Of a stretch of 53,116 bases of DNA, positions 1 through 53,116 are shown one piece after another. Source of the DNA: Bacteroidia bacterium (GTDB taxonomy: Bacteria; Bacteroidota; Bacteroidia; J057); the NCBI GenBank assembly GCA_030430575.1, contig JAUIKF010000058.1:1-53116 (forward strand). Reading direction: 5' to 3'. Below the pieces are notes generated by a model. The model ran no database searches. It was given only the letters and a program-made list of their open reading frames with translations, and was not told the DNA's origin. How positions within the stretch are numbered: the stretch's first letter is position 1; every line of letters begins with the position of its first letter. A program made the translations under genes and the position numbers.

Positions 1-267
1 ATCCTCTATCTCTGACGAATAATAACCCATGGCTGCGCTGATATCTTTTTCCTAAAAAATAGCTCCCAAAAAAACAACATAACCTCTTTTTGCTAAATTA
101 CGAACTTATTTCGTACACAATCCTTACTTCCACAATCCTTGTTCTGTCCTTCGACTAGGCTCAGGACAAGCAATCGATATTCTGCAATCAATCCAGCCAT
201 TGTCCCAAATTAGAAATTGGGAAGTCCTCTTTGAAGAGGACGAGGCTTGCGGGGTTTTGGAGATGTT
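1..267. other. Left-edge intergenic region with small hairpins
   Basis: No convincing gene lies here. Two adjacent small inverted repeats are visible: CCCAA...TTGGG at 204-221, and GTCCTCTT-TG-AAGAGGAC at 224-241. They sit just beyond the 3' end of the minus-strand TetR gene and could act as its terminator or be remnants of a dispersed intergenic repeat. A fragment near 148-172 (CCTTCGACTAGGCTCAGGAC) resembles the CCTTCGACAGG/CTCAGG repeat seen more fully at 36410-36588. Confidence 0.4.
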
Positions 268-888
268 TCAGGCGGTGGGTGACGCCCTCCTAAATTCCGC
301 CTGCCCCTTCTCCGTCAAATAAGGATACAACATCCCAAAAAGAATGCTTGCCTGTTCATCCAGATCGACGACCTTATCCGCCTCATACAGCGCGAGGGTA
401 TTGATCCAGGTATTGCCGTAGGTGATCATGCGGATGGCGAGAAAGTGATACTCTTGATCAAAGGCTGCTTCGCGCATTTTTCCTTGATCCATCAACTGTT
501 CAAACAGAAAATGACTTCCCGCCAGCCGTTTTTCATAAGCTTGCTGAAAGTGCTTCCTGATCTTGTTTTCTACCCGCAGGATGTGGTACAAATCGATCCA
601 TATAAACTTGTATTCCAGCATCCGTTCCATACTTGTTTTGATACTTTGACGGATAAAAGCCATCGTTAGGTCCTGTTCGGGTAATGTCTCTACCCTTTCA
701 TCGAACTGCGTCACCATTTCGCTATATAAGGCCCATAAGATCTCTTCTCGCTTTTTGAAATGATAATTGAGGTTACCCGAGCTGATCCCTACTGCTTGGG
801 CGATCATCCGTATGGTGACGTTGAAATAGCTATGTGCATTGAATAATGCTTTTGACGCTTCGAGGATTTTTTGTCTAGTATTTTTCAT
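268..888 (-). CDS. TetR/AcrR family transcriptional regulator
   Basis: This 206-residue protein has the layout of a TetR-family repressor. Residues about 5-55 form the N-terminal helix-turn-helix domain (RQKILEASKALFN, then IRMIAQAVGISSGNLNYHFKKREEI, the usual recognition-helix region with an N/LYYHF-type motif). The rest is a helical ligand-binding and dimerisation domain, which diverges between family members, so the ligand cannot be read from sequence. It is divergent from an alpha/beta hydrolase gene across a 70 bp gap that carries a 15 bp direct repeat, so it probably represses itself and that hydrolase. The family assignment is firm; the target is inference. Confidence 0.93.
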   Translation of the reverse strand: MKNTRQKILEASKALFNAHSYFNVTIRMIAQAVGISSGNLNYHFKKREEILWALYSEMVTQFDERVETLPEQDLTMAFIRQSIKTSMERMLEYKFIWIDLYHILRVENKIRKHFQQAYEKRLAGSHFLFEQLMDQGKMREAAFDQEYHFLAIRMITYGNTWINTLALYEADKVVDLDEQASILFGMLYPYLTEKGQAEFRRASPTA

Positions 889-933
889 TAGTAAATTTGT
901 CCTAATCCCTCAAAAATAGTAAACTTGTCCTAA
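871..933. promoter_or_regulatory. Divergent promoter region with duplicated putative TetR operator
   Basis: GTAAATTTGTCCTAA (891-905) and GTAAACTTGTCCTAA (919-933) are direct repeats, 14 of 15 identical, 28 bp apart start to start. TTG at 871-873 lies 18 bp upstream of TAAATTTG at 892-899, which fits the Bacteroidota -33/-7 promoter pattern (TTG, 17-23 bp, TAnnTTTG) for the rightward hydrolase. On the minus strand TATTTTTG (918-911) also fits the -7 pattern for the regulator. A repressor bound to the repeats would cover both candidate promoters. Confidence 0.5.
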
Positions 934-958
934 AATTAAAAACTAGGTATAAACAGCT

Positions 959-1816
959 ATGAAATCCTTGTACAAAACCCCCGAAAGCAAAGCAGCCATC
1001 CTCGCCATCTACCAAGACAAGCTCGACGAGTTACAGATCGAGCACCAATTCCAAATGGTGGACACTACATTTGGCCCAACCCATATCATCATCACAGGCG
1101 ACCCCCAAAATCCTCCCCTCGTCCTCATCCACGGTTCCAATGGCTGCGCACCGATCGCCCTGGAAGTCTACCCCAATCTGGCCGAGCAATACTGTGTCTA
1201 TGCGGTAGATGTGATCGCCCAGCCCAACCGCAGTGCGGAGACGCGGCCTAGCATGAAAGATGGTTCTTATGGAAAATGGATGAATGAAATCCTTGCAGGA
1301 CTGAACCTTGAGGATGTGACGCTGGTAGGCTTTTCCTTTGGGGGATTTGTCATTTGGAAAACGTTGTTGGAAGATGGTTCACGGGTCAAAGAGGCCTTCC
1401 TCGCAGCTCCTGTAGGCATTGTTAATGGAAATCCGCTCAAACTCATGCTCAATGTCTTCATGCCCATGAAGCGCTATATGAAGTCGCCTAAGCTGAAACA
1501 TTTGCAAAAGTTTCTGGGCGGATTGTTCTCCGAGCGTGATGATTTTGCGGTTCGGTTTCTGTCAAAAGTGATCACCAATTTTGAAATGGACTTTACCCCG
1601 ATTCCAACCATCAAGATCAAGGAAGCCCAACGTATTTCCACGCCTATGACCATCATAGCGGCCAAATATGACCTCATCGCGCCTGGGGAGAAGCTTTTGA
1701 AACGGGCAAAAAAAATATTTCCTTCGCTTAAGGAGCACCTGCTCTTGGAAGATTCCAAGCATGTGCAGTCGGCTGTCGACAATCGTCGAATCGAGGCGCT
1801 AATTTTAAGGGGATAA
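959..1816 (+). CDS. Alpha/beta hydrolase fold protein
   Basis: This 285-residue protein has the alpha/beta hydrolase signature. It contains an HGSNG oxyanion-hole strand turn near residues 59-63 and the nucleophile elbow GFSFGG with Ser126. The probable acid is Asp238 (in KYDLIAPGEK) and the catalytic His is His268 (in DSKHVQS). The length is usual for the family, and no signal peptide is seen, so it should be cytoplasmic. The substrate cannot be deduced; family members include esterases, C-C hydrolases and haloperoxidase-like enzymes. It is divergent from a TetR regulator and probably controlled by it. Confidence 0.92.
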   Translation: MKSLYKTPESKAAILAIYQDKLDELQIEHQFQMVDTTFGPTHIIITGDPQNPPLVLIHGSNGCAPIALEVYPNLAEQYCVYAVDVIAQPNRSAETRPSMKDGSYGKWMNEILAGLNLEDVTLVGFSFGGFVIWKTLLEDGSRVKEAFLAAPVGIVNGNPLKLMLNVFMPMKRYMKSPKLKHLQKFLGGLFSERDDFAVRFLSKVITNFEMDFTPIPTIKIKEAQRISTPMTIIAAKYDLIAPGEKLLKRAKKIFPSLKEHLLLEDSKHVQSAVDNRRIEALILRG

Positions 1817-1886
1817 ATACCGTTATTTTTTGCCCCAAATTCATTACCTTCGAGCTTCGTATCATATTAATCCAACCCTTAGAAAA

Positions 1887-2522
1887 ATGAAAAAACTGAT
1901 TGTATGCTTGATCTGTAGTGTTGCGGTCACTTTTGCGATGGCGCAGCAGAAAGCGGTCACAGAGACAGGAGATGAAGTGATTCTTTATGACGATGGTACC
2001 TGGAAATATGTAAATGAAGAGGATTCAGAGGCGGAGGAAATCCCCACCAATTCGACTGAATTTACCAAAGGGAAGAAGGGAACATTTCTCCTCAAGAGCA
2101 CCAAAGTCAACTTAGGATTCTACCTCAATCCCAAGGAATGGGGCTTCGAAAAAGCAGCTGCGGAGGAAGCCGTTGAATATTCACTCCAATTAAAGGGAGA
2201 AGACCTCTATGGCATGATCATTACTGAAAAAATAGAAGTCCCTTTAGAAACCCTCAAAAGGGTGGCCCTCGAAAATGGCAGGGCCGTATCACCTGATCTC
2301 AAAATTGCCCATCAAGAATACCGTGTTGTCAATGGCATCAAGGTACTTCTGATGCAGATGAATGGAACCATTGAAGGGGTAAAATTCTCCTATTATGGGT
2401 ACTATTACTCTAGCGAAAATGGAACGGTGCAGTTTGTGACTTACACCGCCCAAAACCTCTTGGATGAATACCGAGCTACATGCGAGGAATTGTTGAATGG
2501 ATTGGTGGAAATAACGGATTAA
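1887..2522 (+). CDS. Exported protein of unknown function
   Basis: The 211-residue product starts with a clear signal peptide (MKKLIVCLICSVAVTFAMAQ, cleavage expected at AMA-Q). The frame is open further upstream to a TTG at 1830, but the ATG at 1887 puts the signal peptide at the N-terminus and is preferred. After the signal comes the segment TGDEVILYDDGTWKYV (residues about 26-41), a short motif common at the start of Bacteroidota periplasmic proteins of unknown role. An acidic linker and a mixed alpha/beta domain follow. No enzyme motif is recognisable. It lies 70 bp after the hydrolase gene on the same strand and could be co-transcribed. Confidence 0.8.
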   Translation: MKKLIVCLICSVAVTFAMAQQKAVTETGDEVILYDDGTWKYVNEEDSEAEEIPTNSTEFTKGKKGTFLLKSTKVNLGFYLNPKEWGFEKAAAEEAVEYSLQLKGEDLYGMIITEKIEVPLETLKRVALENGRAVSPDLKIAHQEYRVVNGIKVLLMQMNGTIEGVKFSYYGYYYSSENGTVQFVTYTAQNLLDEYRATCEELLNGLVEITD

Positions 2523-2668
2523 GGAGAAATCCCTACCCCACCTCCCAGCATATTTTTGATATATACCTTATGCTACACCTTGGAAATTTGGGCAATACTT
2601 CTAGGGAAATCGATTCTCACTCAAGACTTCTTCGTCTTCCCCTACCTGAAAACTCACCTGGAGAGATA

Positions 2669-2694
2669 TAAAGGCACTGTACCTTGCGCCTTTA
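2669..2694. terminator. Weak hairpin between convergent genes
   Basis: TAAAGGC (2669-2675) pairs with GCCTTTA (2688-2694) around a 12-base loop. It overlaps the stop codon of the minus-strand PKD protein and lies between convergent genes. No T-tract follows on either strand, so terminator function is tentative. Confidence 0.25.
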
Positions 2695-5600
2695 AGGATT
2701 CCCTTTTAAAAAGAAAACACTTTTCCTACTTCTGTTCCCTTCTAATTTTAGGTAATACCCCCCAGAAGAGAGGCCCTCTAAGTCCAAATACCGTCTCCAT
2801 TGCTCCGAACTAATCACTATCTTTTCATTCAAAACCTGTTTCCCTTGGACATCCCAGATGCCTAACTCATATTTTCCAGGAACCCAGTTTCTCCCTTCAA
2901 GCAATGCTTCCTTCCTAACAATTTGAGGATAAAATAAAAGTGTTGGCTGTTTAAGGTCTTCCACAGAGGTCGTTATTAGAATGACCGACTGAACGGCGGT
3001 ATCGGCACCGCAGGAGTCAGACACGATGAGGGTCACTGTAAAGGTGTCGGCAAAGGCGTAGGTATGGGTAGGGTTTTGCAATGTAGAGCTATTTCCATCG
3101 TCAAAGTCCCAAAACCAACTGAGGGCTGACGACGCGGTCGTCTGATCCATAAAGCTGACCGTCAGCAGGCTAGGGCTGGTGAAGCTGAAGGCCGCTTGGG
3201 GCCGTGGACAGTTCACAATGACCAATTGGACGGTGGTATCAAATCCGCAGGAGTCAGACACGATAAGGGTCACCGTGAAGGTGTCAGCAAAGGCGTAGGT
3301 GTGGGTCGGATTTTGCAGCGTAGAGCTGTTTCCATCTCCAAAGTCCCACAGCCAGGTGAGGGCAGACGATGCGGTTGTCTGATCGAGAAAACTAATGGTC
3401 AGCAGGCTGGGGCTGGAGGAGGTAAATGCCGCCTGGGGCCGTGGACAATCCACAATGACCGATTGGACGGTGGTATCAAATCCGCAGGAGTCAGACACGA
3501 TGAGGGTCACGGTGAAGGTGTCGGCAAAGCCATAAGTATGGGTAGGATTTTGCAGGGTGGAGCTGTTTCCATCGCCAAAGTCCCACAGCCAGGTGAGGGC
3601 TGATGAGGCGGTTGTCTGATCGAGAAAGCTGACGGTCAGCAGGCTGGGGCTGGTAAAGCTGAAGGCCGCTTGCGGTCTGGGGCAGGTTACGATGACCGAT
3701 TGTACGGTGGTGTCAAATCCGCAGGAGTCGGACACGATAAGGGTTACTGTGAAAGTATCGGCAAAGGCGTAGGTGTGGGTGGGATTTTGCAGCATAGAGC
3801 TGTTTCCATCGCCAAAGTCCCACAGCCAGGTGAGGGCAGATGAGGCGGTTGTCTGATCCATAAAGCTGACCGTTAGCAGGCTAGGGCTGGTAAAGCTAAA
3901 GGCCGCTTGGGGCCGCGGACAATTCACAATGACCGCTTGGACGGTAGTATCAAATCCACACGAGTCAGACACGATGAGGGTCACGGTGAAGGTGTCGGCA
4001 ACGGCGTAGGTATGAGTCGGATTTTGCAGGGTAGAGCTATTCCCATCACCAAAATCCCACAGCCAGGTGAGGGCAGATGATGCGGTCGTCTGGTCCATAA
4101 AGCTGACGGTCAGCAGGCTGGGGCTGGTGAAGCTGAAGGCCGCTTGGGGCCTTGGGCATGTTACGACGACCGATTGGACAGTGGTATCAAATCCACACGA
4201 GTCAGACACGATGAGGCTCACTGTGAAGGTGTCGGCAAAGGCGTAGGTATGGGTGGGGTTCTGGAGGGTAGAGCTGTTTCCATCACCAAAATCCCACAGC
4301 CAGGTGAGGGCAGACGATGCGGTTGTCTGATCGAGAAAGCTAATGGTCAGCAGGCTGGGGCTGGTGAAGCTAAAGGCCGCTTGCGGTCGCGGGCAATTCA
4401 CAATGACCGATTGAACGGTGGTATCAAATCCGCAGGAGTCGGAAACGATGAGGGTTACTGTGAAGGTGTCGGCAAAGGCGTAGGTATGGGTAGGGTTTTG
4501 CAGCGTAGAGCTGTTTCCATCTCCAAAGTCCCATAGCCAGGTGAGGGCTGACGATGCGGTTGTCTGATCCATAAAGCTGACCGTCAGCAGGCTAGGGCTG
4601 GAGGAGGTAAAGGCCGCTTGCGGGGCAAGACAAACTACTAATGGATCTATTTTATATCTGGCAATACCAGAGGCCTGTTTGTCACCTACAGAGGAAAAAT
4701 TCCCGCCTACATATAAGTATTCTGGTCCCGCCGAAAGCCCATAGACTAGGGGGCCATTGGAAGAGCGGGAGACGGAGTCATAGGGTTGTACACCCTGCCC
4801 AAAAGCGCCCCAAACCCCTGTGGGATGACGCCTCGCCAACCGGAAAGTTTCCAGGGTATCTACTGTAAGAAAGACCCCACCCACATATAATATGCCATTT
4901 GCATCAAAATCCAATGCATAGATTTCAGGAGAAGCAGTTATGCCAAAAAATCCCAGATCCCCTGGATTGTTCCATTGATTATTTTTCCAGACTGCAATTC
5001 CTTTTAGGTTCAAGGTACTTCCACCTACCTGCGTCACACGGGATATAAAGCCCCCGAGGTATATAGCACCATCCAAAGGATCAACTTCAATGGCTCTTAC
5101 CCTACTTAAAAAGAAGAGGCCCTGGTGAAAAGTGCCCCATTGAGTCCCGTTCCAATGGGCAAAGCCATTGTAGGAACTTCCATTTACCTGCGAAAAAGCC
5201 CCTCCCACCATAAGTAGAGAATCTCCGGCATTGCCCAAAGCATAAACACGCTGGTTGGGTTGCCCCAGTTGTGACCAGCCTGACTGATTCAGGATGGCAA
5301 GATTTTGTATGCTGGCTGTATCTACTGAACTAAATGAACCTCCAATGACTAATTGGTTTTGAAATATTTCTATCGCGTAAACTGCATTTCCTGGGGAATT
5401 GCTAAGGCCTGTACCCCATTTAATCCAACTTTGTGTGGGCAAATGCAGGGCGGCAAAGTTATGACACTGACTACTGTCTCCCAGATGGTCAAAATCTCCT
5501 CCAATATAGAGTGTATCTCCCACCTTTTTTAGACTATAGATCCATCCAGGCTGAAAGATATTGTTATATATGCCGCCCCCCAACTCCTGCCAGCCGTTGG

Positions 5601-7005
5601 CTGGGTCCCATCGCGCGAGGCTATACGCACGCAAGCCTCCCATGCCCCCAAAATTGCCACCTGCATAGAGGGTGTCTCCATCCTGAATCACCGCACGAAC
5701 ATATGAACCGCTATATATGCCCTCTCCTAGTACATCCCACTCATTTCCCGTCCATTTTGCCAGATTCCTGGTAACAAGGGCACTGTCTACTTCCGTAAAT
5801 GAGCCTGCCAGATATATTTCTCCTTTCCATTTTTGAATGGAATAAGGACCTCCGCCCAGGGTAATCCCTTTTCCAAAGGAAGACCAACCTCCATGGGTGA
5901 GATCAAGGACGCCAATCCGGTTCCCTATCATATTTGTCTGAGGCCCAAAAACTTTGTCAAAACCAAAATTTCCCCCGACCAGCAACTGGTTGGCTGCTGA
6001 ATCTATGTAGAGCGTGCGTACCTGGTGCGTGCCATCCATGCCTGGAATCATGCTCCACTGGCTGCCATTCCACACGGCGACACCATTGGTGTCACTACTT
6101 TGTACCCCAAATAGGCCTCCAGCATATATATGTCCTGTGCTGGGATGCACAGCAAGCGATTGCACGGTTGAAGGGTTAGGATTGCCATTTATAAAGTAAG
6201 GGAGGCCTCCATTCATATTGGACCATCCCTGTCCGGGTGTCCAACTGGCCACACTGTTGACATTGGTTAATGACCCCGCCTGATCGATGTTTCCTCCCAC
6301 GACCAGTTCATGGTTTGAGCCTACTACCAGCGCTTCTACACGTGCCATTGTAGGCAAAAAACTATTGCCTATGCCTCCTCCAGGGAGGCTATCCCATCTT
6401 TGGGTATGCAAAAAGAAGCGTGCAATTCTGTCGACGAAAATGGTATCTGTCAGATTGTATACAGCCGTCACATCTCCTCCGACATATAGGGTATCGCCAT
6501 CTATGGCCATTGAGCGGATCAGGCCTTCTACCCCTTTTCCCAATGCTTGCCATTGGCTGACTGAAGGATCCCAACGAATCACATTCTGGCTGTTTACCAG
6601 TAATCCAGAACTATTTTCTGCCCCTTCAAAAAATCCACCCACGTAAATCCTTTCTTGTGCATCCTTTATGAGGGCTCGCTTTTCTCCAAAACCACATGAG
6701 GTACATCTAAAATCTCCTCCAATTTGTTCCCACTTTTCTCCATCAAATCTCGAAACTCCCCTTACCAGCGGTTCTCCCCCAAAGGCGGGACTCCTGCCAG
6801 CAGCGTAGAGATAGTCCTCGTCCGCGGCAAGCGAAAATAAATTATTGGGGCCTGCCCCCGCTTGTCTAAAGCGACCATCCCAAAGTGAATCATTGCCTGC
6901 TTGATTGAGCAGCAGGGATTGAGCTATGGCAGAAGGAGCGGAGAAGGAAAAAAGAAGAGATAATAAAATGAAAAGGAATTGGTGGGTAAGCTTGTTCATT
7001 TCCAT
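2692..7005 (-). CDS. T9SS type A cell-surface protein with propeller-like repeats and seven PKD domains
   Basis: This 1437-residue exported protein starts with a signal peptide (residues 1 to about 29, ending SAIAQ; the start could also be the second Met, at 6999). Residues about 35-785 hold many repeats of the form LYVGGxF...W, with phrases such as WNG.QW and ARW, which suggest a beta-propeller or kelch-like fold. Residues about 790-1343 are seven PKD domains of 79 residues each, nearly identical, every one carrying a WDFGDGNSS-type motif (WDFDDGNSS in the last). The final ~85 residues form a T9SS type A sorting domain (FYPQIV..., GIWDVQGKQV, LSSGGYYLKL). It should be secreted across the outer membrane and anchored or released. 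The ligand is unknown; adhesion is the usual inference. Confidence 0.9.
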   Translation of the reverse strand: MEMNKLTHQFLFILLSLLFSFSAPSAIAQSLLLNQAGNDSLWDGRFRQAGAGPNNLFSLAADEDYLYAAGRSPAFGGEPLVRGVSRFDGEKWEQIGGDFRCTSCGFGEKRALIKDAQERIYVGGFFEGAENSSGLLVNSQNVIRWDPSVSQWQALGKGVEGLIRSMAIDGDTLYVGGDVTAVYNLTDTIFVDRIARFFLHTQRWDSLPGGGIGNSFLPTMARVEALVVGSNHELVVGGNIDQAGSLTNVNSVASWTPGQGWSNMNGGLPYFINGNPNPSTVQSLAVHPSTGHIYAGGLFGVQSSDTNGVAVWNGSQWSMIPGMDGTHQVRTLYIDSAANQLLVGGNFGFDKVFGPQTNMIGNRIGVLDLTHGGWSSFGKGITLGGGPYSIQKWKGEIYLAGSFTEVDSALVTRNLAKWTGNEWDVLGEGIYSGSYVRAVIQDGDTLYAGGNFGGMGGLRAYSLARWDPANGWQELGGGIYNNIFQPGWIYSLKKVGDTLYIGGDFDHLGDSSQCHNFAALHLPTQSWIKWGTGLSNSPGNAVYAIEIFQNQLVIGGSFSSVDTASIQNLAILNQSGWSQLGQPNQRVYALGNAGDSLLMVGGAFSQVNGSSYNGFAHWNGTQWGTFHQGLFFLSRVRAIEVDPLDGAIYLGGFISRVTQVGGSTLNLKGIAVWKNNQWNNPGDLGFFGITASPEIYALDFDANGILYVGGVFLTVDTLETFRLARRHPTGVWGAFGQGVQPYDSVSRSSNGPLVYGLSAGPEYLYVGGNFSSVGDKQASGIARYKIDPLVVCLAPQAAFTSSSPSLLTVSFMDQTTASSALTWLWDFGDGNSSTLQNPTHTYAFADTFTVTLIVSDSCGFDTTVQSVIVNCPRPQAAFSFTSPSLLTISFLDQTTASSALTWLWDFGDGNSSTLQNPTHTYAFADTFTVSLIVSDSCGFDTTVQSVVVTCPRPQAAFSFTSPSLLTVSFMDQTTASSALTWLWDFGDGNSSTLQNPTHTYAVADTFTVTLIVSDSCGFDTTVQAVIVNCPRPQAAFSFTSPSLLTVSFMDQTTASSALTWLWDFGDGNSSMLQNPTHTYAFADTFTVTLIVSDSCGFDTTVQSVIVTCPRPQAAFSFTSPSLLTVSFLDQTTASSALTWLWDFGDGNSSTLQNPTHTYGFADTFTVTLIVSDSCGFDTTVQSVIVDCPRPQAAFTSSSPSLLTISFLDQTTASSALTWLWDFGDGNSSTLQNPTHTYAFADTFTVTLIVSDSCGFDTTVQLVIVNCPRPQAAFSFTSPSLLTVSFMDQTTASSALSWFWDFDDGNSSTLQNPTHTYAFADTFTVTLIVSDSCGADTAVQSVILITTSVEDLKQPTLLFYPQIVRKEALLEGRNWVPGKYELGIWDVQGKQVLNEKIVISSEQWRRYLDLEGLSSGGYYLKLEGNRSRKSVFFLKGNP
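2985..4630 (-). repeat. Seven-copy 237 bp tandem repeat coding PKD domains
   Basis: A 237 bp unit repeats seven times in frame. Successive copies of the segment coding CPRPQAAF lie near 3191, 3428, 3665, 3902, 4139, 4376 and 4613, exactly 237 bp apart. Copies differ at only a few residues (for example TVSFMDQ or TISFLDQ, AFADTF or AVADTF, TLQNP or MLQNP). The copy nearest the C-terminus is the most divergent, with ALSWFWDFDDG and CGADTAVQ. Such uniformity indicates recent expansion or gene conversion. Confidence 0.95.
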
Positions 7006-7111
7006 AAAATCGGCAAAAAAATGTGAACTAGCAAAAGGAATCTCTCAATCTTTTGGAAATGTTACCCGATTCAAAAATCTTTGTACAGTAGATTCAACAA
7101 CTCTCCGGATA

Positions 7112-7732
7112 ATGACTCCTCCAAATAAAATCCCATTCCCCCAATTCGACATTCAAGACGTCAATCGTCTCATCCAGCACCGCAGGTCGGTCTTTACGCG
7201 AGGCTACTCTGATCAGCCTGTCGATCGAGCGGATGTCGAACAGATTCTCGCCAATGCGCATTGGGCACCGACGCATGGGCGGACAGAACCCTGGCATTTT
7301 GTGGTCATCAGCGGATCAGCACGCGAAGCCTTCGGCAAAGCCCACGCCAAGATGTACAAACGGCATACGCCTGAGGCAGACTTCAAAGAAGCCAAATACC
7401 AAAAACTGGCACGTCGCCCGACGGAATGTAGCCACCTGATTGCCGTTTGCATGAAGCGCGGCAATAACCCCAGGATTCCTGTGCTCGAAGAGACAAACTC
7501 CGTCGCGTGTGCGGTCCAGAATATGTACCTCACGACGCTGGCCCTTGGCCTGGTAGGCTACTGGACGACAGGCGGAATGACCTACCATCCCGCGATGAAA
7601 GCGCATTTTGGTCTTGGGGAAGAAGACCAGTTTATGGGCTTTTTTATGCTGGCAAAGCCAAAGGATTCGGAGTTTTATCCGAAAGGACTGCGAAAAGAGG
7701 GGTGGGAGGAGAAGGTGGAATGGTGGGAGTGA
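7112..7732 (+). CDS. Nitroreductase family protein
   Basis: The 206-residue product belongs to the FMN-dependent nitroreductase superfamily. It has the N-terminal FMN phosphate-binding motif HRRSVFTRGYSD (about residues 20-31), the WAPTHGRTEPWHFVVI segment that contacts FMN, and a later region, MYLTTLALGLVGYWTTGG, typical of the family. The frame is open back to 6926, but that would overlap the divergent PKD gene's start; the ATG at 7112 gives the usual family length. It probably reduces small electrophiles with NAD(P)H in the cytoplasm; the native substrate is unknown. The gene is divergent from the PKD surface protein. Confidence 0.9.
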   Translation: MTPPNKIPFPQFDIQDVNRLIQHRRSVFTRGYSDQPVDRADVEQILANAHWAPTHGRTEPWHFVVISGSAREAFGKAHAKMYKRHTPEADFKEAKYQKLARRPTECSHLIAVCMKRGNNPRIPVLEETNSVACAVQNMYLTTLALGLVGYWTTGGMTYHPAMKAHFGLGEEDQFMGFFMLAKPKDSEFYPKGLRKEGWEEKVEWWE

Positions 7733-7767
7733 CCTCGGAAGAATAAGCCACGGATTACATGAATTTG

Positions 7768-7802
7768 CACGGATTCCCTCTTTCACCTGGGGGAATCTGT
7801 GG
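7768..7802. repeat. Imperfect inverted repeat upstream of the histidine kinase
   Basis: CACGGATTCCC (7768-7778) and GGGAATCTGTGG (7791-7802) are near-complementary arms. The preceding CCACGGATTACATGAATTTG resembles a dispersed intergenic repeat (ACACGGATTACACG-like) that I recall from Bacteroidota genomes. It lies between the nitroreductase stop and the histidine kinase start and may be a terminator or repeat remnant. Confidence 0.35.
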
Positions 7803-7883
7803 TATCTGAGGGGAATTACTGATTGCTTTTCCCCCATATCACATGTACTTTTAGATGGCGTGTATTTTTTAAAAAGGTAAACT

Positions 7884-10265
7884 ATGTCCCTTTTTCTACC
7901 TCCCATACTTCGGCCATCCTATCGACTGATCATTGGCGTATTTCTTTTTCAGGTAGGCATTGCTTATGCCCAATTGCCAGATAGCCTTCTTCAGCAACTG
8001 GCTGCAGCGGAGACAGAAGAAGCCCGATATCAGCTACAACTCGAAGTGGGTAAGTCGTATGCACAGGTTTTGGACTATGAGATGGCTGATTCTTTGTATG
8101 ATGATGCCATGAATTGGGCGAAAAAAACGGGACATGATAAGATCCGCGTCGAAGCACTATATGGAAAGGGGTGGTATCACTATCAAAAGCAGGCGATTGA
8201 GCAAGGGGAATCCTATTATCAGGCGGCTTTTGCGCTTGCTGAGGAGAAGGAGAGACCTGATTTACATATTTCTGCCCTTTCTGCCTACTCTGGCTCCCTT
8301 ATGCGATATCGGAAACCTCAGGAAGCATTGGCCGCTTTGGAGAAAGCTGTGAGCTTGATGCCATTGGCAGAACTTGAGGGGGAGCAAGCCGCCGCCCTCT
8401 TTTATAATTTGGCGGGGGCTTATATGATGACAGGAAGGATAGGGGAAGCAAAGGATTACCTCAAAAAGTATAATGGGTTCATGAAGGAAAACCAACAGTG
8501 GCAGGAGTATGCCACTGGTCTAAATGGGATGGGGGTCATTTGCAAAAATATGGGGCAATTAGATTCTGCTAAAATTTACTATAAACAATCTCTCTCTGCG
8601 TTTCGGTCTCATGGGTTTGAGGAGCCAGCCATCCTCTTTACGACAGTGCATAACTTGGCTACGTTAGCGATCCAGTCCGGGGAATTGGATAGCAGCATTG
8701 TGCTTCAAACACAAGCTCTGGACCTGGCCGTGGCTGCGGGCAACCCTATCTGGCAAGCAGACATATACCGCGAATTGGGAGATATCTATCTGCGCACAGG
8801 AGACACAGAGCAAAGTCATGCATTTTTTCATAAATCGATCGCCCTGCTAGTGCCGCTCAATGCGCCACGGGAATTGGGCAAAACCCTGAGCTTTTACACC
8901 AAATTGCTACAAGAACAAGGCTATTTTAAGCGCGCCTTGGATACCTTGGAAAAATCCAATGAATTATTTGGTTTTAGTGAAGCGAACCCAATTCCCTATT
9001 GTAGCTATTTGGTCCAAAAGGGGGATCTCTTACATGAGATAGGGCAGGATGAGCAAGCCATATCGGCTGGATATACAGGGCTACGTATTGCCCGAAACAA
9101 CGACTTTCCCCTCTGGCAAGTCAATTTCCTCACATCGCTGGGGGAATATTATTTAGCAAATGGAAGCGCTGATTCCGCCAAATACTATGCAAAGGAGGCG
9201 ATTCGCGTGGGAGATTTGAATGGGTACCAATTGGACAAAATGAGCGCCTACGAAATCATCCAGGATGCTTTGGCTGAATTGGGAGAGTATGAAGAAGCCC
9301 TTGCTTATTCAAAAACCTACCAGACCCTGAAAGACAGCATCTTCAAAGCTGACCTCTCAGATCAGGTCTCAAAGGAAAGGGTTCGACAAAACATCATCAG
9401 CGCTCAAGAGAAGCAGGCCCAGGCGGAGGACAATGCAGCCCTTCTAGCTAGTCGAAGCCGTCTCTTGACAGGACTCTTGATTTCGTTGGGCGTTATCTTT
9501 TTGGGAGGCATATTTTTCTTCCAGCAACTTCGGCGCAATAAGGTGAAAATCGAAGCCCAAAATGAAACATTGGCACAACTCAACCAGACCAAGGACAAAT
9601 TTTTTGGCATCGTCTCTCATGACCTTCGGAGTCCTTTAGTTGCCTTCCAGGGGTTGGGAAAACAAATTAAGCACTATGTTCAAAAAGCCAATCTTGACAA
9701 GTTAGGGCAGATTGCCAATCAGGTAGATGAAAGCTCCGACAGGCTCAATAGCCTCCTGGACAACCTGCTCAACTGGGCTTTGCTGCAAACGGGGACGATC
9801 CCTTATCGGCCTACTTCCATCTCCTTTGAGGAGGTATTGTTGGATACTTTTGAGGTATTTGAGCATAATGCCCAAGTCAAGCAAATCGAATTGATTTCGG
9901 AAGTCGATCCTGAGATAAAGGTATATGCTGATGCCCATGCCCTGCATGCCATTCTTCGAAATCTCATCAGCAATGCGCTGAAATTCACCCCAGCAGGCGG
10001 TACAATCACCGTCAGCACAGCATCTAAAGAAGGGAAGTCCTTTATTTCTGTCAATGATACAGGAACGGGTATTTCTGTGGAAAATCTGGAAAAAATCTTT
10101 AGCCTGGAGAAAGAAAGCAAAACAGGAACTGCGGGGGAAAAAGGCACAGGATTGGGCCTTATACTCACCAAAGAGTTGATAGAACTTAATCGCGGGAAAA
10201 TGGAAATCCTCAGCGAGCTGGGCAAAGGCTCAACCGTGAATTTTTTCCTCCCAGCTACGCCTTAG
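7884..10265 (+). CDS. TPR sensor histidine kinase
   Basis: This 793-residue sensor kinase has an N-terminal signal or anchor segment (residues about 12-30, ending GIAYAQ). A periplasmic array of tetratricopeptide-like repeats follows (about 35-500, with phrases such as YNLAGAYMMTGRIGEAKDYL and DIYLRTGDTEQSHAFFHKSI). A transmembrane helix lies near 531-551. The kinase core has an H-box with His579 (FFGIVSHDLRSP), an N-box near residue 696 (RNLISNALKFTP), and G-boxes NDTGTGIS (about 725) and GTGLGLILTKEL (about 754). The LytTR response regulator 210 bp downstream on the same strand is the likely partner. The signal sensed by the TPR domain is unknown. Confidence 0.95.
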   Translation: MSLFLPPILRPSYRLIIGVFLFQVGIAYAQLPDSLLQQLAAAETEEARYQLQLEVGKSYAQVLDYEMADSLYDDAMNWAKKTGHDKIRVEALYGKGWYHYQKQAIEQGESYYQAAFALAEEKERPDLHISALSAYSGSLMRYRKPQEALAALEKAVSLMPLAELEGEQAAALFYNLAGAYMMTGRIGEAKDYLKKYNGFMKENQQWQEYATGLNGMGVICKNMGQLDSAKIYYKQSLSAFRSHGFEEPAILFTTVHNLATLAIQSGELDSSIVLQTQALDLAVAAGNPIWQADIYRELGDIYLRTGDTEQSHAFFHKSIALLVPLNAPRELGKTLSFYTKLLQEQGYFKRALDTLEKSNELFGFSEANPIPYCSYLVQKGDLLHEIGQDEQAISAGYTGLRIARNNDFPLWQVNFLTSLGEYYLANGSADSAKYYAKEAIRVGDLNGYQLDKMSAYEIIQDALAELGEYEEALAYSKTYQTLKDSIFKADLSDQVSKERVRQNIISAQEKQAQAEDNAALLASRSRLLTGLLISLGVIFLGGIFFFQQLRRNKVKIEAQNETLAQLNQTKDKFFGIVSHDLRSPLVAFQGLGKQIKHYVQKANLDKLGQIANQVDESSDRLNSLLDNLLNWALLQTGTIPYRPTSISFEEVLLDTFEVFEHNAQVKQIELISEVDPEIKVYADAHALHAILRNLISNALKFTPAGGTITVSTASKEGKSFISVNDTGTGISVENLEKIFSLEKESKTGTAGEKGTGLGLILTKELIELNRGKMEILSELGKGSTVNFFLPATP

Positions 10266-10309
10266 GATCGTGTTCAGAAAATGTGTGCTCTTATCTTTAC
10301 AGCAAAGCT

Positions 10310-10414
10310 GTCATTTCGACCAGCGGGAGAAATCTAACACTCCCTTTCGAACGGTTATTTCCAGGCTTCTAGACCACTGTGTTAGATTTCTCCTCGCAGA
10401 CTCGTCGAAATGAC
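10310..10414. repeat. Long imperfect palindrome of the TCATTTCGAC type
   Basis: The left arm, starting GTCATTTCGACCAGCGGGAG and running 10310-10340, pairs with a right arm at 10379-10414 that ends CTCGTCGAAATGAC. GAGAAATCTAACAC is matched by GTGTTAGATTTCTC. The loop is 38 bases. This arrangement (TCATTTCGAC...GAGAAATCT) matches a dispersed intergenic element that I recall as frequent in Bacteroidota genomes. It sits between the kinase and its response regulator and could act as a terminator or RNA-processing signal. Confidence 0.8.
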
Positions 10415-10474
10415 TTTTTGGAATGAGAAAAAAACTTTTTACAAACGATACTTAGACAGGGTAACCCAGATAAT

Positions 10475-11215
10475 ATGGCCAAACTAACCGTCCTGATAGT
10501 AGAAGATGAAGCATTGTATGCAGATCAATTAGAGATGCAAATAGAAGAGATGGGCTATGCTTCGGTAGGCATCGCAAGCAATGCCCTAGATGCGCTGACG
10601 TTGTTTCACACCGCTTCTCCCGATTTGATACTGATGGATATCAACCTGGCCGGAGATACCGATGGCATTCAATTGGCCCAAAAGATACAGGATACCCGCG
10701 AAACGCCTATCATTTTCATTACCTCCCTGACAGATAATAAGACCTTCGAAAGAGCCGTCCAGACCTTGCCCATTGCCTACCTGGAAAAACCATTGGGCAA
10801 GCGAAAGCTACAGCGGACCATTGAGCTGATTGTGAGCAGACTGAATCTCAAGGAGGAGGAGCCCTTTGATGCCTGGGAGCAAGATATACTGGTAAAAGAC
10901 CAGTTTTTCATCAAAGTCCGCAATCGGTTGGAGAAGGTGGAAATCCGTGCGATCGACTATGTAGAAGTCGAAAATCGGTATTGCTCTCTCTTCACTGCAC
11001 AGCGAAAATACGTCGTCAGAATGGCGCTCAAGGACCTGATCCATCGACTTCCTCAGGACCTCTTTATCCAAACTCACCGCAGCTTTATGGTCAATATGAA
11101 GAAGATCAATTCTTTGGATTTAGGGGAAAGTGTCCTCTATATAGGGGAAAAGGGCCTCCCCCTCGGCAAGAGCTATCGCGAGCAAGTGATGAAGAAATTG
11201 AATTTCCTTGCTTGA
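10475..11215 (+). CDS. LytTR-family response regulator
   Basis: The 246-residue protein has a receiver domain (residues about 3-120) with acidic pocket residues Glu10 and Asp11 (VEDE), phospho-acceptor Asp55 (LILMDINLAG) and a conserved Lys in the LEKPLGK segment. A LytTR DNA-binding domain follows (about 140-245) with the typical IDYVEVENRYCSLFT and FIQTHRSFMVNMKKI segments. LytTR regulators bind direct repeats upstream of target genes. It is the presumed partner of the TPR histidine kinase just upstream; a 44 bp palindrome follows it. Confidence 0.95.
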   Translation: MAKLTVLIVEDEALYADQLEMQIEEMGYASVGIASNALDALTLFHTASPDLILMDINLAGDTDGIQLAQKIQDTRETPIIFITSLTDNKTFERAVQTLPIAYLEKPLGKRKLQRTIELIVSRLNLKEEEPFDAWEQDILVKDQFFIKVRNRLEKVEIRAIDYVEVENRYCSLFTAQRKYVVRMALKDLIHRLPQDLFIQTHRSFMVNMKKINSLDLGESVLYIGEKGLPLGKSYREQVMKKLNFLA

Positions 11216-11515
11216 GGAAGGGGGAGGATTATTAATTGATAGATGATTGATTGATTCATTAATTCATTCAGACGCGCGCAAAATGTTGTAGGGTCAGGAG
11301 ATCTCCTGACCCTACAACATTTTTCTGTCCCATCGAGGATTACGCGAAGACCCCATTCACAGTCCGGAAATCCTCGATAGCTTTGTCTTTTTCCCTTCAC
11401 AACATCCCCCTTTCCGTTCGCAACATCCAGCCTGACATTCACACCCAATGTCCCACATCCCGCATGCCCTGCTTGTAGGTTTGTTGTCATCATTCACCTA
11501 CAAATTAATTGTACC
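11216..11515. other. Intergenic region with palindromes
   Basis: No gene is seen between the response regulator and the next exported protein. The interval contains a run of ATTGATT/ATTCATT simple repeats (11232-11270), a 44 bp perfect palindrome (11280-11323), and a second inverted repeat of ATCGAGGATT with AATCCTCGAT (about 11333-11377). The promoter of the downstream gene is probably within the last 150 bp, but I could not place it. Confidence 0.5.
11280..11323. terminator. 44 bp perfect palindrome, probable bidirectional terminator
   Basis: The sequence AAATGTTGTAGGGTCAGGAG (11281-11300) is followed at once by its complement, centred between 11301 and 11302, and then by a short T run. 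Every base of 11280-11323 pairs. It lies 65 bp after the response regulator stop, so it is a natural terminator. A perfect stem this long may also form a cruciform. Confidence 0.7.
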
Positions 11516-12658
11516 ATGAAACAACAAATTTCAATGAAACATGGCATCATGATCGGAATCATGCTCAGCTTCTTCCTGAGCATTCGAGGCCAAACCATGA
11601 CCAACCAGACTACGCTTAGCATTGAGTCGGGCCTAGCCGTGAATTGGGAGGGCGACTTTGTAAATGAAGGGGGCGGTGATGTGGTCCTGAACGGATCGTT
11701 GGTCCTTGAAGGCGACCTCACCAACAACAGCAACAATACCCTCACCACAGGAACGGGCTATGTGATTCTGAAAGGGACCAGCCAACAAGTTATTGGCGGC
11801 AGCAAGGAAATTCGCTTGTATGGCCTCACCCATGACAACACGGGCGGCACCCTGCTCAATCAAGACCTTGAAGTGGAGGGTAGGATCACCATGATCAAAG
11901 GGAAACTGGACCTGAATGGAAAGATCATCGACCTTGGATCGACGGGGGAAATTGATGGAGAAAGCAATGCCAGCCGCATCATGGGCTCTTCTGGGAAGGT
12001 CGTCCTAGTTCGCACCCTCAATAACATTGATGAACAAGACCTTGCAGGGATCGGGTTGGGGATAGATGTAAATGCCAATATGGGTTCTACGCTTATCGAG
12101 CGCTCTCATCAAGTGCGTACCCTTGGCAGTGGGACCAGTATCAAGCGGTCCATCAATATCCAACCGACGAATAATAATGGGCTCAATGCGGCCATTCGCT
12201 TATTCTACTTCTCCGATGAACTGAATGGACAAAACCCCAATTCCCTGGACTTATTTAGAAAACCCAATGGCGCTGCCTGGACGGTCAATACAAACAGCGT
12301 AACGGGAAATGGCTATGTAGACGGCAATGGGTACAATAGCTTGGGTTTGTTCACGCTGAGCAGCAACGGCACCACTGCCTTGGAAAATCTCCGCCCTGCC
12401 CTCGCTGTCCGGTATTTCCCCAATCCATTGGCACAAGGACAGTTTTTACGAATTGACGGCTTACTGGCAGGTGACTATCAACTCTTCCTGTATGACCTTA
12501 CAGGCAAGCAGGTCTGGAAACAAGAGCGGAAAATCCATACGGCTGGCGGTACGGAGAAAATCGATTTACCTCTTCTGCCAAATGGCCTCTACACCTTCCG
12601 AATCCTTTCGGACAAATACGCCCCTACAACGGGCAAACTTCAAATTCACTCACATTAA
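11516..12658 (+). CDS. Exported protein with T9SS type A sorting domain
   Basis: The 380-residue product has an N-terminal signal segment (about residues 7-25, ILSFF-like core ending IRGQ); the start may be the first ATG or the Met at codon 7. The middle, residues about 30-290, is rich in N, G and T with a repetitive beta-strand pattern (VNWEGDFVNEGGGDVVLNGSLVLEGDLTNN is the start of it, given only in outline), like a beta-helix or autotransporter-type fold. The last ~80 residues form a T9SS type A domain (VRYFPNPLAQGQFLRI, LFLYDLTGKQVW, LPNGLYTFRIL). It is probably secreted to the surface. It is likely co-transcribed with the next gene, 36 bp downstream. Confidence 0.85.
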   Translation: MKQQISMKHGIMIGIMLSFFLSIRGQTMTNQTTLSIESGLAVNWEGDFVNEGGGDVVLNGSLVLEGDLTNNSNNTLTTGTGYVILKGTSQQVIGGSKEIRLYGLTHDNTGGTLLNQDLEVEGRITMIKGKLDLNGKIIDLGSTGEIDGESNASRIMGSSGKVVLVRTLNNIDEQDLAGIGLGIDVNANMGSTLIERSHQVRTLGSGTSIKRSINIQPTNNNGLNAAIRLFYFSDELNGQNPNSLDLFRKPNGAAWTVNTNSVTGNGYVDGNGYNSLGLFTLSSNGTTALENLRPALAVRYFPNPLAQGQFLRIDGLLAGDYQLFLYDLTGKQVWKQERKIHTAGGTEKIDLPLLPNGLYTFRILSDKYAPTTGKLQIHSH

Positions 12659-12694
12659 TCTTATCACACCTTTTTACCTAAAAAAACAATTATC

Positions 12695-13843
12695 ATGAAA
12701 AAGATATTCATTACCCTCGCGATTATTTGTGCTGCTACTTTCCTCTATGCACAAAACTTAGGGATCGGCACGACCAACCCAAACGAGAAAGTTCACATTG
12801 AAGGCGCAGGCAGTCAAACACTCAAACTTCAAGCTACCTCAGGAAGTCCCGCAATGGAATTGGTAAGAGGTACTGGGGCCTTTGGAAGTGGTGATTGGCG
12901 CATCAAAAATTCAGGAGGAGACCTTGAATTCACCGCCAATACCAATCAATTCCTTACCCTCCGTCCTCATGGGGATGTGTTTCTAGACGGAAAACTCAAA
13001 ATCGGCAGTGGTACCAACAGCCCCAGAGGGGAACTGGACCTGGTAGCAACGTCACCGATCCTATCAGCCGAGGCCACCAATAATGGATCTGGCCTTCAGA
13101 TCAGGATCCATGGGCAGCCTAGCGGAACTTCCACGCTGTTCAGGGTCATTAATGGCATATCAAATACGAAATTCACCGTGCGAGCAAATGGGTATGTAAC
13201 TGTTTCAGATCAATTGGGAGTCAATAAATATGATCCTGACGCTCGATTTTCCGTTCAGGGCAAGACCTCTGATGATGAAATCTTTTTGGTAAGAAGGTCT
13301 AATGGAGCAGGTGGTTTTTATGTAGAGGAGTTAAGCTCAGGCGCAGCAAAAACTACGTCTTGGGGGGATATGCATGTTCAAGGAACCCTCAGCAAGAATG
13401 GTGGTTCTTTCAAAATCGACCACCCACAGGACCCTGCCAATAAATACCTCTACCACTCCTTTGTAGAGTCTCCTGACATGATGAATGTCTACAATGGCAA
13501 TATCACCACGGATGCCCAAGGCATGGCAGTCATTACCCTTCCCGAGTATTTTGAGACCTTGAACCGGGACTTCCGTTATCAGTTGACCTGCATTGGCACG
13601 TTTGCACAGGCCATCGTCTTGGAAGAAGTAGCAGGTAACCAATTTAAAATCCAAACAACAGATCCCAATGTAAAAGTAAGCTGGCAAGTGACGGGCATCC
13701 GCCAAGACCCCTGGGCCAATGCCCACCGTATCCCCAACGCCATAGAGAAGCCAGAAGAAGAAAAAGGGCGTTACCTCAATCCAGAATTGTACGGACAGCC
13801 TGAAAGTAAGTCGCTTAATTATGATGGAGAGGGGAGTAAATAG
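12695..13843 (+). CDS. Exported tail-fibre-like surface protein
   Basis: This 382-residue protein has a signal peptide (residues 1-19, ending FLYAQ). It then has the LGIGTTNPNEKVHIEG motif, widespread at the start of Bacteroidota fibre-like proteins that resemble phage tail-fibre regions. The middle consists of short beta-rich repeats (FTVRANGYVTVSDQLGV). The C-terminal ~140 residues form a distinct domain (KYLYHSFVESPDMMNVYNGN, then VSWQVTGIRQDPWANAHRI) that I recall from long bacterial exported proteins but cannot assign a function. There is no T9SS tail. It probably forms a trimeric fibre at the cell surface, which is inference. Confidence 0.8.
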   Translation: MKKIFITLAIICAATFLYAQNLGIGTTNPNEKVHIEGAGSQTLKLQATSGSPAMELVRGTGAFGSGDWRIKNSGGDLEFTANTNQFLTLRPHGDVFLDGKLKIGSGTNSPRGELDLVATSPILSAEATNNGSGLQIRIHGQPSGTSTLFRVINGISNTKFTVRANGYVTVSDQLGVNKYDPDARFSVQGKTSDDEIFLVRRSNGAGGFYVEELSSGAAKTTSWGDMHVQGTLSKNGGSFKIDHPQDPANKYLYHSFVESPDMMNVYNGNITTDAQGMAVITLPEYFETLNRDFRYQLTCIGTFAQAIVLEEVAGNQFKIQTTDPNVKVSWQVTGIRQDPWANAHRIPNAIEKPEEEKGRYLNPELYGQPESKSLNYDGEGSK

Positions 13844-13890
13844 CGCAAAAGACTGTTAGCGCCTGTAGCACTTTTTAGCTGACAACATAA

Positions 13891-13976
13891 GCATCCCGAA
13901 TTTTCATTATTGAAAATTCGGGATGCTCTTTTGGGGCATCGACATCTAACAGGCTTTCTTCATCCTGTTAGATGTC
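13891..13976. terminator. Two tandem hairpins between convergent genes
   Basis: The first stem is GCATCCCGAATTTTCA (13891-13906) with TGAAAATTCGGGATGC (13911-13926), four-base loop, followed by TCTTTT; all 16 pairs match. The second is GACATCTAACAGG (13941-13953) with CCTGTTAGATGTC (13964-13976), all 13 pairs matching. They lie between the fibre-like gene and the convergent HlyD gene and should terminate transcription from both sides. Confidence 0.8.
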
Positions 13977-14038
13977 CAAGCTCGCGCCCCTCAGCAAAAA
14001 ATCGCCTGTTGGAAATGGTTAATGGGTTTTTCAATATA

Positions 14039-15340
14039 CTACCTTGTGAAAAAAATGGCGATCTCAAAAAAGACCCGTTCCAATAGCCTTAATTCCTCTG
14101 TAATTATTTCTGCCTCCCCATAGAACTCTGCTCGAAATTCAAGCTGGGTATTATAAGTGGTCTTCAGTCCTTGGGTTAATTCGAGGTTGACCAGATACTG
14201 GTCCTGATGAGGCAAGGGAGAGATATGCGAGACAATAGCAGGCAGCATTCCAAACTCCTTATAATTGTAGTTGTCGAGCTTGATATTGGCAGGTTGGCCG
14301 ATGCGTAGTTTGCCTATATTTTGTTGGGTAAGAGTGGCTTTGCCGATGATATGCTGGGTATGGGGCAAAAGGCTAATCACGGCTTTACCAGCCTCTACCT
14401 GTTGGCTCACCGCCCACAGGTCAAAAAAGGCTACCTGGCCACTTTGCGGGGCCAGCAACATATAAGTTTGCTTCCAGTCTTCGATGGCGCTTTTCAACTG
14501 ACTCAACGCTTCCTGGGCTTCCACCTGAAGCCTTAGTCCATCCTCCTGCACCTGCTGCCCAAACTCTCCCATCTGTTGATGGTAAGATAGGCGTTGAATC
14601 TCATTGTTGTGAATCTGTGCTTCCAACTGCTTGATCACCACCCCCTTCTGTATTTTCACCACTTCATATTGCTCTAGTTCAACACGTGAGATGTTTCGCT
14701 GCTCAAATAGCTTCCGATTAATTTCGTATGCTTTTTCGGCTAATTCTAATTCACGCTTTTTGAGTTCCAATTGCGCTTCGATATTGCTGTTAAGGGCCTT
14801 GATCTCAGCCGTTTGGCGGCTGGTGATGCTTTTGACCCCCCTGTGATAAGGGTCGCTCTTTGTGAAAAACTGCCAAGCTTCCAGCGTCTTCCGGAATTCA
14901 GAGTAGCTGTGTTGGAGGCTGCCTAGTTGGTAGGTTGGAAGGGGCAAGAGGCTTGTCAAGGTTCCTGTTCCCGCCAGGCTTTTCTCCAGTTGAAGCACAT
15001 CTCGCCAATCAGCTGTGGACTCAAAAGCCAGTAGGCAGTCGCCTTGTTGGACAAGCTCTTTTTCCGCCACAAAGATGTGAGCGATCTTTCCAGAAGTAGG
15101 CGCTGCCAGACGTAGCGGAGGAGGATCTGAAGTAAGCACTAGTTGGGCAACCAGGACATCAGGGTATTTGACAAACCAGGCGAGCGTGAACGCCGCCAGG
15201 ATGGCAAATAAGATCACAGTTAGCCCCCAACGAATGATCCATGCAGGGACTTGTCCCATGATTTCCTGGACTTCTTCGGAGCGTAGTTCGATGTGAGAAG
15301 TGTATGCTTCCTCGTCTTCGTGTTTCCTTATGTTATTCAT
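14039..15340 (-). CDS. HlyD family secretion adaptor of the RiPP exporter
   Basis: The 433-residue protein is a membrane fusion (periplasmic adaptor) protein of the HlyD type. A short cytoplasmic N-terminus is followed by one transmembrane helix (residues about 34-57), a lipoyl-like beta segment (LAAPTSGKIAHIFVAEKELVQ), a long coiled coil (about 165-275) and the second half of the lipoyl and beta-barrel domains (LLAPQSGQVAFFD, IGKLRIGQPANIKLDNY). Its start overlaps the ABC transporter stop by 4 bases (ATGA), showing tight coupling. It would link the C39 ABC exporter to an outer-membrane TolC-type channel, which is not encoded in the window. Confidence 0.93.
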   Translation of the reverse strand: MNNIRKHEDEEAYTSHIELRSEEVQEIMGQVPAWIIRWGLTVILFAILAAFTLAWFVKYPDVLVAQLVLTSDPPPLRLAAPTSGKIAHIFVAEKELVQQGDCLLAFESTADWRDVLQLEKSLAGTGTLTSLLPLPTYQLGSLQHSYSEFRKTLEAWQFFTKSDPYHRGVKSITSRQTAEIKALNSNIEAQLELKKRELELAEKAYEINRKLFEQRNISRVELEQYEVVKIQKGVVIKQLEAQIHNNEIQRLSYHQQMGEFGQQVQEDGLRLQVEAQEALSQLKSAIEDWKQTYMLLAPQSGQVAFFDLWAVSQQVEAGKAVISLLPHTQHIIGKATLTQQNIGKLRIGQPANIKLDNYNYKEFGMLPAIVSHISPLPHQDQYLVNLELTQGLKTTYNTQLEFRAEFYGEAEIITEELRLLERVFFEIAIFFTR

Positions 15341-17523
15341 GTGCCTAGTTCTAGCTGATTTTTGACTAATGTATAATAAGCACCTCGCAAGGCGGCCAAC
15401 TCCTCATGCGTGCCGCGCTCTACAATCTTGCCCTGATCCATCACGATGATTTGGTCTGCATGTTTGACGGTGCTGAGACGATGTGCCACGACCACGACGG
15501 TTCGCCCCTCCAAAAAGCGGTTAAGCTTTTTCATAATCGTCGCTTCATTATTGGCGTCCAGGGCACTGGTCGCTTCATCAAAGAACAGGTATTCCGGGTT
15601 TTTGTAAACGGCTCTGGCAATGAGCAATCGCTGTTTTTGACCACCACTTAAGCCAATGCCATTTTGACCAATTTGGGTATTATAGGCCATAGGCAAGCGT
15701 TCGATATCTTCCTGAATATTGGCAATCTGTACCGCTTGGCGTAAGCGTGTTTTGTTCACCGGCTTCTCCAAAGCGATATTGTGTGCAATGGTATCATCGA
15801 AAATGAAGCCTTCTTGCATCACAGTGCCACAAGCTTCCCGCCAGGTATGGCTTGAGATATGTTGGAGCCACGATGCGCCCACGTTGATATGGCCGTTTTG
15901 CGGTTCATAAAATTTGAGGAGCATTTTGATGAGTGTTGTTTTTCCACTGCCACTCATGCCGACGATAGCGGTGGTTTTTCCGGCGGGAATTTCCAGGCTA
16001 ATGTCTTGGAGGACCCAAGGGGAATCGGGGCTTCCATAGCGAAAACTTACGTTTTCAAGCTTGATCTCTCGTCGAGGCGGTAGCTCGTGGAGCAAGACTT
16101 CCTGATCCTCCTCCTCATTCTCCATTTGGTGGATTTCCCCCAAGCGTTCCATGCTTATTTTGGCATCCTGCGCTTGCTGAATAAAGCTGATAATCTGGCT
16201 GATAGGGCCATTGAGCTGACCTATAATGGAGGTAATGGCCATCATCATCCCCAATGTCATGTCTCCCTCTATGACGGCCTTAGCTGCCACAAAAGAGATG
16301 ATGATATTTTGTAAATGGTTAAAAAAACGGCTACCTCCCTGCTGGTACTGATTGAGGGATAGCTTTTTGAGATTGAGGCGAAAGAGTTTTGCCTGAATAC
16401 GCTCCCAACGCCACCGCTCCTGCCTTTCAATATTGTTGAGCTTGATTTCTTGCATACCATAGACCAGTTGAATCAGGTTGCTCTGGTCTGCCGCCATTTG
16501 CGCAAAGCTCTTGTGGTCCAGCTGGGCCCGTTTTTTCAAAAATAAAAGCACCCAACTAATGTAAAGGGTACTCCCTCCCACAAAAATAAAGAAGATGGGC
16601 ATGGAAAAGATGGCCAGTACAAGTCCAAAGATGAAGATATTGAAGATGGAAAAAAGAGAGGTAAGGACAGAGCCTGTGAGGAATTGCTCGATTCGGTGGT
16701 GATCCTGTATGCGCTGAATAATGTCTCCTACCTGTTTGGCCTCAAAAAAGCCAATCGGCAAGCGCATCAGTTTGATGAGAAAATCAGATATGATGGAGAT
16801 ATTGATGCGCGTGCTCAAGTGGATCAAGATCCAGGCACGGATAAATTCTACCGCCGTCTGACTGGCAAACAAGACCAACTGCGCCAGCAGAATGAGGTAA
16901 ATAAAGCTGATATTGCGGGAGCCAATGCCAAAGTCTACCACTGCTTGTGTGAGAAAAGGGAAAACCAGTTGCAATACACTGCCAAGCACGAGACCCAATA
17001 TCAATTGCAGCAGAAACTTTTTGTAGGGCAGGAGGTACCGAAGCAGATACCCAAAACTGGCTTTGCCCGTTTGGTCCTCTTCCTGCTCATAGAACGCTGG
17101 GGTCGGTTCCACCAGAAGGGCAATGCCTTCGGCCTTTCCGCTTTTTTCATCCTTCCCCCAATGGGCGAGAAATTCCTCTTTCTGATAGGAAACAAGCCCA
17201 AAGGCAGGATCTGCTACATATATTTTGTTGCCTTTCACCTTGTGAACCACGACAAAGTGGTTTTGATTCCAATAGGCGATCGCAGGCAGAGGAGCCTCTT
17301 CTGTCAATTGATGATAGCTGATCTTGACCGCCAACGTGCGCATGCCGATGTCTTCGGCAATCTGGCTGATCCCTTGCAAGGAAATGCCCTCTCGGTTCAT
17401 ATGCGCCCGCTCACGCAAGCTTTGAAGAGAATAACGTTTGCCATAGTGATGTGCAATCATGCGCACACAGCTAGGCCCGCAATCCATCTGATCGAGTTGT
17501 TGGTGGAAGGGAAAGGAAATCAT
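15337..17523 (-). CDS. C39 peptidase-containing ABC transporter (leader-cleaving exporter)
   Basis: This 728-residue protein combines three modules. Residues 1 to about 140 are a C39 cysteine peptidase with the QMDCGPSC motif (Cys15), a later His (NHFVVVHKV) and Asp (YVADPAFG), which complete the catalytic triad. Residues about 165-460 are a six-helix exporter membrane domain. Residues about 490-728 are an ATPase with Walker A GMSGSGKTT (about 521-529), signature LSGGQKQR, Walker B YLFFDEATSALD and H-loop VVAHRLSTV. Such proteins cut leaders after a double glycine and export the core. The two precursor peptides upstream have GG-ended leaders, so they are its evident substrates. It is coupled by overlap to the HlyD gene. 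Confidence 0.96.
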   Translation of the reverse strand: MISFPFHQQLDQMDCGPSCVRMIAHHYGKRYSLQSLRERAHMNREGISLQGISQIAEDIGMRTLAVKISYHQLTEEAPLPAIAYWNQNHFVVVHKVKGNKIYVADPAFGLVSYQKEEFLAHWGKDEKSGKAEGIALLVEPTPAFYEQEEDQTGKASFGYLLRYLLPYKKFLLQLILGLVLGSVLQLVFPFLTQAVVDFGIGSRNISFIYLILLAQLVLFASQTAVEFIRAWILIHLSTRINISIISDFLIKLMRLPIGFFEAKQVGDIIQRIQDHHRIEQFLTGSVLTSLFSIFNIFIFGLVLAIFSMPIFFIFVGGSTLYISWVLLFLKKRAQLDHKSFAQMAADQSNLIQLVYGMQEIKLNNIERQERWRWERIQAKLFRLNLKKLSLNQYQQGGSRFFNHLQNIIISFVAAKAVIEGDMTLGMMMAITSIIGQLNGPISQIISFIQQAQDAKISMERLGEIHQMENEEEDQEVLLHELPPRREIKLENVSFRYGSPDSPWVLQDISLEIPAGKTTAIVGMSGSGKTTLIKMLLKFYEPQNGHINVGASWLQHISSHTWREACGTVMQEGFIFDDTIAHNIALEKPVNKTRLRQAVQIANIQEDIERLPMAYNTQIGQNGIGLSGGQKQRLLIARAVYKNPEYLFFDEATSALDANNEATIMKKLNRFLEGRTVVVVAHRLSTVKHADQIIVMDQGKIVERGTHEELAALRGAYYTLVKNQLELGT

Positions 17524-17558
17524 CTGATATTTGTTAGACTAAAAACATTATTCCCTAA

Positions 17559-18581
17559 TCAAGCCCAGGTATTGGAAAAAGGGTTGAACGTACAGTCCTC
17601 CACTTTTTTATAGGTTCCATCCTGATACATGAGGTCTGAATAACTGAGGCACATAAACCGAAATTGACAGGCGCTACATTTTGCTACCTGCTGATTGCTG
17701 ATATGCCATTTCTCCTGAAAATCCTCCCCTTGGATGACCGTAGAGACCGTATCCTTAGCGATATTTCCAAAGGATGCTGAATGGGTAAAGTAATTTTTGA
17801 TATTGCCTTCAGGGTCTATGCAGACCTTTTTGTTCAGGCCAGGATTATGTGACTGGGCTTCTGTATAGAAAGCTAAGGTTTGATAAAACAGGCTTTCATC
17901 GTATGACTCAGGCTGCTGATAGTCCAGTGCTCTCGTCACATAATGCAGGAAGACATTGTCATATTTTTCAGCTACCGTGCCTGCATTGATGTAATGGCTC
18001 GTTTCAGCCGATTGTCCATACACCGTACTTATTACCCTGAGATCTGGAAATGAAAGCGCCTTATACTGCTCAAAGGTCAAACAATCGTACTTAAACCTGA
18101 GATCCACAGATCTGGCGATGCTTGTTTCAAAAATGGATAAGAGTTCATCCAGCCGAGTGGCATCATACTGCTCTGCAAGCAGGAGCAGTTGAAAATGCCA
18201 ACACCCCAATTCAAGCAATTCCAACAATAGGCTCTGATAATCAAATTGCTCAATCCCTTCAATCGCAATAATGGCGTTATTGAGATGACCTGGGTGATGG
18301 TAGTGGAGGTCTATGGGGGGGAATTTCTGTGGCTCCTCCGTATAAAATCCGTATTCATTTTCTACGAAATGATTGAGGTAGGCATCTAGCCCCTCCTGCA
18401 AGTCAGGAAAAGTGGCTTTTACCTGAGCTACTGTATGACTTGTTAAGTCATTCTCGAGAAGGGCCGCGATCTCATTTTTGATCGGGAGATACCTGTTTCT
18501 GTGTACATCGAGGATGACACTGCCAGCGTGACCCTTCGTCAAGAAACAATTGGAGTATAGGGTGAAATAGGAGGAGTTCAT
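17559..18581 (-). CDS. gwsS: SPASM-domain peptide maturase of a grasp-with-spasm system
   Basis: The 340-residue protein matches the SPASM partner of the grasp-with-spasm RiPP class. It starts with YFTLYSNCFLTKGHAGSVI and has a C-terminal Cys cluster at residues 254, 302, 305, 311 and 330 (CSACQFRFMC and KKVEDC segments), as in an iron-sulfur-binding SPASM domain. I see no CxxxCxxC radical SAM motif in the N-terminal two thirds, so it may bind a cluster without radical chemistry or act as a recognition subunit. The frame is open to an ATG at 18656. The ATG at 18581 is preferred because it overlaps the stop of a 58-residue ORF (ATGA) and starts at the conserved N-terminus. The family identity is from memory of the motif layout. 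Confidence 0.82.
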   Translation of the reverse strand: MNSSYFTLYSNCFLTKGHAGSVILDVHRNRYLPIKNEIAALLENDLTSHTVAQVKATFPDLQEGLDAYLNHFVENEYGFYTEEPQKFPPIDLHYHHPGHLNNAIIAIEGIEQFDYQSLLLELLELGCWHFQLLLLAEQYDATRLDELLSIFETSIARSVDLRFKYDCLTFEQYKALSFPDLRVISTVYGQSAETSHYINAGTVAEKYDNVFLHYVTRALDYQQPESYDESLFYQTLAFYTEAQSHNPGLNKKVCIDPEGNIKNYFTHSASFGNIAKDTVSTVIQGEDFQEKWHISNQQVAKCSACQFRFMCLSYSDLMYQDGTYKKVEDCTFNPFSNTWA

Positions 18582-18754
18582 AGCTTGCTGACGGGTTTTT
18601 GGGGAAGGTGTGCAAGTAAGGTCCCATTGTGTCGTTGGGATTTTGTCTTTTTCCATACCAAAGCAGTGATGGTCCTGTCCTTATTGAAAGAGACCGTATT
18701 GAGGTGGTAGGTATAGGGAATGAGGGGGTTCGTTTTTATGTGAAATTTAGCCAT
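18578..18754 (-). CDS. 58-residue ORF overlapping both RiPP maturase genes
   Basis: An ATG at 18754-18752 opens a 58-codon frame ending in TGA at 18580-18578. The start lies inside the last codons of the ATP-grasp gene (ATGGCTAA, 8-base overlap) and the stop overlaps the preferred gwsS start (ATGA, 4-base overlap). This is the arrangement of a translationally coupled gene. The product is basic: MAKFHIKTNPLIPY at the N-terminus, VSFNKDRTITALVWKKTKSQ in the middle, KPVSKL at the end; it has no Cys, signal peptide or membrane segment. I do not recognise the family. It could be a small recognition or chaperone subunit of the maturase complex. If it is not real, the gap to gwsS would be 165 bases. 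Confidence 0.7.
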   Translation of the reverse strand: MAKFHIKTNPLIPYTYHLNTVSFNKDRTITALVWKKTKSQRHNGTLLAHLPQKPVSKL

Positions 18755-19763
18755 GGTAGATTTTGATTAATTCTTCTGCGATCAGCTTACTCAAGTTGAA
18801 ATTGCAAGGGTTGGAGATAAAACCGTATTGACCGACAGGGTTGATTTCAAGGAAATAATACGCTCCGTCAGTGCCTTTGATCATGTCAATAGAGCCATTG
18901 TCAAGCCCTAGTTCATCCATGAGCAATGAGATTTTATGCGCCAAGGCCTTGGGGAGTTGATAGGGCACCTTTCGGGTAGGGCGCGCATTGTCATAGTTCC
19001 TGAAATCAATGCTTGTCTGTTCATTGTCCTGGGTAAACATGGCCGCAGCATAGCATGTCCCTTTGAGGTAGAATATCCGCAGCTCAAACTGCTTGTGGAT
19101 ATTTTGCTGAAAAAGGGTAGGGAAAAAAGCCTCGGGGAAATCGTGCGTATCCTGAATCCTTTCAGTAAGGCCCTGAATCAAGAATCCTTCTTCCATAACC
19201 CCCTGAGGCTGTACCACCTCAAAAAGAGATTTGCTGATCAGGTCCTGGTTCTGATCTTGAAAAAAAGCGTTTATGCGGTCCATATTGGCACTTACCAGGG
19301 TTGGAGGGACCGAGATCCCGTGCTTTCGCGCCATGTCCAACACATGCATTTTGTTCAGCCCCGTTTTTTTGTAGGAACCGATTTTTTTTGAAGGATCATT
19401 GAGGACCAGGTCAAAAAAGGTGTAGAGGTAATACTTGTAATTGAGTTGGAGGGCACTGAGCATGTCGGAATCCTTCTTGAAGGTAGGAAAAAGGATATCC
19501 GCTTGCGGAATTTCCCTATTGGCCAATTGCTGCATCAACAGGGGCGATGGCCTCCGAAACCAAAATGCAAGCTGAGCGTCGAGTACTGATAGTTTTTTGT
19601 CATTCTGTATCGAGAGACTTACACTTGCCAGTCTCGTGAATAGCTGTTCTACGGCTTCAGTATCCTCATCATTGATTCTAATAAATGGATACTGATAATA
19701 GCTCAGCCAGTCAATCACCTCATTTGTGGTGATATCGTCCTTCTCGGAAAAAATGTAAATCAT
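18747..19763 (-). CDS. gwsG: ATP-grasp peptide maturase of a grasp-with-spasm system
   Basis: This 338-residue ATP-grasp ligase resembles the graspetide-type enzymes that form ester or amide bonds between side chains of a precursor peptide. It starts MIYIFSEKDDITTNEVIDWL, as these maturases do. A central GLNKMHVLDMARKHGISVPPT segment belongs to the ATP-grasp fold, and the metal-binding end has Asp293 (GSIDMIKG), Glu306 and Asn308 (FLEINPVGQYG). It sits downstream of two precursor genes and upstream of the SPASM gene, which is the gene order of grasp-with-spasm loci. Its exact bond chemistry here is unproven; it probably uses Asp or Glu carboxylates in the precursor core as acceptors. Confidence 0.9.
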   Translation of the reverse strand: MIYIFSEKDDITTNEVIDWLSYYQYPFIRINDEDTEAVEQLFTRLASVSLSIQNDKKLSVLDAQLAFWFRRPSPLLMQQLANREIPQADILFPTFKKDSDMLSALQLNYKYYLYTFFDLVLNDPSKKIGSYKKTGLNKMHVLDMARKHGISVPPTLVSANMDRINAFFQDQNQDLISKSLFEVVQPQGVMEEGFLIQGLTERIQDTHDFPEAFFPTLFQQNIHKQFELRIFYLKGTCYAAAMFTQDNEQTSIDFRNYDNARPTRKVPYQLPKALAHKISLLMDELGLDNGSIDMIKGTDGAYYFLEINPVGQYGFISNPCNFNLSKLIAEELIKIYHG

Positions 19764-19808
19764 ACGGAATAAGAGATCTGTGTAGGGGAGACTTTTGGGG
19801 AAAGTAGC

Positions 19809-19832
19809 CCTCCCTCTGTTACCTGAGGGAGG
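19809..19832 (-). terminator. Hairpin between precursor and maturase genes
   Basis: CCTCCCTC (19809-19816) pairs perfectly with GAGGGAGG (19825-19832) around an 8-base loop. It lies 46 bases upstream of the gwsG start and 57 bases after the stop of the nearer precursor. A GC-rich stem here, without a strong T-tract on the minus strand, would suit a partial terminator or mRNA-stabilising structure that keeps precursor transcripts above maturase transcripts. Confidence 0.5.
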
Positions 19833-19888
19833 ACGCTGGAGGCATTATCCTGAATCAGGCAGGTTGAAAGCGTGATTCATAGCTGTTT

Positions 19889-20137
19889 CTAAGTCGGCAG
19901 CGTAGGAAACAAAATGCCGCCCCCATCAGGTCTGTAATCGGGGTCAAGGCGGGTATCACTGTCACAATTGCCCACATCTCCTTGCGTGTGTGCATCATTG
20001 GTATCGACGGTAAAGCGGGTATGGGTTCCCCCCGTTCCACCTTGCATGGACCGAAGCTGTCCCATGTCTGTTAATGCTTCGCTCTTGAACGCATCTAAGA
20101 GGCTGTCAGAGTGCTTTTTTGAATGATTCTTTTTCAT
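19889..20137 (-). CDS. RiPP precursor peptide A (GG leader)
   Basis: The 82-residue peptide has a 34-residue leader beginning MKKNHSKKHSDSLLDAFK and ending GQLRSMQGG, the double glycine expected for cleavage by the C39 domain. The core is 48 residues, beginning TGGTHTRFTVD and then carrying NDAHTQGDVGNCDSDTR, followed by a tail rich in P, G and D (RPDGGGILFPTLPT). The leader is near-identical to that of precursor B. The core is rich in Thr, Asp and Ser, residues a graspetide ligase could link, and has one Cys. It is too small to be judged by homology alone; location and leader support it strongly. Confidence 0.88.
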   Translation of the reverse strand: MKKNHSKKHSDSLLDAFKSEALTDMGQLRSMQGGTGGTHTRFTVDTNDAHTQGDVGNCDSDTRLDPDYRPDGGGILFPTLPT

Positions 20138-20200
20138 GATCTTATGGATATTAGTTTTGTGAATTGAATTGTCTGGAATAATCTGCGCTAAATGGAAGAC

Positions 20201-20443
20201 TTAATCTAAGGTGGGGAAAGTGGGATTATATACATTCGACCCAACATCTAACCTTTCTCTGGTATCAGTGTCACAGTTCCCTACATCCCCTTGGGTATGT
20301 GCATCGTTTGTGGTCACAGTATATTTGGTCCTGTCACCCTGACCTCCACTGATGTTGGTGAGTTGCCCCTTGTCCAATAATGTCTCGCCTTTGAAGGCGT
20401 ACAAGAGGCTGTCAGAGTGCTTTTTTGAATGATTCTTTTTCAT
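20201..20443 (-). CDS. RiPP precursor peptide B (GG leader)
   Basis: The 80-residue peptide has a 34-residue leader beginning MKKNHSKKHSDSLLYAFK and ending GQLTNISGG. The 46-residue core begins QGDRTKYTVTT, contains NDAHTQGDVGNCDTDTR and ends NPTFPTLD. The leader differs from that of precursor A at few places up to GQL. The core motif NDAHTQGDVGNCD is identical, while the flanking and tail sequences differ. This pattern, constant leader and motif with variable tail, fits duplicated precursors under diversifying selection. It is the first gene of the minus-strand RiPP cluster, so its upstream region should hold the main promoter. Confidence 0.88.
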   Translation of the reverse strand: MKKNHSKKHSDSLLYAFKGETLLDKGQLTNISGGQGDRTKYTVTTNDAHTQGDVGNCDTDTRERLDVGSNVYNPTFPTLD

Positions 20444-20506
20444 AATTCTTGATTAGTTTTATCAGTTGAAAAAATGGCCTTAGAACGTTTCAGGCTACAT
20501 GAGAAC

Positions 20507-20518
20507 AGAAGTACTTCT
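20507..20518. promoter_or_regulatory. Perfect 12 bp palindrome in divergent region
   Basis: AGAAGTACTTCT is a perfect palindrome, with weaker symmetry just outside it (AACAG and TTGTT). It lies in the roughly 200 bp gap between the minus-strand precursor genes and the plus-strand sigma factor gene, so it could be an operator acting on either. No clear TAnnTTTG box was placed in this gap. Function is a guess. Confidence 0.3.
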
Positions 20519-20646
20519 TGTTTGTAAGTGCCTTCCACCTGTACATATCCTATGGTTCTCAGAACATAACCCATGATCCCTGATTTTTTTTGAAAAAATG
20601 AGTAGCCTAAGGAAATTTGAACTTATTGGGTTATTATTTTGAAATA

Positions 20647-21267
20647 ATGACTAATACTTATAGACACCATCGCAATAACATCTCCTTGGAAGGATTAAAG
20701 TCATCAGACCCTAAGCAGGTAGAAATGGCGGTCACGGAATTGTATGAGCGATATTATCCTGCTGTATCCGGCTATCTTATGAAAAGAGGCCTGGGGGACC
20801 TGGATATTCAGGATGTTTTTCAAGACGGGATCATGACCTTTCTTCGTGCCTTGAATGATGGAAAGGTAAAAGAGGGGGCCAATGTTGGAGGGTACTTTTT
20901 TACGATATGTAAGCACCTCGGCATGAAAAGGGGTGAAAAAAATGCGCGAATGGCTACAGAAGATATTGATTTTTCACGGCTAGAGGAGGTGCCTGAAGAT
21001 TGGGAGGCCAAAGAAGCGGATGAAGAAAGACAAAAACTGCGCTCAAAAAGCTGGGCGCTTATGGATAGCCTGGGACAGTCTTGCCAGGAATTGTTGAAAA
21101 GAGCCTTTGAAGGCAATCAAAAAATCATGGATTTCTTTGCAGAGCTGGGCTATAAAAATGCCCAGGTAGCACGTACCGCAAAATATAAATGCCTGCAACG
21201 CTTGAAGAAAAAACTATCGCAAGATCCTCAGGCAAAAAAACTTATAAATACGCTATTTCATGAATGA
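20647..21267 (+). CDS. ECF-type RNA polymerase sigma factor
   Basis: The 206-residue protein has sigma-70 region 2 (ELYERYYPAVSGYL, then DIQDVFQDGIMTFLRAL) and a region 4-like helix-turn-helix (CQELLKRAF through GYKNAQVARTAKYKCLQRLKKKL). The frame runs back to a TTG at 20617, but the ATG at 20647 gives a normal N-terminus. The gene overlaps the next one by 8 bases, which tells that its product is made together with the membrane TPR protein. It is divergent from the RiPP genes. ECF factors usually drive a small regulon, often including their own operon, so control of the CHAT protein or of the RiPP cluster is possible but not shown. Confidence 0.87.
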   Translation: MTNTYRHHRNNISLEGLKSSDPKQVEMAVTELYERYYPAVSGYLMKRGLGDLDIQDVFQDGIMTFLRALNDGKVKEGANVGGYFFTICKHLGMKRGEKNARMATEDIDFSRLEEVPEDWEAKEADEERQKLRSKSWALMDSLGQSCQELLKRAFEGNQKIMDFFAELGYKNAQVARTAKYKCLQRLKKKLSQDPQAKKLINTLFHE

Positions 21268-22012
21268 TTCGGAACAGATCACTCAAATCGCAGCCTACCT
21301 CGATGAGGCGATGTCGCCTGAAGAAAGGCAGGCATTCGAGGAGAGGGTAAGCAATGATCCCGCACTCGCTCGCGAGGTGCGAACGATGAAGGCACTTCGT
21401 GATGATAGTCGGATGTACTTCCGCCAAAAAGCCCTCAGCCAACAAATTGCCAAGCAAAACGAAACCAGCCAAACACGTCCTTTATGGCGGCAACGAACTT
21501 TTCAAATCAGCTTAGCCATTGCCGCTGGAATCGCTTTTTTTTTGCTTATTAGGCCTATTCTTTTTGTTGAACAAACGCAGGACCACGAGGCCCTTTTTGC
21601 CCAATATTTTGAAGCCTATGATGAAAGCGGTTTGATGACAGAAAGAGGGGATACTTCCGATATTGATTTGTGGAAAGAAGCAGGAAATGCCTATCAGCAA
21701 GGCGATTATGCTGCTGCTGCAACATCCTTTATGACCATTATTCAGGAAGACTCAACCTTTATCCCAGCCCGGTTTTACCTGGCCAATAGCCTGCTCGCAG
21801 CACGAGCCATTGAGGAGGCCATCCCTCACCTTACTTTTATTGTCGAAAGAGATGACTTCCTGTACGGCCGACAATCACGCTGGCTTTTGGCCTTGGCCTA
21901 TGTCCACACTCAAGCGTCCGAACAGGCAATTCCCATATTGGAGGAACTTCAGCGTTCCAATGATGCCTTGGGGCGTCAGGCAAAAAAATTATTGAGGGCG
22001 ATTCCTCAATAG
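21260..22012 (+). CDS. Membrane anti-sigma-like protein with TPR domain
   Basis: The 250-residue product has a short N-terminal helical region (residues 1-75, YLDEAMSPEERQAFEERV), a transmembrane helix (81-103) and a periplasmic C-terminal part with TPR-like repeats (about 140-250, GNAYQQGDYAAAATSFMTII and FYLANSLLAARAIEEAIPHL). It overlaps the sigma gene by 8 bases. The layout, sigma followed by a single-pass protein with an N-terminal cytoplasmic helix, fits an anti-sigma factor that holds the sigma at the membrane, with the TPR part sensing a periplasmic partner. There is no zinc-finger (HxxxCxxC) motif. The role is inferred. Confidence 0.75.
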   Translation: MNDSEQITQIAAYLDEAMSPEERQAFEERVSNDPALAREVRTMKALRDDSRMYFRQKALSQQIAKQNETSQTRPLWRQRTFQISLAIAAGIAFFLLIRPILFVEQTQDHEALFAQYFEAYDESGLMTERGDTSDIDLWKEAGNAYQQGDYAAAATSFMTIIQEDSTFIPARFYLANSLLAARAIEEAIPHLTFIVERDDFLYGRQSRWLLALAYVHTQASEQAIPILEELQRSNDALGRQAKKLLRAIPQ

Positions 22013-24865
22013 GAGAAAAAAATACCCGCCTGCGGCCAGGAATATCAGCAATGCGATTAATGCAATTGGCCAACTGAACCAATTCCCTCCCGTGTAAATG
22101 GGGGCAGGATTCCCAATGACCCGTAAGTGTGCCCAGTAATACGGATGAGATTTCAGCGGATCTGCTTTCAGCAAGTATGCCTCCTTGCTGGCCTTCATCG
22201 CCTGAGAAAGTGCCTGCCCTTCTGAAATCCCTTTAAAAAAATTAGTACTCACTTCATAGCTAGACCGGTCATTGGCTTGCCAAAGACTTGCGACGAGATT
22301 CGGACACCCGGCATAGCTAAAGGCGCGTGCCAGACTCATCAAGCCATCTCCCTTGCTGAGCTTGCCCCAGCCAGAGTTGCAGGCACTCAGGTATATCAGC
22401 CTGTTGGGGAAATCCATCGCTTGGATTTCTGCTAGAAATAGTGCCCCATCATCAAGTGTATCGATAGGGGCGTGAAAGTAAATGCGAGAAAGCTCAGGTC
22501 TTTCCTCGTTTATCATCGCATGACTTGCTATATGTATGATGGTTTTTTTGGAAAAAGCTTTTTTAAAATTCGTTTCTGTGGCAGCCATACCAATCAATAA
22601 TTCTCCCCCAAACAACTCGTAAACCTGCTCTGCTTCCCTGCTCGCCCAGGTAAGGGCTTGAAGATCTCCCCGAACCGTATCCCCACGGCCTTGTATCATC
22701 CGCTCTCCAGTTCCGCCAAAAGTAGGGGCAATAGCCAGGACACTAGGTCGGCGCTTATGGTCGAAGGATTGTAAAAAAGCATTTCCAGAAAAAGCATAGC
22801 TGAAATTATAGGTATGCAGGCAATAGGGTAAGTCTTGGTAAGATGAGTGCTTAGGGTCAGGAGCGGTGTCCAGCAATGCTTCAAACGGGATAAGGTTCAA
22901 GTGTTGATGTGGCAAAATGACCCAATCTGAAATGCCCTGAAAACGCTGACAGGCGGGTTTTAGCAGCAATTGGTATAACGCATAAGCTTCCTGTTGGTAG
23001 CTTTGAAAAGCTTGTTTGGCTTCTTGGGAAGGGGGCACCTGCTGAAGGGCCTTCCGAAAATTTTGCAAACGTTCTGCGAAATTTGGCGGAACTGATTCTT
23101 CCCAGAAATTTATCTGATCCGCCACAATGACCATAAAATACAGTTGCGTATCCTGTAAAAAATAATGAATAAGCCCTTGGGAAGGAAATGACGTCAGGTT
23201 TTCCTGAATATTGGCCAAAATCAGCCTCCCATCCATCTGTTCCAATTGGCTAAAAAGGATTCGGTTTTCAGGATAATTCTGCTTGAGAAAATCCCGCTCG
23301 ACTTCTAGTTGGTGCACTAAAAGTTCCAGGCTATCTGTGTTCTCATTTTTCTGTTGGGCGAAACGGATTCTTTCCTGAATGATATATTGGTTGAGGCTGT
23401 CAACTTTCTGCATCAAGGTGTCAGCCTTCATCAAGGATCGGATGGCTGTATGCTGTTGCAGCAATAGCGCCTTTCCCTGCTCCATGTACTGAAATGCCTT
23501 ATGCAGGTAGGTCGGGTCCTGATACTGATCATATAGGAGGCGGCAAGCTTCCAGCCCATATTGGAAAATATCATAGTCTATTTCTACCGACTGAAAATCA
23601 TCTTTTTGATGGATGATCTCTAGTGCAAGCTTCTCAAGTCTGCTGATGCAAGCATCTGCATGCGTCAAGGTAGCCTGAAGATAGGCTGGATCTGGACGTT
23701 TTGCGTAGCTATCTAAAAATAGCTGCGCTTTTTTTCTAAGGATAGATGCGATCCAGGGTTCATTCGATTGTTGATCGAAAAAGGGGACTTCAAAAATCGT
23801 TTTGTAAGAAAAAGAAGTCGCAAAAAATGACAAGGCTTCCTGGTGAGTCGCTAAGGCAAGAGAATCAAGCCCCTGATATTCAAAAGTTTCACTTTTGTGG
23901 TAGAGATATACCCCGATTCTCATCGGTAGGAAATTGGGGTGGCGTTTGGCCAGGTGAATAGCTTTTGCATAATAGGTATGCGCAAGCGGTAATTGATTCG
24001 CTTCCTTGGCAATATTCCCCAAATGTACCAAGCCTTGAATAAAGAAATGATTGGTAGAGTCAAGGCCATTCTCAAGCAGTATCTGCAAAGAAGCTCGTAC
24101 ACTTTGGCTACTTTTCTCAAATTGCCCTAATTCCAAATAGAACTCTCCTAGTCTCTGGTATGCGCCCACCTTACTATCATAGGATGCCTGAGGATCGTTG
24201 ACGACATCTAGTAATAGTACTTTTTCTTTTTCAGGTTGATTCAGCCCATACGGCGCATAGACAGCGGAGAGGCCACTCCGTAAGCCGATTCCAAAAAGGG
24301 CTGACTTATCTGGTGCATTTTCGCGAATATTCAACCCTTGCTTATAATAGGATTCCGCCTGGGAAAAATCTCCTAACCTGCGATGAATTTTTCCCAATCT
24401 CCCATAAGAACGGACGCGCAAATAATTAGCCTTTTCAGTATTTGGCAGGAGGGAAATACATGTCAAAAAGGCTTCTTTAGCCTTTGGGGGATTTTCTGCT
24501 GCGTAGGTAAAATAGGTGCCGATCGTAAAATATCCCCGAGCTATTTCTAAGGGAGAAACTTGAAGGCGAATCGCTATGGGTAAGCCTTTTTGAGCATATT
24601 CTAGGGCTGCGTTCAGGTTACGGCTATTGTAATAAAACTGACTTTGCCATAGACAGCTCAAAGCGTAGTCTTCATTCAGGGTGTCCCCCTTTTGCTCATA
24701 GGCATCGATCACGCCTTCCATGTAATGCCGACTGCTATCGGCCCATCCATTATTGAGCAGTTGATCAGCCATTGCTCGTGAGTTCCCTTGGGGGGCTACA
24801 TCTTGCTGCTGCGCAGCAAGACCCAAGGAAAATGTGATCAAAAAAAATAAAATAAGATGTTTCAT
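21989..24865 (-). CDS. CHAT-domain (caspase-like) protein with TPR repeats
   Basis: This 958-residue protein has a signal peptide (residues 1-20). Tetratricopeptide-like repeats follow (about 30-350), then a helical middle. A CHAT peptidase-like domain occupies the C-terminal third, with the caspase-type dyad His782 (IIHIASHAMINEERPE) and Cys829 (LIYLSACNSGWG), followed by LVASLWQANDRSSYEV. A C-terminal transmembrane helix (about 930-950) and a short basic tail would anchor it, with the CHAT domain on the periplasmic side if the signal is cleaved. Its 3' end overlaps the anti-sigma-like gene by 24 bases on the opposite strand. CHAT proteins with TPRs are common in Bacteroidota; the substrate is unknown. 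Confidence 0.92.
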   Translation of the reverse strand: MKHLILFFLITFSLGLAAQQQDVAPQGNSRAMADQLLNNGWADSSRHYMEGVIDAYEQKGDTLNEDYALSCLWQSQFYYNSRNLNAALEYAQKGLPIAIRLQVSPLEIARGYFTIGTYFTYAAENPPKAKEAFLTCISLLPNTEKANYLRVRSYGRLGKIHRRLGDFSQAESYYKQGLNIRENAPDKSALFGIGLRSGLSAVYAPYGLNQPEKEKVLLLDVVNDPQASYDSKVGAYQRLGEFYLELGQFEKSSQSVRASLQILLENGLDSTNHFFIQGLVHLGNIAKEANQLPLAHTYYAKAIHLAKRHPNFLPMRIGVYLYHKSETFEYQGLDSLALATHQEALSFFATSFSYKTIFEVPFFDQQSNEPWIASILRKKAQLFLDSYAKRPDPAYLQATLTHADACISRLEKLALEIIHQKDDFQSVEIDYDIFQYGLEACRLLYDQYQDPTYLHKAFQYMEQGKALLLQQHTAIRSLMKADTLMQKVDSLNQYIIQERIRFAQQKNENTDSLELLVHQLEVERDFLKQNYPENRILFSQLEQMDGRLILANIQENLTSFPSQGLIHYFLQDTQLYFMVIVADQINFWEESVPPNFAERLQNFRKALQQVPPSQEAKQAFQSYQQEAYALYQLLLKPACQRFQGISDWVILPHQHLNLIPFEALLDTAPDPKHSSYQDLPYCLHTYNFSYAFSGNAFLQSFDHKRRPSVLAIAPTFGGTGERMIQGRGDTVRGDLQALTWASREAEQVYELFGGELLIGMAATETNFKKAFSKKTIIHIASHAMINEERPELSRIYFHAPIDTLDDGALFLAEIQAMDFPNRLIYLSACNSGWGKLSKGDGLMSLARAFSYAGCPNLVASLWQANDRSSYEVSTNFFKGISEGQALSQAMKASKEAYLLKADPLKSHPYYWAHLRVIGNPAPIYTGGNWFSWPIALIALLIFLAAGGYFFLLLRNRPQ

Positions 24866-24953
24866 ACTTCGTGAGAATGCTCCAATCCCTATGGGAAAGT
24901 AAGAAAAATTTAGGGTTTATCTTTTTTAGTAAAAATGGCTGGTTATAGGAATT

Positions 24954-25000
24954 TATATTTAGCCATTTTTAAATAAAAATGGTATTTTTGGCTAAATATA
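24954..25000. terminator. Hairpin between recO and the CHAT gene
   Basis: TATATTTAGCCA (24954-24965) pairs exactly with TGGCTAAATATA (24989-25000). A nested CCATTTTT/AAAAATGG pairing is possible within the loop. It lies upstream of the CHAT gene and downstream of recO, both on the minus strand. It could terminate recO transcription or serve as an operator; no T-tract follows on the minus strand. Confidence 0.4.
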
Positions 25001-25104
25001 ATCCCCAATATTTACTGACAATCCCTATTTAGGGAATAAGAAGAATCAACGAATAGGATATCTTGATGACAGCCGTCACTTCATATTTTGATTTTCATTT
25101 CTAT

Positions 25105-25818
25105 CTACCCAAATACCTCCGCAAATACCTTGATCGTCTGCGGGTAGCGAAAGCCTTCTATGTGGGTTTGGTAGTAGGCAAAAAGGGTTTTGATCAAATT
25201 TCGCTTTTGGTCGCTGTCGAAGGTGATGTCGCGACAGCTCTCAAGGTCGCTTTTGAGAAAGCGACGGAGTAGGGAAGACACAGCCTCTGTCTGTTGAGGG
25301 ACTGCCTTGAAAATCCCATTTTTATGGTCAAAATGCACATACTGCGCGTCTTTGCTCTGGTCATTCGGGCCAAAACCAAGATGGCGTGTCAGGTGCAGCA
25401 GGTAGTAGATGAAAATATGTACCAAACGCCGATCCGTCGTATCAATCGTCAAGATGACCTCCCGCAAAAACTGATACAGATTGGGGTTCGCCATCTCCTC
25501 CTTCACCGTGTCATAAAACACTTCCACCACTGCGAGGCCCAGCGAAAGCTTGACCGGATGTGTTTGGGCAGTTTGCAGCAACGTGTTGACCTTGGTCTCT
25601 GTAATCTTCTGCAGGCTGTGCTGATCCCGTTGATAAAATACCACATCCACGATAGATAGCGGCTGGAAATAGCTATGCGTCTTCCGCGACCGTGAGGAGC
25701 GAAATCCCCTGATAATAAAGCTCTTGATCCCAAACTCTTGGGTGTATAAAGTGGTGATCAGGTTGGAATCCTGATGCTTCAAGGTTTTGAGGACGATAGC
25801 TTCTGTTTTGAGGATCAC
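25105..25818 (-). CDS. recO: DNA repair protein RecO
   Basis: The 237-residue protein starts MILKTEAIVLKTLKHQDSNL, the OB-fold start typical of RecO (TxAIVL...S.LIT..T...G). It then has GFRSSRSRKTHSYFQPLSI, the basic segment after the OB fold, and a helical C-terminal domain. RecO helps RecR load RecA onto SSB-coated single-stranded DNA in the cytoplasm. The length is usual for Bacteroidota RecO. The gene follows a hypothetical gene on the same strand (142 bp gap). Confidence 0.93.
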   Translation of the reverse strand: MILKTEAIVLKTLKHQDSNLITTLYTQEFGIKSFIIRGFRSSRSRKTHSYFQPLSIVDVVFYQRDQHSLQKITETKVNTLLQTAQTHPVKLSLGLAVVEVFYDTVKEEMANPNLYQFLREVILTIDTTDRRLVHIFIYYLLHLTRHLGFGPNDQSKDAQYVHFDHKNGIFKAVPQQTEAVSSLLRRFLKSDLESCRDITFDSDQKRNLIKTLFAYYQTHIEGFRYPQTIKVFAEVFG

Positions 25819-25960
25819 AAGGAAGAGGGTTCGAGCGTTCTAGGTTCGATTGTTCGAAAGTTAAGGCTTAAAAGGAAAATTCAACGCTCAAATGCAAATT
25901 CAACTTCAAAAAAACAGCATAATTGAATTTGAGCTTGTGTTTGAGCTTGAGCTTTTCTTC

Positions 25961-26524
25961 TCAGCCGTTCATGCTATTCGGCGTGAGGAGGCGAGCTGGC
26001 CGCAATTCCAATGCGCGCATAATGGCGGCCTGCTCCTCTTCATAGACTTGAAGGAGGGGCGTGGTATCGGCTTCAGATTCGATGAGTGCGCGTTTGCTGC
26101 CGAGGGGAGAGAGGGGATTGTCTGTGAAGACCCATGTCTCAGAAATGGGAAGCTGCTGGCGCGCAGCGGCGATCATTGCCATTGGATCGGCGAGTTCTGG
26201 GCCATCAGCACCCTTGAGAACTGGCCCTACCACAAGTGCCTGGATTGGGGCAAGGAGTTGTTCCATCAACCCAGTTTTTACCTTGATTTCTCCTTTTTCC
26301 CAGTAGAACAAATTGCGTTGATCTGCCGAAAAGCCATTATTATACACCATAGCCTCGCTCATCAGGGTTGATAGCCGTTTGGTGACAAATCGGGTGTCCT
26401 TCACAGTACCGCCAAAGGCATCGTGAAGAATCAGGGCCTTCTCCTGAAATTTAAAATTGAAGACAAGGTTTTGGACAAAAAGCCTGTCGCGAAGGTTGGT
26501 CTCAGATAGGTATAAGAGAATCAA
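25961..26524 (-). CDS. Conserved-looking protein of unknown function next to recO
   Basis: The 187-residue product starts ILLYLSETNLRDRLFVQN and contains LILHDAFGGTVKDTRFVTKRL, MVYNNGFSADQRNLF and VVGPVLKGADGPELADP. No family motif is recognised, and no signal peptide or membrane helix is seen. The only usable start in frame is TTG (26524-26522); ATT would be an alternative. The gene lies between the DUF58 gene and recO on the same strand. The run of ordered motifs looks like a real conserved cytoplasmic protein. Confidence 0.7.
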   Translation of the reverse strand: MILLYLSETNLRDRLFVQNLVFNFKFQEKALILHDAFGGTVKDTRFVTKRLSTLMSEAMVYNNGFSADQRNLFYWEKGEIKVKTGLMEQLLAPIQALVVGPVLKGADGPELADPMAMIAAARQQLPISETWVFTDNPLSPLGSKRALIESEADTTPLLQVYEEEQAAIMRALELRPARLLTPNSMNG

Positions 26525-26559
26525 GAATGGAGAATTAAAAATTGAAAATGAATTCCCAA

Positions 26560-26648
26560 TTTAATCATTTTATCATCTACTCATCTAATCATCTACTCAT
26601 CTAATCATTCTCCCATTCTCCCATTCTCTCATCCCCTCATTCTATCAT
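26560..26648. repeat. Low-complexity TCATCTAATCAT / TCATTCTC tract
   Basis: A run of short TCATCTA, CTCATCTAATCAT and CATTCTCC units fills the gap between the DUF58 gene and the downstream unknown gene. On the transcribed minus strand it reads as GAATGAGA-like units. A similar tract lies at 28160-28270. It is probably non-coding repeat expansion. Confidence 0.7.
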
Positions 26649-26654
26649 TGCCTT

Positions 26655-27995
26655 TTACATCATCCCTCTAGCCTTGATTTCAAGGTACTTATTAAGAGAG
26701 TTGATGGTGAGGTTCTTGGGAGGGGTCAAAATAGCAATGATTCCGTGGCGCTCCAGTTCTTTGACGATTTGCTTTTTTTGGAAAGCAAAGTTCTCCCCAA
26801 CCGTTTTGATGTAGATTTCCTCGGTGTTTTCAGGCTTGGAGGAAAGAAGTTCTTTGAGTTCAGTATTTTCGAAGAAAACAACCATCAGCAAGTGATTGCG
26901 GGCCATTCGCTGGAGATAGGGCATCTGGCGCTTAAGGGCTGTGGTCGACTCGAAATTTGTGAAGAGGATCAGCAGACTGCGGTGGGAAATCATGTTTCGC
27001 ACTGTCGCATATAAGCGGGCATAATCTGCCTCCAAGAAATCAGTCTTTTGGTTGTAGAGCGCCTCTTGTATGCGCGCCATGTGAATGGCTTTGCTGCTAG
27101 CAGGTACTTTTGTACTGATACGTTCAGCAAATGTGATTAGCCCTGCCTTATCGTGCTTATACAAGGCGATATTGGCGAGGACGAGGGAGGTATTGATGGC
27201 GTAGTCCAGCAAACTCATGCCTTCAAACGGCATCTTCATCGTACGGCTCTTGTCGATAAGGAAAAAGACATTTTGGGCCTTTTCATCTGCATATTGATTC
27301 ACCATCAGCTTGCTGGCGCGAGCTGTCGCTTTCCAATTGAGCGTGCGGTAATCATCCCCACGAACATATTCTTTGATCTGCTCAAATTCTGTGGTATGCC
27401 CCAATCGGCGGACCTTCTTGACGCCGATGTCTCTCAGCCGATTCGAAATGGCCATGAGCTGATAGCGCCGCATTTGAAGGAAAGAGGGATAGGTGGGGAC
27501 CATGGTATCTTCTCCAAAGCGGTATCTCCGCCTCAACAATGCCAATGGACTGGACACATAGACATTTAATACCCCAAAATGATATTCACCTCTCGTCACA
27601 GGACGTAACATATACCGCTTGTCTAATTGCTCCCTTTTCCCCATTTTGAGATAAAAAACGAGGTCTCGCAACTGAAACTGAACAGGCAACTCATCGATGA
27701 TGTGAAGAGCCACGGGAAATTCATAGTGGTTGGTAAGTGCTAATACCACTTCGTTTTCGTCCCCATTCGAAAACCTATCGGGCGTTAGGCGTTCTGCTTC
27801 AAAGCCTTCCTTCTGGAGGAAAAGCATGAGGATATCCAGCAATACTACCCCTAAAAAAACCCAAAATCCCACTTTTGCCAGAATCATCATAGTCGGGAAG
27901 AAATACGCCGAAATGAACATAGCTACCAATCCCGCGATCACCATAAACAGGCGATTGGTGAGGAAAAGAGACAGGTAGAAAGATTTGAAAAACAT
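26655..27995 (-). CDS. DUF58 domain-containing membrane protein
   Basis: The 446-residue protein has two N-terminal membrane helices (residues about 14-60), a beta-rich region and a DUF58 segment (FEQIKEYVRGDDYRTLNWKATARASKLMVNQY, of which EYVRGDDYRTLNWKATAR is the signature). A von Willebrand A-like domain follows (FFLIDKSRTM, a MIDAS-like DxSxTM variant, LITF, LLILFTNFES). DUF58 proteins usually pair with MoxR ATPases, which is the case here: the MoxR gene is 279 bp upstream on the same strand. The complex may act as a membrane-associated chaperone for an envelope process; the substrate is unknown. Confidence 0.92.
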   Translation of the reverse strand: MFFKSFYLSLFLTNRLFMVIAGLVAMFISAYFFPTMMILAKVGFWVFLGVVLLDILMLFLQKEGFEAERLTPDRFSNGDENEVVLALTNHYEFPVALHIIDELPVQFQLRDLVFYLKMGKREQLDKRYMLRPVTRGEYHFGVLNVYVSSPLALLRRRYRFGEDTMVPTYPSFLQMRRYQLMAISNRLRDIGVKKVRRLGHTTEFEQIKEYVRGDDYRTLNWKATARASKLMVNQYADEKAQNVFFLIDKSRTMKMPFEGMSLLDYAINTSLVLANIALYKHDKAGLITFAERISTKVPASSKAIHMARIQEALYNQKTDFLEADYARLYATVRNMISHRSLLILFTNFESTTALKRQMPYLQRMARNHLLMVVFFENTELKELLSSKPENTEEIYIKTVGENFAFQKKQIVKELERHGIIAILTPPKNLTINSLNKYLEIKARGMM

Positions 27996-28005
27996 AGGGA
28001 GGGGA

Positions 28006-28270
28006 GTTCAGGGTTTAGGGTTCAGAGTTTAGGGTAGTTTAAAAAAGATTTTCATTCAAAATTCACCATTCAATCATTCAAAATTCATTGCTCCGAGGTT
28101 ATCGAGTATTTAGGGGAGAATTAGATGATTTTTTGAGCGTCAAGGGGTCATATTGAACGAAAAAAAAGAACCTCTCCTCATTTTATCATTTACTCATATA
28201 CTCCCTTCGATAAACTCAGGACAAGCATTTTCTCATTCTCTTCCTTCTCTCATTCTCTCATTCTCTCATT
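28006..28270. repeat. Simple-repeat intergenic region between moxR-like and DUF58 genes
   Basis: The gap holds two tandem 14-mers, GTTCAGGGTTTAGG (28006-28019) and GTTCAGAGTTTAGG (28020-28033). Several CATTCAAAATTCA units follow near 28052-28088, then a TCATTCTC/TCTCATTC pyrimidine tract to 28270, with a CCTTCGATAAACTCAGGACA fragment at 28204-28223 that resembles a dispersed intergenic repeat. No gene is seen. Confidence 0.6.
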
Positions 28271-28274
28271 TCCC

Positions 28275-29324
28275 CTACCTCGGCACCTCATAGCTCTCCA
28301 CCAGGCGTCGCACGATGGCGGCTGGGGTGGCTCCTTCCATTTCCTTCTCAGGCGTGAGGATGATCCGGTGTTGAAGGACAGGAGGGGCCATGAATTGGAT
28401 GTCTTCTGGGGTTACGAAATTGCGCCCACGCATCGCTGCCAGGGCCTTGGCCGTAGCCATGATATTGAGCGAGGCACGAGGAGAGGCACCGAGGAATAAG
28501 TCTTTATTGTTGCGGGTGTGGTTGACGAGTTTCACGATATAGGAAATCAAATGCTCATCGATGTGTACTGATCGCACAAGTGCCTGGTATTTCGCCACCT
28601 CTAGCGCATCCATGACGGGGCTAATAGCTTCAAGGTCATTCACAGATTTACGGTCGTGAAATTCGCTAAGAATGCGGATTTCCTCCTCCATACTAGGATA
28701 ATCTACCTCAATTTTAAATAAAAATCTGTCCAGCTGCGCTTCTGGTAGGCGGTAGGTGCCTTCCTGCTCAATGGGGTTTTGGGTGGCAATCACCATAAAT
28801 GGGGGCTTCATCTGATAGGTATGCCCATCGATCGTCACTTGTCGTTCTTCCATGACCTCAAAGAGGGCCGACTGGGTCTTGGCAGGTGCGCGGTTGATCT
28901 CATCGATCAGTATGAGACTGGCGAAGATAGGCCCTTTCCGAAATTCAAAAGCAGCCGTCTGGTTATTGAAAATGGAGGTTCCCAGCACATCTGAGGGCAT
29001 CAGGTCTGGGGTGAACTGAATCCGCGAAAACTTAATCGCCAATGTCTCCGCCAGCAGCTTCGCTGCCAGTGTCTTGGCGAGGCCAGGGACCCCTTCGATC
29101 AGGATATGGCCATCTGCCAATATCGCTGCGATCATCAAGTCGATCATGTGATCCTGGCCTACCATGATCAGCCGCATCTCGTCCTTGATCTGCTGGACGG
29201 CATTGCGCAATGCCAGCAGCTCAGGGCTGATCTGAAACTCATCTGCCTCCGCCTGAGGTTCTTCTTGTGACGTTACCAGGCTATCTTCTAGTGGATTTTC
29301 GAGGGGTTGGGGATCTTGTTCCAT
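28275..29324 (-). CDS. MoxR-family AAA+ ATPase
   Basis: The 349-residue protein is a MoxR-type AAA+ ATPase. It has an acidic N-terminal extension (about 30 residues), Walker A EGVPGLAKT (residues 77-85), Walker B LILIDEINRA (Asp141, Glu142) and the sensor-like region PFMVIATQNPIEQEGTYRLPEAQLDRF. The C-terminal part includes SPRASLNIMATAKALA and ATPAAIVRRL. MoxR proteins work as chaperones with VWA- and DUF58-containing partners. It lies upstream of the DUF58 gene and downstream of DUF4350/DUF4129 genes. The leader region, 16 bp before the ATG, contains a large palindromic repeat. Confidence 0.95.
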   Translation of the reverse strand: MEQDPQPLENPLEDSLVTSQEEPQAEADEFQISPELLALRNAVQQIKDEMRLIMVGQDHMIDLMIAAILADGHILIEGVPGLAKTLAAKLLAETLAIKFSRIQFTPDLMPSDVLGTSIFNNQTAAFEFRKGPIFASLILIDEINRAPAKTQSALFEVMEERQVTIDGHTYQMKPPFMVIATQNPIEQEGTYRLPEAQLDRFLFKIEVDYPSMEEEIRILSEFHDRKSVNDLEAISPVMDALEVAKYQALVRSVHIDEHLISYIVKLVNHTRNNKDLFLGASPRASLNIMATAKALAAMRGRNFVTPEDIQFMAPPVLQHRIILTPEKEMEGATPAAIVRRLVESYEVPR

Positions 29325-29340
29325 GTGTGTAATTGTTTAA

Positions 29341-29595
29341 GAGACCGCTCGGGCTTCGCAGACTCAGCCCTCGCTGCGAGATCGTTCGCTGTCGCTCACT
29401 GCGAGACCGCTCAGGCCGAAGACGGCCTTCGCTGCGGGACCGTTCGGCTCGAAGACTCGCCTCACTGCGGGATAAGAGGAGAAAACCTGCCTTTAGTCTC
29501 ACAGCGAGTCTTCGAGCGGTCCCACTTCTCACAGTGAGCCCTTCAGGGCGAGCGGTCCCACTTCCTACAGTGAGCCCTTCAGGGCGAGCGGTCTC
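29341..29595. repeat. GAGACCGCTC palindromic repeat element, copy 1
   Basis: The element begins GAGACCGCTC (29341-29350) and ends with its exact complement GAGCGGTCTC (29586-29595). Inside, four forward units of the type GRGAYCGYTC...CTGC come first, then a short asymmetric centre (AGAGGAGAAAACCTGCCTTT, 29473-29492), then three reverse units ending GAGCGGTCYC. On the minus strand the outer end supplies the TGA stop of the DUF4350 gene. A related element is at 34585-34778, sharing the centre TGCCTTTAGTCT and following ACAGCGAGTCT. It has no recognisable gene. Confidence 0.85.
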
Positions 29596-30814
29596 ACCGA
29601 GCGCTCATTGCGTAAAATTCTTCTATTAATGTATGTAATTCTATCAACGTATCTTCTGTAATGCTGTCTTGTCGGTGGACGCGTCCGATCATGCCACAGA
29701 TAGCCTGGATATGCCCTGTAGGTACCTCCGACTTGGCCGATAAGGTTTCGACAAAGGCAGGGGAGAGGTCATCTGTATGCATGAAATAGCGACTGCGAAT
29801 ATATTCTAATAAAACATTAATCTTTTTCTCTGCGATATTTTTATGGTTTTGACTTTGGAAATATAGCCTGCCAATGGTGTCTGTAAAGTCTAAGGTCAGG
29901 TTGGGGAGCGGTTTCACAATAGGGATTTTCCGCTGCTTTCTTTTCACCTCAAATGCGACAAAGAAAATAAGGCTATAGAGAAAAATGAGCCAAGCCCAAG
30001 TCAGCGACTCTTGGCTGAAGATGAAGCTCAGTTTGCCCGTTTTCCCTTCTAAGGCTAGCCTATTTAAGTTTTCCACCTTATAGTATTCATCCCAAAAAAT
30101 GGTGTGTTCCTCGGGGATAAAAGACAAAGCGGTTGAGATAAATTCGTGGTGATGCTTATAGAGCATGTGGTAATTGGTGAGGGCAAAAGGGGTACTGCAA
30201 AGGATAAAGGCTCCATTGCCTCTTTTTACCTTCAGTAAGATAGGCTGCCCTAAACTATTGGTCGCCAAGACTTCTGAGTCAAGGTAATTATAGGAATCAA
30301 AATACCCTTGCAGATTGGTCCAGAAAAACCGAAACGGTTTCTCCGATTTCAGGTCTGGTAACACAAAGTTGGCCTGATTGGAATCATCGGGCATGTCTAG
30401 GCGTCCATTGTTCCATTGGATGCGTGTGCTGATTTTCAGGCTATCTTTAAGGAAATCGGAGAAATTTTCAGCTGCCAAAAAAGCTACATTTCCCAATTCG
30501 ACAAAATCGATCAACTCTCGTGTATCATACTCATCGGGTCGATACTGTTGATTGATGACGACATATGCTGTGGGGGACCAGAATAGGGAATCGATGAACA
30601 ATCCATAGGTAGATAGGTCACTGGTGTAGACCTTGTCCGCATCAAAAATATCTCCTAAGTGGTCAAATACGATTTGGGAGCCATAGGGCCTATCGTCCAG
30701 CCGTGAAAAGGAAGGCGACCAGTCCAATGGATCCATCTTCTTCATCGACACAAAGGCAAGTGCGATGAGACAGGCGGCCATGAAGGCAGCTGGGATGTAA
30801 ATGGACTTGTTCAT
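29594..30814 (-). CDS. DUF4350-like membrane protein
   Basis: The 406-residue protein has an N-terminal membrane helix (about 5-24), an extracytoplasmic domain (about 30-265, with PYGSQIVFDHL and FLAAENFSDFLKDSL segments), a second membrane helix (about 270-290) and a cytoplasmic C-terminus. The features fit the DUF4350 family of proteins next to MoxR and DUF58 genes. The start overlaps the DUF4129 gene end by 4 bases (coupled). The last codons, CGG TGA, run into the palindromic repeat at 29341-29595. Confidence 0.85.
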   Translation of the reverse strand: MNKSIYIPAAFMAACLIALAFVSMKKMDPLDWSPSFSRLDDRPYGSQIVFDHLGDIFDADKVYTSDLSTYGLFIDSLFWSPTAYVVINQQYRPDEYDTRELIDFVELGNVAFLAAENFSDFLKDSLKISTRIQWNNGRLDMPDDSNQANFVLPDLKSEKPFRFFWTNLQGYFDSYNYLDSEVLATNSLGQPILLKVKRGNGAFILCSTPFALTNYHMLYKHHHEFISTALSFIPEEHTIFWDEYYKVENLNRLALEGKTGKLSFIFSQESLTWAWLIFLYSLIFFVAFEVKRKQRKIPIVKPLPNLTLDFTDTIGRLYFQSQNHKNIAEKKINVLLEYIRSRYFMHTDDLSPAFVETLSAKSEVPTGHIQAICGMIGRVHRQDSITEDTLIELHTLIEEFYAMSAR

Positions 30815-31554
30815 GTTACTTTCGCCTGAAAACGCCGAAATATACCTTGCATGGCTTCAAAGCCCCTTTTGCCTACCTCAAAATCGCCATACCATACATA
30901 CTCATACCGCAAGGTAAGGTCGGAGAATTCGCGACGTAGCGGGCTGGTCCTTAGTTCATAGAGATAATCTTGATTGGTCTTATTGATCTTCCACTGGATG
31001 CGGTTGGTCTTGGAGAGTACCTTGAGGGTCTCAAGGTAGAGGAGACGGACAGCTTCGCGGTAGTTGCCACTTTGGGTCGCGCGAGCGATGAGCTGCTCAA
31101 AATCCAGTTGCTGGATATCTCGGGGCATGTCTTCCAAGGTGACGGGGGTACGTTTTCCTTCCCTCCGGAAGGCCGACCGCACGTCTACTTTGAAGTAGAT
31201 CAGTACAAAGAACAGACTGCCTAGCACGGCAAATACATAGAGCATCACTTCTCCCCAACTCAGGCTGCCGACCGCATCGTCAAAGAAAAAGGAGAGAATG
31301 GCACTCCCTACCCGCTCCCAAAAGCCCGATTGCTCTTTTTGCAGGTTCCGTTTTTCCTTTTCATCCTCCTCCAATAAGTGCCGATCGTATTCGTATGCTT
31401 CGTCTGCAAGATATTGCTGACGGCGCGTCTCATCAAAGGAGCGAACCTCTACTGCCTCATCGTCTTGTGCCCAAATGACATCCTGAGCTTGGCAAGTGAT
31501 TGCCAGGCCCAGGAATAAGCAGATGCTTAGGATATGTCTGATGGTGCTATTCAA
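30811..31554 (-). CDS. DUF4129 domain-containing membrane protein
   Basis: The 247-residue protein has a signal peptide (residues 1 to about 23, ending CQAQ), a short acidic periplasmic part, a transmembrane helix (about 98-120) and a cytoplasmic C-terminal region. That region has ATQSGNYREAVRLLYLETL and RTSPLRREFSDLTLRYEYVW..., which match the DUF4129 pattern (a helical region ending in a YG-type motif). It is translationally coupled with the next gene by ATG/TGA overlap. Homologues are usual members of MoxR/DUF58 loci; their biochemical role is unknown. Confidence 0.87.
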   Translation of the reverse strand: MNSTIRHILSICLFLGLAITCQAQDVIWAQDDEAVEVRSFDETRRQQYLADEAYEYDRHLLEEDEKEKRNLQKEQSGFWERVGSAILSFFFDDAVGSLSWGEVMLYVFAVLGSLFFVLIYFKVDVRSAFRREGKRTPVTLEDMPRDIQQLDFEQLIARATQSGNYREAVRLLYLETLKVLSKTNRIQWKINKTNQDYLYELRTSPLRREFSDLTLRYEYVWYGDFEVGKRGFEAMQGIFRRFQAKVT

Positions 31555-31573
31555 ATAATTTTTACTTAATTCT

Positions 31574-32584
31574 TTACCCTATCCCTCCCTCATCTCCATC
31601 TTCTACCGAATCGCCATCTGAATCGCTTTCATCTCCAAGGCCACGGTCTCCCATTTCAGCGCCTATCTCATCGATGAGGCTATCTTCGTGCTGCTCTTCT
31701 TCTTGAAGGTTGAAGTATTGGAAGCCTGCGGCAGTGAGTACAACTGTAGAGAAGAACCCACTAATTAGCATATTGACTACAGCACTTCCAATAATTGTCA
31801 TTGTGGCCATAAAACCACTTCCTGTTAACCCTGCAAACATTCCCCCAAAAATTTGAATAACCCACTGGACAATTAGACTTATAATGATAATAATAGCTAT
31901 TACCCCGAAAGTTTGCCACCAGTGACCTTTGATCAGTCGGAAAGCACGGCTAATGGCAGTTGGAGAACTAATGTTTTCTTGCATTCTTGCTGGAAAGCTT
32001 AACGCAAGAATTGTGTAAAAGTAAGCAAGTGCGCAAAGAAAAAGCACAAAAAACAGTCCACCCAATAAGCCCGAATCTGCCGCGCCAGCTACTGCAAAGA
32101 GAATGATAAAGACAATTACGATTCCTACATATATTAATACATTCAATAAATAAAGTCCTAAATATGGCAAAAACATGTCTCTGACATATTTTTGAACATC
32201 ACGGAGTTCTACAACCCCATCAGGGGACTCATGGTAAGACCGCATAATGCCATAAACTGCTCCATAGAGGGTTGAGGTAGCTGCAAGTCCCAGCAAACCA
32301 ATTGTAATTGCTGCGGACACAAAAGAGGAACTACTAAACATTCTAAGTGCACTTTCCGCCATAGCCTCTGGATCCATTCCTCCTTGCAAGATAGATGTAA
32401 AGTCTAACATGCCGCCGATCAATACAGCTGAAGCAACAGCCATCATCAAGTAAATACTCCCGACAAACACTACCAGCGACAGCAGGTAGATGCGTGCATT
32501 TCTGAGCACAAAACGGATACTATCCTGGAGAAGGTCTCCAAAGTCTCTTGTTTGTAACAGGTTAAATTCTTTTGCTTGATCCAT
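31574..32584 (-). CDS. Multi-pass membrane protein with acidic C-terminal tail
   Basis: The 336-residue protein starts with a cytoplasmic N-terminus (FGDLLQDSIRFVLRNARIY) and has six predicted membrane helices between residues about 30 and 290. The N-terminus and helix pattern resemble membrane proteins commonly found next to DUF4129 and SpoIIM genes. The last ~45 residues are strongly acidic (LIDEIGAEMGDRGLGDESDS...) and would lie in the cytoplasm. It is 19 bp upstream of the DUF4129 gene and likely in the same operon. No catalytic motif is seen. Confidence 0.75.
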   Translation of the reverse strand: MDQAKEFNLLQTRDFGDLLQDSIRFVLRNARIYLLSLVVFVGSIYLMMAVASAVLIGGMLDFTSILQGGMDPEAMAESALRMFSSSSFVSAAITIGLLGLAATSTLYGAVYGIMRSYHESPDGVVELRDVQKYVRDMFLPYLGLYLLNVLIYVGIVIVFIILFAVAGAADSGLLGGLFFVLFLCALAYFYTILALSFPARMQENISSPTAISRAFRLIKGHWWQTFGVIAIIIIISLIVQWVIQIFGGMFAGLTGSGFMATMTIIGSAVVNMLISGFFSTVVLTAAGFQYFNLQEEEQHEDSLIDEIGAEMGDRGLGDESDSDGDSVEDGDEGGIG

Positions 32585-32691
32585 AATATAGAAGGTTAGT
32601 GAATAAGGAATAAATCAAATTAAAATTAAAAAGAAAATATGAACTGACTATCAGTGCATTATTATTGAGCCGAAATCAGTTTATTTACCTA

Positions 32692-33678
32692 TCAATAATT
32701 CATCATAATAGCTTCGGCTTTCAGCTTTCTTGAGAGTTTAATCGGGTACCAAACATAATACCAGCCAACAAAAATCGCCGACACCAAGATGATCAGCATA
32801 TTCAGGGCAAAAGGCATATCAGAATGGCGCGTCACATAGCCTTCCAGAAAGCCTGCCATGAGAAAGACTGGCACTAGGCCAAAGATAATCTTAATGCCTT
32901 TTTTGGCGGCTTCGGTCACAGCGTATTTGCGGGTGTGTGTTTTGGGAAAAAGGAAACTATGCCCTAATAGTAGCCCCGAACCCCCTGCTATTACAATAGC
33001 AGATAATTCCAGGGTCCCGTGAATGAAGACCACCGGCAAGGCATCTACGATCACGCCTTGATTGAAGAAGAACATGATGAAGCTGCCCACCATGATGCCA
33101 TTGCTGAACAAGATTTCCATCGTGAAATAGGAAAAAAATATTCCCATGGCAAAGGCCAGAAAGGCCACAGTGATATTGTTCAGAGAGATCCAGACAAATC
33201 CCTCAAATGAAGGCCCTTGTTTATAGACAGCTGTCGCGTCTCCTTGAGAGATATTGTCCAGGGTCATATTGACATAGGAATCCCCCATAATGGTTCGTAC
33301 ATAGCCTTGGTCCATGACCTCAGAAAAACCGCCGATCAGCATCCCAAATCCAAATATCAGGAAAGCATACCAGATAAAGCGATGGGATTCTCGGATGGTT
33401 AAAGGCAGGTCATAAGCCCAGAACTGAAAGAGCTGATTGCGCTTTTCTTTTTTGTTTTTGTAAATAAATAAATGAGTACGCGCTGCCAAGCCATTCAGGT
33501 AGCGGACAGATTGACTTTTTGGATAAAAAGTGCGCGCATAAGCCAAATCATCCGTAAGCTGTATATAAAGCTCTGCTAGGTGATCGGGATCGATAGATTC
33601 TTTTCCATCACTAAATAGCAACTCCTCGTATTCTAACCACTTATCTTTATTTTGGCGCAAAAAAGAAGGCTCTCTCAT
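32692..33678 (-). CDS. Stage II sporulation protein M family membrane protein
   Basis: The 328-residue protein has a cytoplasmic N-terminal helical part (MREPSFLRQNKDKWLEYEELL, about 95 residues) and then several membrane helices in the SpoIIM pattern, including NNITVAFLAFAMGIFFSYFT and the loop VVFIHGTLELSAIVIAGGSGLLLG, which is the family hallmark (HGxxELxA). This organism is not expected to sporulate; the SpoIIM fold is shared with many non-spore-formers. It is divergent from the RDD gene and is the first gene of the minus-strand membrane cluster. Confidence 0.9.
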   Translation of the reverse strand: MREPSFLRQNKDKWLEYEELLFSDGKESIDPDHLAELYIQLTDDLAYARTFYPKSQSVRYLNGLAARTHLFIYKNKKEKRNQLFQFWAYDLPLTIRESHRFIWYAFLIFGFGMLIGGFSEVMDQGYVRTIMGDSYVNMTLDNISQGDATAVYKQGPSFEGFVWISLNNITVAFLAFAMGIFFSYFTMEILFSNGIMVGSFIMFFFNQGVIVDALPVVFIHGTLELSAIVIAGGSGLLLGHSFLFPKTHTRKYAVTEAAKKGIKIIFGLVPVFLMAGFLEGYVTRHSDMPFALNMLIILVSAIFVGWYYVWYPIKLSRKLKAEAIMMNY

Positions 33679-33836
33679 CAGGAAATATCGTTATTGGGCT
33701 TGGTTTATGTGGTAATCTGTATATGTGTATAGGATAATAGGAGAAAATTACCAGGAACAAACGAAATTTAAGTAAACTTGTCACTAATTGTCAGCCAGAA
33801 GCTATTCCTATCCTAAAGTAAGCATTTTTTCTCAAT

Positions 33837-34586
33837 ATGAACACTATCGTCATCCCAACCACCCAAAACATTGAATTAGAATATCCAATAGCTACTTTGG
33901 GAGATCGAATATTTGCGGCTTTGCTGGATTTGTTGGTGCTGGCGTGTTATTGGTCATTGCTCTATATGATCTTTGACATCGCTGCGCTTCCGCCCTTTAT
34001 TGCCAGGGCCTTTGGCGTCTTAGAACCCGCCAATCAGCTGTTGTTCCTGCCGATCATGTTTTATCATTTGATCTGTGAGATTGTGTTTAATGGGCAAAGT
34101 TTGGGCAAAACGGCGATGAAGATCAAGGTGATTCGCTTAGATGGGGCACCGGCCACGGTGATAGACTACCTCATCCGATGGATGTTCCGCTTGGTAGATG
34201 TCTCCGTTACGACCCCGTTTATCGGAGTAGTGGGGATCATCTCTATTGCTGTCACCAAAAAGGGCCAACGCATCGGCGATATGTTGGCCAATACCACAGT
34301 CATCAAGCTTAAAATGGTGACCTATTTTGCGGATACCATCTTCGTTGAAACCGAAGACGATTATCAAGTCGTTTTCCCCGAAATCGAAGGCCTCTCCGAC
34401 CGCGACGTCTCTATCCTCAAAGAGGTCCTCGACGCAGGTCTCAAAAGCAACAACCCCGAACTCCTTCTCAAACTGGAATCAAGGGTAAAAAGTGTTACCG
34501 GGATCAAGAGTAAATTGCACACCAAGGCGTTTCTGGAAACAGTCCTAAAGGACTATAATTACCTGTATGGACAAACCGGGCGGTGA
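33837..34586 (+). CDS. RDD family membrane protein
   Basis: The 249-residue protein has an RDD domain with four membrane helices, starting at LGDRIFAALLDLLVLACYW, where the usual RDD signature arginine and aspartates are visible (DRIFAALLD). It continues with GQSLGKTAMKIKVIRLDG, the hydrophilic loop typical of RDD proteins. A soluble C-terminal part (about 170-249) follows. It is divergent from SpoIIM, forming a common bidirectional locus. The stop codon TGA at 34584-34586 is shared with the start of a palindromic repeat. Confidence 0.92.
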   Translation: MNTIVIPTTQNIELEYPIATLGDRIFAALLDLLVLACYWSLLYMIFDIAALPPFIARAFGVLEPANQLLFLPIMFYHLICEIVFNGQSLGKTAMKIKVIRLDGAPATVIDYLIRWMFRLVDVSVTTPFIGVVGIISIAVTKKGQRIGDMLANTTVIKLKMVTYFADTIFVETEDDYQVVFPEIEGLSDRDVSILKEVLDAGLKSNNPELLLKLESRVKSVTGIKSKLHTKAFLETVLKDYNYLYGQTGR

Positions 34587-34778
34587 GACCGCTCCCTGCG
34601 GTCGCTGTCAGATCGTTCGCCGTAGCTCACTGTCTGACAAAAGACGAGGAGTTGATGCCTTTAGTCTGACAGCGAGTCTGCGAGCGATCTGACAGTGAGG
34701 CCAATAGGTCGAACGATCTCGCAGTGAGCGCAAGCGAACGGTCTCTCAGCGAAGGCCGTCTTCGGCCTGAGCGGTCTC
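34585..34778. repeat. GAGACCGCTC palindromic repeat element, copy 2
   Basis: It begins GAGACCGCTC (34585-34594), overlapping the RDD stop codon, and ends GAGCGGTCTC (34769-34778). Internal units alternate between GATCGTTCG-type and reverse CGAACGATC-type sequences. The centre, TGCCTTTAGTCT then ACAGCGAGTCTGCGAGCG (about 34656-34685), is nearly identical to that of copy 1 (29490-29517), while the arms differ. It looks like a two-copy member of a repeat family. The 110 bp after it, up to the next gene, show nothing else. Confidence 0.85.
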
Positions 34779-34888
34779 ATAATCTCTCACCTAAACTTGA
34801 TTTTGGGCCATATTCTTTGTAAATAAGGGGCCATCTTACGCCTGCCAATCTTGTTTATTGTGTAATCCTCCAAAGCAACCACCTGTTT

Positions 34889-35743
34889 ATGGCCAAGTAT
34901 TTACTCCTATGTCCCCTCTTCTGCCTCGCAACGCTCCTCACCGCCCAGTCTCCTGATTTTCTTGAAGTTCCTGTCCAAGATGCCTTGGCGAGCCAATCTA
35001 ATGTCAAATCGGTTCAAGCTAAATCCTATCTCCTGAACCCTAGCGGTACCAAAAAACAAGAACAGGCCCTAGAGCTGTTCGAATTTGACAGTTTGGGGCA
35101 TTTGGTACGTCAGGTAGAAATTGAAGGTAGAGACACGAGCAAAGTCACGGATTATCATTACACCCAAAAAGGTGCCCTCAGTTCCAAAGTTTTGATCGAC
35201 AAAGTTTGGGACAAGCGCTATAAATCAGGGTATCGCTTCAATTCCGATAAAACGGTATTTCAGGAGAAATCCTATGAGCTGGTAAGCGAAAATGCTTCCA
35301 TGCTATTGGATACCAAGCATTATCGGTACGACAGAGATGGTAGGCCTCAAGTTGTGCTCTCTTATGCCAATAATCAGGTAAACAATACCCATCACTATGA
35401 ATATGATGAAGCAGGCCGCCTGACAGCAGAGGTATTTCGAAATGATGCGGGCGAAGTCACAGAAGCTATTGAATATGCTTATGACGAAGCAGGCCGCTTA
35501 AAACGCGTTAGCAGAAGCGAAGACACAAGAGGCAGCTGCCACTGCACGGAAGAATTTGTTTACACCTATAATAAGCAGAATAAGATAGAACAAATCACTT
35601 GGCTGATCGATCAGGAATCAAAAGGTGTGACGACCTATTCCTATAAAGAAGATGGGGTCACCCTCCTAGCTGTCCACCAAGAACTCGCCGATAGCCGCCG
35701 CCCTAAGCGGATTGTGAAGGAATTTGAATATCAGTTTTATTGA
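34889..35743 (+). CDS. Exported protein with YD/RHS-like repeats
   Basis: The 284-residue product has a signal peptide (residues 1-19, ending LLTAQ). It carries YD-type repeats, weakly early (FEFDSLGHLVRQVEIEG) and clearly in YRYDRDGRPQVVLSY, HYEYDEAGRLTAEVF and YAYDEAGRLKRVSR (about 150-215), each with a YD.xGRL motif. The last part (about 220-284) has a Cys pair (SCHC). YD repeats form extended beta structures that often bind carbohydrate in secreted proteins; here there are only a few repeats and no toxin domain. The function is unknown. An intrinsic terminator follows. Confidence 0.8.
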   Translation: MAKYLLLCPLFCLATLLTAQSPDFLEVPVQDALASQSNVKSVQAKSYLLNPSGTKKQEQALELFEFDSLGHLVRQVEIEGRDTSKVTDYHYTQKGALSSKVLIDKVWDKRYKSGYRFNSDKTVFQEKSYELVSENASMLLDTKHYRYDRDGRPQVVLSYANNQVNNTHHYEYDEAGRLTAEVFRNDAGEVTEAIEYAYDEAGRLKRVSRSEDTRGSCHCTEEFVYTYNKQNKIEQITWLIDQESKGVTTYSYKEDGVTLLAVHQELADSRRPKRIVKEFEYQFY

Positions 35744-35767
35744 GATTTTTTATTTTTGATATAAAGG

Positions 35768-35797
35768 GCCTGCCTTTTTGAAGGGCAGGCTTTTTTT
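35768..35797 (+). terminator. Intrinsic terminator
   Basis: GCCTGCC (35768-35774) pairs with GGCAGGC (35784-35790), a 9-base loop lies between, and seven T residues follow (35791-35797). It is 25 bases after the stop of the YD-repeat gene. Confidence 0.9.
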
Positions 35798-36013
35798 GTT
35801 GGGGGCTTTAGCAACTAGTGTTCTTTCAAGACTGAAATGTGGGGTAGAAGAGGCGCGGATCACCCACAGTTCAACCCTCCAATCCAGAAATCCCCGCCAG
35901 CTTTCTTACATAAACAGTTCCAACTGCTGGGTTGGATTTCGGGCCAGTGAGTTGGCTCTTTGCATAATCCGACCACCGTGTCAAAAACCGCAAAGAACTT
36001 CGTGCTGAAAGCA

Positions 36014-36352
36014 CTAGGAAGCTATTCGCTTCTCATATTCGTCCCAATCAAAATCAAATCCCAATAGAGGAACAACGCTTTTGAAAATAGCGTCAAATTT
36101 TGGTTCCACTGATTTAACCCAGTCATACCATTCTAAGGAAAATTCAGAATATTCGTCCGCAGTCGCTTCTCCTTGTGTCCGCATCCCATGATGAACACTT
36201 GCTAACCAGTAGCTCACCTTCTGTTCTCGCGAGTAGCTCGGGTATTCTTTGGCCCAGAAAAGGCGAGTTTCTTCTTCGTATTTTTTCCTCCTTTCTTTGA
36301 TTTCTTTGAGGAGCCTTTTCTCTTCGTCAGTTAAATTCTTTTTTGTTGCCAT
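36014..36352 (-). CDS. Small hypothetical protein
   Basis: The 112-residue product starts MATKKNLTDEEKRLLKEIKE and is rich in charged and aromatic residues (EETRLFWAKEYPSYSREQ, SYWLASVHHGMRTQ, LEWYDWVKSVEPKF). The frame is open upstream to 36451, but that extension runs into an intergenic repeat, so the ATG at 36352 is chosen. No motif, signal peptide or membrane helix is seen. It may be a lineage-specific gene; coding potential rests on the ordered composition alone. Confidence 0.55.
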   Translation of the reverse strand: MATKKNLTDEEKRLLKEIKERRKKYEEETRLFWAKEYPSYSREQKVSYWLASVHHGMRTQGEATADEYSEFSLEWYDWVKSVEPKFDAIFKSVVPLLGFDFDWDEYEKRIAS

Positions 36353-36409
36353 GTGAATATATTTTTGTTGCCGTTGAACTCGAAAATACCAATCAGTTCC
36401 CAAAGGCTT

Positions 36410-36588
36410 CCCCTTCGACAGGCGTTCGACTGAGCGTTCGACTGAGCTCACGCCGAAGTCTCACGCCGAAGTCTCAGGGACCGCACAAGCCGAAATCCAC
36501 GACAGCACGTTAAAAACGTGCTATTTGCGCATTTTTTATGCGCTGGGCTGGATTTCGGGAGGTGCGGTCCCTGAGCCTGTCGAAGGGG
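36410..36588. repeat. Composite palindrome with internal hairpins and tandem duplications
   Basis: Nested arms pair CCCCTTCGACAGG (36410-36422) with CCTGTCGAAGGGG (36576-36588), TCAGGGACCGCAC (36474-36486) with GTGCGGTCCCTGA (36562-36574), and CCGAAATCCA (36490-36499) with TGGATTTCGG (36549-36558). Two hairpins occupy the centre (GCACGT...ACGTGC at 36505-36521; GCGCAT...ATGCGC at 36528-36543). The left arm carries GCGTTCGACTGA twice (36422-36445) and CACGCCGAAGTCT twice (36449-36474). GCTGGGCTGGATTTCGGG (36542-36559) is nearly repeated at 35926-35943. This resembles the TTCGACAGGCTCAGG dispersed repeats I recall from Bacteroidota genomes. Confidence 0.75.
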
Positions 36589-36666
36589 GCCTGTAGCGTA
36601 ATCCAGCCCCTATAGAAAGCGACACGCTTCATTACCGACAAATTGAACAGCCTATCCCCCAAAAAC

Positions 36667-36701
36667 CAAAAGCGCCAGTCCCTCATCGGAACTGGCGCTT
36701 T
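36667..36701. terminator. Bidirectional hairpin terminator
   Basis: AAAAGCGCCAGT (36667-36678) pairs with ACTGGCGCTTTT (36690-36701). It lies 38 bases beyond the 3' end of the giant minus-strand PKD gene and has T or A tracts on both sides, so it can act in either direction. Confidence 0.85.
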
Positions 36702-36738
36702 TTATTATGAGAGAGCAAAATGCTTTCTAGATTCGATA

Positions 36739-39700
36739 TTATCGCATCAGGGTCACGTTACCTGTGTAAGACTGATCACCGATCTTGAGGGTGTAGAAGT
36801 ATACGCCTTCGTTAGCACCATTGCCCGATGGGCTGACACCATCCCAGCCGCCATCAGCAGCGAAGGATTCGTAGACTGTCTTGCCCCAGCGGTCAAAGAC
36901 CTGCAAGGTGAAGTCTTCTTTACCCGTGTAAACGATCTCAAAGCGATCGTTGATTCCGTCCTCGTTGGGAGAGAATACGTTGGGGATAAAGAGACCAGGA
37001 ACGGCTACTTTGTACATGCCATAGGTGATGGTGCTGATACAGCCATTTCCATCAGTTACTGTGAGGGTCACTTCATAGTCACCAGGTGTGCGGTAGATAT
37101 GCGTGGGGTTCTCTTGGTTGGAAGTATTTCCATCACCAAAGTCCCAATGCCAGCTGACACCATTTGAAGACAGGTCTTCAAAGCTCACTTCAGCGTCTGG
37201 AAGCGGAATCTCCGTATCGGCAGCTGGTGAAGAAGCAAAGTCAGCGAAGGAGCCTTCAGAGATATTGACAACCGTGCTAGCGGTAGTGCTCTCACAACCA
37301 AAGGTCCCTACAGTAGTCAGGCTTACGGTGTAAGACCCTGGATCATTGTAGATATGTGATGGGTTGGGCTCATTGTTGACAGGAGAACCGTCACCAAAGT
37401 TCCAGATGAAAGACAAGGCATCTTGTGTGTTTTCAAGGAAGCTGACTTCCAGCCCTGCACAACCATCCGCCTGAGAAGCGAAGTAGGTAGAGGTAGGCGA
37501 AGGATGTACAATGATGGTAATCGAAGTATCATCACTACAAATACCTTCTTCCATGACCAGGTTGTAAGTAGTCGTTACAGTTGGTGAAGCAGATACTTCC
37601 ATGATGGATGAATCGCTCAAGCTAGAAGTTGGTGTCCAGAAGTAATTGGCATTACCGAGGCCACCAGAAGCAGTCAAGACAGTCGTCTGTCCTGCACAGA
37701 TAGCAGAGTCAGTAGCTGTGATAACAGCTTCGATGCCAGGAACTACTGTGACAAGCATTTGCGCTTCAGTAGCACAGTCATCAGAACTGACGCGTACCTT
37801 GAAGATCGTTGTCTCATTCGGCTTCACAGTAGGCGTAGGGGAGAAGATGTCATCTACAACGGCATTGATCGGGCTCCATTCGTAAACAACCCTTGGGCTG
37901 CTAGAAGGCTGCCACGTATGCGTAGAAATGAGCTTAATCTCATCTCCTTGACAAATGATGGTATCATTCGAGAGGATATCTGCAATTGGCGTAGGATTGA
38001 CAGTTAATAGCAAGCTATCCGCTGCAGAACCACATCCATATTCAGAAGTCGCTACAAGCTTATAGGTAGTGCTAGTACTTGGGCTAGCCATTGGGTCGAA
38101 TCGTGAAGGATCGTCTAGTCCCAAAGCAGGCACCCACTGGAAGGTATATCCAGGTGCATTTTGAGGCAAGCCACTGACCTGTCCACTCAGGCGAATGGAG
38201 TCTCTCAGACAGATGTCCTGATCATCTCCTACTTCGACCGTAGGTCTCGTATGGACAATGACGATTACCTGATCACCATCACTTTCACATCCTTCCGAGC
38301 TGACGACCAATGTATAGATCGTACTCTGGTTGGGCTGGATCGTAGGATCGGGGTCTGTAGGAGAATTCACGGTACCTGTATTGGTCGGTGACCAAGCATA
38401 CGTATAGGTGCCATTACCTCCTGTACCAAATCCATTGAGTTTGATTTGATCTCCAAAACACACAACGGTATCTTCTCCTGCATGTGCAACTGGTTTTGGA
38501 ATAACCTCAACAGTCACCGTACTAAACGGATCCACAGTCGTGCTCTGACTGGTACAGCCTGTCGAAAGGTCGGTAGCAATCAAGGTGTAGATCGTAGTTT
38601 GCTCTGGACGTGTAAAGGCATCAGGACGCTTGTCATTAGGAGGCACCATGCCCGTAGGGCGGATATTGCCTTGATCATCCATCCACTGCCATGAGAATGG
38701 TCCAGATGCGCGGTTGAACAATGGGTGTAGGCCACCTTTTAGGGTTACGCCTAATCCGCCTTCACACATGGTCATATCTGGTCCTGCATCTACCTTAGGT
38801 TTAGGATGAATCAATACAGCTACGGTGTCAACATTACTATGGCACCCTTTAGCATCGACAGCCTGGCCAAAGTAAAGAATGGTAGTAGGGGGTGTCGAAA
38901 CGGGGTTCACCCAAGGATCTTCAACCGTACGGCTACTCAGGCCACAGCTTCCAGAATTACAAGTCCATAGGTAGGCATAGCCAGGCGTTCCGCCAGTGAC
39001 AGTTGCATCGAGTTGTGTTCCACCATCAGCTTCGCAGAATTCCTGAGAAGGGCCGGCATCGAAGATTGGGCTTTGTTCTACCCGAATCTGCTGGGCATAT
39101 ACATCGGTACATCCGCGATAAGAGACCAGCAAGGAGATGGTTTTAACCCCTCCAGAAGTATAGATGACGCCCCCTGGTAGTGGCAAGCTCGAAGCAGCAG
39201 GATTTCCATCCTGACCGAAGCTCCACTGATAGGTCTGACTAGGGCCTACGGCCGGATTCGTCACAGTAAGGGTAATGCTGTCATTGGTACAGATAGTACC
39301 TGTACTATTGATGATGAAATCAGCAATCGGTTCTTTGACAACATCAAAGGTGATCGTGGTTGGGTCACTGATACAGCCATTGTTTGCTACTGTCAAGGTC
39401 ACAGTTTTAGTTCCTACTGTATTGTATTTGATTCCCTGAGGATTCGGTAAATTACTGGTGCGAGGAACAGAACCAGGGCCAAAGTCCCAGTTATAAGTTG
39501 CATAAGTAGCACTTCCTGCCACACTGAAGTTTACATTGTTATTGCCATTGTCAAAACATACATCTGAGACAGGGCTAATGCGTGGAGTCGGCTTATCATG
39601 TACCTGTACATTAATACAGTTCTGAGGAGAGAAACATCCTTTTTCCTGTAGGTTTAGACAAACACGTTTGGTGCCAGGGGTAGCCCATGTGACCGTATAT

Positions 39701-42189
39701 GGCCCTTGTCCTTGGGCTGCAGGGACCGAAACGCCCCCATCAAAATTCCAGGTATATGTAGCAATAGGTGCCGCATTTCCTTGATAGACAAATAAAGCCG
39801 GATCATTGACACATACAGGTCCAGGGTTGCTAAATACAGCTGTTGGAATTTGGTTAACCACTACTGTATCGACAAACAAATTACTGATACAGTTCCTGTC
39901 ATCTATCTGTAGGGAAACTACTTTATTTCCAGGGGTATTCCAGGTGATCGTTTGAGGATCAAGGTCGCTAGGTGTTCCGACCAAAGTACCGCCGTCAATA
40001 TCCCAAGTAGCGATAGATGCGAGACTTGCGCTGCCAGTAAAGGTCAGGATAGTCGCTTGTCCTTGGCATACCGGACTGATCTTAGAGAAGCTGGCACTTG
40101 GAATTGGATTGACCTGTACATTTTGAGTAATGGCATCAGAAGGACATCCATTTACAGTTGTGGTAAGGGTCACCGTCTGAAGGCCAGATACGCCAGACCA
40201 AGTCACCAAGTGAGGCCCTACGCCAGCTGCTTGTGTATTACCTGAAGCATCTGTACCTGTACCAAAGTCCCAGTTGTAGATCGTACCTGCGGCTCGAACA
40301 CCTGTATAGGTCACAGTAGCGATTTCGTTTTGGCAAACAGGACCACTTACCGTGAAGGTAGGCTTAGGCTTAGGGTTATAGGTCGCACAAGTAGTGTCTG
40401 TGCGCACACACCCTAGAGAATCCGTTGCGGTAAGCTCATAGCAGATTGTGAGCGGTCCACTCGTTGTATTGTTGAGTGATACAAATGGGCGAGCGACTTG
40501 TCGGTCGGCACCATTTGGCAAGCCCAAATTAGTCAAAACCCCCACCCAATTATATGTATATCCGATCTGTGGGGCCGTTCCTATCTGTCCTAGTTGATTG
40601 GGACAAAGCGATATGTCGGCACCCGCATCAGCGACGGCGTTGTTTTGAAGCACTATACTACCATTGGCAGAAGCCGCAAGACCAGAATTGTCACCAAAGT
40701 TGGCATTGTAGTTATAAACTACAGGATTATTGGTCGGAGGATAAGAATGTGTGTACGTCACACAGCCCGTCGTACTGGTAAGGGCGATCGGACCCGAACC
40801 ATCTCCAGGGAAGAAAGCAAAGTCAAATGGAGGCACCCCACCATTAGGGCAAAGGGTGAATTCTACATCGTAACATGCAGTCCGCCTTGTGGTAATGACA
40901 GGATTGAGTTTACAACTCACAACCGTGACTACTACAGCGACTTGGTTATTACCTACAATAGGACAGGCATCATCAGCAATAGAGAATACCAAGACGTACG
41001 TACCAGGTGTGGTAGCTGTCCAGTTGACGCGGCCATTGAGGGGCGTACCACTGAAACCAGGAATAGAGTCTGTCACAGAGGCATTACCTACTTGAGAGAA
41101 AGTTGCACCAGCAGGGGCAATCACTGTATTCCAGCTCAAGATAAGGTTCTGAGAAGTATCAGGGTCAGATCCGCCAATGTCAAAAGAGAAAGGATCAAAT
41201 GAACAAGCCGTGATCGCATAAGGACCCGTCTGGGTAGCGCTTGGGCTTACATTGGTCACATTGGTGAGAGAAGGAGGCGTATTGGCCGCACAGTTGATGA
41301 CTGTCACCTGAATATCACGAGATACGTTACCAATCAGGACGCCATTACGATACTCATTTACAGTCACACAGAGTACAGCTGTTACGATAGCTCCACCACC
41401 TGGTGCAGGAGGTGCAGGCGTAGGGGCAATAGTGATGTCCCCTGTAAGGGCGTTCATGCTTACATTCCACGTAGAGCCTAGTGGCTGTAGGGGAGAATAT
41501 CCACCCGCAGCATTATACCCTACCTGTCCATTGGCATTGTCCTGACAAGGCGTCAACGAGTAAGAAAGCGAGTCACCGTCGGGGTCAAATGCACCTTGGT
41601 TAAAGGTAAATCCTTGACCTGCACAGAGATAAGGTACGGGAGGTACAGAGAACTGTGGTGAACTATTACAAGGAGTGATACCCAAGTTGATCTGGGTATT
41701 TCCTGTGTAGATCCCATCATTCGATGCACCAGAAGTGATCGTACCATTACGGCAGCAACTACCCCAAGTAATATTGTAGACCGTACAGTTTACATTACAG
41801 AAGTTGTAATCTGCATAATAACGCCCTTCTCGCACACCGTTGATCACGGCGCTGGAGTTGGTACAACCTGTCTGGGCTGATGGACAAACAGGGGTCACCT
41901 CTGTATAAGATACCAAAACCCAGGCACCTACGATGGTAGGAGCTGTACAGGTGGTTGGGGTAAAGTTGATGAAAGGTGTTGGAGGATTCGCTGGAGGTGT
42001 CGGCGTGGCCGCACCTTTACAGTCATAATAAGTACTGTGAAAGATTCGGAAGATACAACCATTACCACCTGGTAGACAGGTATAGGTAATGTCAACCCCC
42101 ATAAAGTGGGTGGCCTTGAGTTGTGAACTCGCGAATACCATCAACAGCAGCATGGGAAAAACTAAAATAAACCGCTTGATGAACTTCAT
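36739..42189 (-). CDS. Giant PKD-repeat protein with T9SS type B sorting domain
   Basis: The 1816-residue protein has a signal peptide (residues 1-26, ending QLKA). A Cys-rich N-terminal domain follows (about 27-300; ATHFMGVDITYTCLPG, FHSTYYDCKGAATP, TWGSCCRNG, FNQGAFDPDGDSLSY), also found in the divergent paralogue. The middle has many PKD- and Ig-like modules (NWDFGTGTD, TWNFDGGVS, SWHWDFGDGNTSNQENPTH). The C-terminus is a gliding-motility-type, T9SS type B sorting domain (FIPNVFSPNEDGINDRFEI, QVFDRWGKTVYES, EGVYFYTLKI). It should be secreted to the cell surface, perhaps for adhesion. It is divergent from a related gene across 521 bp. Confidence 0.93.
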   Translation of the reverse strand: MKFIKRFILVFPMLLLMVFASSQLKATHFMGVDITYTCLPGGNGCIFRIFHSTYYDCKGAATPTPPANPPTPFINFTPTTCTAPTIVGAWVLVSYTEVTPVCPSAQTGCTNSSAVINGVREGRYYADYNFCNVNCTVYNITWGSCCRNGTITSGASNDGIYTGNTQINLGITPCNSSPQFSVPPVPYLCAGQGFTFNQGAFDPDGDSLSYSLTPCQDNANGQVGYNAAGGYSPLQPLGSTWNVSMNALTGDITIAPTPAPPAPGGGAIVTAVLCVTVNEYRNGVLIGNVSRDIQVTVINCAANTPPSLTNVTNVSPSATQTGPYAITACSFDPFSFDIGGSDPDTSQNLILSWNTVIAPAGATFSQVGNASVTDSIPGFSGTPLNGRVNWTATTPGTYVLVFSIADDACPIVGNNQVAVVVTVVSCKLNPVITTRRTACYDVEFTLCPNGGVPPFDFAFFPGDGSGPIALTSTTGCVTYTHSYPPTNNPVVYNYNANFGDNSGLAASANGSIVLQNNAVADAGADISLCPNQLGQIGTAPQIGYTYNWVGVLTNLGLPNGADRQVARPFVSLNNTTSGPLTICYELTATDSLGCVRTDTTCATYNPKPKPTFTVSGPVCQNEIATVTYTGVRAAGTIYNWDFGTGTDASGNTQAAGVGPHLVTWSGVSGLQTVTLTTTVNGCPSDAITQNVQVNPIPSASFSKISPVCQGQATILTFTGSASLASIATWDIDGGTLVGTPSDLDPQTITWNTPGNKVVSLQIDDRNCISNLFVDTVVVNQIPTAVFSNPGPVCVNDPALFVYQGNAAPIATYTWNFDGGVSVPAAQGQGPYTVTWATPGTKRVCLNLQEKGCFSPQNCINVQVHDKPTPRISPVSDVCFDNGNNNVNFSVAGSATYATYNWDFGPGSVPRTSNLPNPQGIKYNTVGTKTVTLTVANNGCISDPTTITFDVVKEPIADFIINSTGTICTNDSITLTVTNPAVGPSQTYQWSFGQDGNPAASSLPLPGGVIYTSGGVKTISLLVSYRGCTDVYAQQIRVEQSPIFDAGPSQEFCEADGGTQLDATVTGGTPGYAYLWTCNSGSCGLSSRTVEDPWVNPVSTPPTTILYFGQAVDAKGCHSNVDTVAVLIHPKPKVDAGPDMTMCEGGLGVTLKGGLHPLFNRASGPFSWQWMDDQGNIRPTGMVPPNDKRPDAFTRPEQTTIYTLIATDLSTGCTSQSTTVDPFSTVTVEVIPKPVAHAGEDTVVCFGDQIKLNGFGTGGNGTYTYAWSPTNTGTVNSPTDPDPTIQPNQSTIYTLVVSSEGCESDGDQVIVIVHTRPTVEVGDDQDICLRDSIRLSGQVSGLPQNAPGYTFQWVPALGLDDPSRFDPMASPSTSTTYKLVATSEYGCGSAADSLLLTVNPTPIADILSNDTIICQGDEIKLISTHTWQPSSSPRVVYEWSPINAVVDDIFSPTPTVKPNETTIFKVRVSSDDCATEAQMLVTVVPGIEAVITATDSAICAGQTTVLTASGGLGNANYFWTPTSSLSDSSIMEVSASPTVTTTYNLVMEEGICSDDTSITIIVHPSPTSTYFASQADGCAGLEVSFLENTQDALSFIWNFGDGSPVNNEPNPSHIYNDPGSYTVSLTTVGTFGCESTTASTVVNISEGSFADFASSPAADTEIPLPDAEVSFEDLSSNGVSWHWDFGDGNTSNQENPTHIYRTPGDYEVTLTVTDGNGCISTITYGMYKVAVPGLFIPNVFSPNEDGINDRFEIVYTGKEDFTLQVFDRWGKTVYESFAADGGWDGVSPSGNGANEGVYFYTLKIGDQSYTGNVTLMR

Positions 42190-42710
42190 GATTAAGAAAG
42201 TGTAAAGGTTTTCTAAATTATGGATTAGCTAAACGAAAAGTGTATTGAGATGCCTATTGCTCGATAAAGATAACAATACAAGGAACAATTTAGGAGAGAA
42301 GACCAGTACAAAAAAGTACAGAATTCTACTTTTCTGAAAAAAATAAACTGAAAAATGATGGACTGCTAGCATGCAAATGTGTTATTATTCCTCATTTTCA
42401 CTGTTATCTGGGACTAAAGAACGGTGTATTTCTGAAAAATAAAGTTGTGAATGTCCTATTGGATAATTGATTTTTTATGCGATTCCACTCCAGCAAAATC
42501 GAGCTATTCATCCGGACATTATGACAATTTCCCCTAAAATAAGGCAGATTCCCGATACAAAAGTAACCATACAGGTTCATAATTCTACATTTGGTGTCAG
42601 AATAACCCAGGATGTATGAGAAATTATGCAATTTTGCTGGTGAGCAATAAGTTATTTTCACAAGAAATACCAAAACGCTTAGGCACTGCCTAATTTAATT
42701 CTTTTTCATT
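42190..42710. promoter_or_regulatory. Divergent promoter region between the two giant PKD genes
   Basis: No gene is seen in this 521 bp AT-rich gap. Possible -7 boxes of the Bacteroidota type are TACATTTG (42586-42593, rightward) and, on the minus strand, TACTTTTG (42565-42558, leftward). They lie within 36 bp of each other, so both genes could be driven from one shared control zone, with leaders of about 110 and 370 bases. No good -33 TTG was found for either, so the call is tentative. Confidence 0.35.
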
Positions 42711-45700
42711 ATGAGACAACTATATGCCAAGTTTATACTGGCTTTGATGGCCTTGTTATTTTTAGGGTTTGATGCATCAGCAACTCACTTTATGGGTATT
42801 GATATTAGTTATCAATGTTTGAGTGGCTGTACGTATAGGATCGTTCACAAATCATATTATGATTGTAATGGTGCTGCTACCCCAAACCCACCAAATACAC
42901 CAGGTTTCCCTGCTATTAACTTTATCGGAAATCCTGGAGGCTGTAATTCTATCCCCCTCGCAACTGGTGGTTGGACCTTGATCCATTATATAGAGATCAC
43001 TCCTATCTGTGCAGGTGGTGTGACAAAATGTACAAACTCTAGTGCTGTAATCAATGGTGTACGCGAAGCCATCTACCGCAGAGATTATGACCTCTGCTCT
43101 GGTGGTAGTGTACCCTGTACCTCATTTAACATTACTTGGGGTAGCTGTTGTAGGAATGGGGTAATTACCTCTGGCGCAGCTAACCAGGGAATCTACTCAG
43201 GTAATACACGAATTGACCTGACCATTAGCCCTTGTAACAGTTCGCCTACTTTCTTAGCACCTCCGGTACCTTATATCTGTGCTGGTCAGCCCTTTACTTT
43301 CAACCAGGGGGCATTTGACCCGGATGGAGATTCATTGGCCTATGTATTGGGACCTTGTGCAGGTTCTGCTGCTGCTAATGTAAACTACGCCGCTGGCTAT
43401 TCTCCTACTCAGCCATTGGGACCTACTTGGAACGTAACAATGAACCCTTTTACAGGGGATATCACGATGCTTCCAAATCCTACTGGCGCCATGGTAGTAG
43501 GGGTAATGTGTATTGTCGTACAAGAGTGGAGAAATGGCGTCCTGATCGGCTCTGTGGTACGTGATATGCAGATCACGGTAATCGGTGGCTGTACCTCTAC
43601 TAACCCAGTCACTGGGGGGGTACAAAACTTGCGCATCGGCGGTGTACCTGCTGACCCAGTCTCGCCTACTGAAGTATTGACTTGTGCCAATACCCCTATG
43701 TGCTTCGACATTCCTGTTATCTCTCAGGATACAGCACTTGACTACACCATTTCTTGGAACCAGCAATTAGCTTCTCAAGGAGCGACCTTTACTGATACCA
43801 ACCTGGTCATTCTGAATACGGTTCCTGGTAAAGAGCCTGTTGGCCGTTTTTGCTGGACCCCTACCCAGATCGGAACTTATTCTTTTGTAGTAACCACAAA
43901 AGATGATGCTTGCCCAGTCCCAGGACTGAACCAGTACACCATCCTGATATATGTTCGGAATGTCTTGAGTCAATCATCCGCGACAGCAGTTCCTATCATG
44001 AACTGTAATGCCGTACAATTGACAGCATTGCCTAAAACTCAAATCAGTAGCCCTTATAACCATATATACACATACAATTGGTCTGGAAATGGAAACCTGC
44101 AACCTGGTTTCAATGCAAACTTGCAGGATTCCACCTTTACGCATTCATATCCTGCGCCAAGTAATTACTTCTACGACCTATTCCTTCAAGACACCTTTGG
44201 CTGTCGCCATAACTTCAGAAACTTCCTGACCCTCAACCAAGGGGTGGTTGCCGATGCAGGGCCAGACTTGACGATATGTTCTGGTTTCCAGTTTCAGCTA
44301 GGTGCGCCACATATTCCTGGTCAGTTTTATAGCTGGACGCCAGGTACAGGACTTAATAGTACGAGTATTGCTGATCCTTTCTTTAGCCTCGCCAACTTCA
44401 CGCCTGGCCAAAAAGATACCGTTGATTTCACGCTATTTGTTACGGATAGTATCTGCTCTACAGAGGATTATGTACGAGTCATTGTCAACCCTAGTCTTCA
44501 AGTCAGTATTACCCCTACGAATCCAGTCATCTGTCGTGGAGGTAATGTAACGCTTACTGCCACGGGTGGTAGTACCTATCTCTGGAGTAATGGAGCGATT
44601 ACCCCTACCGTTACGGTCAGTTATACGGCTGCAACCACGCTTTCCGTAGTAGGCTTTAGCAATGGCTGTACAAGTCTCCCAGAGTTTGTCAGGGTAAATA
44701 TCGATCCAGGACCTGTGGGACAAATTGCGGGTACATTTAAAGTATGTAGTGGGGAGTCGAGCTTGCTCGTCGCCTCAGGTGGTAGTAGCTATGCATGGAG
44801 CACCACGCCCAATAATACACCTACAGTTGTGATTTCCAATATCACCAAGGATACAACGGTCTACATGATCCCCACGAAAAATGGCTGTCTCGGTGACACC
44901 GTTTTTGCAACGCTGGGAACCTATGATACGCCAGTTCCAGACTTTGGTACTTCCCCTGTCTGCGAAGGCTTGGCTTCGGAGTTTTTTGATGCTTCAACTG
45001 TAGCAAGCGGTCAGATCGTGAGCTGGACCTGGGACTTTGGAGATGGAGGTACTGCAACCTCTCGCAATCCTGTGCATTCCTATACTTCTCCGGGAGTATA
45101 TCCGGTTACTTTGACCGTCGTGACGGACAACGGTTGCGAAGCTACCTTGACACGGAATGTGACCGTGGAACCCGTTCCCAACGCTGACTTTGACTTTACC
45201 AATGTCTGTGAAGGATTCTCAAATGTATTTACAGATAAATCAAGCATTTCTGGCGGTGGGGCGATTGTGAATTATGCATGGAAATTTGGCGACGGAACGA
45301 GCAGCTTTGGTACTCAGACTTCTCACCAATACGGTAACTCTGGATATTTCAATACCACGCTCATCGTCACTTCTGCTGGCGGTTGTGTAGACAGCTTCAC
45401 CCAGACGGTATTTGTACACCCCAACCCAGATGCCCAATTTGATGTGATCAATGCCTGTCAAGACAGTGTGGTCTTCTCCTTCAATGGTTCTTCCGTAGGA
45501 GGTGGTTTGGATGAAATTGTTGATTACACTTGGGACTTTGGAGACCCTGGATCAGGTGGATTAAATACTTCTAGTCTAAAGAATCCTGTACACATCTATG
45601 CTGGCGCAGGGACCAAAACCATCACATTGACAGTAGCCACTGGTAATGGATGTGCATCCACAACGACCCGCGATGTCACGGTTTTCCAAGAACCTTTCGC

Positions 45701-46967
45701 CAATTTCACTACCTCTCCAGTCTGTGAAAACCGCGCCGTACAATTCTTCGATGCCTCTACGACAGATCCTTTGACGCCACTCGTAGCATGGGACTGGAAC
45801 TTTGGCAATGGTCTTACCTCAAATGCCTTTAATCCTTCTACCTTGTATAGAGATCAAGGACCTGGTAGGTACCCGATTACCTTGAAGGTGACCAGTTCTG
45901 AAAATTGTACCAATACACAAGTTAAGTACATCACGGTAAGTCCAGCACCAGTGACGGCCTTCTGGTCTACGCCTGTCTGTATCAACGATACCACCAAATT
46001 TATTGATGAGTCTACCGTACCTTTCACCAATATCGTTCAGTGGGATTGGGACTTTGGTGGCGCAGGACAAGGACCGAATGGCCTGCCAAATCCACACTTT
46101 GTCTATGACAATCCAGGTACGTATGTGGCACGTCTGACGGCAACTACTGACTCTGGTTGTTATACAACAGCTTCACGGACCATCACTATCTGGGATGCTG
46201 CACCACTAGCTGAATTGGTGGAAGACACGGTCTGTTTCTCCAACCCTGCTTACCTGATTGCAGGTGCCGCTTCCAATGTGAATGTGAAATGGTATGAAAC
46301 CATTGATGCGACTAGACCTTTCCACGAAGGCTATACCTATGTGACGCCTCCATTGACTTCTGGCGTGACCTATTATGTCACGACTACCACAGAGCACGAG
46401 TGTGTGAGTGAGCGCTTCCCGATCACAGGTTACGTAGCACAGGATGAGAATATCCTCATTAGTCCTAGCAGAACCCTCGTAGAACTGCCTGTAGGAAATG
46501 TTGAGTTTGCCTTGGCCACTACCATTGACATCCTCGCATGGGATTGGGACTTTGGAGATGGGAACAGATCAGACCTTGAGCAACCCGTCCATGAGTTTGA
46601 GTTCCCAGGTAAATACGAAGTCACCGTGACTGCTACGGATAGAAATGGCTGTGTGCATTCGGCTACCACGCTGATTGAAGTGAAGAAGGTGGTAAATTCC
46701 TTCATTCCTAGTGCCTTTAGTCCAAACGGTGATGGATACAATGATGTCTTTGAAATAGGGCCTTATAACCTCAGAGAATTTACCTTCAAGGTCTTCTCTC
46801 GTTGGGGACAGAAAGTCTTTGAGACTACCCAGCCTGACTTCAAGTGGAATGGAAAAGACACCAAGTCAATAGACGTACCTGAAGGCGTATATGTCTATGT
46901 AGTCAAATATCTAGACGTAGATGGTAAGTTTGTGGAGTCGACAGGTACTATTACCTTGCTCAGATAG
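42711..46967 (+). CDS. PKD-repeat protein with T9SS type B sorting domain
   Basis: This 1418-residue paralogue of the divergent gene has a signal peptide (residues 1-24, ending DASA). Its N-terminal domain keeps the same ordered motifs (ATHFMGIDISYQCLSG, HKSYYDCNGAATP, TWGSCCRNG, FNQGAFDPDGDSL). PKD repeats start near residue 760 (WTWDFGDGGTATSRNPVHSY, then YAWKFGDGTSS and others, ending WDWDFGDGNRSDLEQPVHEF). The last ~95 residues form a T9SS type B domain (FIPSAFSPNGDGYNDVFEI, KVFSRWGQKVFETT, PEGVYVYVVKY). It is probably secreted to the surface. An intrinsic terminator follows. Confidence 0.93.
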   Translation: MRQLYAKFILALMALLFLGFDASATHFMGIDISYQCLSGCTYRIVHKSYYDCNGAATPNPPNTPGFPAINFIGNPGGCNSIPLATGGWTLIHYIEITPICAGGVTKCTNSSAVINGVREAIYRRDYDLCSGGSVPCTSFNITWGSCCRNGVITSGAANQGIYSGNTRIDLTISPCNSSPTFLAPPVPYICAGQPFTFNQGAFDPDGDSLAYVLGPCAGSAAANVNYAAGYSPTQPLGPTWNVTMNPFTGDITMLPNPTGAMVVGVMCIVVQEWRNGVLIGSVVRDMQITVIGGCTSTNPVTGGVQNLRIGGVPADPVSPTEVLTCANTPMCFDIPVISQDTALDYTISWNQQLASQGATFTDTNLVILNTVPGKEPVGRFCWTPTQIGTYSFVVTTKDDACPVPGLNQYTILIYVRNVLSQSSATAVPIMNCNAVQLTALPKTQISSPYNHIYTYNWSGNGNLQPGFNANLQDSTFTHSYPAPSNYFYDLFLQDTFGCRHNFRNFLTLNQGVVADAGPDLTICSGFQFQLGAPHIPGQFYSWTPGTGLNSTSIADPFFSLANFTPGQKDTVDFTLFVTDSICSTEDYVRVIVNPSLQVSITPTNPVICRGGNVTLTATGGSTYLWSNGAITPTVTVSYTAATTLSVVGFSNGCTSLPEFVRVNIDPGPVGQIAGTFKVCSGESSLLVASGGSSYAWSTTPNNTPTVVISNITKDTTVYMIPTKNGCLGDTVFATLGTYDTPVPDFGTSPVCEGLASEFFDASTVASGQIVSWTWDFGDGGTATSRNPVHSYTSPGVYPVTLTVVTDNGCEATLTRNVTVEPVPNADFDFTNVCEGFSNVFTDKSSISGGGAIVNYAWKFGDGTSSFGTQTSHQYGNSGYFNTTLIVTSAGGCVDSFTQTVFVHPNPDAQFDVINACQDSVVFSFNGSSVGGGLDEIVDYTWDFGDPGSGGLNTSSLKNPVHIYAGAGTKTITLTVATGNGCASTTTRDVTVFQEPFANFTTSPVCENRAVQFFDASTTDPLTPLVAWDWNFGNGLTSNAFNPSTLYRDQGPGRYPITLKVTSSENCTNTQVKYITVSPAPVTAFWSTPVCINDTTKFIDESTVPFTNIVQWDWDFGGAGQGPNGLPNPHFVYDNPGTYVARLTATTDSGCYTTASRTITIWDAAPLAELVEDTVCFSNPAYLIAGAASNVNVKWYETIDATRPFHEGYTYVTPPLTSGVTYYVTTTTEHECVSERFPITGYVAQDENILISPSRTLVELPVGNVEFALATTIDILAWDWDFGDGNRSDLEQPVHEFEFPGKYEVTVTATDRNGCVHSATTLIEVKKVVNSFIPSAFSPNGDGYNDVFEIGPYNLREFTFKVFSRWGQKVFETTQPDFKWNGKDTKSIDVPEGVYVYVVKYLDVDGKFVESTGTITLLR

Positions 46968-46987
46968 ATTTACTTCCATGAATATAC

Positions 46988-47021
46988 AAAGCGGCGGTCC
47001 TTATGGGCTGCCGCTTTTTTT
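46988..47021 (+). terminator. Intrinsic terminator
   Basis: AAAGCGGC (46988-46995) pairs with GCCGCTTT (47010-47017), followed by more T residues. It lies 21 bases after the stop of the PKD gene. Confidence 0.85.
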
Positions 47022-47179
47022 GTACTTTTGCCCCTTGGGAAATAATTTTGAATGAGTAAATGATCAATTTTGAATAAAAAGCTGTAAGTCAGGAATTTAT
47101 AGCTTCAAATGGGCTCATATATTTTTTAAGTTTTCCCAAGAGCATTCTATTTTTTAGTGTCACCTAGATTCCCATTCTT

Positions 47180-48319
47180 TTGTCAAATACCTATCTCGTA
47201 AAAACCCTCAAAGGACTAGAACCAGTCCTCGCCAAAGAAATCACTGATCTCGGTGGGCGGAATGTACAATCGCTGCGGCGGGCCGTCAGTTTTGAGGGAA
47301 GTAAGGCCATGATGTACCGGGCAAACTACTGCCTGAGGACAGCCTTGCGGATTTTGGTGCCCATCAGGGAATTTGCCGCGCAGACGCCCCAGCACCTCTA
47401 CAATCACGCGCAACGTATCCCTTGGGATCGTTACCTCGATGTGGATGGTACGTTGGCCATCGACAGTGTAGTGAATTCGCACTTTTTTACCCACAGCAAA
47501 TACGCTGCCCTCAAATTCAAAGACGCCATCGTCGACCAATATCGCGAAAAGTACGGAAGACGACCTTCGGTCAATAAAGACTACCCTGATCTGCGTATCC
47601 ATCTCCATATCAACCATGACCGCTGCTCGGTCTCTATAGACAGCTCCGGGGAGTCCCTTCACAAGCGTGCCTACCGCCTGTCACGGACCCAGGCACCCCT
47701 CAACGAAGTACTGGCAGCGGGAATGATCATCCTGTCAGGGTGGGATAAAAAATCGCCCTTTATCGATCCTATGTGTGGCTCTGGAACGATAGTGATTGAA
47801 GCCGCAAGTATAGCCTCCAATCAGCCGCCTCAGCGTTTCAGAGAGGAATTTGGCTTTATGAAGTGGAAGGACTATGATGAGGATCTATGGGAAAGCATCA
47901 AGGCAGAAGCCTGGCAAAAAGTGGTGCCAATTACAGCACCAATCCTAGGCTCTGACATGTCTGGGATAAGTTTGAAGATCGCACAAGAGAATCTCCTGCG
48001 GGCAGGCTTTCAGAAGGAAGTCCGATTGCGCCTGAAGAATTTCTCCAAGCTCCCTCCGCCTCCTCCAGGCCCTGGTGTCCTGATGATGAACCCTCCCTAC
48101 GGCGAGCGATTGACCCCAGAGAATATCCTTTCCCTCTACAAAATGATCGGCGATCAGCTCAAGCAACAGTACCCTGGCTATGCGGGTTGGATCATTAGTT
48201 CTAATATGCAAGCATTAAAACATATTGGCTTGCGGGCCGACAAGCGGATCACGCTATTTAACGGACCGCTAGAGTGCAGTTTCCGGCAGTATAAGATTTT
48301 TGCGGGGAAGAAGGCGTGA
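47180..48319 (+). CDS. THUMP-domain class I SAM-dependent RNA methyltransferase
   Basis: The 379-residue protein has an N-terminal THUMP domain (residues 1 to about 155; YLVKTLKGLEPVLAKEITDLGG, a RlmL-like start). A Rossmann methyltransferase fold follows, with SAM-binding FIDPMCGSGTIVIEAA (about 193-208), DMSGISLKIAQENL and the catalytic NPPYGER (Asn304 to Tyr307). It resembles the N2-guanine methyltransferase half of RlmL (23S rRNA), but the precise target base is not set by sequence alone. The start codon is TTG at 47180: an in-frame stop (TAG) at 47165 excludes a far upstream start, and the next ATG would cut into the THUMP domain. Confidence 0.93.
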   Translation: MSNTYLVKTLKGLEPVLAKEITDLGGRNVQSLRRAVSFEGSKAMMYRANYCLRTALRILVPIREFAAQTPQHLYNHAQRIPWDRYLDVDGTLAIDSVVNSHFFTHSKYAALKFKDAIVDQYREKYGRRPSVNKDYPDLRIHLHINHDRCSVSIDSSGESLHKRAYRLSRTQAPLNEVLAAGMIILSGWDKKSPFIDPMCGSGTIVIEAASIASNQPPQRFREEFGFMKWKDYDEDLWESIKAEAWQKVVPITAPILGSDMSGISLKIAQENLLRAGFQKEVRLRLKNFSKLPPPPPGPGVLMMNPPYGERLTPENILSLYKMIGDQLKQQYPGYAGWIISSNMQALKHIGLRADKRITLFNGPLECSFRQYKIFAGKKA

Positions 48320-48573
48320 TTTTTTTGGGGGGGACTAATCCTAAAAACATACAAATGTTTCCACATTTATTTTGTTTTTTTTTTGAATTATTTCTATACT
48401 AGAATTGTGTTTGCGAAATAACAGTTGGCTTTCCATTTCTTAATCAAGCCAATTTCGAAGTACTTCTGGCACAACTCCTTTCCCTTATGCTGTATGTTTT
48501 CTGTTTGAATTGACCCGTGAACGGTCAGCGGGATTTTAATGTCTTTTTTTCAACCCCTAACAAACGTAAAATC

Positions 48574-49719
48574 ATGCACATTTTACCATTGTCTCCTATT
48601 GCCAAAATGGTAGCAATCCTACTTGCCATGTCATTTTCTTTTGCTAATTCCCAAGCCCAGCAACTGTATTGCGGCAGTACGTCTTTGACGGGTTGTACAG
48701 GCGCGATCGGTGTTGGGGCACCCAATGTCCCAATCTTGGGATTAACCTTTGGCCTGTATGTAACCCATAATACAGGCAGTGGCGGAGGTTTATTGGTGGT
48801 CAATCCTTCCACTGCTACCAGCGCTATCGGCATCTGGACCAGCAGCACCAACGGCGTTGGCCTCACTTCCCTGAGTACAACAGGCACAGCCGTTCGTGGA
48901 GAGACTGTGTCTGGCTTTGGCGTTTATGGCAAAGCCACCAACTCCTCGGGCCTAGCAGGCTATTTTGACGGAACCACCCATATTGAAAACGGTACCTTGA
49001 CCGTCAAATCAACATCCACCAACACCGCAGGTGTAGCCCACTTCAAGGCGGGTGCTTCTCGCCAACTGTTTGTCGTAGCCAACCTCACCAATGGGGGATT
49101 TAACCACCTTTCACAGGCAGGAGATTTTGGCCTGCTCTTCTCTGATGGCGCAGCCAGCGGGGGTAAAAATCAAGACGCGGGCCTGGTTCTGGCCCCTTGG
49201 ACGGCAGCTAGCAAGGGCATCCGCATCAATAAGGATGGGAAGGTGGGGATCGGTGTAGCGCAGCCACAGGTGGCGCTGGATGTGCTGGGAAATGTGCAGG
49301 TGGATGGCTCCTTAGAAATAGGTGATGTCACAAACCCTGATGCGGTACTTCACCTTCGTGGTGATTTGAAATTACAAAATATCCAGACAGGAGATAACGA
49401 GTTCGAAGTGAATGATGATGGAGAAGTGACGTGCCGAAAAGTTAGTGTAAATGAAGGAACTATTGCCGATTATGTATTTGCAGCTGAATATGACTTACTC
49501 CCACTTACTGAGCTAGAGTCTTTTATCAATGCCCACCACCACTTACCGGGCATCAAATCAGAAGCTGAATATCAAGCAATTGGAACCATTGACCTAGGGG
49601 AACTTCAATTAAAATCACTTGAAAAGATTGAGGAATTAACGCTGTATGTGATTGAATTGCAGAAACAGGTTCTGGAATTGAAAAAGGAAGTAGAAGCTTT
49701 AACAACTGATAAAAAATAA
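48574..49719 (+). CDS. Exported tail-fibre-like protein with C-terminal coiled coil
   Basis: The 381-residue product has a signal peptide (residues about 10-29, LLAMSFSFANSQAQ). The frame is open to a GTG at 48517, but ATG 48574 puts the signal at the N-terminus. A glycine- and threonine-rich middle (VGIGVAQPQVALDVLGNVQV) resembles Bacteroidota fibre proteins. The C-terminal part, YVFAAEYDLLPLTELESFI then HHHLPGIKSEAEYQ and a coiled coil (LYVIELQKQVLELKKEV), is the recurrent end domain of this family. It probably trimerises at the surface. It starts an apparent four-gene operon. Confidence 0.82.
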   Translation: MHILPLSPIAKMVAILLAMSFSFANSQAQQLYCGSTSLTGCTGAIGVGAPNVPILGLTFGLYVTHNTGSGGGLLVVNPSTATSAIGIWTSSTNGVGLTSLSTTGTAVRGETVSGFGVYGKATNSSGLAGYFDGTTHIENGTLTVKSTSTNTAGVAHFKAGASRQLFVVANLTNGGFNHLSQAGDFGLLFSDGAASGGKNQDAGLVLAPWTAASKGIRINKDGKVGIGVAQPQVALDVLGNVQVDGSLEIGDVTNPDAVLHLRGDLKLQNIQTGDNEFEVNDDGEVTCRKVSVNEGTIADYVFAAEYDLLPLTELESFINAHHHLPGIKSEAEYQAIGTIDLGELQLKSLEKIEELTLYVIELQKQVLELKKEVEALTTDKK

Positions 49720-49741
49720 CCAACCCTAACTATCAAAAATT

Positions 49742-51619
49742 ATGAAAAAGTTTCTTTTAATTTTGCTATGTATACCGCTGTTTTTACAGATCAATGCCCA
49801 ACAGATTGTTGACGCTACTGATTGGCGAATATTTGAGTCTGATAAACATCAAACAGAAGTTCACATTTCAATCAATAAAAAAAGCCCCAATATTATCCTC
49901 GTTAGTGCCAATATTCATGATAACAAGAAACTAAAATCTCAAGGATATTATTATTCATTAGATGAAGGAATAACTTGGCAAGGAGCCGATGAAATTCCTA
50001 ATAATGTAAAAGTATTTGGAGACCCTGTTACTGGGTTTGATGCTAATGGCGATTTTCACCTTGTAAGTATGGCAAAAAAAGGGGATGATTCAGATGGGTA
50101 TTACGTTTTTTCCTCTACTGATAATGGGGCTAATTGGACTCATATGAGGGGGACAGGGCCAGATGCTAATTTAGATAAACCAATGTCTGTTTTTTTTGAC
50201 GACCATCTAGGCTCTCCTTTTTCTAATAATTTTTACTGCGCATGGACACAATGGGATGATGACTTTTTAGTTGCAGAGGGTGTGAGATTTAATCGTTCTA
50301 CTAATTTACTTCAGAATTTTGACAATGCATTTTGGCTAACGCCAGACTATGGCCAAGGAACAAATGTCCAAGTAGGGCCTAATGGGGAGGTTTATGTGTG
50401 TTGGGCAAATTACACCAATGGAGGTGTCCCAGCTCAAGATTTAGGGTTTGCATATTCCAATATGGGAGGAGCTGTCAATAGCTTTACTGTAGGACTCCCT
50501 TTTAGCTATAGTGGAATAAGAACATCTACAGGTGGAATCACCCAATTTGGTGGCCCTCGAACAAATGACTTCCCTTCTATGGCAGTTGATAGAAGCTGCG
50601 GTCCACATCGAGGCAGAATATATGTAGCTTATCCAGAATTTGATAGCCAAGGAAATGCAGTTATTGATTTACAATATTCAGATGACCATGGAGCTGTCGG
50701 TTCATTCATAAATCCGCCAAACCCAATAAGTACGCCTAATGTTGAGCAAGCTTTTTTTCCTTGGGTAGCTTGTGATCCGGTAACAGGAATTATTGTTGTT
50801 GCATACCATGGATTAAATGATGCCTCTCCGTTTAATGAAACAAATACCTATGTGGCCTATAGCAATGATGGCGGTGTTACCTTTAATAATATCAAAGTGA
50901 GTGATGTATCTCACCATCGAGCAGAAGTCGGTGAAATTCCTATTTATGCAGGAGACTATCTTGGTATAGATATTTATAATGGAATCGCTTATGCTGGGTG
51001 GGCTGATCCTAGAGTAGAAGGAAATATATGGCAAGTATATGTTTCTAAATTAGATTTAAGCAGTATCGCGAATAAGGTTATCTCTATTTCAGGAGACATG
51101 GAATTTACCGACCACACCTTTAATGATCATAATGTGACTTATAAAGCAAATAATATATTAGTATCAGGGGTCTCACAAGTGACCAGTTCTGCCATTGTAC
51201 GTTTGGTAGGCAATAATTCGGTCGATTTGCCGCCTGATTTTGACATTCATATAGGAGCCGATTTTCAAGCGTTTATAGATCCTTTTGTATGCCAAACCCC
51301 TGGGTACACGACATCAAGGCAAGCAAACAATATAGCCCTAGACGATCACAATACCGAAACTGATCATGATGTAGAAAATAATTTTGTTTTATATCCTAAT
51401 CCAGCTTCAAATAATATTACGGTAAAAACTACATTTTCGAATATTGCCTTAGTATCGGTTTTTGATTTATTCGGAAGTACTATTTATGAAAAAAACCTTT
51501 CTGAGGGGAAAAAGGAAGCCTCTATTGATGTACGTAATCTTTCTCCAGGGCCATATTTTATTCAAATCACTACTGTACTTGGTGAAATGTATACTAAGAA
51601 ATTTCTTGTCCAAAAATAG
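49742..51619 (+). CDS. BNR/sialidase-like repeat protein with T9SS type A sorting domain
   Basis: The 625-residue protein has a signal peptide (residues 1-19, ending QINA). A beta-propeller follows with several Asp-box motifs (YYSLDEGITW, FSSTDNGANW, AYSNDGGVTF) and DFPSMAVDRSCGPHRG. A central linker precedes a T9SS type A domain (about 545-625; LYPNPASNNITVKT, VSVFDLFGSTIYEK, LSPGPYFIQI). Asp-boxes alone do not prove sialidase activity, and no arginine triad was checked. Its DNA is markedly more AT-rich than most genes to its left. It follows the fibre gene by 22 bp and precedes a lipoprotein gene by 4 bp. Confidence 0.88.
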   Translation: MKKFLLILLCIPLFLQINAQQIVDATDWRIFESDKHQTEVHISINKKSPNIILVSANIHDNKKLKSQGYYYSLDEGITWQGADEIPNNVKVFGDPVTGFDANGDFHLVSMAKKGDDSDGYYVFSSTDNGANWTHMRGTGPDANLDKPMSVFFDDHLGSPFSNNFYCAWTQWDDDFLVAEGVRFNRSTNLLQNFDNAFWLTPDYGQGTNVQVGPNGEVYVCWANYTNGGVPAQDLGFAYSNMGGAVNSFTVGLPFSYSGIRTSTGGITQFGGPRTNDFPSMAVDRSCGPHRGRIYVAYPEFDSQGNAVIDLQYSDDHGAVGSFINPPNPISTPNVEQAFFPWVACDPVTGIIVVAYHGLNDASPFNETNTYVAYSNDGGVTFNNIKVSDVSHHRAEVGEIPIYAGDYLGIDIYNGIAYAGWADPRVEGNIWQVYVSKLDLSSIANKVISISGDMEFTDHTFNDHNVTYKANNILVSGVSQVTSSAIVRLVGNNSVDLPPDFDIHIGADFQAFIDPFVCQTPGYTTSRQANNIALDDHNTETDHDVENNFVLYPNPASNNITVKTTFSNIALVSVFDLFGSTIYEKNLSEGKKEASIDVRNLSPGPYFIQITTVLGEMYTKKFLVQK

Positions 51620-51623
51620 AAAT

Positions 51624-52250
51624 ATGAAAATTAGAAAGTTTCTTATTCTAATAGGATTGGCTTTTATTATCTATGGCTGTACTTATCGGGTACTTCCGTC
51701 CCCAGTCTTCACTGCGAAAGATTTCCCTTTTACCGTAGGTAGTTATTGGAAGTATTATTTTATCAACTCTTTTAATAATACAACAGATACTGTTACAGCT
51801 ACTGTAGTGGCAAACGATGTATCTATTTCAGGGATGAAAGACTTGTGGATGGTAGAATGGAGAGGACAACATACTACTCTGCTGGATACTCAATATGTCA
51901 AATATACAGATAGTCTGATTGCTTTTTATGATTACATTAGATCATATGATTCTCTTTCTATAGAATCTCAATATTCTTTTCCATTTCGACTAGATGACGA
52001 TTGGAAACTAGACAATAATCAAGGCAGATATGAAGTTCAATTGGATACCATTCCCAGTAGTCACTTTGGAAGAGACTATGGGCCTGGGTATTTCCTGAAA
52101 AGAAAAGCAGTCGGAGAAAATAATTTTAGTATACTAGAAAGCCTTGTCTTGGTAGAGAGAATAGGTGTTGTATATAGGATTGTCAATGTTACAATAGGCT
52201 TCCCTAGAAGGGTAGAAGCCTATTTTTTGATTGACTACCATATCGAATGA
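51624..52250 (+). CDS. Putative lipoprotein, paralogue 1
   Basis: The 208-residue product starts MKIRKFLILIGLAFIIYGC, a lipoprotein signal with lipobox IIYGC (Cys19). It continues with AKDFPFTVGSYWKYYF and many Thr, Val and Asp residues, and ends LIDYHIE. The frame is open to 51462 within the preceding gene, so ATG 51624, 4 bp after that gene's stop, is chosen. The second lipoprotein gene downstream has the same framework. Function is not recognised; the beta-rich pattern suggests a cell-envelope binding protein. Confidence 0.8.
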   Translation: MKIRKFLILIGLAFIIYGCTYRVLPSPVFTAKDFPFTVGSYWKYYFINSFNNTTDTVTATVVANDVSISGMKDLWMVEWRGQHTTLLDTQYVKYTDSLIAFYDYIRSYDSLSIESQYSFPFRLDDDWKLDNNQGRYEVQLDTIPSSHFGRDYGPGYFLKRKAVGENNFSILESLVLVERIGVVYRIVNVTIGFPRRVEAYFLIDYHIE

Positions 52251-52297
52251 TGTTCCTGTGATTTTTTAATTCTACTAATTGTAATTGGTTTACCATT

Positions 52298-52933
52298 ATG
52301 AAAAAATATCCCTTCCTTCTACTCCTCCTCCTCGCAGCCCTCCTTTTCAACTGCGAAAAACTCTCCCTTTCTTCAAAGAAATTTAAGGCCAAAGAGTTCC
52401 CAATTACTTTGGGAAGTTATTGGGAATACGCACGAATAGATAGCGTTAATCTTGTAGTCGATACAGTGAGGGTAACTGTCATCGAGGAGAATGCAACTTA
52501 TGGCGACGAAGAAGGGCTTTGGAAAATAGAATGGAAGACTCGCCAAGGAGCGTTTCTTAAATTACAATATGTGCAAATAACAAAAGATACCGTCTTATTC
52601 CGTAACCCCAAATCTACCACCTCAAGGGATTATTTGAGTACAGCATCTGCCTATATTTTCCCATTAGAAGTGGGAGATTCTTGGAACTGGAGTGATTGGA
52701 CAGGGACTTACACAGTGGAGGACGATGAGGTGGAGAGCGATAGCTATGGAAAAGACTATGGTGAAGGTTTTTTTGTTAGTAGGTACTCAAGGCCACAAGC
52801 GGGGCAAGCTATTTATGAAAGCATCGTATTGGTTGAAGGGATTGGAATTGTATGGCGAAGCCTCGATGATACTTTTATGAGAATATCCACTAGCCATGAA
52901 ATCTACCGCCTCATCGATTATCATATTGAGTAA
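52298..52933 (+). CDS. Putative lipoprotein, paralogue 2
   Basis: The 211-residue product has a lipoprotein signal (MKKYPFLLLLLLAALLFNC; Cys19). The mature part starts with KKFKAKEFPITLGSYWEYAR, aligning with AKDFPFTVGSYWKYYF in the preceding gene, and both end LIDYHIE. The spacing between shared motifs is similar, so they arose by tandem duplication followed by divergence. It is 47 bp downstream of its paralogue. Function is unknown. Confidence 0.8.
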   Translation: MKKYPFLLLLLLAALLFNCEKLSLSSKKFKAKEFPITLGSYWEYARIDSVNLVVDTVRVTVIEENATYGDEEGLWKIEWKTRQGAFLKLQYVQITKDTVLFRNPKSTTSRDYLSTASAYIFPLEVGDSWNWSDWTGTYTVEDDEVESDSYGKDYGEGFFVSRYSRPQAGQAIYESIVLVEGIGIVWRSLDDTFMRISTSHEIYRLIDYHIE

Positions 52934-53002
52934 TATGAAACAGAATGTCAAATTGGAGAAGGGGTAATTTTCCCTTCCTCCCCCTACTCATAACCCGTCT
53001 TC

Positions 53003-53116
53003 CTAGGGTGAAAAAGCCAAAAGGTAAATATTTTCGGCAGTTGTTCCAAAAATGGCAATGACCTGCCTGTGGACGACATTTAGGTTTAGCATCTGTCGCC
53101 CTTGGTTTTGAATTTG
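53003..53116 (-). CDS. C-terminal end of a gene entering from the right edge (partial)
   Basis: The minus strand is open from the window edge at 53116 to a TAG stop at 53005-53003, 37 codons, with a plausible protein-like end (GRQMLNLNVVHRQVIAIFG, then AENIYLLAFSP). It may be the 3' end of a larger gene outside the window, convergent with the lipoprotein. It is too short to identify. Confidence 0.35.
   Translation of the reverse strand, partial: QIQNQGRQMLNLNVVHRQVIAIFGTTAENIYLLAFSP

Follow-up and report, generated by a model that had tools for sequence, protein, structure and literature searches.

Described systems closest to the locus

The ATP-grasp ligases of the microviridin and chryseoviridin pathways (MvdC/MvdD, AMdnB and CdnC) are homologous to the ligase described here, and these systems have in common with it a core containing Thr/Ser and Asp/Glu residues; the present locus differs from them in lacking the PFF leader motif and in having SPASM and LPL partner proteins. 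PMC8939145 describes a graspetide branch 5 of Bacteroidota, in which an ATP-grasp ligase occurs with a SPASM protein and an LPL gene lies directly upstream of the SPASM gene. In that text the SPASM protein of the family is termed a radical SAM enzyme, thioethers to conserved cysteines are proposed, and the LPL is said to resemble a leader motif that is missing from branch 5 precursors. PMC13097080 describes a group 14 with a SPASM protein and a peptidase-type exporter, and states that SPASM proteins often accompany radical SAM enzymes. The same paper reports on rosaritide, whose ligase depends on a second protein, itself no ligase, that has a domain weakly resembling an RRE, much as is proposed below; that partner, MirC, is a chaperone-domain protein, initially predicted to be a PpiC-type isomerase, and not a SPASM protein.

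Grasp-with-spasm loci (TIGR04192 and TIGR04193) are widespread and already described. Of 295 genomes sampled from the taxonomic class, 22 (about 1 in 13) have a TIGR04192 match above the cut-off, as do 4 of 13 from the family; TIGR04193 exceeds its cut-off in 10 of 296 genomes sampled from the phylum. No characterised grasp-with-spasm product was found in the literature searched. Judged by its sequence, the locus in the 53,116-nucleotide contig analysed here (the window) is a new member of this catalogued kind, among the graspetides. It resembles other grasp-with-spasm loci in that both cut-offs are passed by adjacent genes with GG precursors upstream and C39-ABC and HlyD genes downstream, and departs from them in that its precursors fit no model, its SPASM protein lacks AuxI and its SPASM score is barely above the cut-off. 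The locus belongs to branch 5 of PMC8939145 and is probably a group 14 locus of PMC13097080, matched in both cases to the papers' descriptions rather than to their trees or networks.

Gene organization

The initial annotation placed six genes in a single minus-strand row (14039-20443), and all six are open reading frames at these positions. The set, which had been called complete, is larger by one, as a small gene at 18578-18754 had been overlooked. The assignment to grasp-with-spasm holds: it was to be abandoned if the ATP-grasp and SPASM proteins fell into unrelated families, and both score above the grasp-with-spasm cut-offs, the ligase for TIGR04192 and the SPASM protein for TIGR04193. Among the loci with both genes, 101 of 103 have the SPASM gene directly downstream of the ligase gene (at most 400 bp).

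The nearest relative, a locus from the same genus (L065), has intact precursor and export genes and damaged maturases: its ligase lacks residues 54-141 with a change of frame, and its SPASM protein lacks residues ~153 to 283. This might indicate that the window cluster is likewise decaying or silent and yields no product. Such a reading appears very unlikely, as the window genes are all open and full length and joined by start-stop overlaps, the core motif and the LPL gene are under purifying selection, and the contig of the damaged relative has a stated coverage of 2.7.

Precursor peptides

The two expected precursor genes with GG-ended leaders were found upstream of the ligase gene, on the minus strand. 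Precursor 1 (20201..20443) is 80 aa long and precursor 2 (19889..20137) 82 aa; splitting after the first GG leaves a 34-aa leader in each and cores of 46 and 48 residues, as had been predicted. Precursor 2 is 67% identical to precursor 1, which has relatives with 53% and 50% identity in a genome of the same genus (G001). The family-model search suggested earlier identified the two maturases but not the precursors, which had no match of meaningful score to any NCBIfam, Pfam or PHROG model.

Each core contains a shared motif, TNDAHTQGDVGNCDTDT in precursor 1 (20261..20311, minus strand) and TNDAHTQGDVGNCDSDT in precursor 2 (19952..20002, minus strand), with the pattern Dx[HC]TxxDxGxCDxD common to six distinct precursors from three lineages. 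As in graspetide cores, this pattern fixes the distances between Thr/Ser donors and Asp/Glu acceptors, and its Cys is invariant in the clade of the window. Between the two paralogues, 8 of the 17 motif codons differ by synonymous changes only and 1 by an amino-acid change; the values for DxHTxxDxGxCDxD (pS 0.75, pN 0.025) indicate strong purifying selection. Neither window leader has a PFFARFL-like motif under a strict pattern; so defined, PFF-type motifs are absent from all 140 leader candidates at SPASM loci and present in 5 of 13 elsewhere. A looser rule, Phhx(1,2)h, matches 7 of 140 leaders at SPASM loci, neither window precursor being among the seven, versus 6 of 13 at the few SPASM-free loci.

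In the 125-nt gap that separates the ligase gene from precursor 2, a stem-loop (19807..19834, minus strand) with a 10 bp stem, a loop of 8 and a weak T tract was identified. The gap folds with a z of -2.32, and equal folding was obtained in 3 of 200 shuffles. The stem-loop was not reported by the terminator scan and has no counterpart in L065, where the precursor and ligase genes are 8 nt apart. It is a possible attenuator that could leave the precursor transcript in excess.

ATP-grasp ligase and export genes

The ATP-grasp graspetide synthetase (338 aa; 18747..19763, minus strand) scores 268.7 bits against TIGR04192 (cut-off 230). Its profile matches solved ligases, namely AMdnB (7m4s, 5.9e-52), an "ATP grasp ligase" (5ig9, 6.4e-50) and CdnC (7mgv, 2.7e-45), and the protein is of the MvdC/MvdD/AMdnB kind, matching TIGR04185 at 8.1e-41 yet remaining under the cut-off of that model. 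The 728-aa exporter (15337..17523, minus strand) has a C39 peptidase domain (PF03412, 7.9e-35) fused with ABC membrane (PF00664, 8.8e-33) and ATPase (PF00005, 1.1e-29) domains, and is thus of the peptidase-containing type. Its gene overlaps by 4 nt that of the 433-aa HlyD-type membrane-fusion adaptor (14039..15340, minus strand), which matches PF13437 at 2.8e-12 and TIGR01843 at 5.7e-32, the latter below cut-off. Both genes are consistent with the earlier prediction that the peptide would be exported with leader removal.

The SPASM protein

The SPASM gene was first listed as a 365-aa frame (17559..18656, minus strand), but probably starts at the in-frame ATG at 18581 (17559..18581, 340 aa), because the LPL stop overlaps this ATG as ATGA, the TIGR04193 match starts only at residue 30 of the 365-aa reading, and model confidence is poor over the first 20 residues of that reading (mean pLDDT 52 and 62). 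The protein scores 182.7 bits against TIGR04193, a margin of just 7.7 bits over the cut-off of 175. Its structure model (pLDDT 90.0, pTM 0.85) comprises a predicted precursor-recognition domain, a degenerate radical-SAM-like barrel and a SPASM domain. Fold comparison ranked TigE, SuiB and the sactipeptide-type maturase 5why/5wgg highest; the nine matches at E <= 0.001 had low whole-chain TM values (0.23-0.39) and high rmsd. The predicted barrel and SPASM fold are thus shared with the maturases TigE, SuiB, CteB and PqqE, and the matches to TigE and CteB (5WGG) also span the N-terminal domain. In the model, residues 29-105 form a PqqD-like winged helix-turn-helix (RRE) that superimposes on the lasso B1 leader-binding protein 6jx3_B with Z 9.6 and rmsd 1.9 over 76 residues; a profile search of SPASM members returned no match to a PqqD/RRE Pfam model.

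Unlike those four maturases, the window protein has neither the SAM-binding cluster motif nor the AuxI cysteines. With exact spacing scored, CX3CX2C is missing after beta strand 1 in the window protein and from all 110 homologous SPASM ORFs; the beta1-alpha1 loop, its expected seat, is 5-9 aa long in 99 of 101 rows, and the Radical_SAM Pfam model was not among the matches of 73 SPASM members at E 0.01. Two families of named pseudo-SAM SPASM proteins, TIGR04150 and TIGR04347, weakly matched 19 and 2 of these 73 members, respectively, but are other families, the window protein scoring 22.5 bits against a TIGR04150 cut-off of 250. The AuxI cysteines are nearly all-or-none (63 complete, 37 absent and 3 partial in 103 rows), while those of AuxII are kept in 102 of the 103. 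The window retains the latter as CX2CX5C ... C (C327, C330, C336 and C355 in 365-aa numbering), and its PF13186 score of 18.6 is slightly under the gathering score of 21.5. The assignment of cysteines to AuxI or AuxII follows anSMEcpe.

The proposal of PMC8939145 would have the SPASM protein be a working radical enzyme that links the conserved core Cys through thioethers, in addition to the ester bonds made by the ligase, and the invariant Cys of the window clade would suit this. The missing motif and the short loop make it very improbable. An ORF of at least 200 aa carrying CX3CX2C within its N-terminal 200 residues occurs at only 5 of 114 loci, the window not among them. Nor is there a clear dependence of core Cys on AuxI: at least one candidate core has Cys at 35 of 50 loci with AuxI and 21 of 30 without, and every candidate core does at 23 of 50 and 18 of 30. 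Comparison of about 100 related sequences instead suggests that the SPASM protein has lost its radical chemistry and now passes the peptide to the cross-linking enzyme. Retention of AuxII despite loss of the SAM-cluster motif, and of AuxI in 37 rows, leaves some room for a non-radical protein whose AuxII cluster acts in catalysis or sensing, as a redox switch or Lewis acid, rather than in holding the fold; a structural role explains the conservation equally well, and we consider such a function rather unlikely.

The small, putative LPL protein

The overlooked gene encodes a 58-aa putative LPL-type partner protein (18578..18754, minus strand) and sits between the ATP-grasp and SPASM genes, directly upstream of the latter. 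Its ATG lies inside the 3' end of the ligase gene, the two genes sharing 8 nt. The interval from ligase to SPASM gene measures 90 bp as listed and 165 bp to the likely SPASM start, and is filled by the LPL gene. An orthologue in G001 is 61% identical, and pS 0.60 and pN 0.233 indicate purifying selection. A short reading frame loosely matching the LPL motif occupies this position at 101 of 107 ligases adjoining SPASM genes versus 16 of 376 other ORFs; where SPASM is absent, it does so at 1 of 10 ligases. At locus L115 the LPL part is fused to the SPASM protein, which favors a partnership of the two. The window ORF was the best of 507 small ORFs against an LPL profile, at an E of 0.17 that is not significant alone; its NPLIPY and KPVSK align with the LP and KPISK columns.

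The LPL rows share LP and, closer to the end, FYKxIS, and strictly defined PFF leaders are absent at SPASM loci. Given also the leader resemblance and the motif-less branch 5 precursors remarked on in PMC8939145, the LPL, rather than the precursor leader, might bear a "P-h-h-x-h"-like segment that activates the ligase, the RRE merely recruiting the precursor. This division of the leader's role is conceivable but doubtful: the resemblance is weak, the sole fusion (L115) joins LPL to SPASM and not to the ligase, and in the model of that fusion the LPL part is unfolded (pLDDT <50, residues 1-73) with no docking seen.

Proposed mechanism and implications

On balance, we favor a grasp-with-spasm graspetide cluster in which the SPASM protein is a non-catalytic partner, formerly a radical SAM enzyme, that presents the precursors to the ligase. 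The ribosome would produce two precursors, whose leaders may be recognized by the predicted N-terminal RRE-fold domain of the SPASM protein. This protein would derive from a radical-SAM peptide maturase that lost the catalytic cluster loop and, in the window, AuxI, while retaining AuxII. With the small LPL it may form a partner complex that places the core on the ligase and activates it, giving a three-protein assembly. Within DxHTxxDxGxCDxD, the ligase would then phosphorylate Asp side chains and couple these to Thr, or to another donor, through ester or amide bonds, and the C39-ABC protein would cleave after GG and export the peptide with HlyD. By analogy to characterised graspetides, protease inhibition can be guessed at as the activity of the product.

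More tentatively, the same may apply to all grasp-with-spasm systems: a retired radical-SAM maturase would serve as adaptor, its RRE capturing the precursor, the detached LPL supplying the activating segment that in microviridins is part of the leader itself, and AuxII being the one iron-sulphur site retained throughout. If so, a class supposed to combine radical and ATP-grasp chemistry would have a single chemistry, carried out by a three-part ligase complex. Should the SPASM protein have no catalytic activity, the hunt for radical-made thioethers in grasp-with-spasm peptides would be misdirected, and the practical route to a product would be co-expression of ligase, LPL and SPASM protein. 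The family would then also show plainly how a radical enzyme can become an adaptor, its living relatives still documenting each loss: the SAM-cluster motif is missing from 110 of 110 ORFs, AuxI from 37 of 103 rows and AuxII from 1 of 103.

Cluster organisation and class assignment

The row of six minus-strand genes described in the initial annotation is present where it had been placed: two precursor ORFs, precursor 1 (20201-20443, 80 aa) and precursor 2 (19889-20137, 82 aa), an ATP-grasp ligase gene (18747-19763), a SPASM gene (listed as 17559-18656), an exporter gene with Peptidase_C39, ABC_membrane and ABC_tran domains (15337-17523) and an adaptor gene matching HlyD_3 (14039-15340). The ligase scores 268.7 bits against the grasp-with-spasm ligase model TIGR04192 (cut-off 230), and the SPASM protein scores 182.7 bits against its counterpart TIGR04193, narrowly exceeding the cut-off of 175; each model has one match in the window's own genome. 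The original filing as grasp-with-spasm is upheld by both scores, and on these model matches the cluster is confirmed as a further, correctly filed member of an already known class. In PMC8939145 this class is branch 5, with 190 loci that the paper describes as highly specific for Bacteroides and that carry SPASM and LPL genes. The precursors had no meaningful family match in NCBIfam, Pfam or PHROGs.

Promoter and terminator scans gave counts near those of shuffled sequence (14 vs 10.1 and 8 vs 6.6, respectively). A stable stem-loop with a weak T tract lies between the precursor 2 and ligase genes (19807-19834, minus strand) and is a possible attenuator; none is found in L065, the same-genus copy of the cluster. 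On the opposite strand, close to where the cluster ends downstream, a TPR histidine kinase gene precedes one for a LytTR response regulator (7884-11215, plus strand); no link between this pair and the cluster is shown. A Por_Secre_tail (type IX secretion sorting) protein is also encoded nearby (11516-12658, plus strand). On the other side, positions 20617-24865 encode a divergent sigma-70 region 2 protein and TPR protein and, after these, a minus-strand CHAT-TPR protein. The CHAT protein belongs to a large paralogous family, with 23 matches in the same-genus genome G001.

Related loci

The cluster was compared within a set of 114 loci (113 plus the window) that were chosen by ligase similarity, share ancestry and partly overlap; L033 and L065 come from one contig, and L126 and L127 encode identical proteins. 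In L065 (L065:8001-9549; same contig as G001:C68, record JAUIGE010000008.1), the nearest relative, both maturase genes have internal losses: the ligase lacks residues 54-141 (~88 codons) and changes frame, and the SPASM protein lacks residues ~153-283 (~131 codons) in frame, while the precursors, LPL, exporter and adaptor are intact. These losses may reflect decay or poor assembly (the record title gives coverage 2.7). Between window positions 10001-26000 and L065 only two blocks matched, both inside the operon, with no synteny outside it. The same-genus genome also holds a second grasp-with-spasm cluster, L032 (G001:C20:422157-439107), with a ligase over the cut-off and precursors that differ in core sequence. 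Eleven loci have a ligase without a SPASM gene; at L105, L123 and L125 the contig stops close to the ligase, and L141 was set aside. Three loci from same-class genomes (L058, L059 and L061) have two ATP-grasp genes, no SPASM gene, PFFxxFLE leaders and MKYPSD cores, and we take them to be chryseoviridin-like.

A small gene between the ligase and SPASM genes

A gene for a 58-aa protein, absent from the initial annotation, lies between the ligase and SPASM genes (18578-18754, minus strand). The gene begins with an ATG in an 8-nt overlap with the 3' end of the ligase gene, and its stop codon TGA forms ATGA together with an in-frame SPASM ATG at 18581; because of this gene and the ATGA overlap, the SPASM protein likely starts at 18581, giving 340 aa. 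A copy occupies the same position in the same-genus genome (61% identity; pS 0.60, pN 0.233). Small ORFs of this kind (ATG start no more than 80 nt from the ligase end, 45-100 aa) lie directly 3' of 103 of the 107 ligases that adjoin a SPASM ORF; the same rule selects 31/376 other long ORFs of these loci and 2/10 ligases at seven SPASM-free loci. Adding a loose LPL motif rule gives 101/107, 16/376 and 1/10, and requiring both motif ends gives 70/107, 2/376 and 0/10, respectively; previous forms of the LPL count gave 93/101 and 96/101 loci.

The position of the small ORF matches that of the LPL family in PMC8939145, and its sequence matches loosely. When 507 small ORFs were searched with an LPL profile built without the window and L065 rows, the window ORF ranked first (E 0.17) and its L065 copy second (E 0.29); at these E-values sequence alone does not prove LPL membership. 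L115, whose record title names a Thermoanaerobaculum MAG, encodes a fusion with LPL at the N-terminus of the SPASM protein (L115:8998-10302). Docking of LPL on SPASM was looked for in a model of this fusion, in which the LPL part, modelled with SPASM rows only, came out at pLDDT <50. Credit for the LPL gene and for part of its proposed role is due to PMC8939145, which proposes that LPL either acts as a PqqD-like chaperone or contacts the ligase.

Precursors and the core motif

Both leaders end with GG at residues 33-34, leaving cores of 46 and 48 aa. Over a 17-codon stretch of the core, the two window paralogues show eight codons with synonymous changes only and a single amino acid replacement (pS 0.75, pN 0.025); comparison with the L065 precursor pair gives pN 0.074-0.135 and pS 0.54-0.95. 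The motif D-x-[HC]-T-x-x-D-x-G-x-C-D-x-D occurs in 8/153 candidate cores, a mechanical list with false entries such as one inside the window CHAT gene, and in 0/30,600 shuffled cores. Six of the motif-bearing cores are distinct, two each in the window, L065 and L066, with L033 duplicating L065. A single Thr is the only invariant hydroxyl residue of the motif, surrounded by four Asp and one Cys, and the simplest prediction would be a single conserved bond between Thr and Asp; the additional Thr/Ser residues in the window peptides may form more.

The SPASM protein

PMC8939145 places the SPASM protein among the radical SAM enzymes and suggests that it may form thioethers. A profile search identified 110 SPASM homologues, including fragments, in 103 of the 114 loci, and the radical-SAM cluster motif CX3CX2C was found in none of these 110 ORFs. 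The alignment analysed further has 103 rows (ORFs of at least 300 codons between stops, 102 distinct sequences; three fall below 300 aa once trimmed to the first ATG). Following the first barrel strand, the loop has 5-9 residues in 99/101 rows, too short to accommodate CX3CX2C. TIGR04193 matches 73/73 members and the Pfam SPASM model 38 of these 73 at E 0.01; no radical-SAM Pfam model is among their matches at that threshold. Radical chemistry by this protein was rejected because the motif is missing and 109/114 loci lack a companion CX3CX2C gene; among the companion ORFs at the other five loci, four resemble radical-SAM or related genes by motif alone and that of L135 does not. By sequence, then, the SPASM protein is not a radical enzyme.

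Cysteines were assigned to AuxI and AuxII by what we take to be the usual SPASM spacing. The four AuxII cysteines (327, 330, 336 and 355 of the 365-aa reading) are kept in 102/103 rows. All four AuxI cysteines are present in 63 rows, none in 37, including the window, and part in 3. In a quick tree of 100 rows, a single supported group takes in 59 of the 60 rows with AuxI; the window groups with L066 and L067 (support 99) inside a supported 12-row set entirely without AuxI. The direction is assumed to be loss, since radical-SAM/SPASM enzymes carry AuxI; the tree does not settle between one loss, several losses or regain. No tie between core cysteines and AuxI was seen across the loci.

The AlphaFold model of the window SPASM protein (mean pLDDT 90.0, pTM 0.85) had as its best solved Foldseek matches TigE (2.3e-6), SuiB (3.0e-6) and the sactipeptide-type maturase 5why (2.0e-5); PMC10352776 gives the name CteB to 5WGG, the companion entry of 5why. 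Whole-chain TM was low (0.23-0.39 across the nine Foldseek matches with E ≤0.001), which may reflect differing domain placement. VIA-align gave Z 12.0 against TigE (rmsd 7.4 over 296), and Z 9.6 for residues 29-105 against the lasso leader-binding protein 6jx3_B (rmsd 1.9 over 76). A second model, of the AuxI-bearing L115 fused protein, again matched SuiB and 5why/5wgg best. From the fold matches of both models, the predicted domain order is a recognition domain, a radical-SAM-like barrel and a SPASM domain. A SPASM profile searched against sequences of solved chains had one match, 7uek 'OT3' (E 6.8e-5, over the barrel part), which was not relied on.

The pseudo-rSAM notion itself is not new, as NCBI already gives that name to other SPASM proteins. 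In the literature searched, whose coverage is incomplete, we found no statement of a lost motif or RRE in the grasp-with-spasm SPASM family, nor any use of the notion for that family drawing on the AuxI/AuxII pattern and recognition fold; priority is not claimed.

A putative three-protein ligase complex

PMC8939145 describes the microviridin leader motif PFFARFL as binding to the ATP-grasp ligase and setting off catalysis. A strict pattern of this type occurs in 5/13 candidate leaders at SPASM-free loci, all at L058, L059 and L061, and in 0/140 at SPASM loci; a loose pattern, Phhx(1,2)h, occurs in 6/13 vs 7/140, one of the seven being the false entry inside the window CHAT gene. Ligase columns for the presumed leader-binding residues of the MdnC structure were also inspected and set aside as too variable.

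The cluster is best read as encoding a three-protein ligase complex: the SPASM protein would recruit the precursor, and LPL, the SPASM protein or both would activate the ligase. This reading is suggested by the position of the SPASM gene directly 3' of the ligase (101/103 loci with both), the start/stop overlaps, the predicted recognition-type fold and the SPASM-LPL fusion. PMC13097080 describes another graspetide ligase that requires for its activity a partner protein with a weakly RRE-like N-domain; although that is a different system from the window cluster, the analogy makes such a complex plausible. What the cluster contributes is the added LPL gene, a clear core motif and a family-wide sign of the SPASM partner as a retired radical enzyme.
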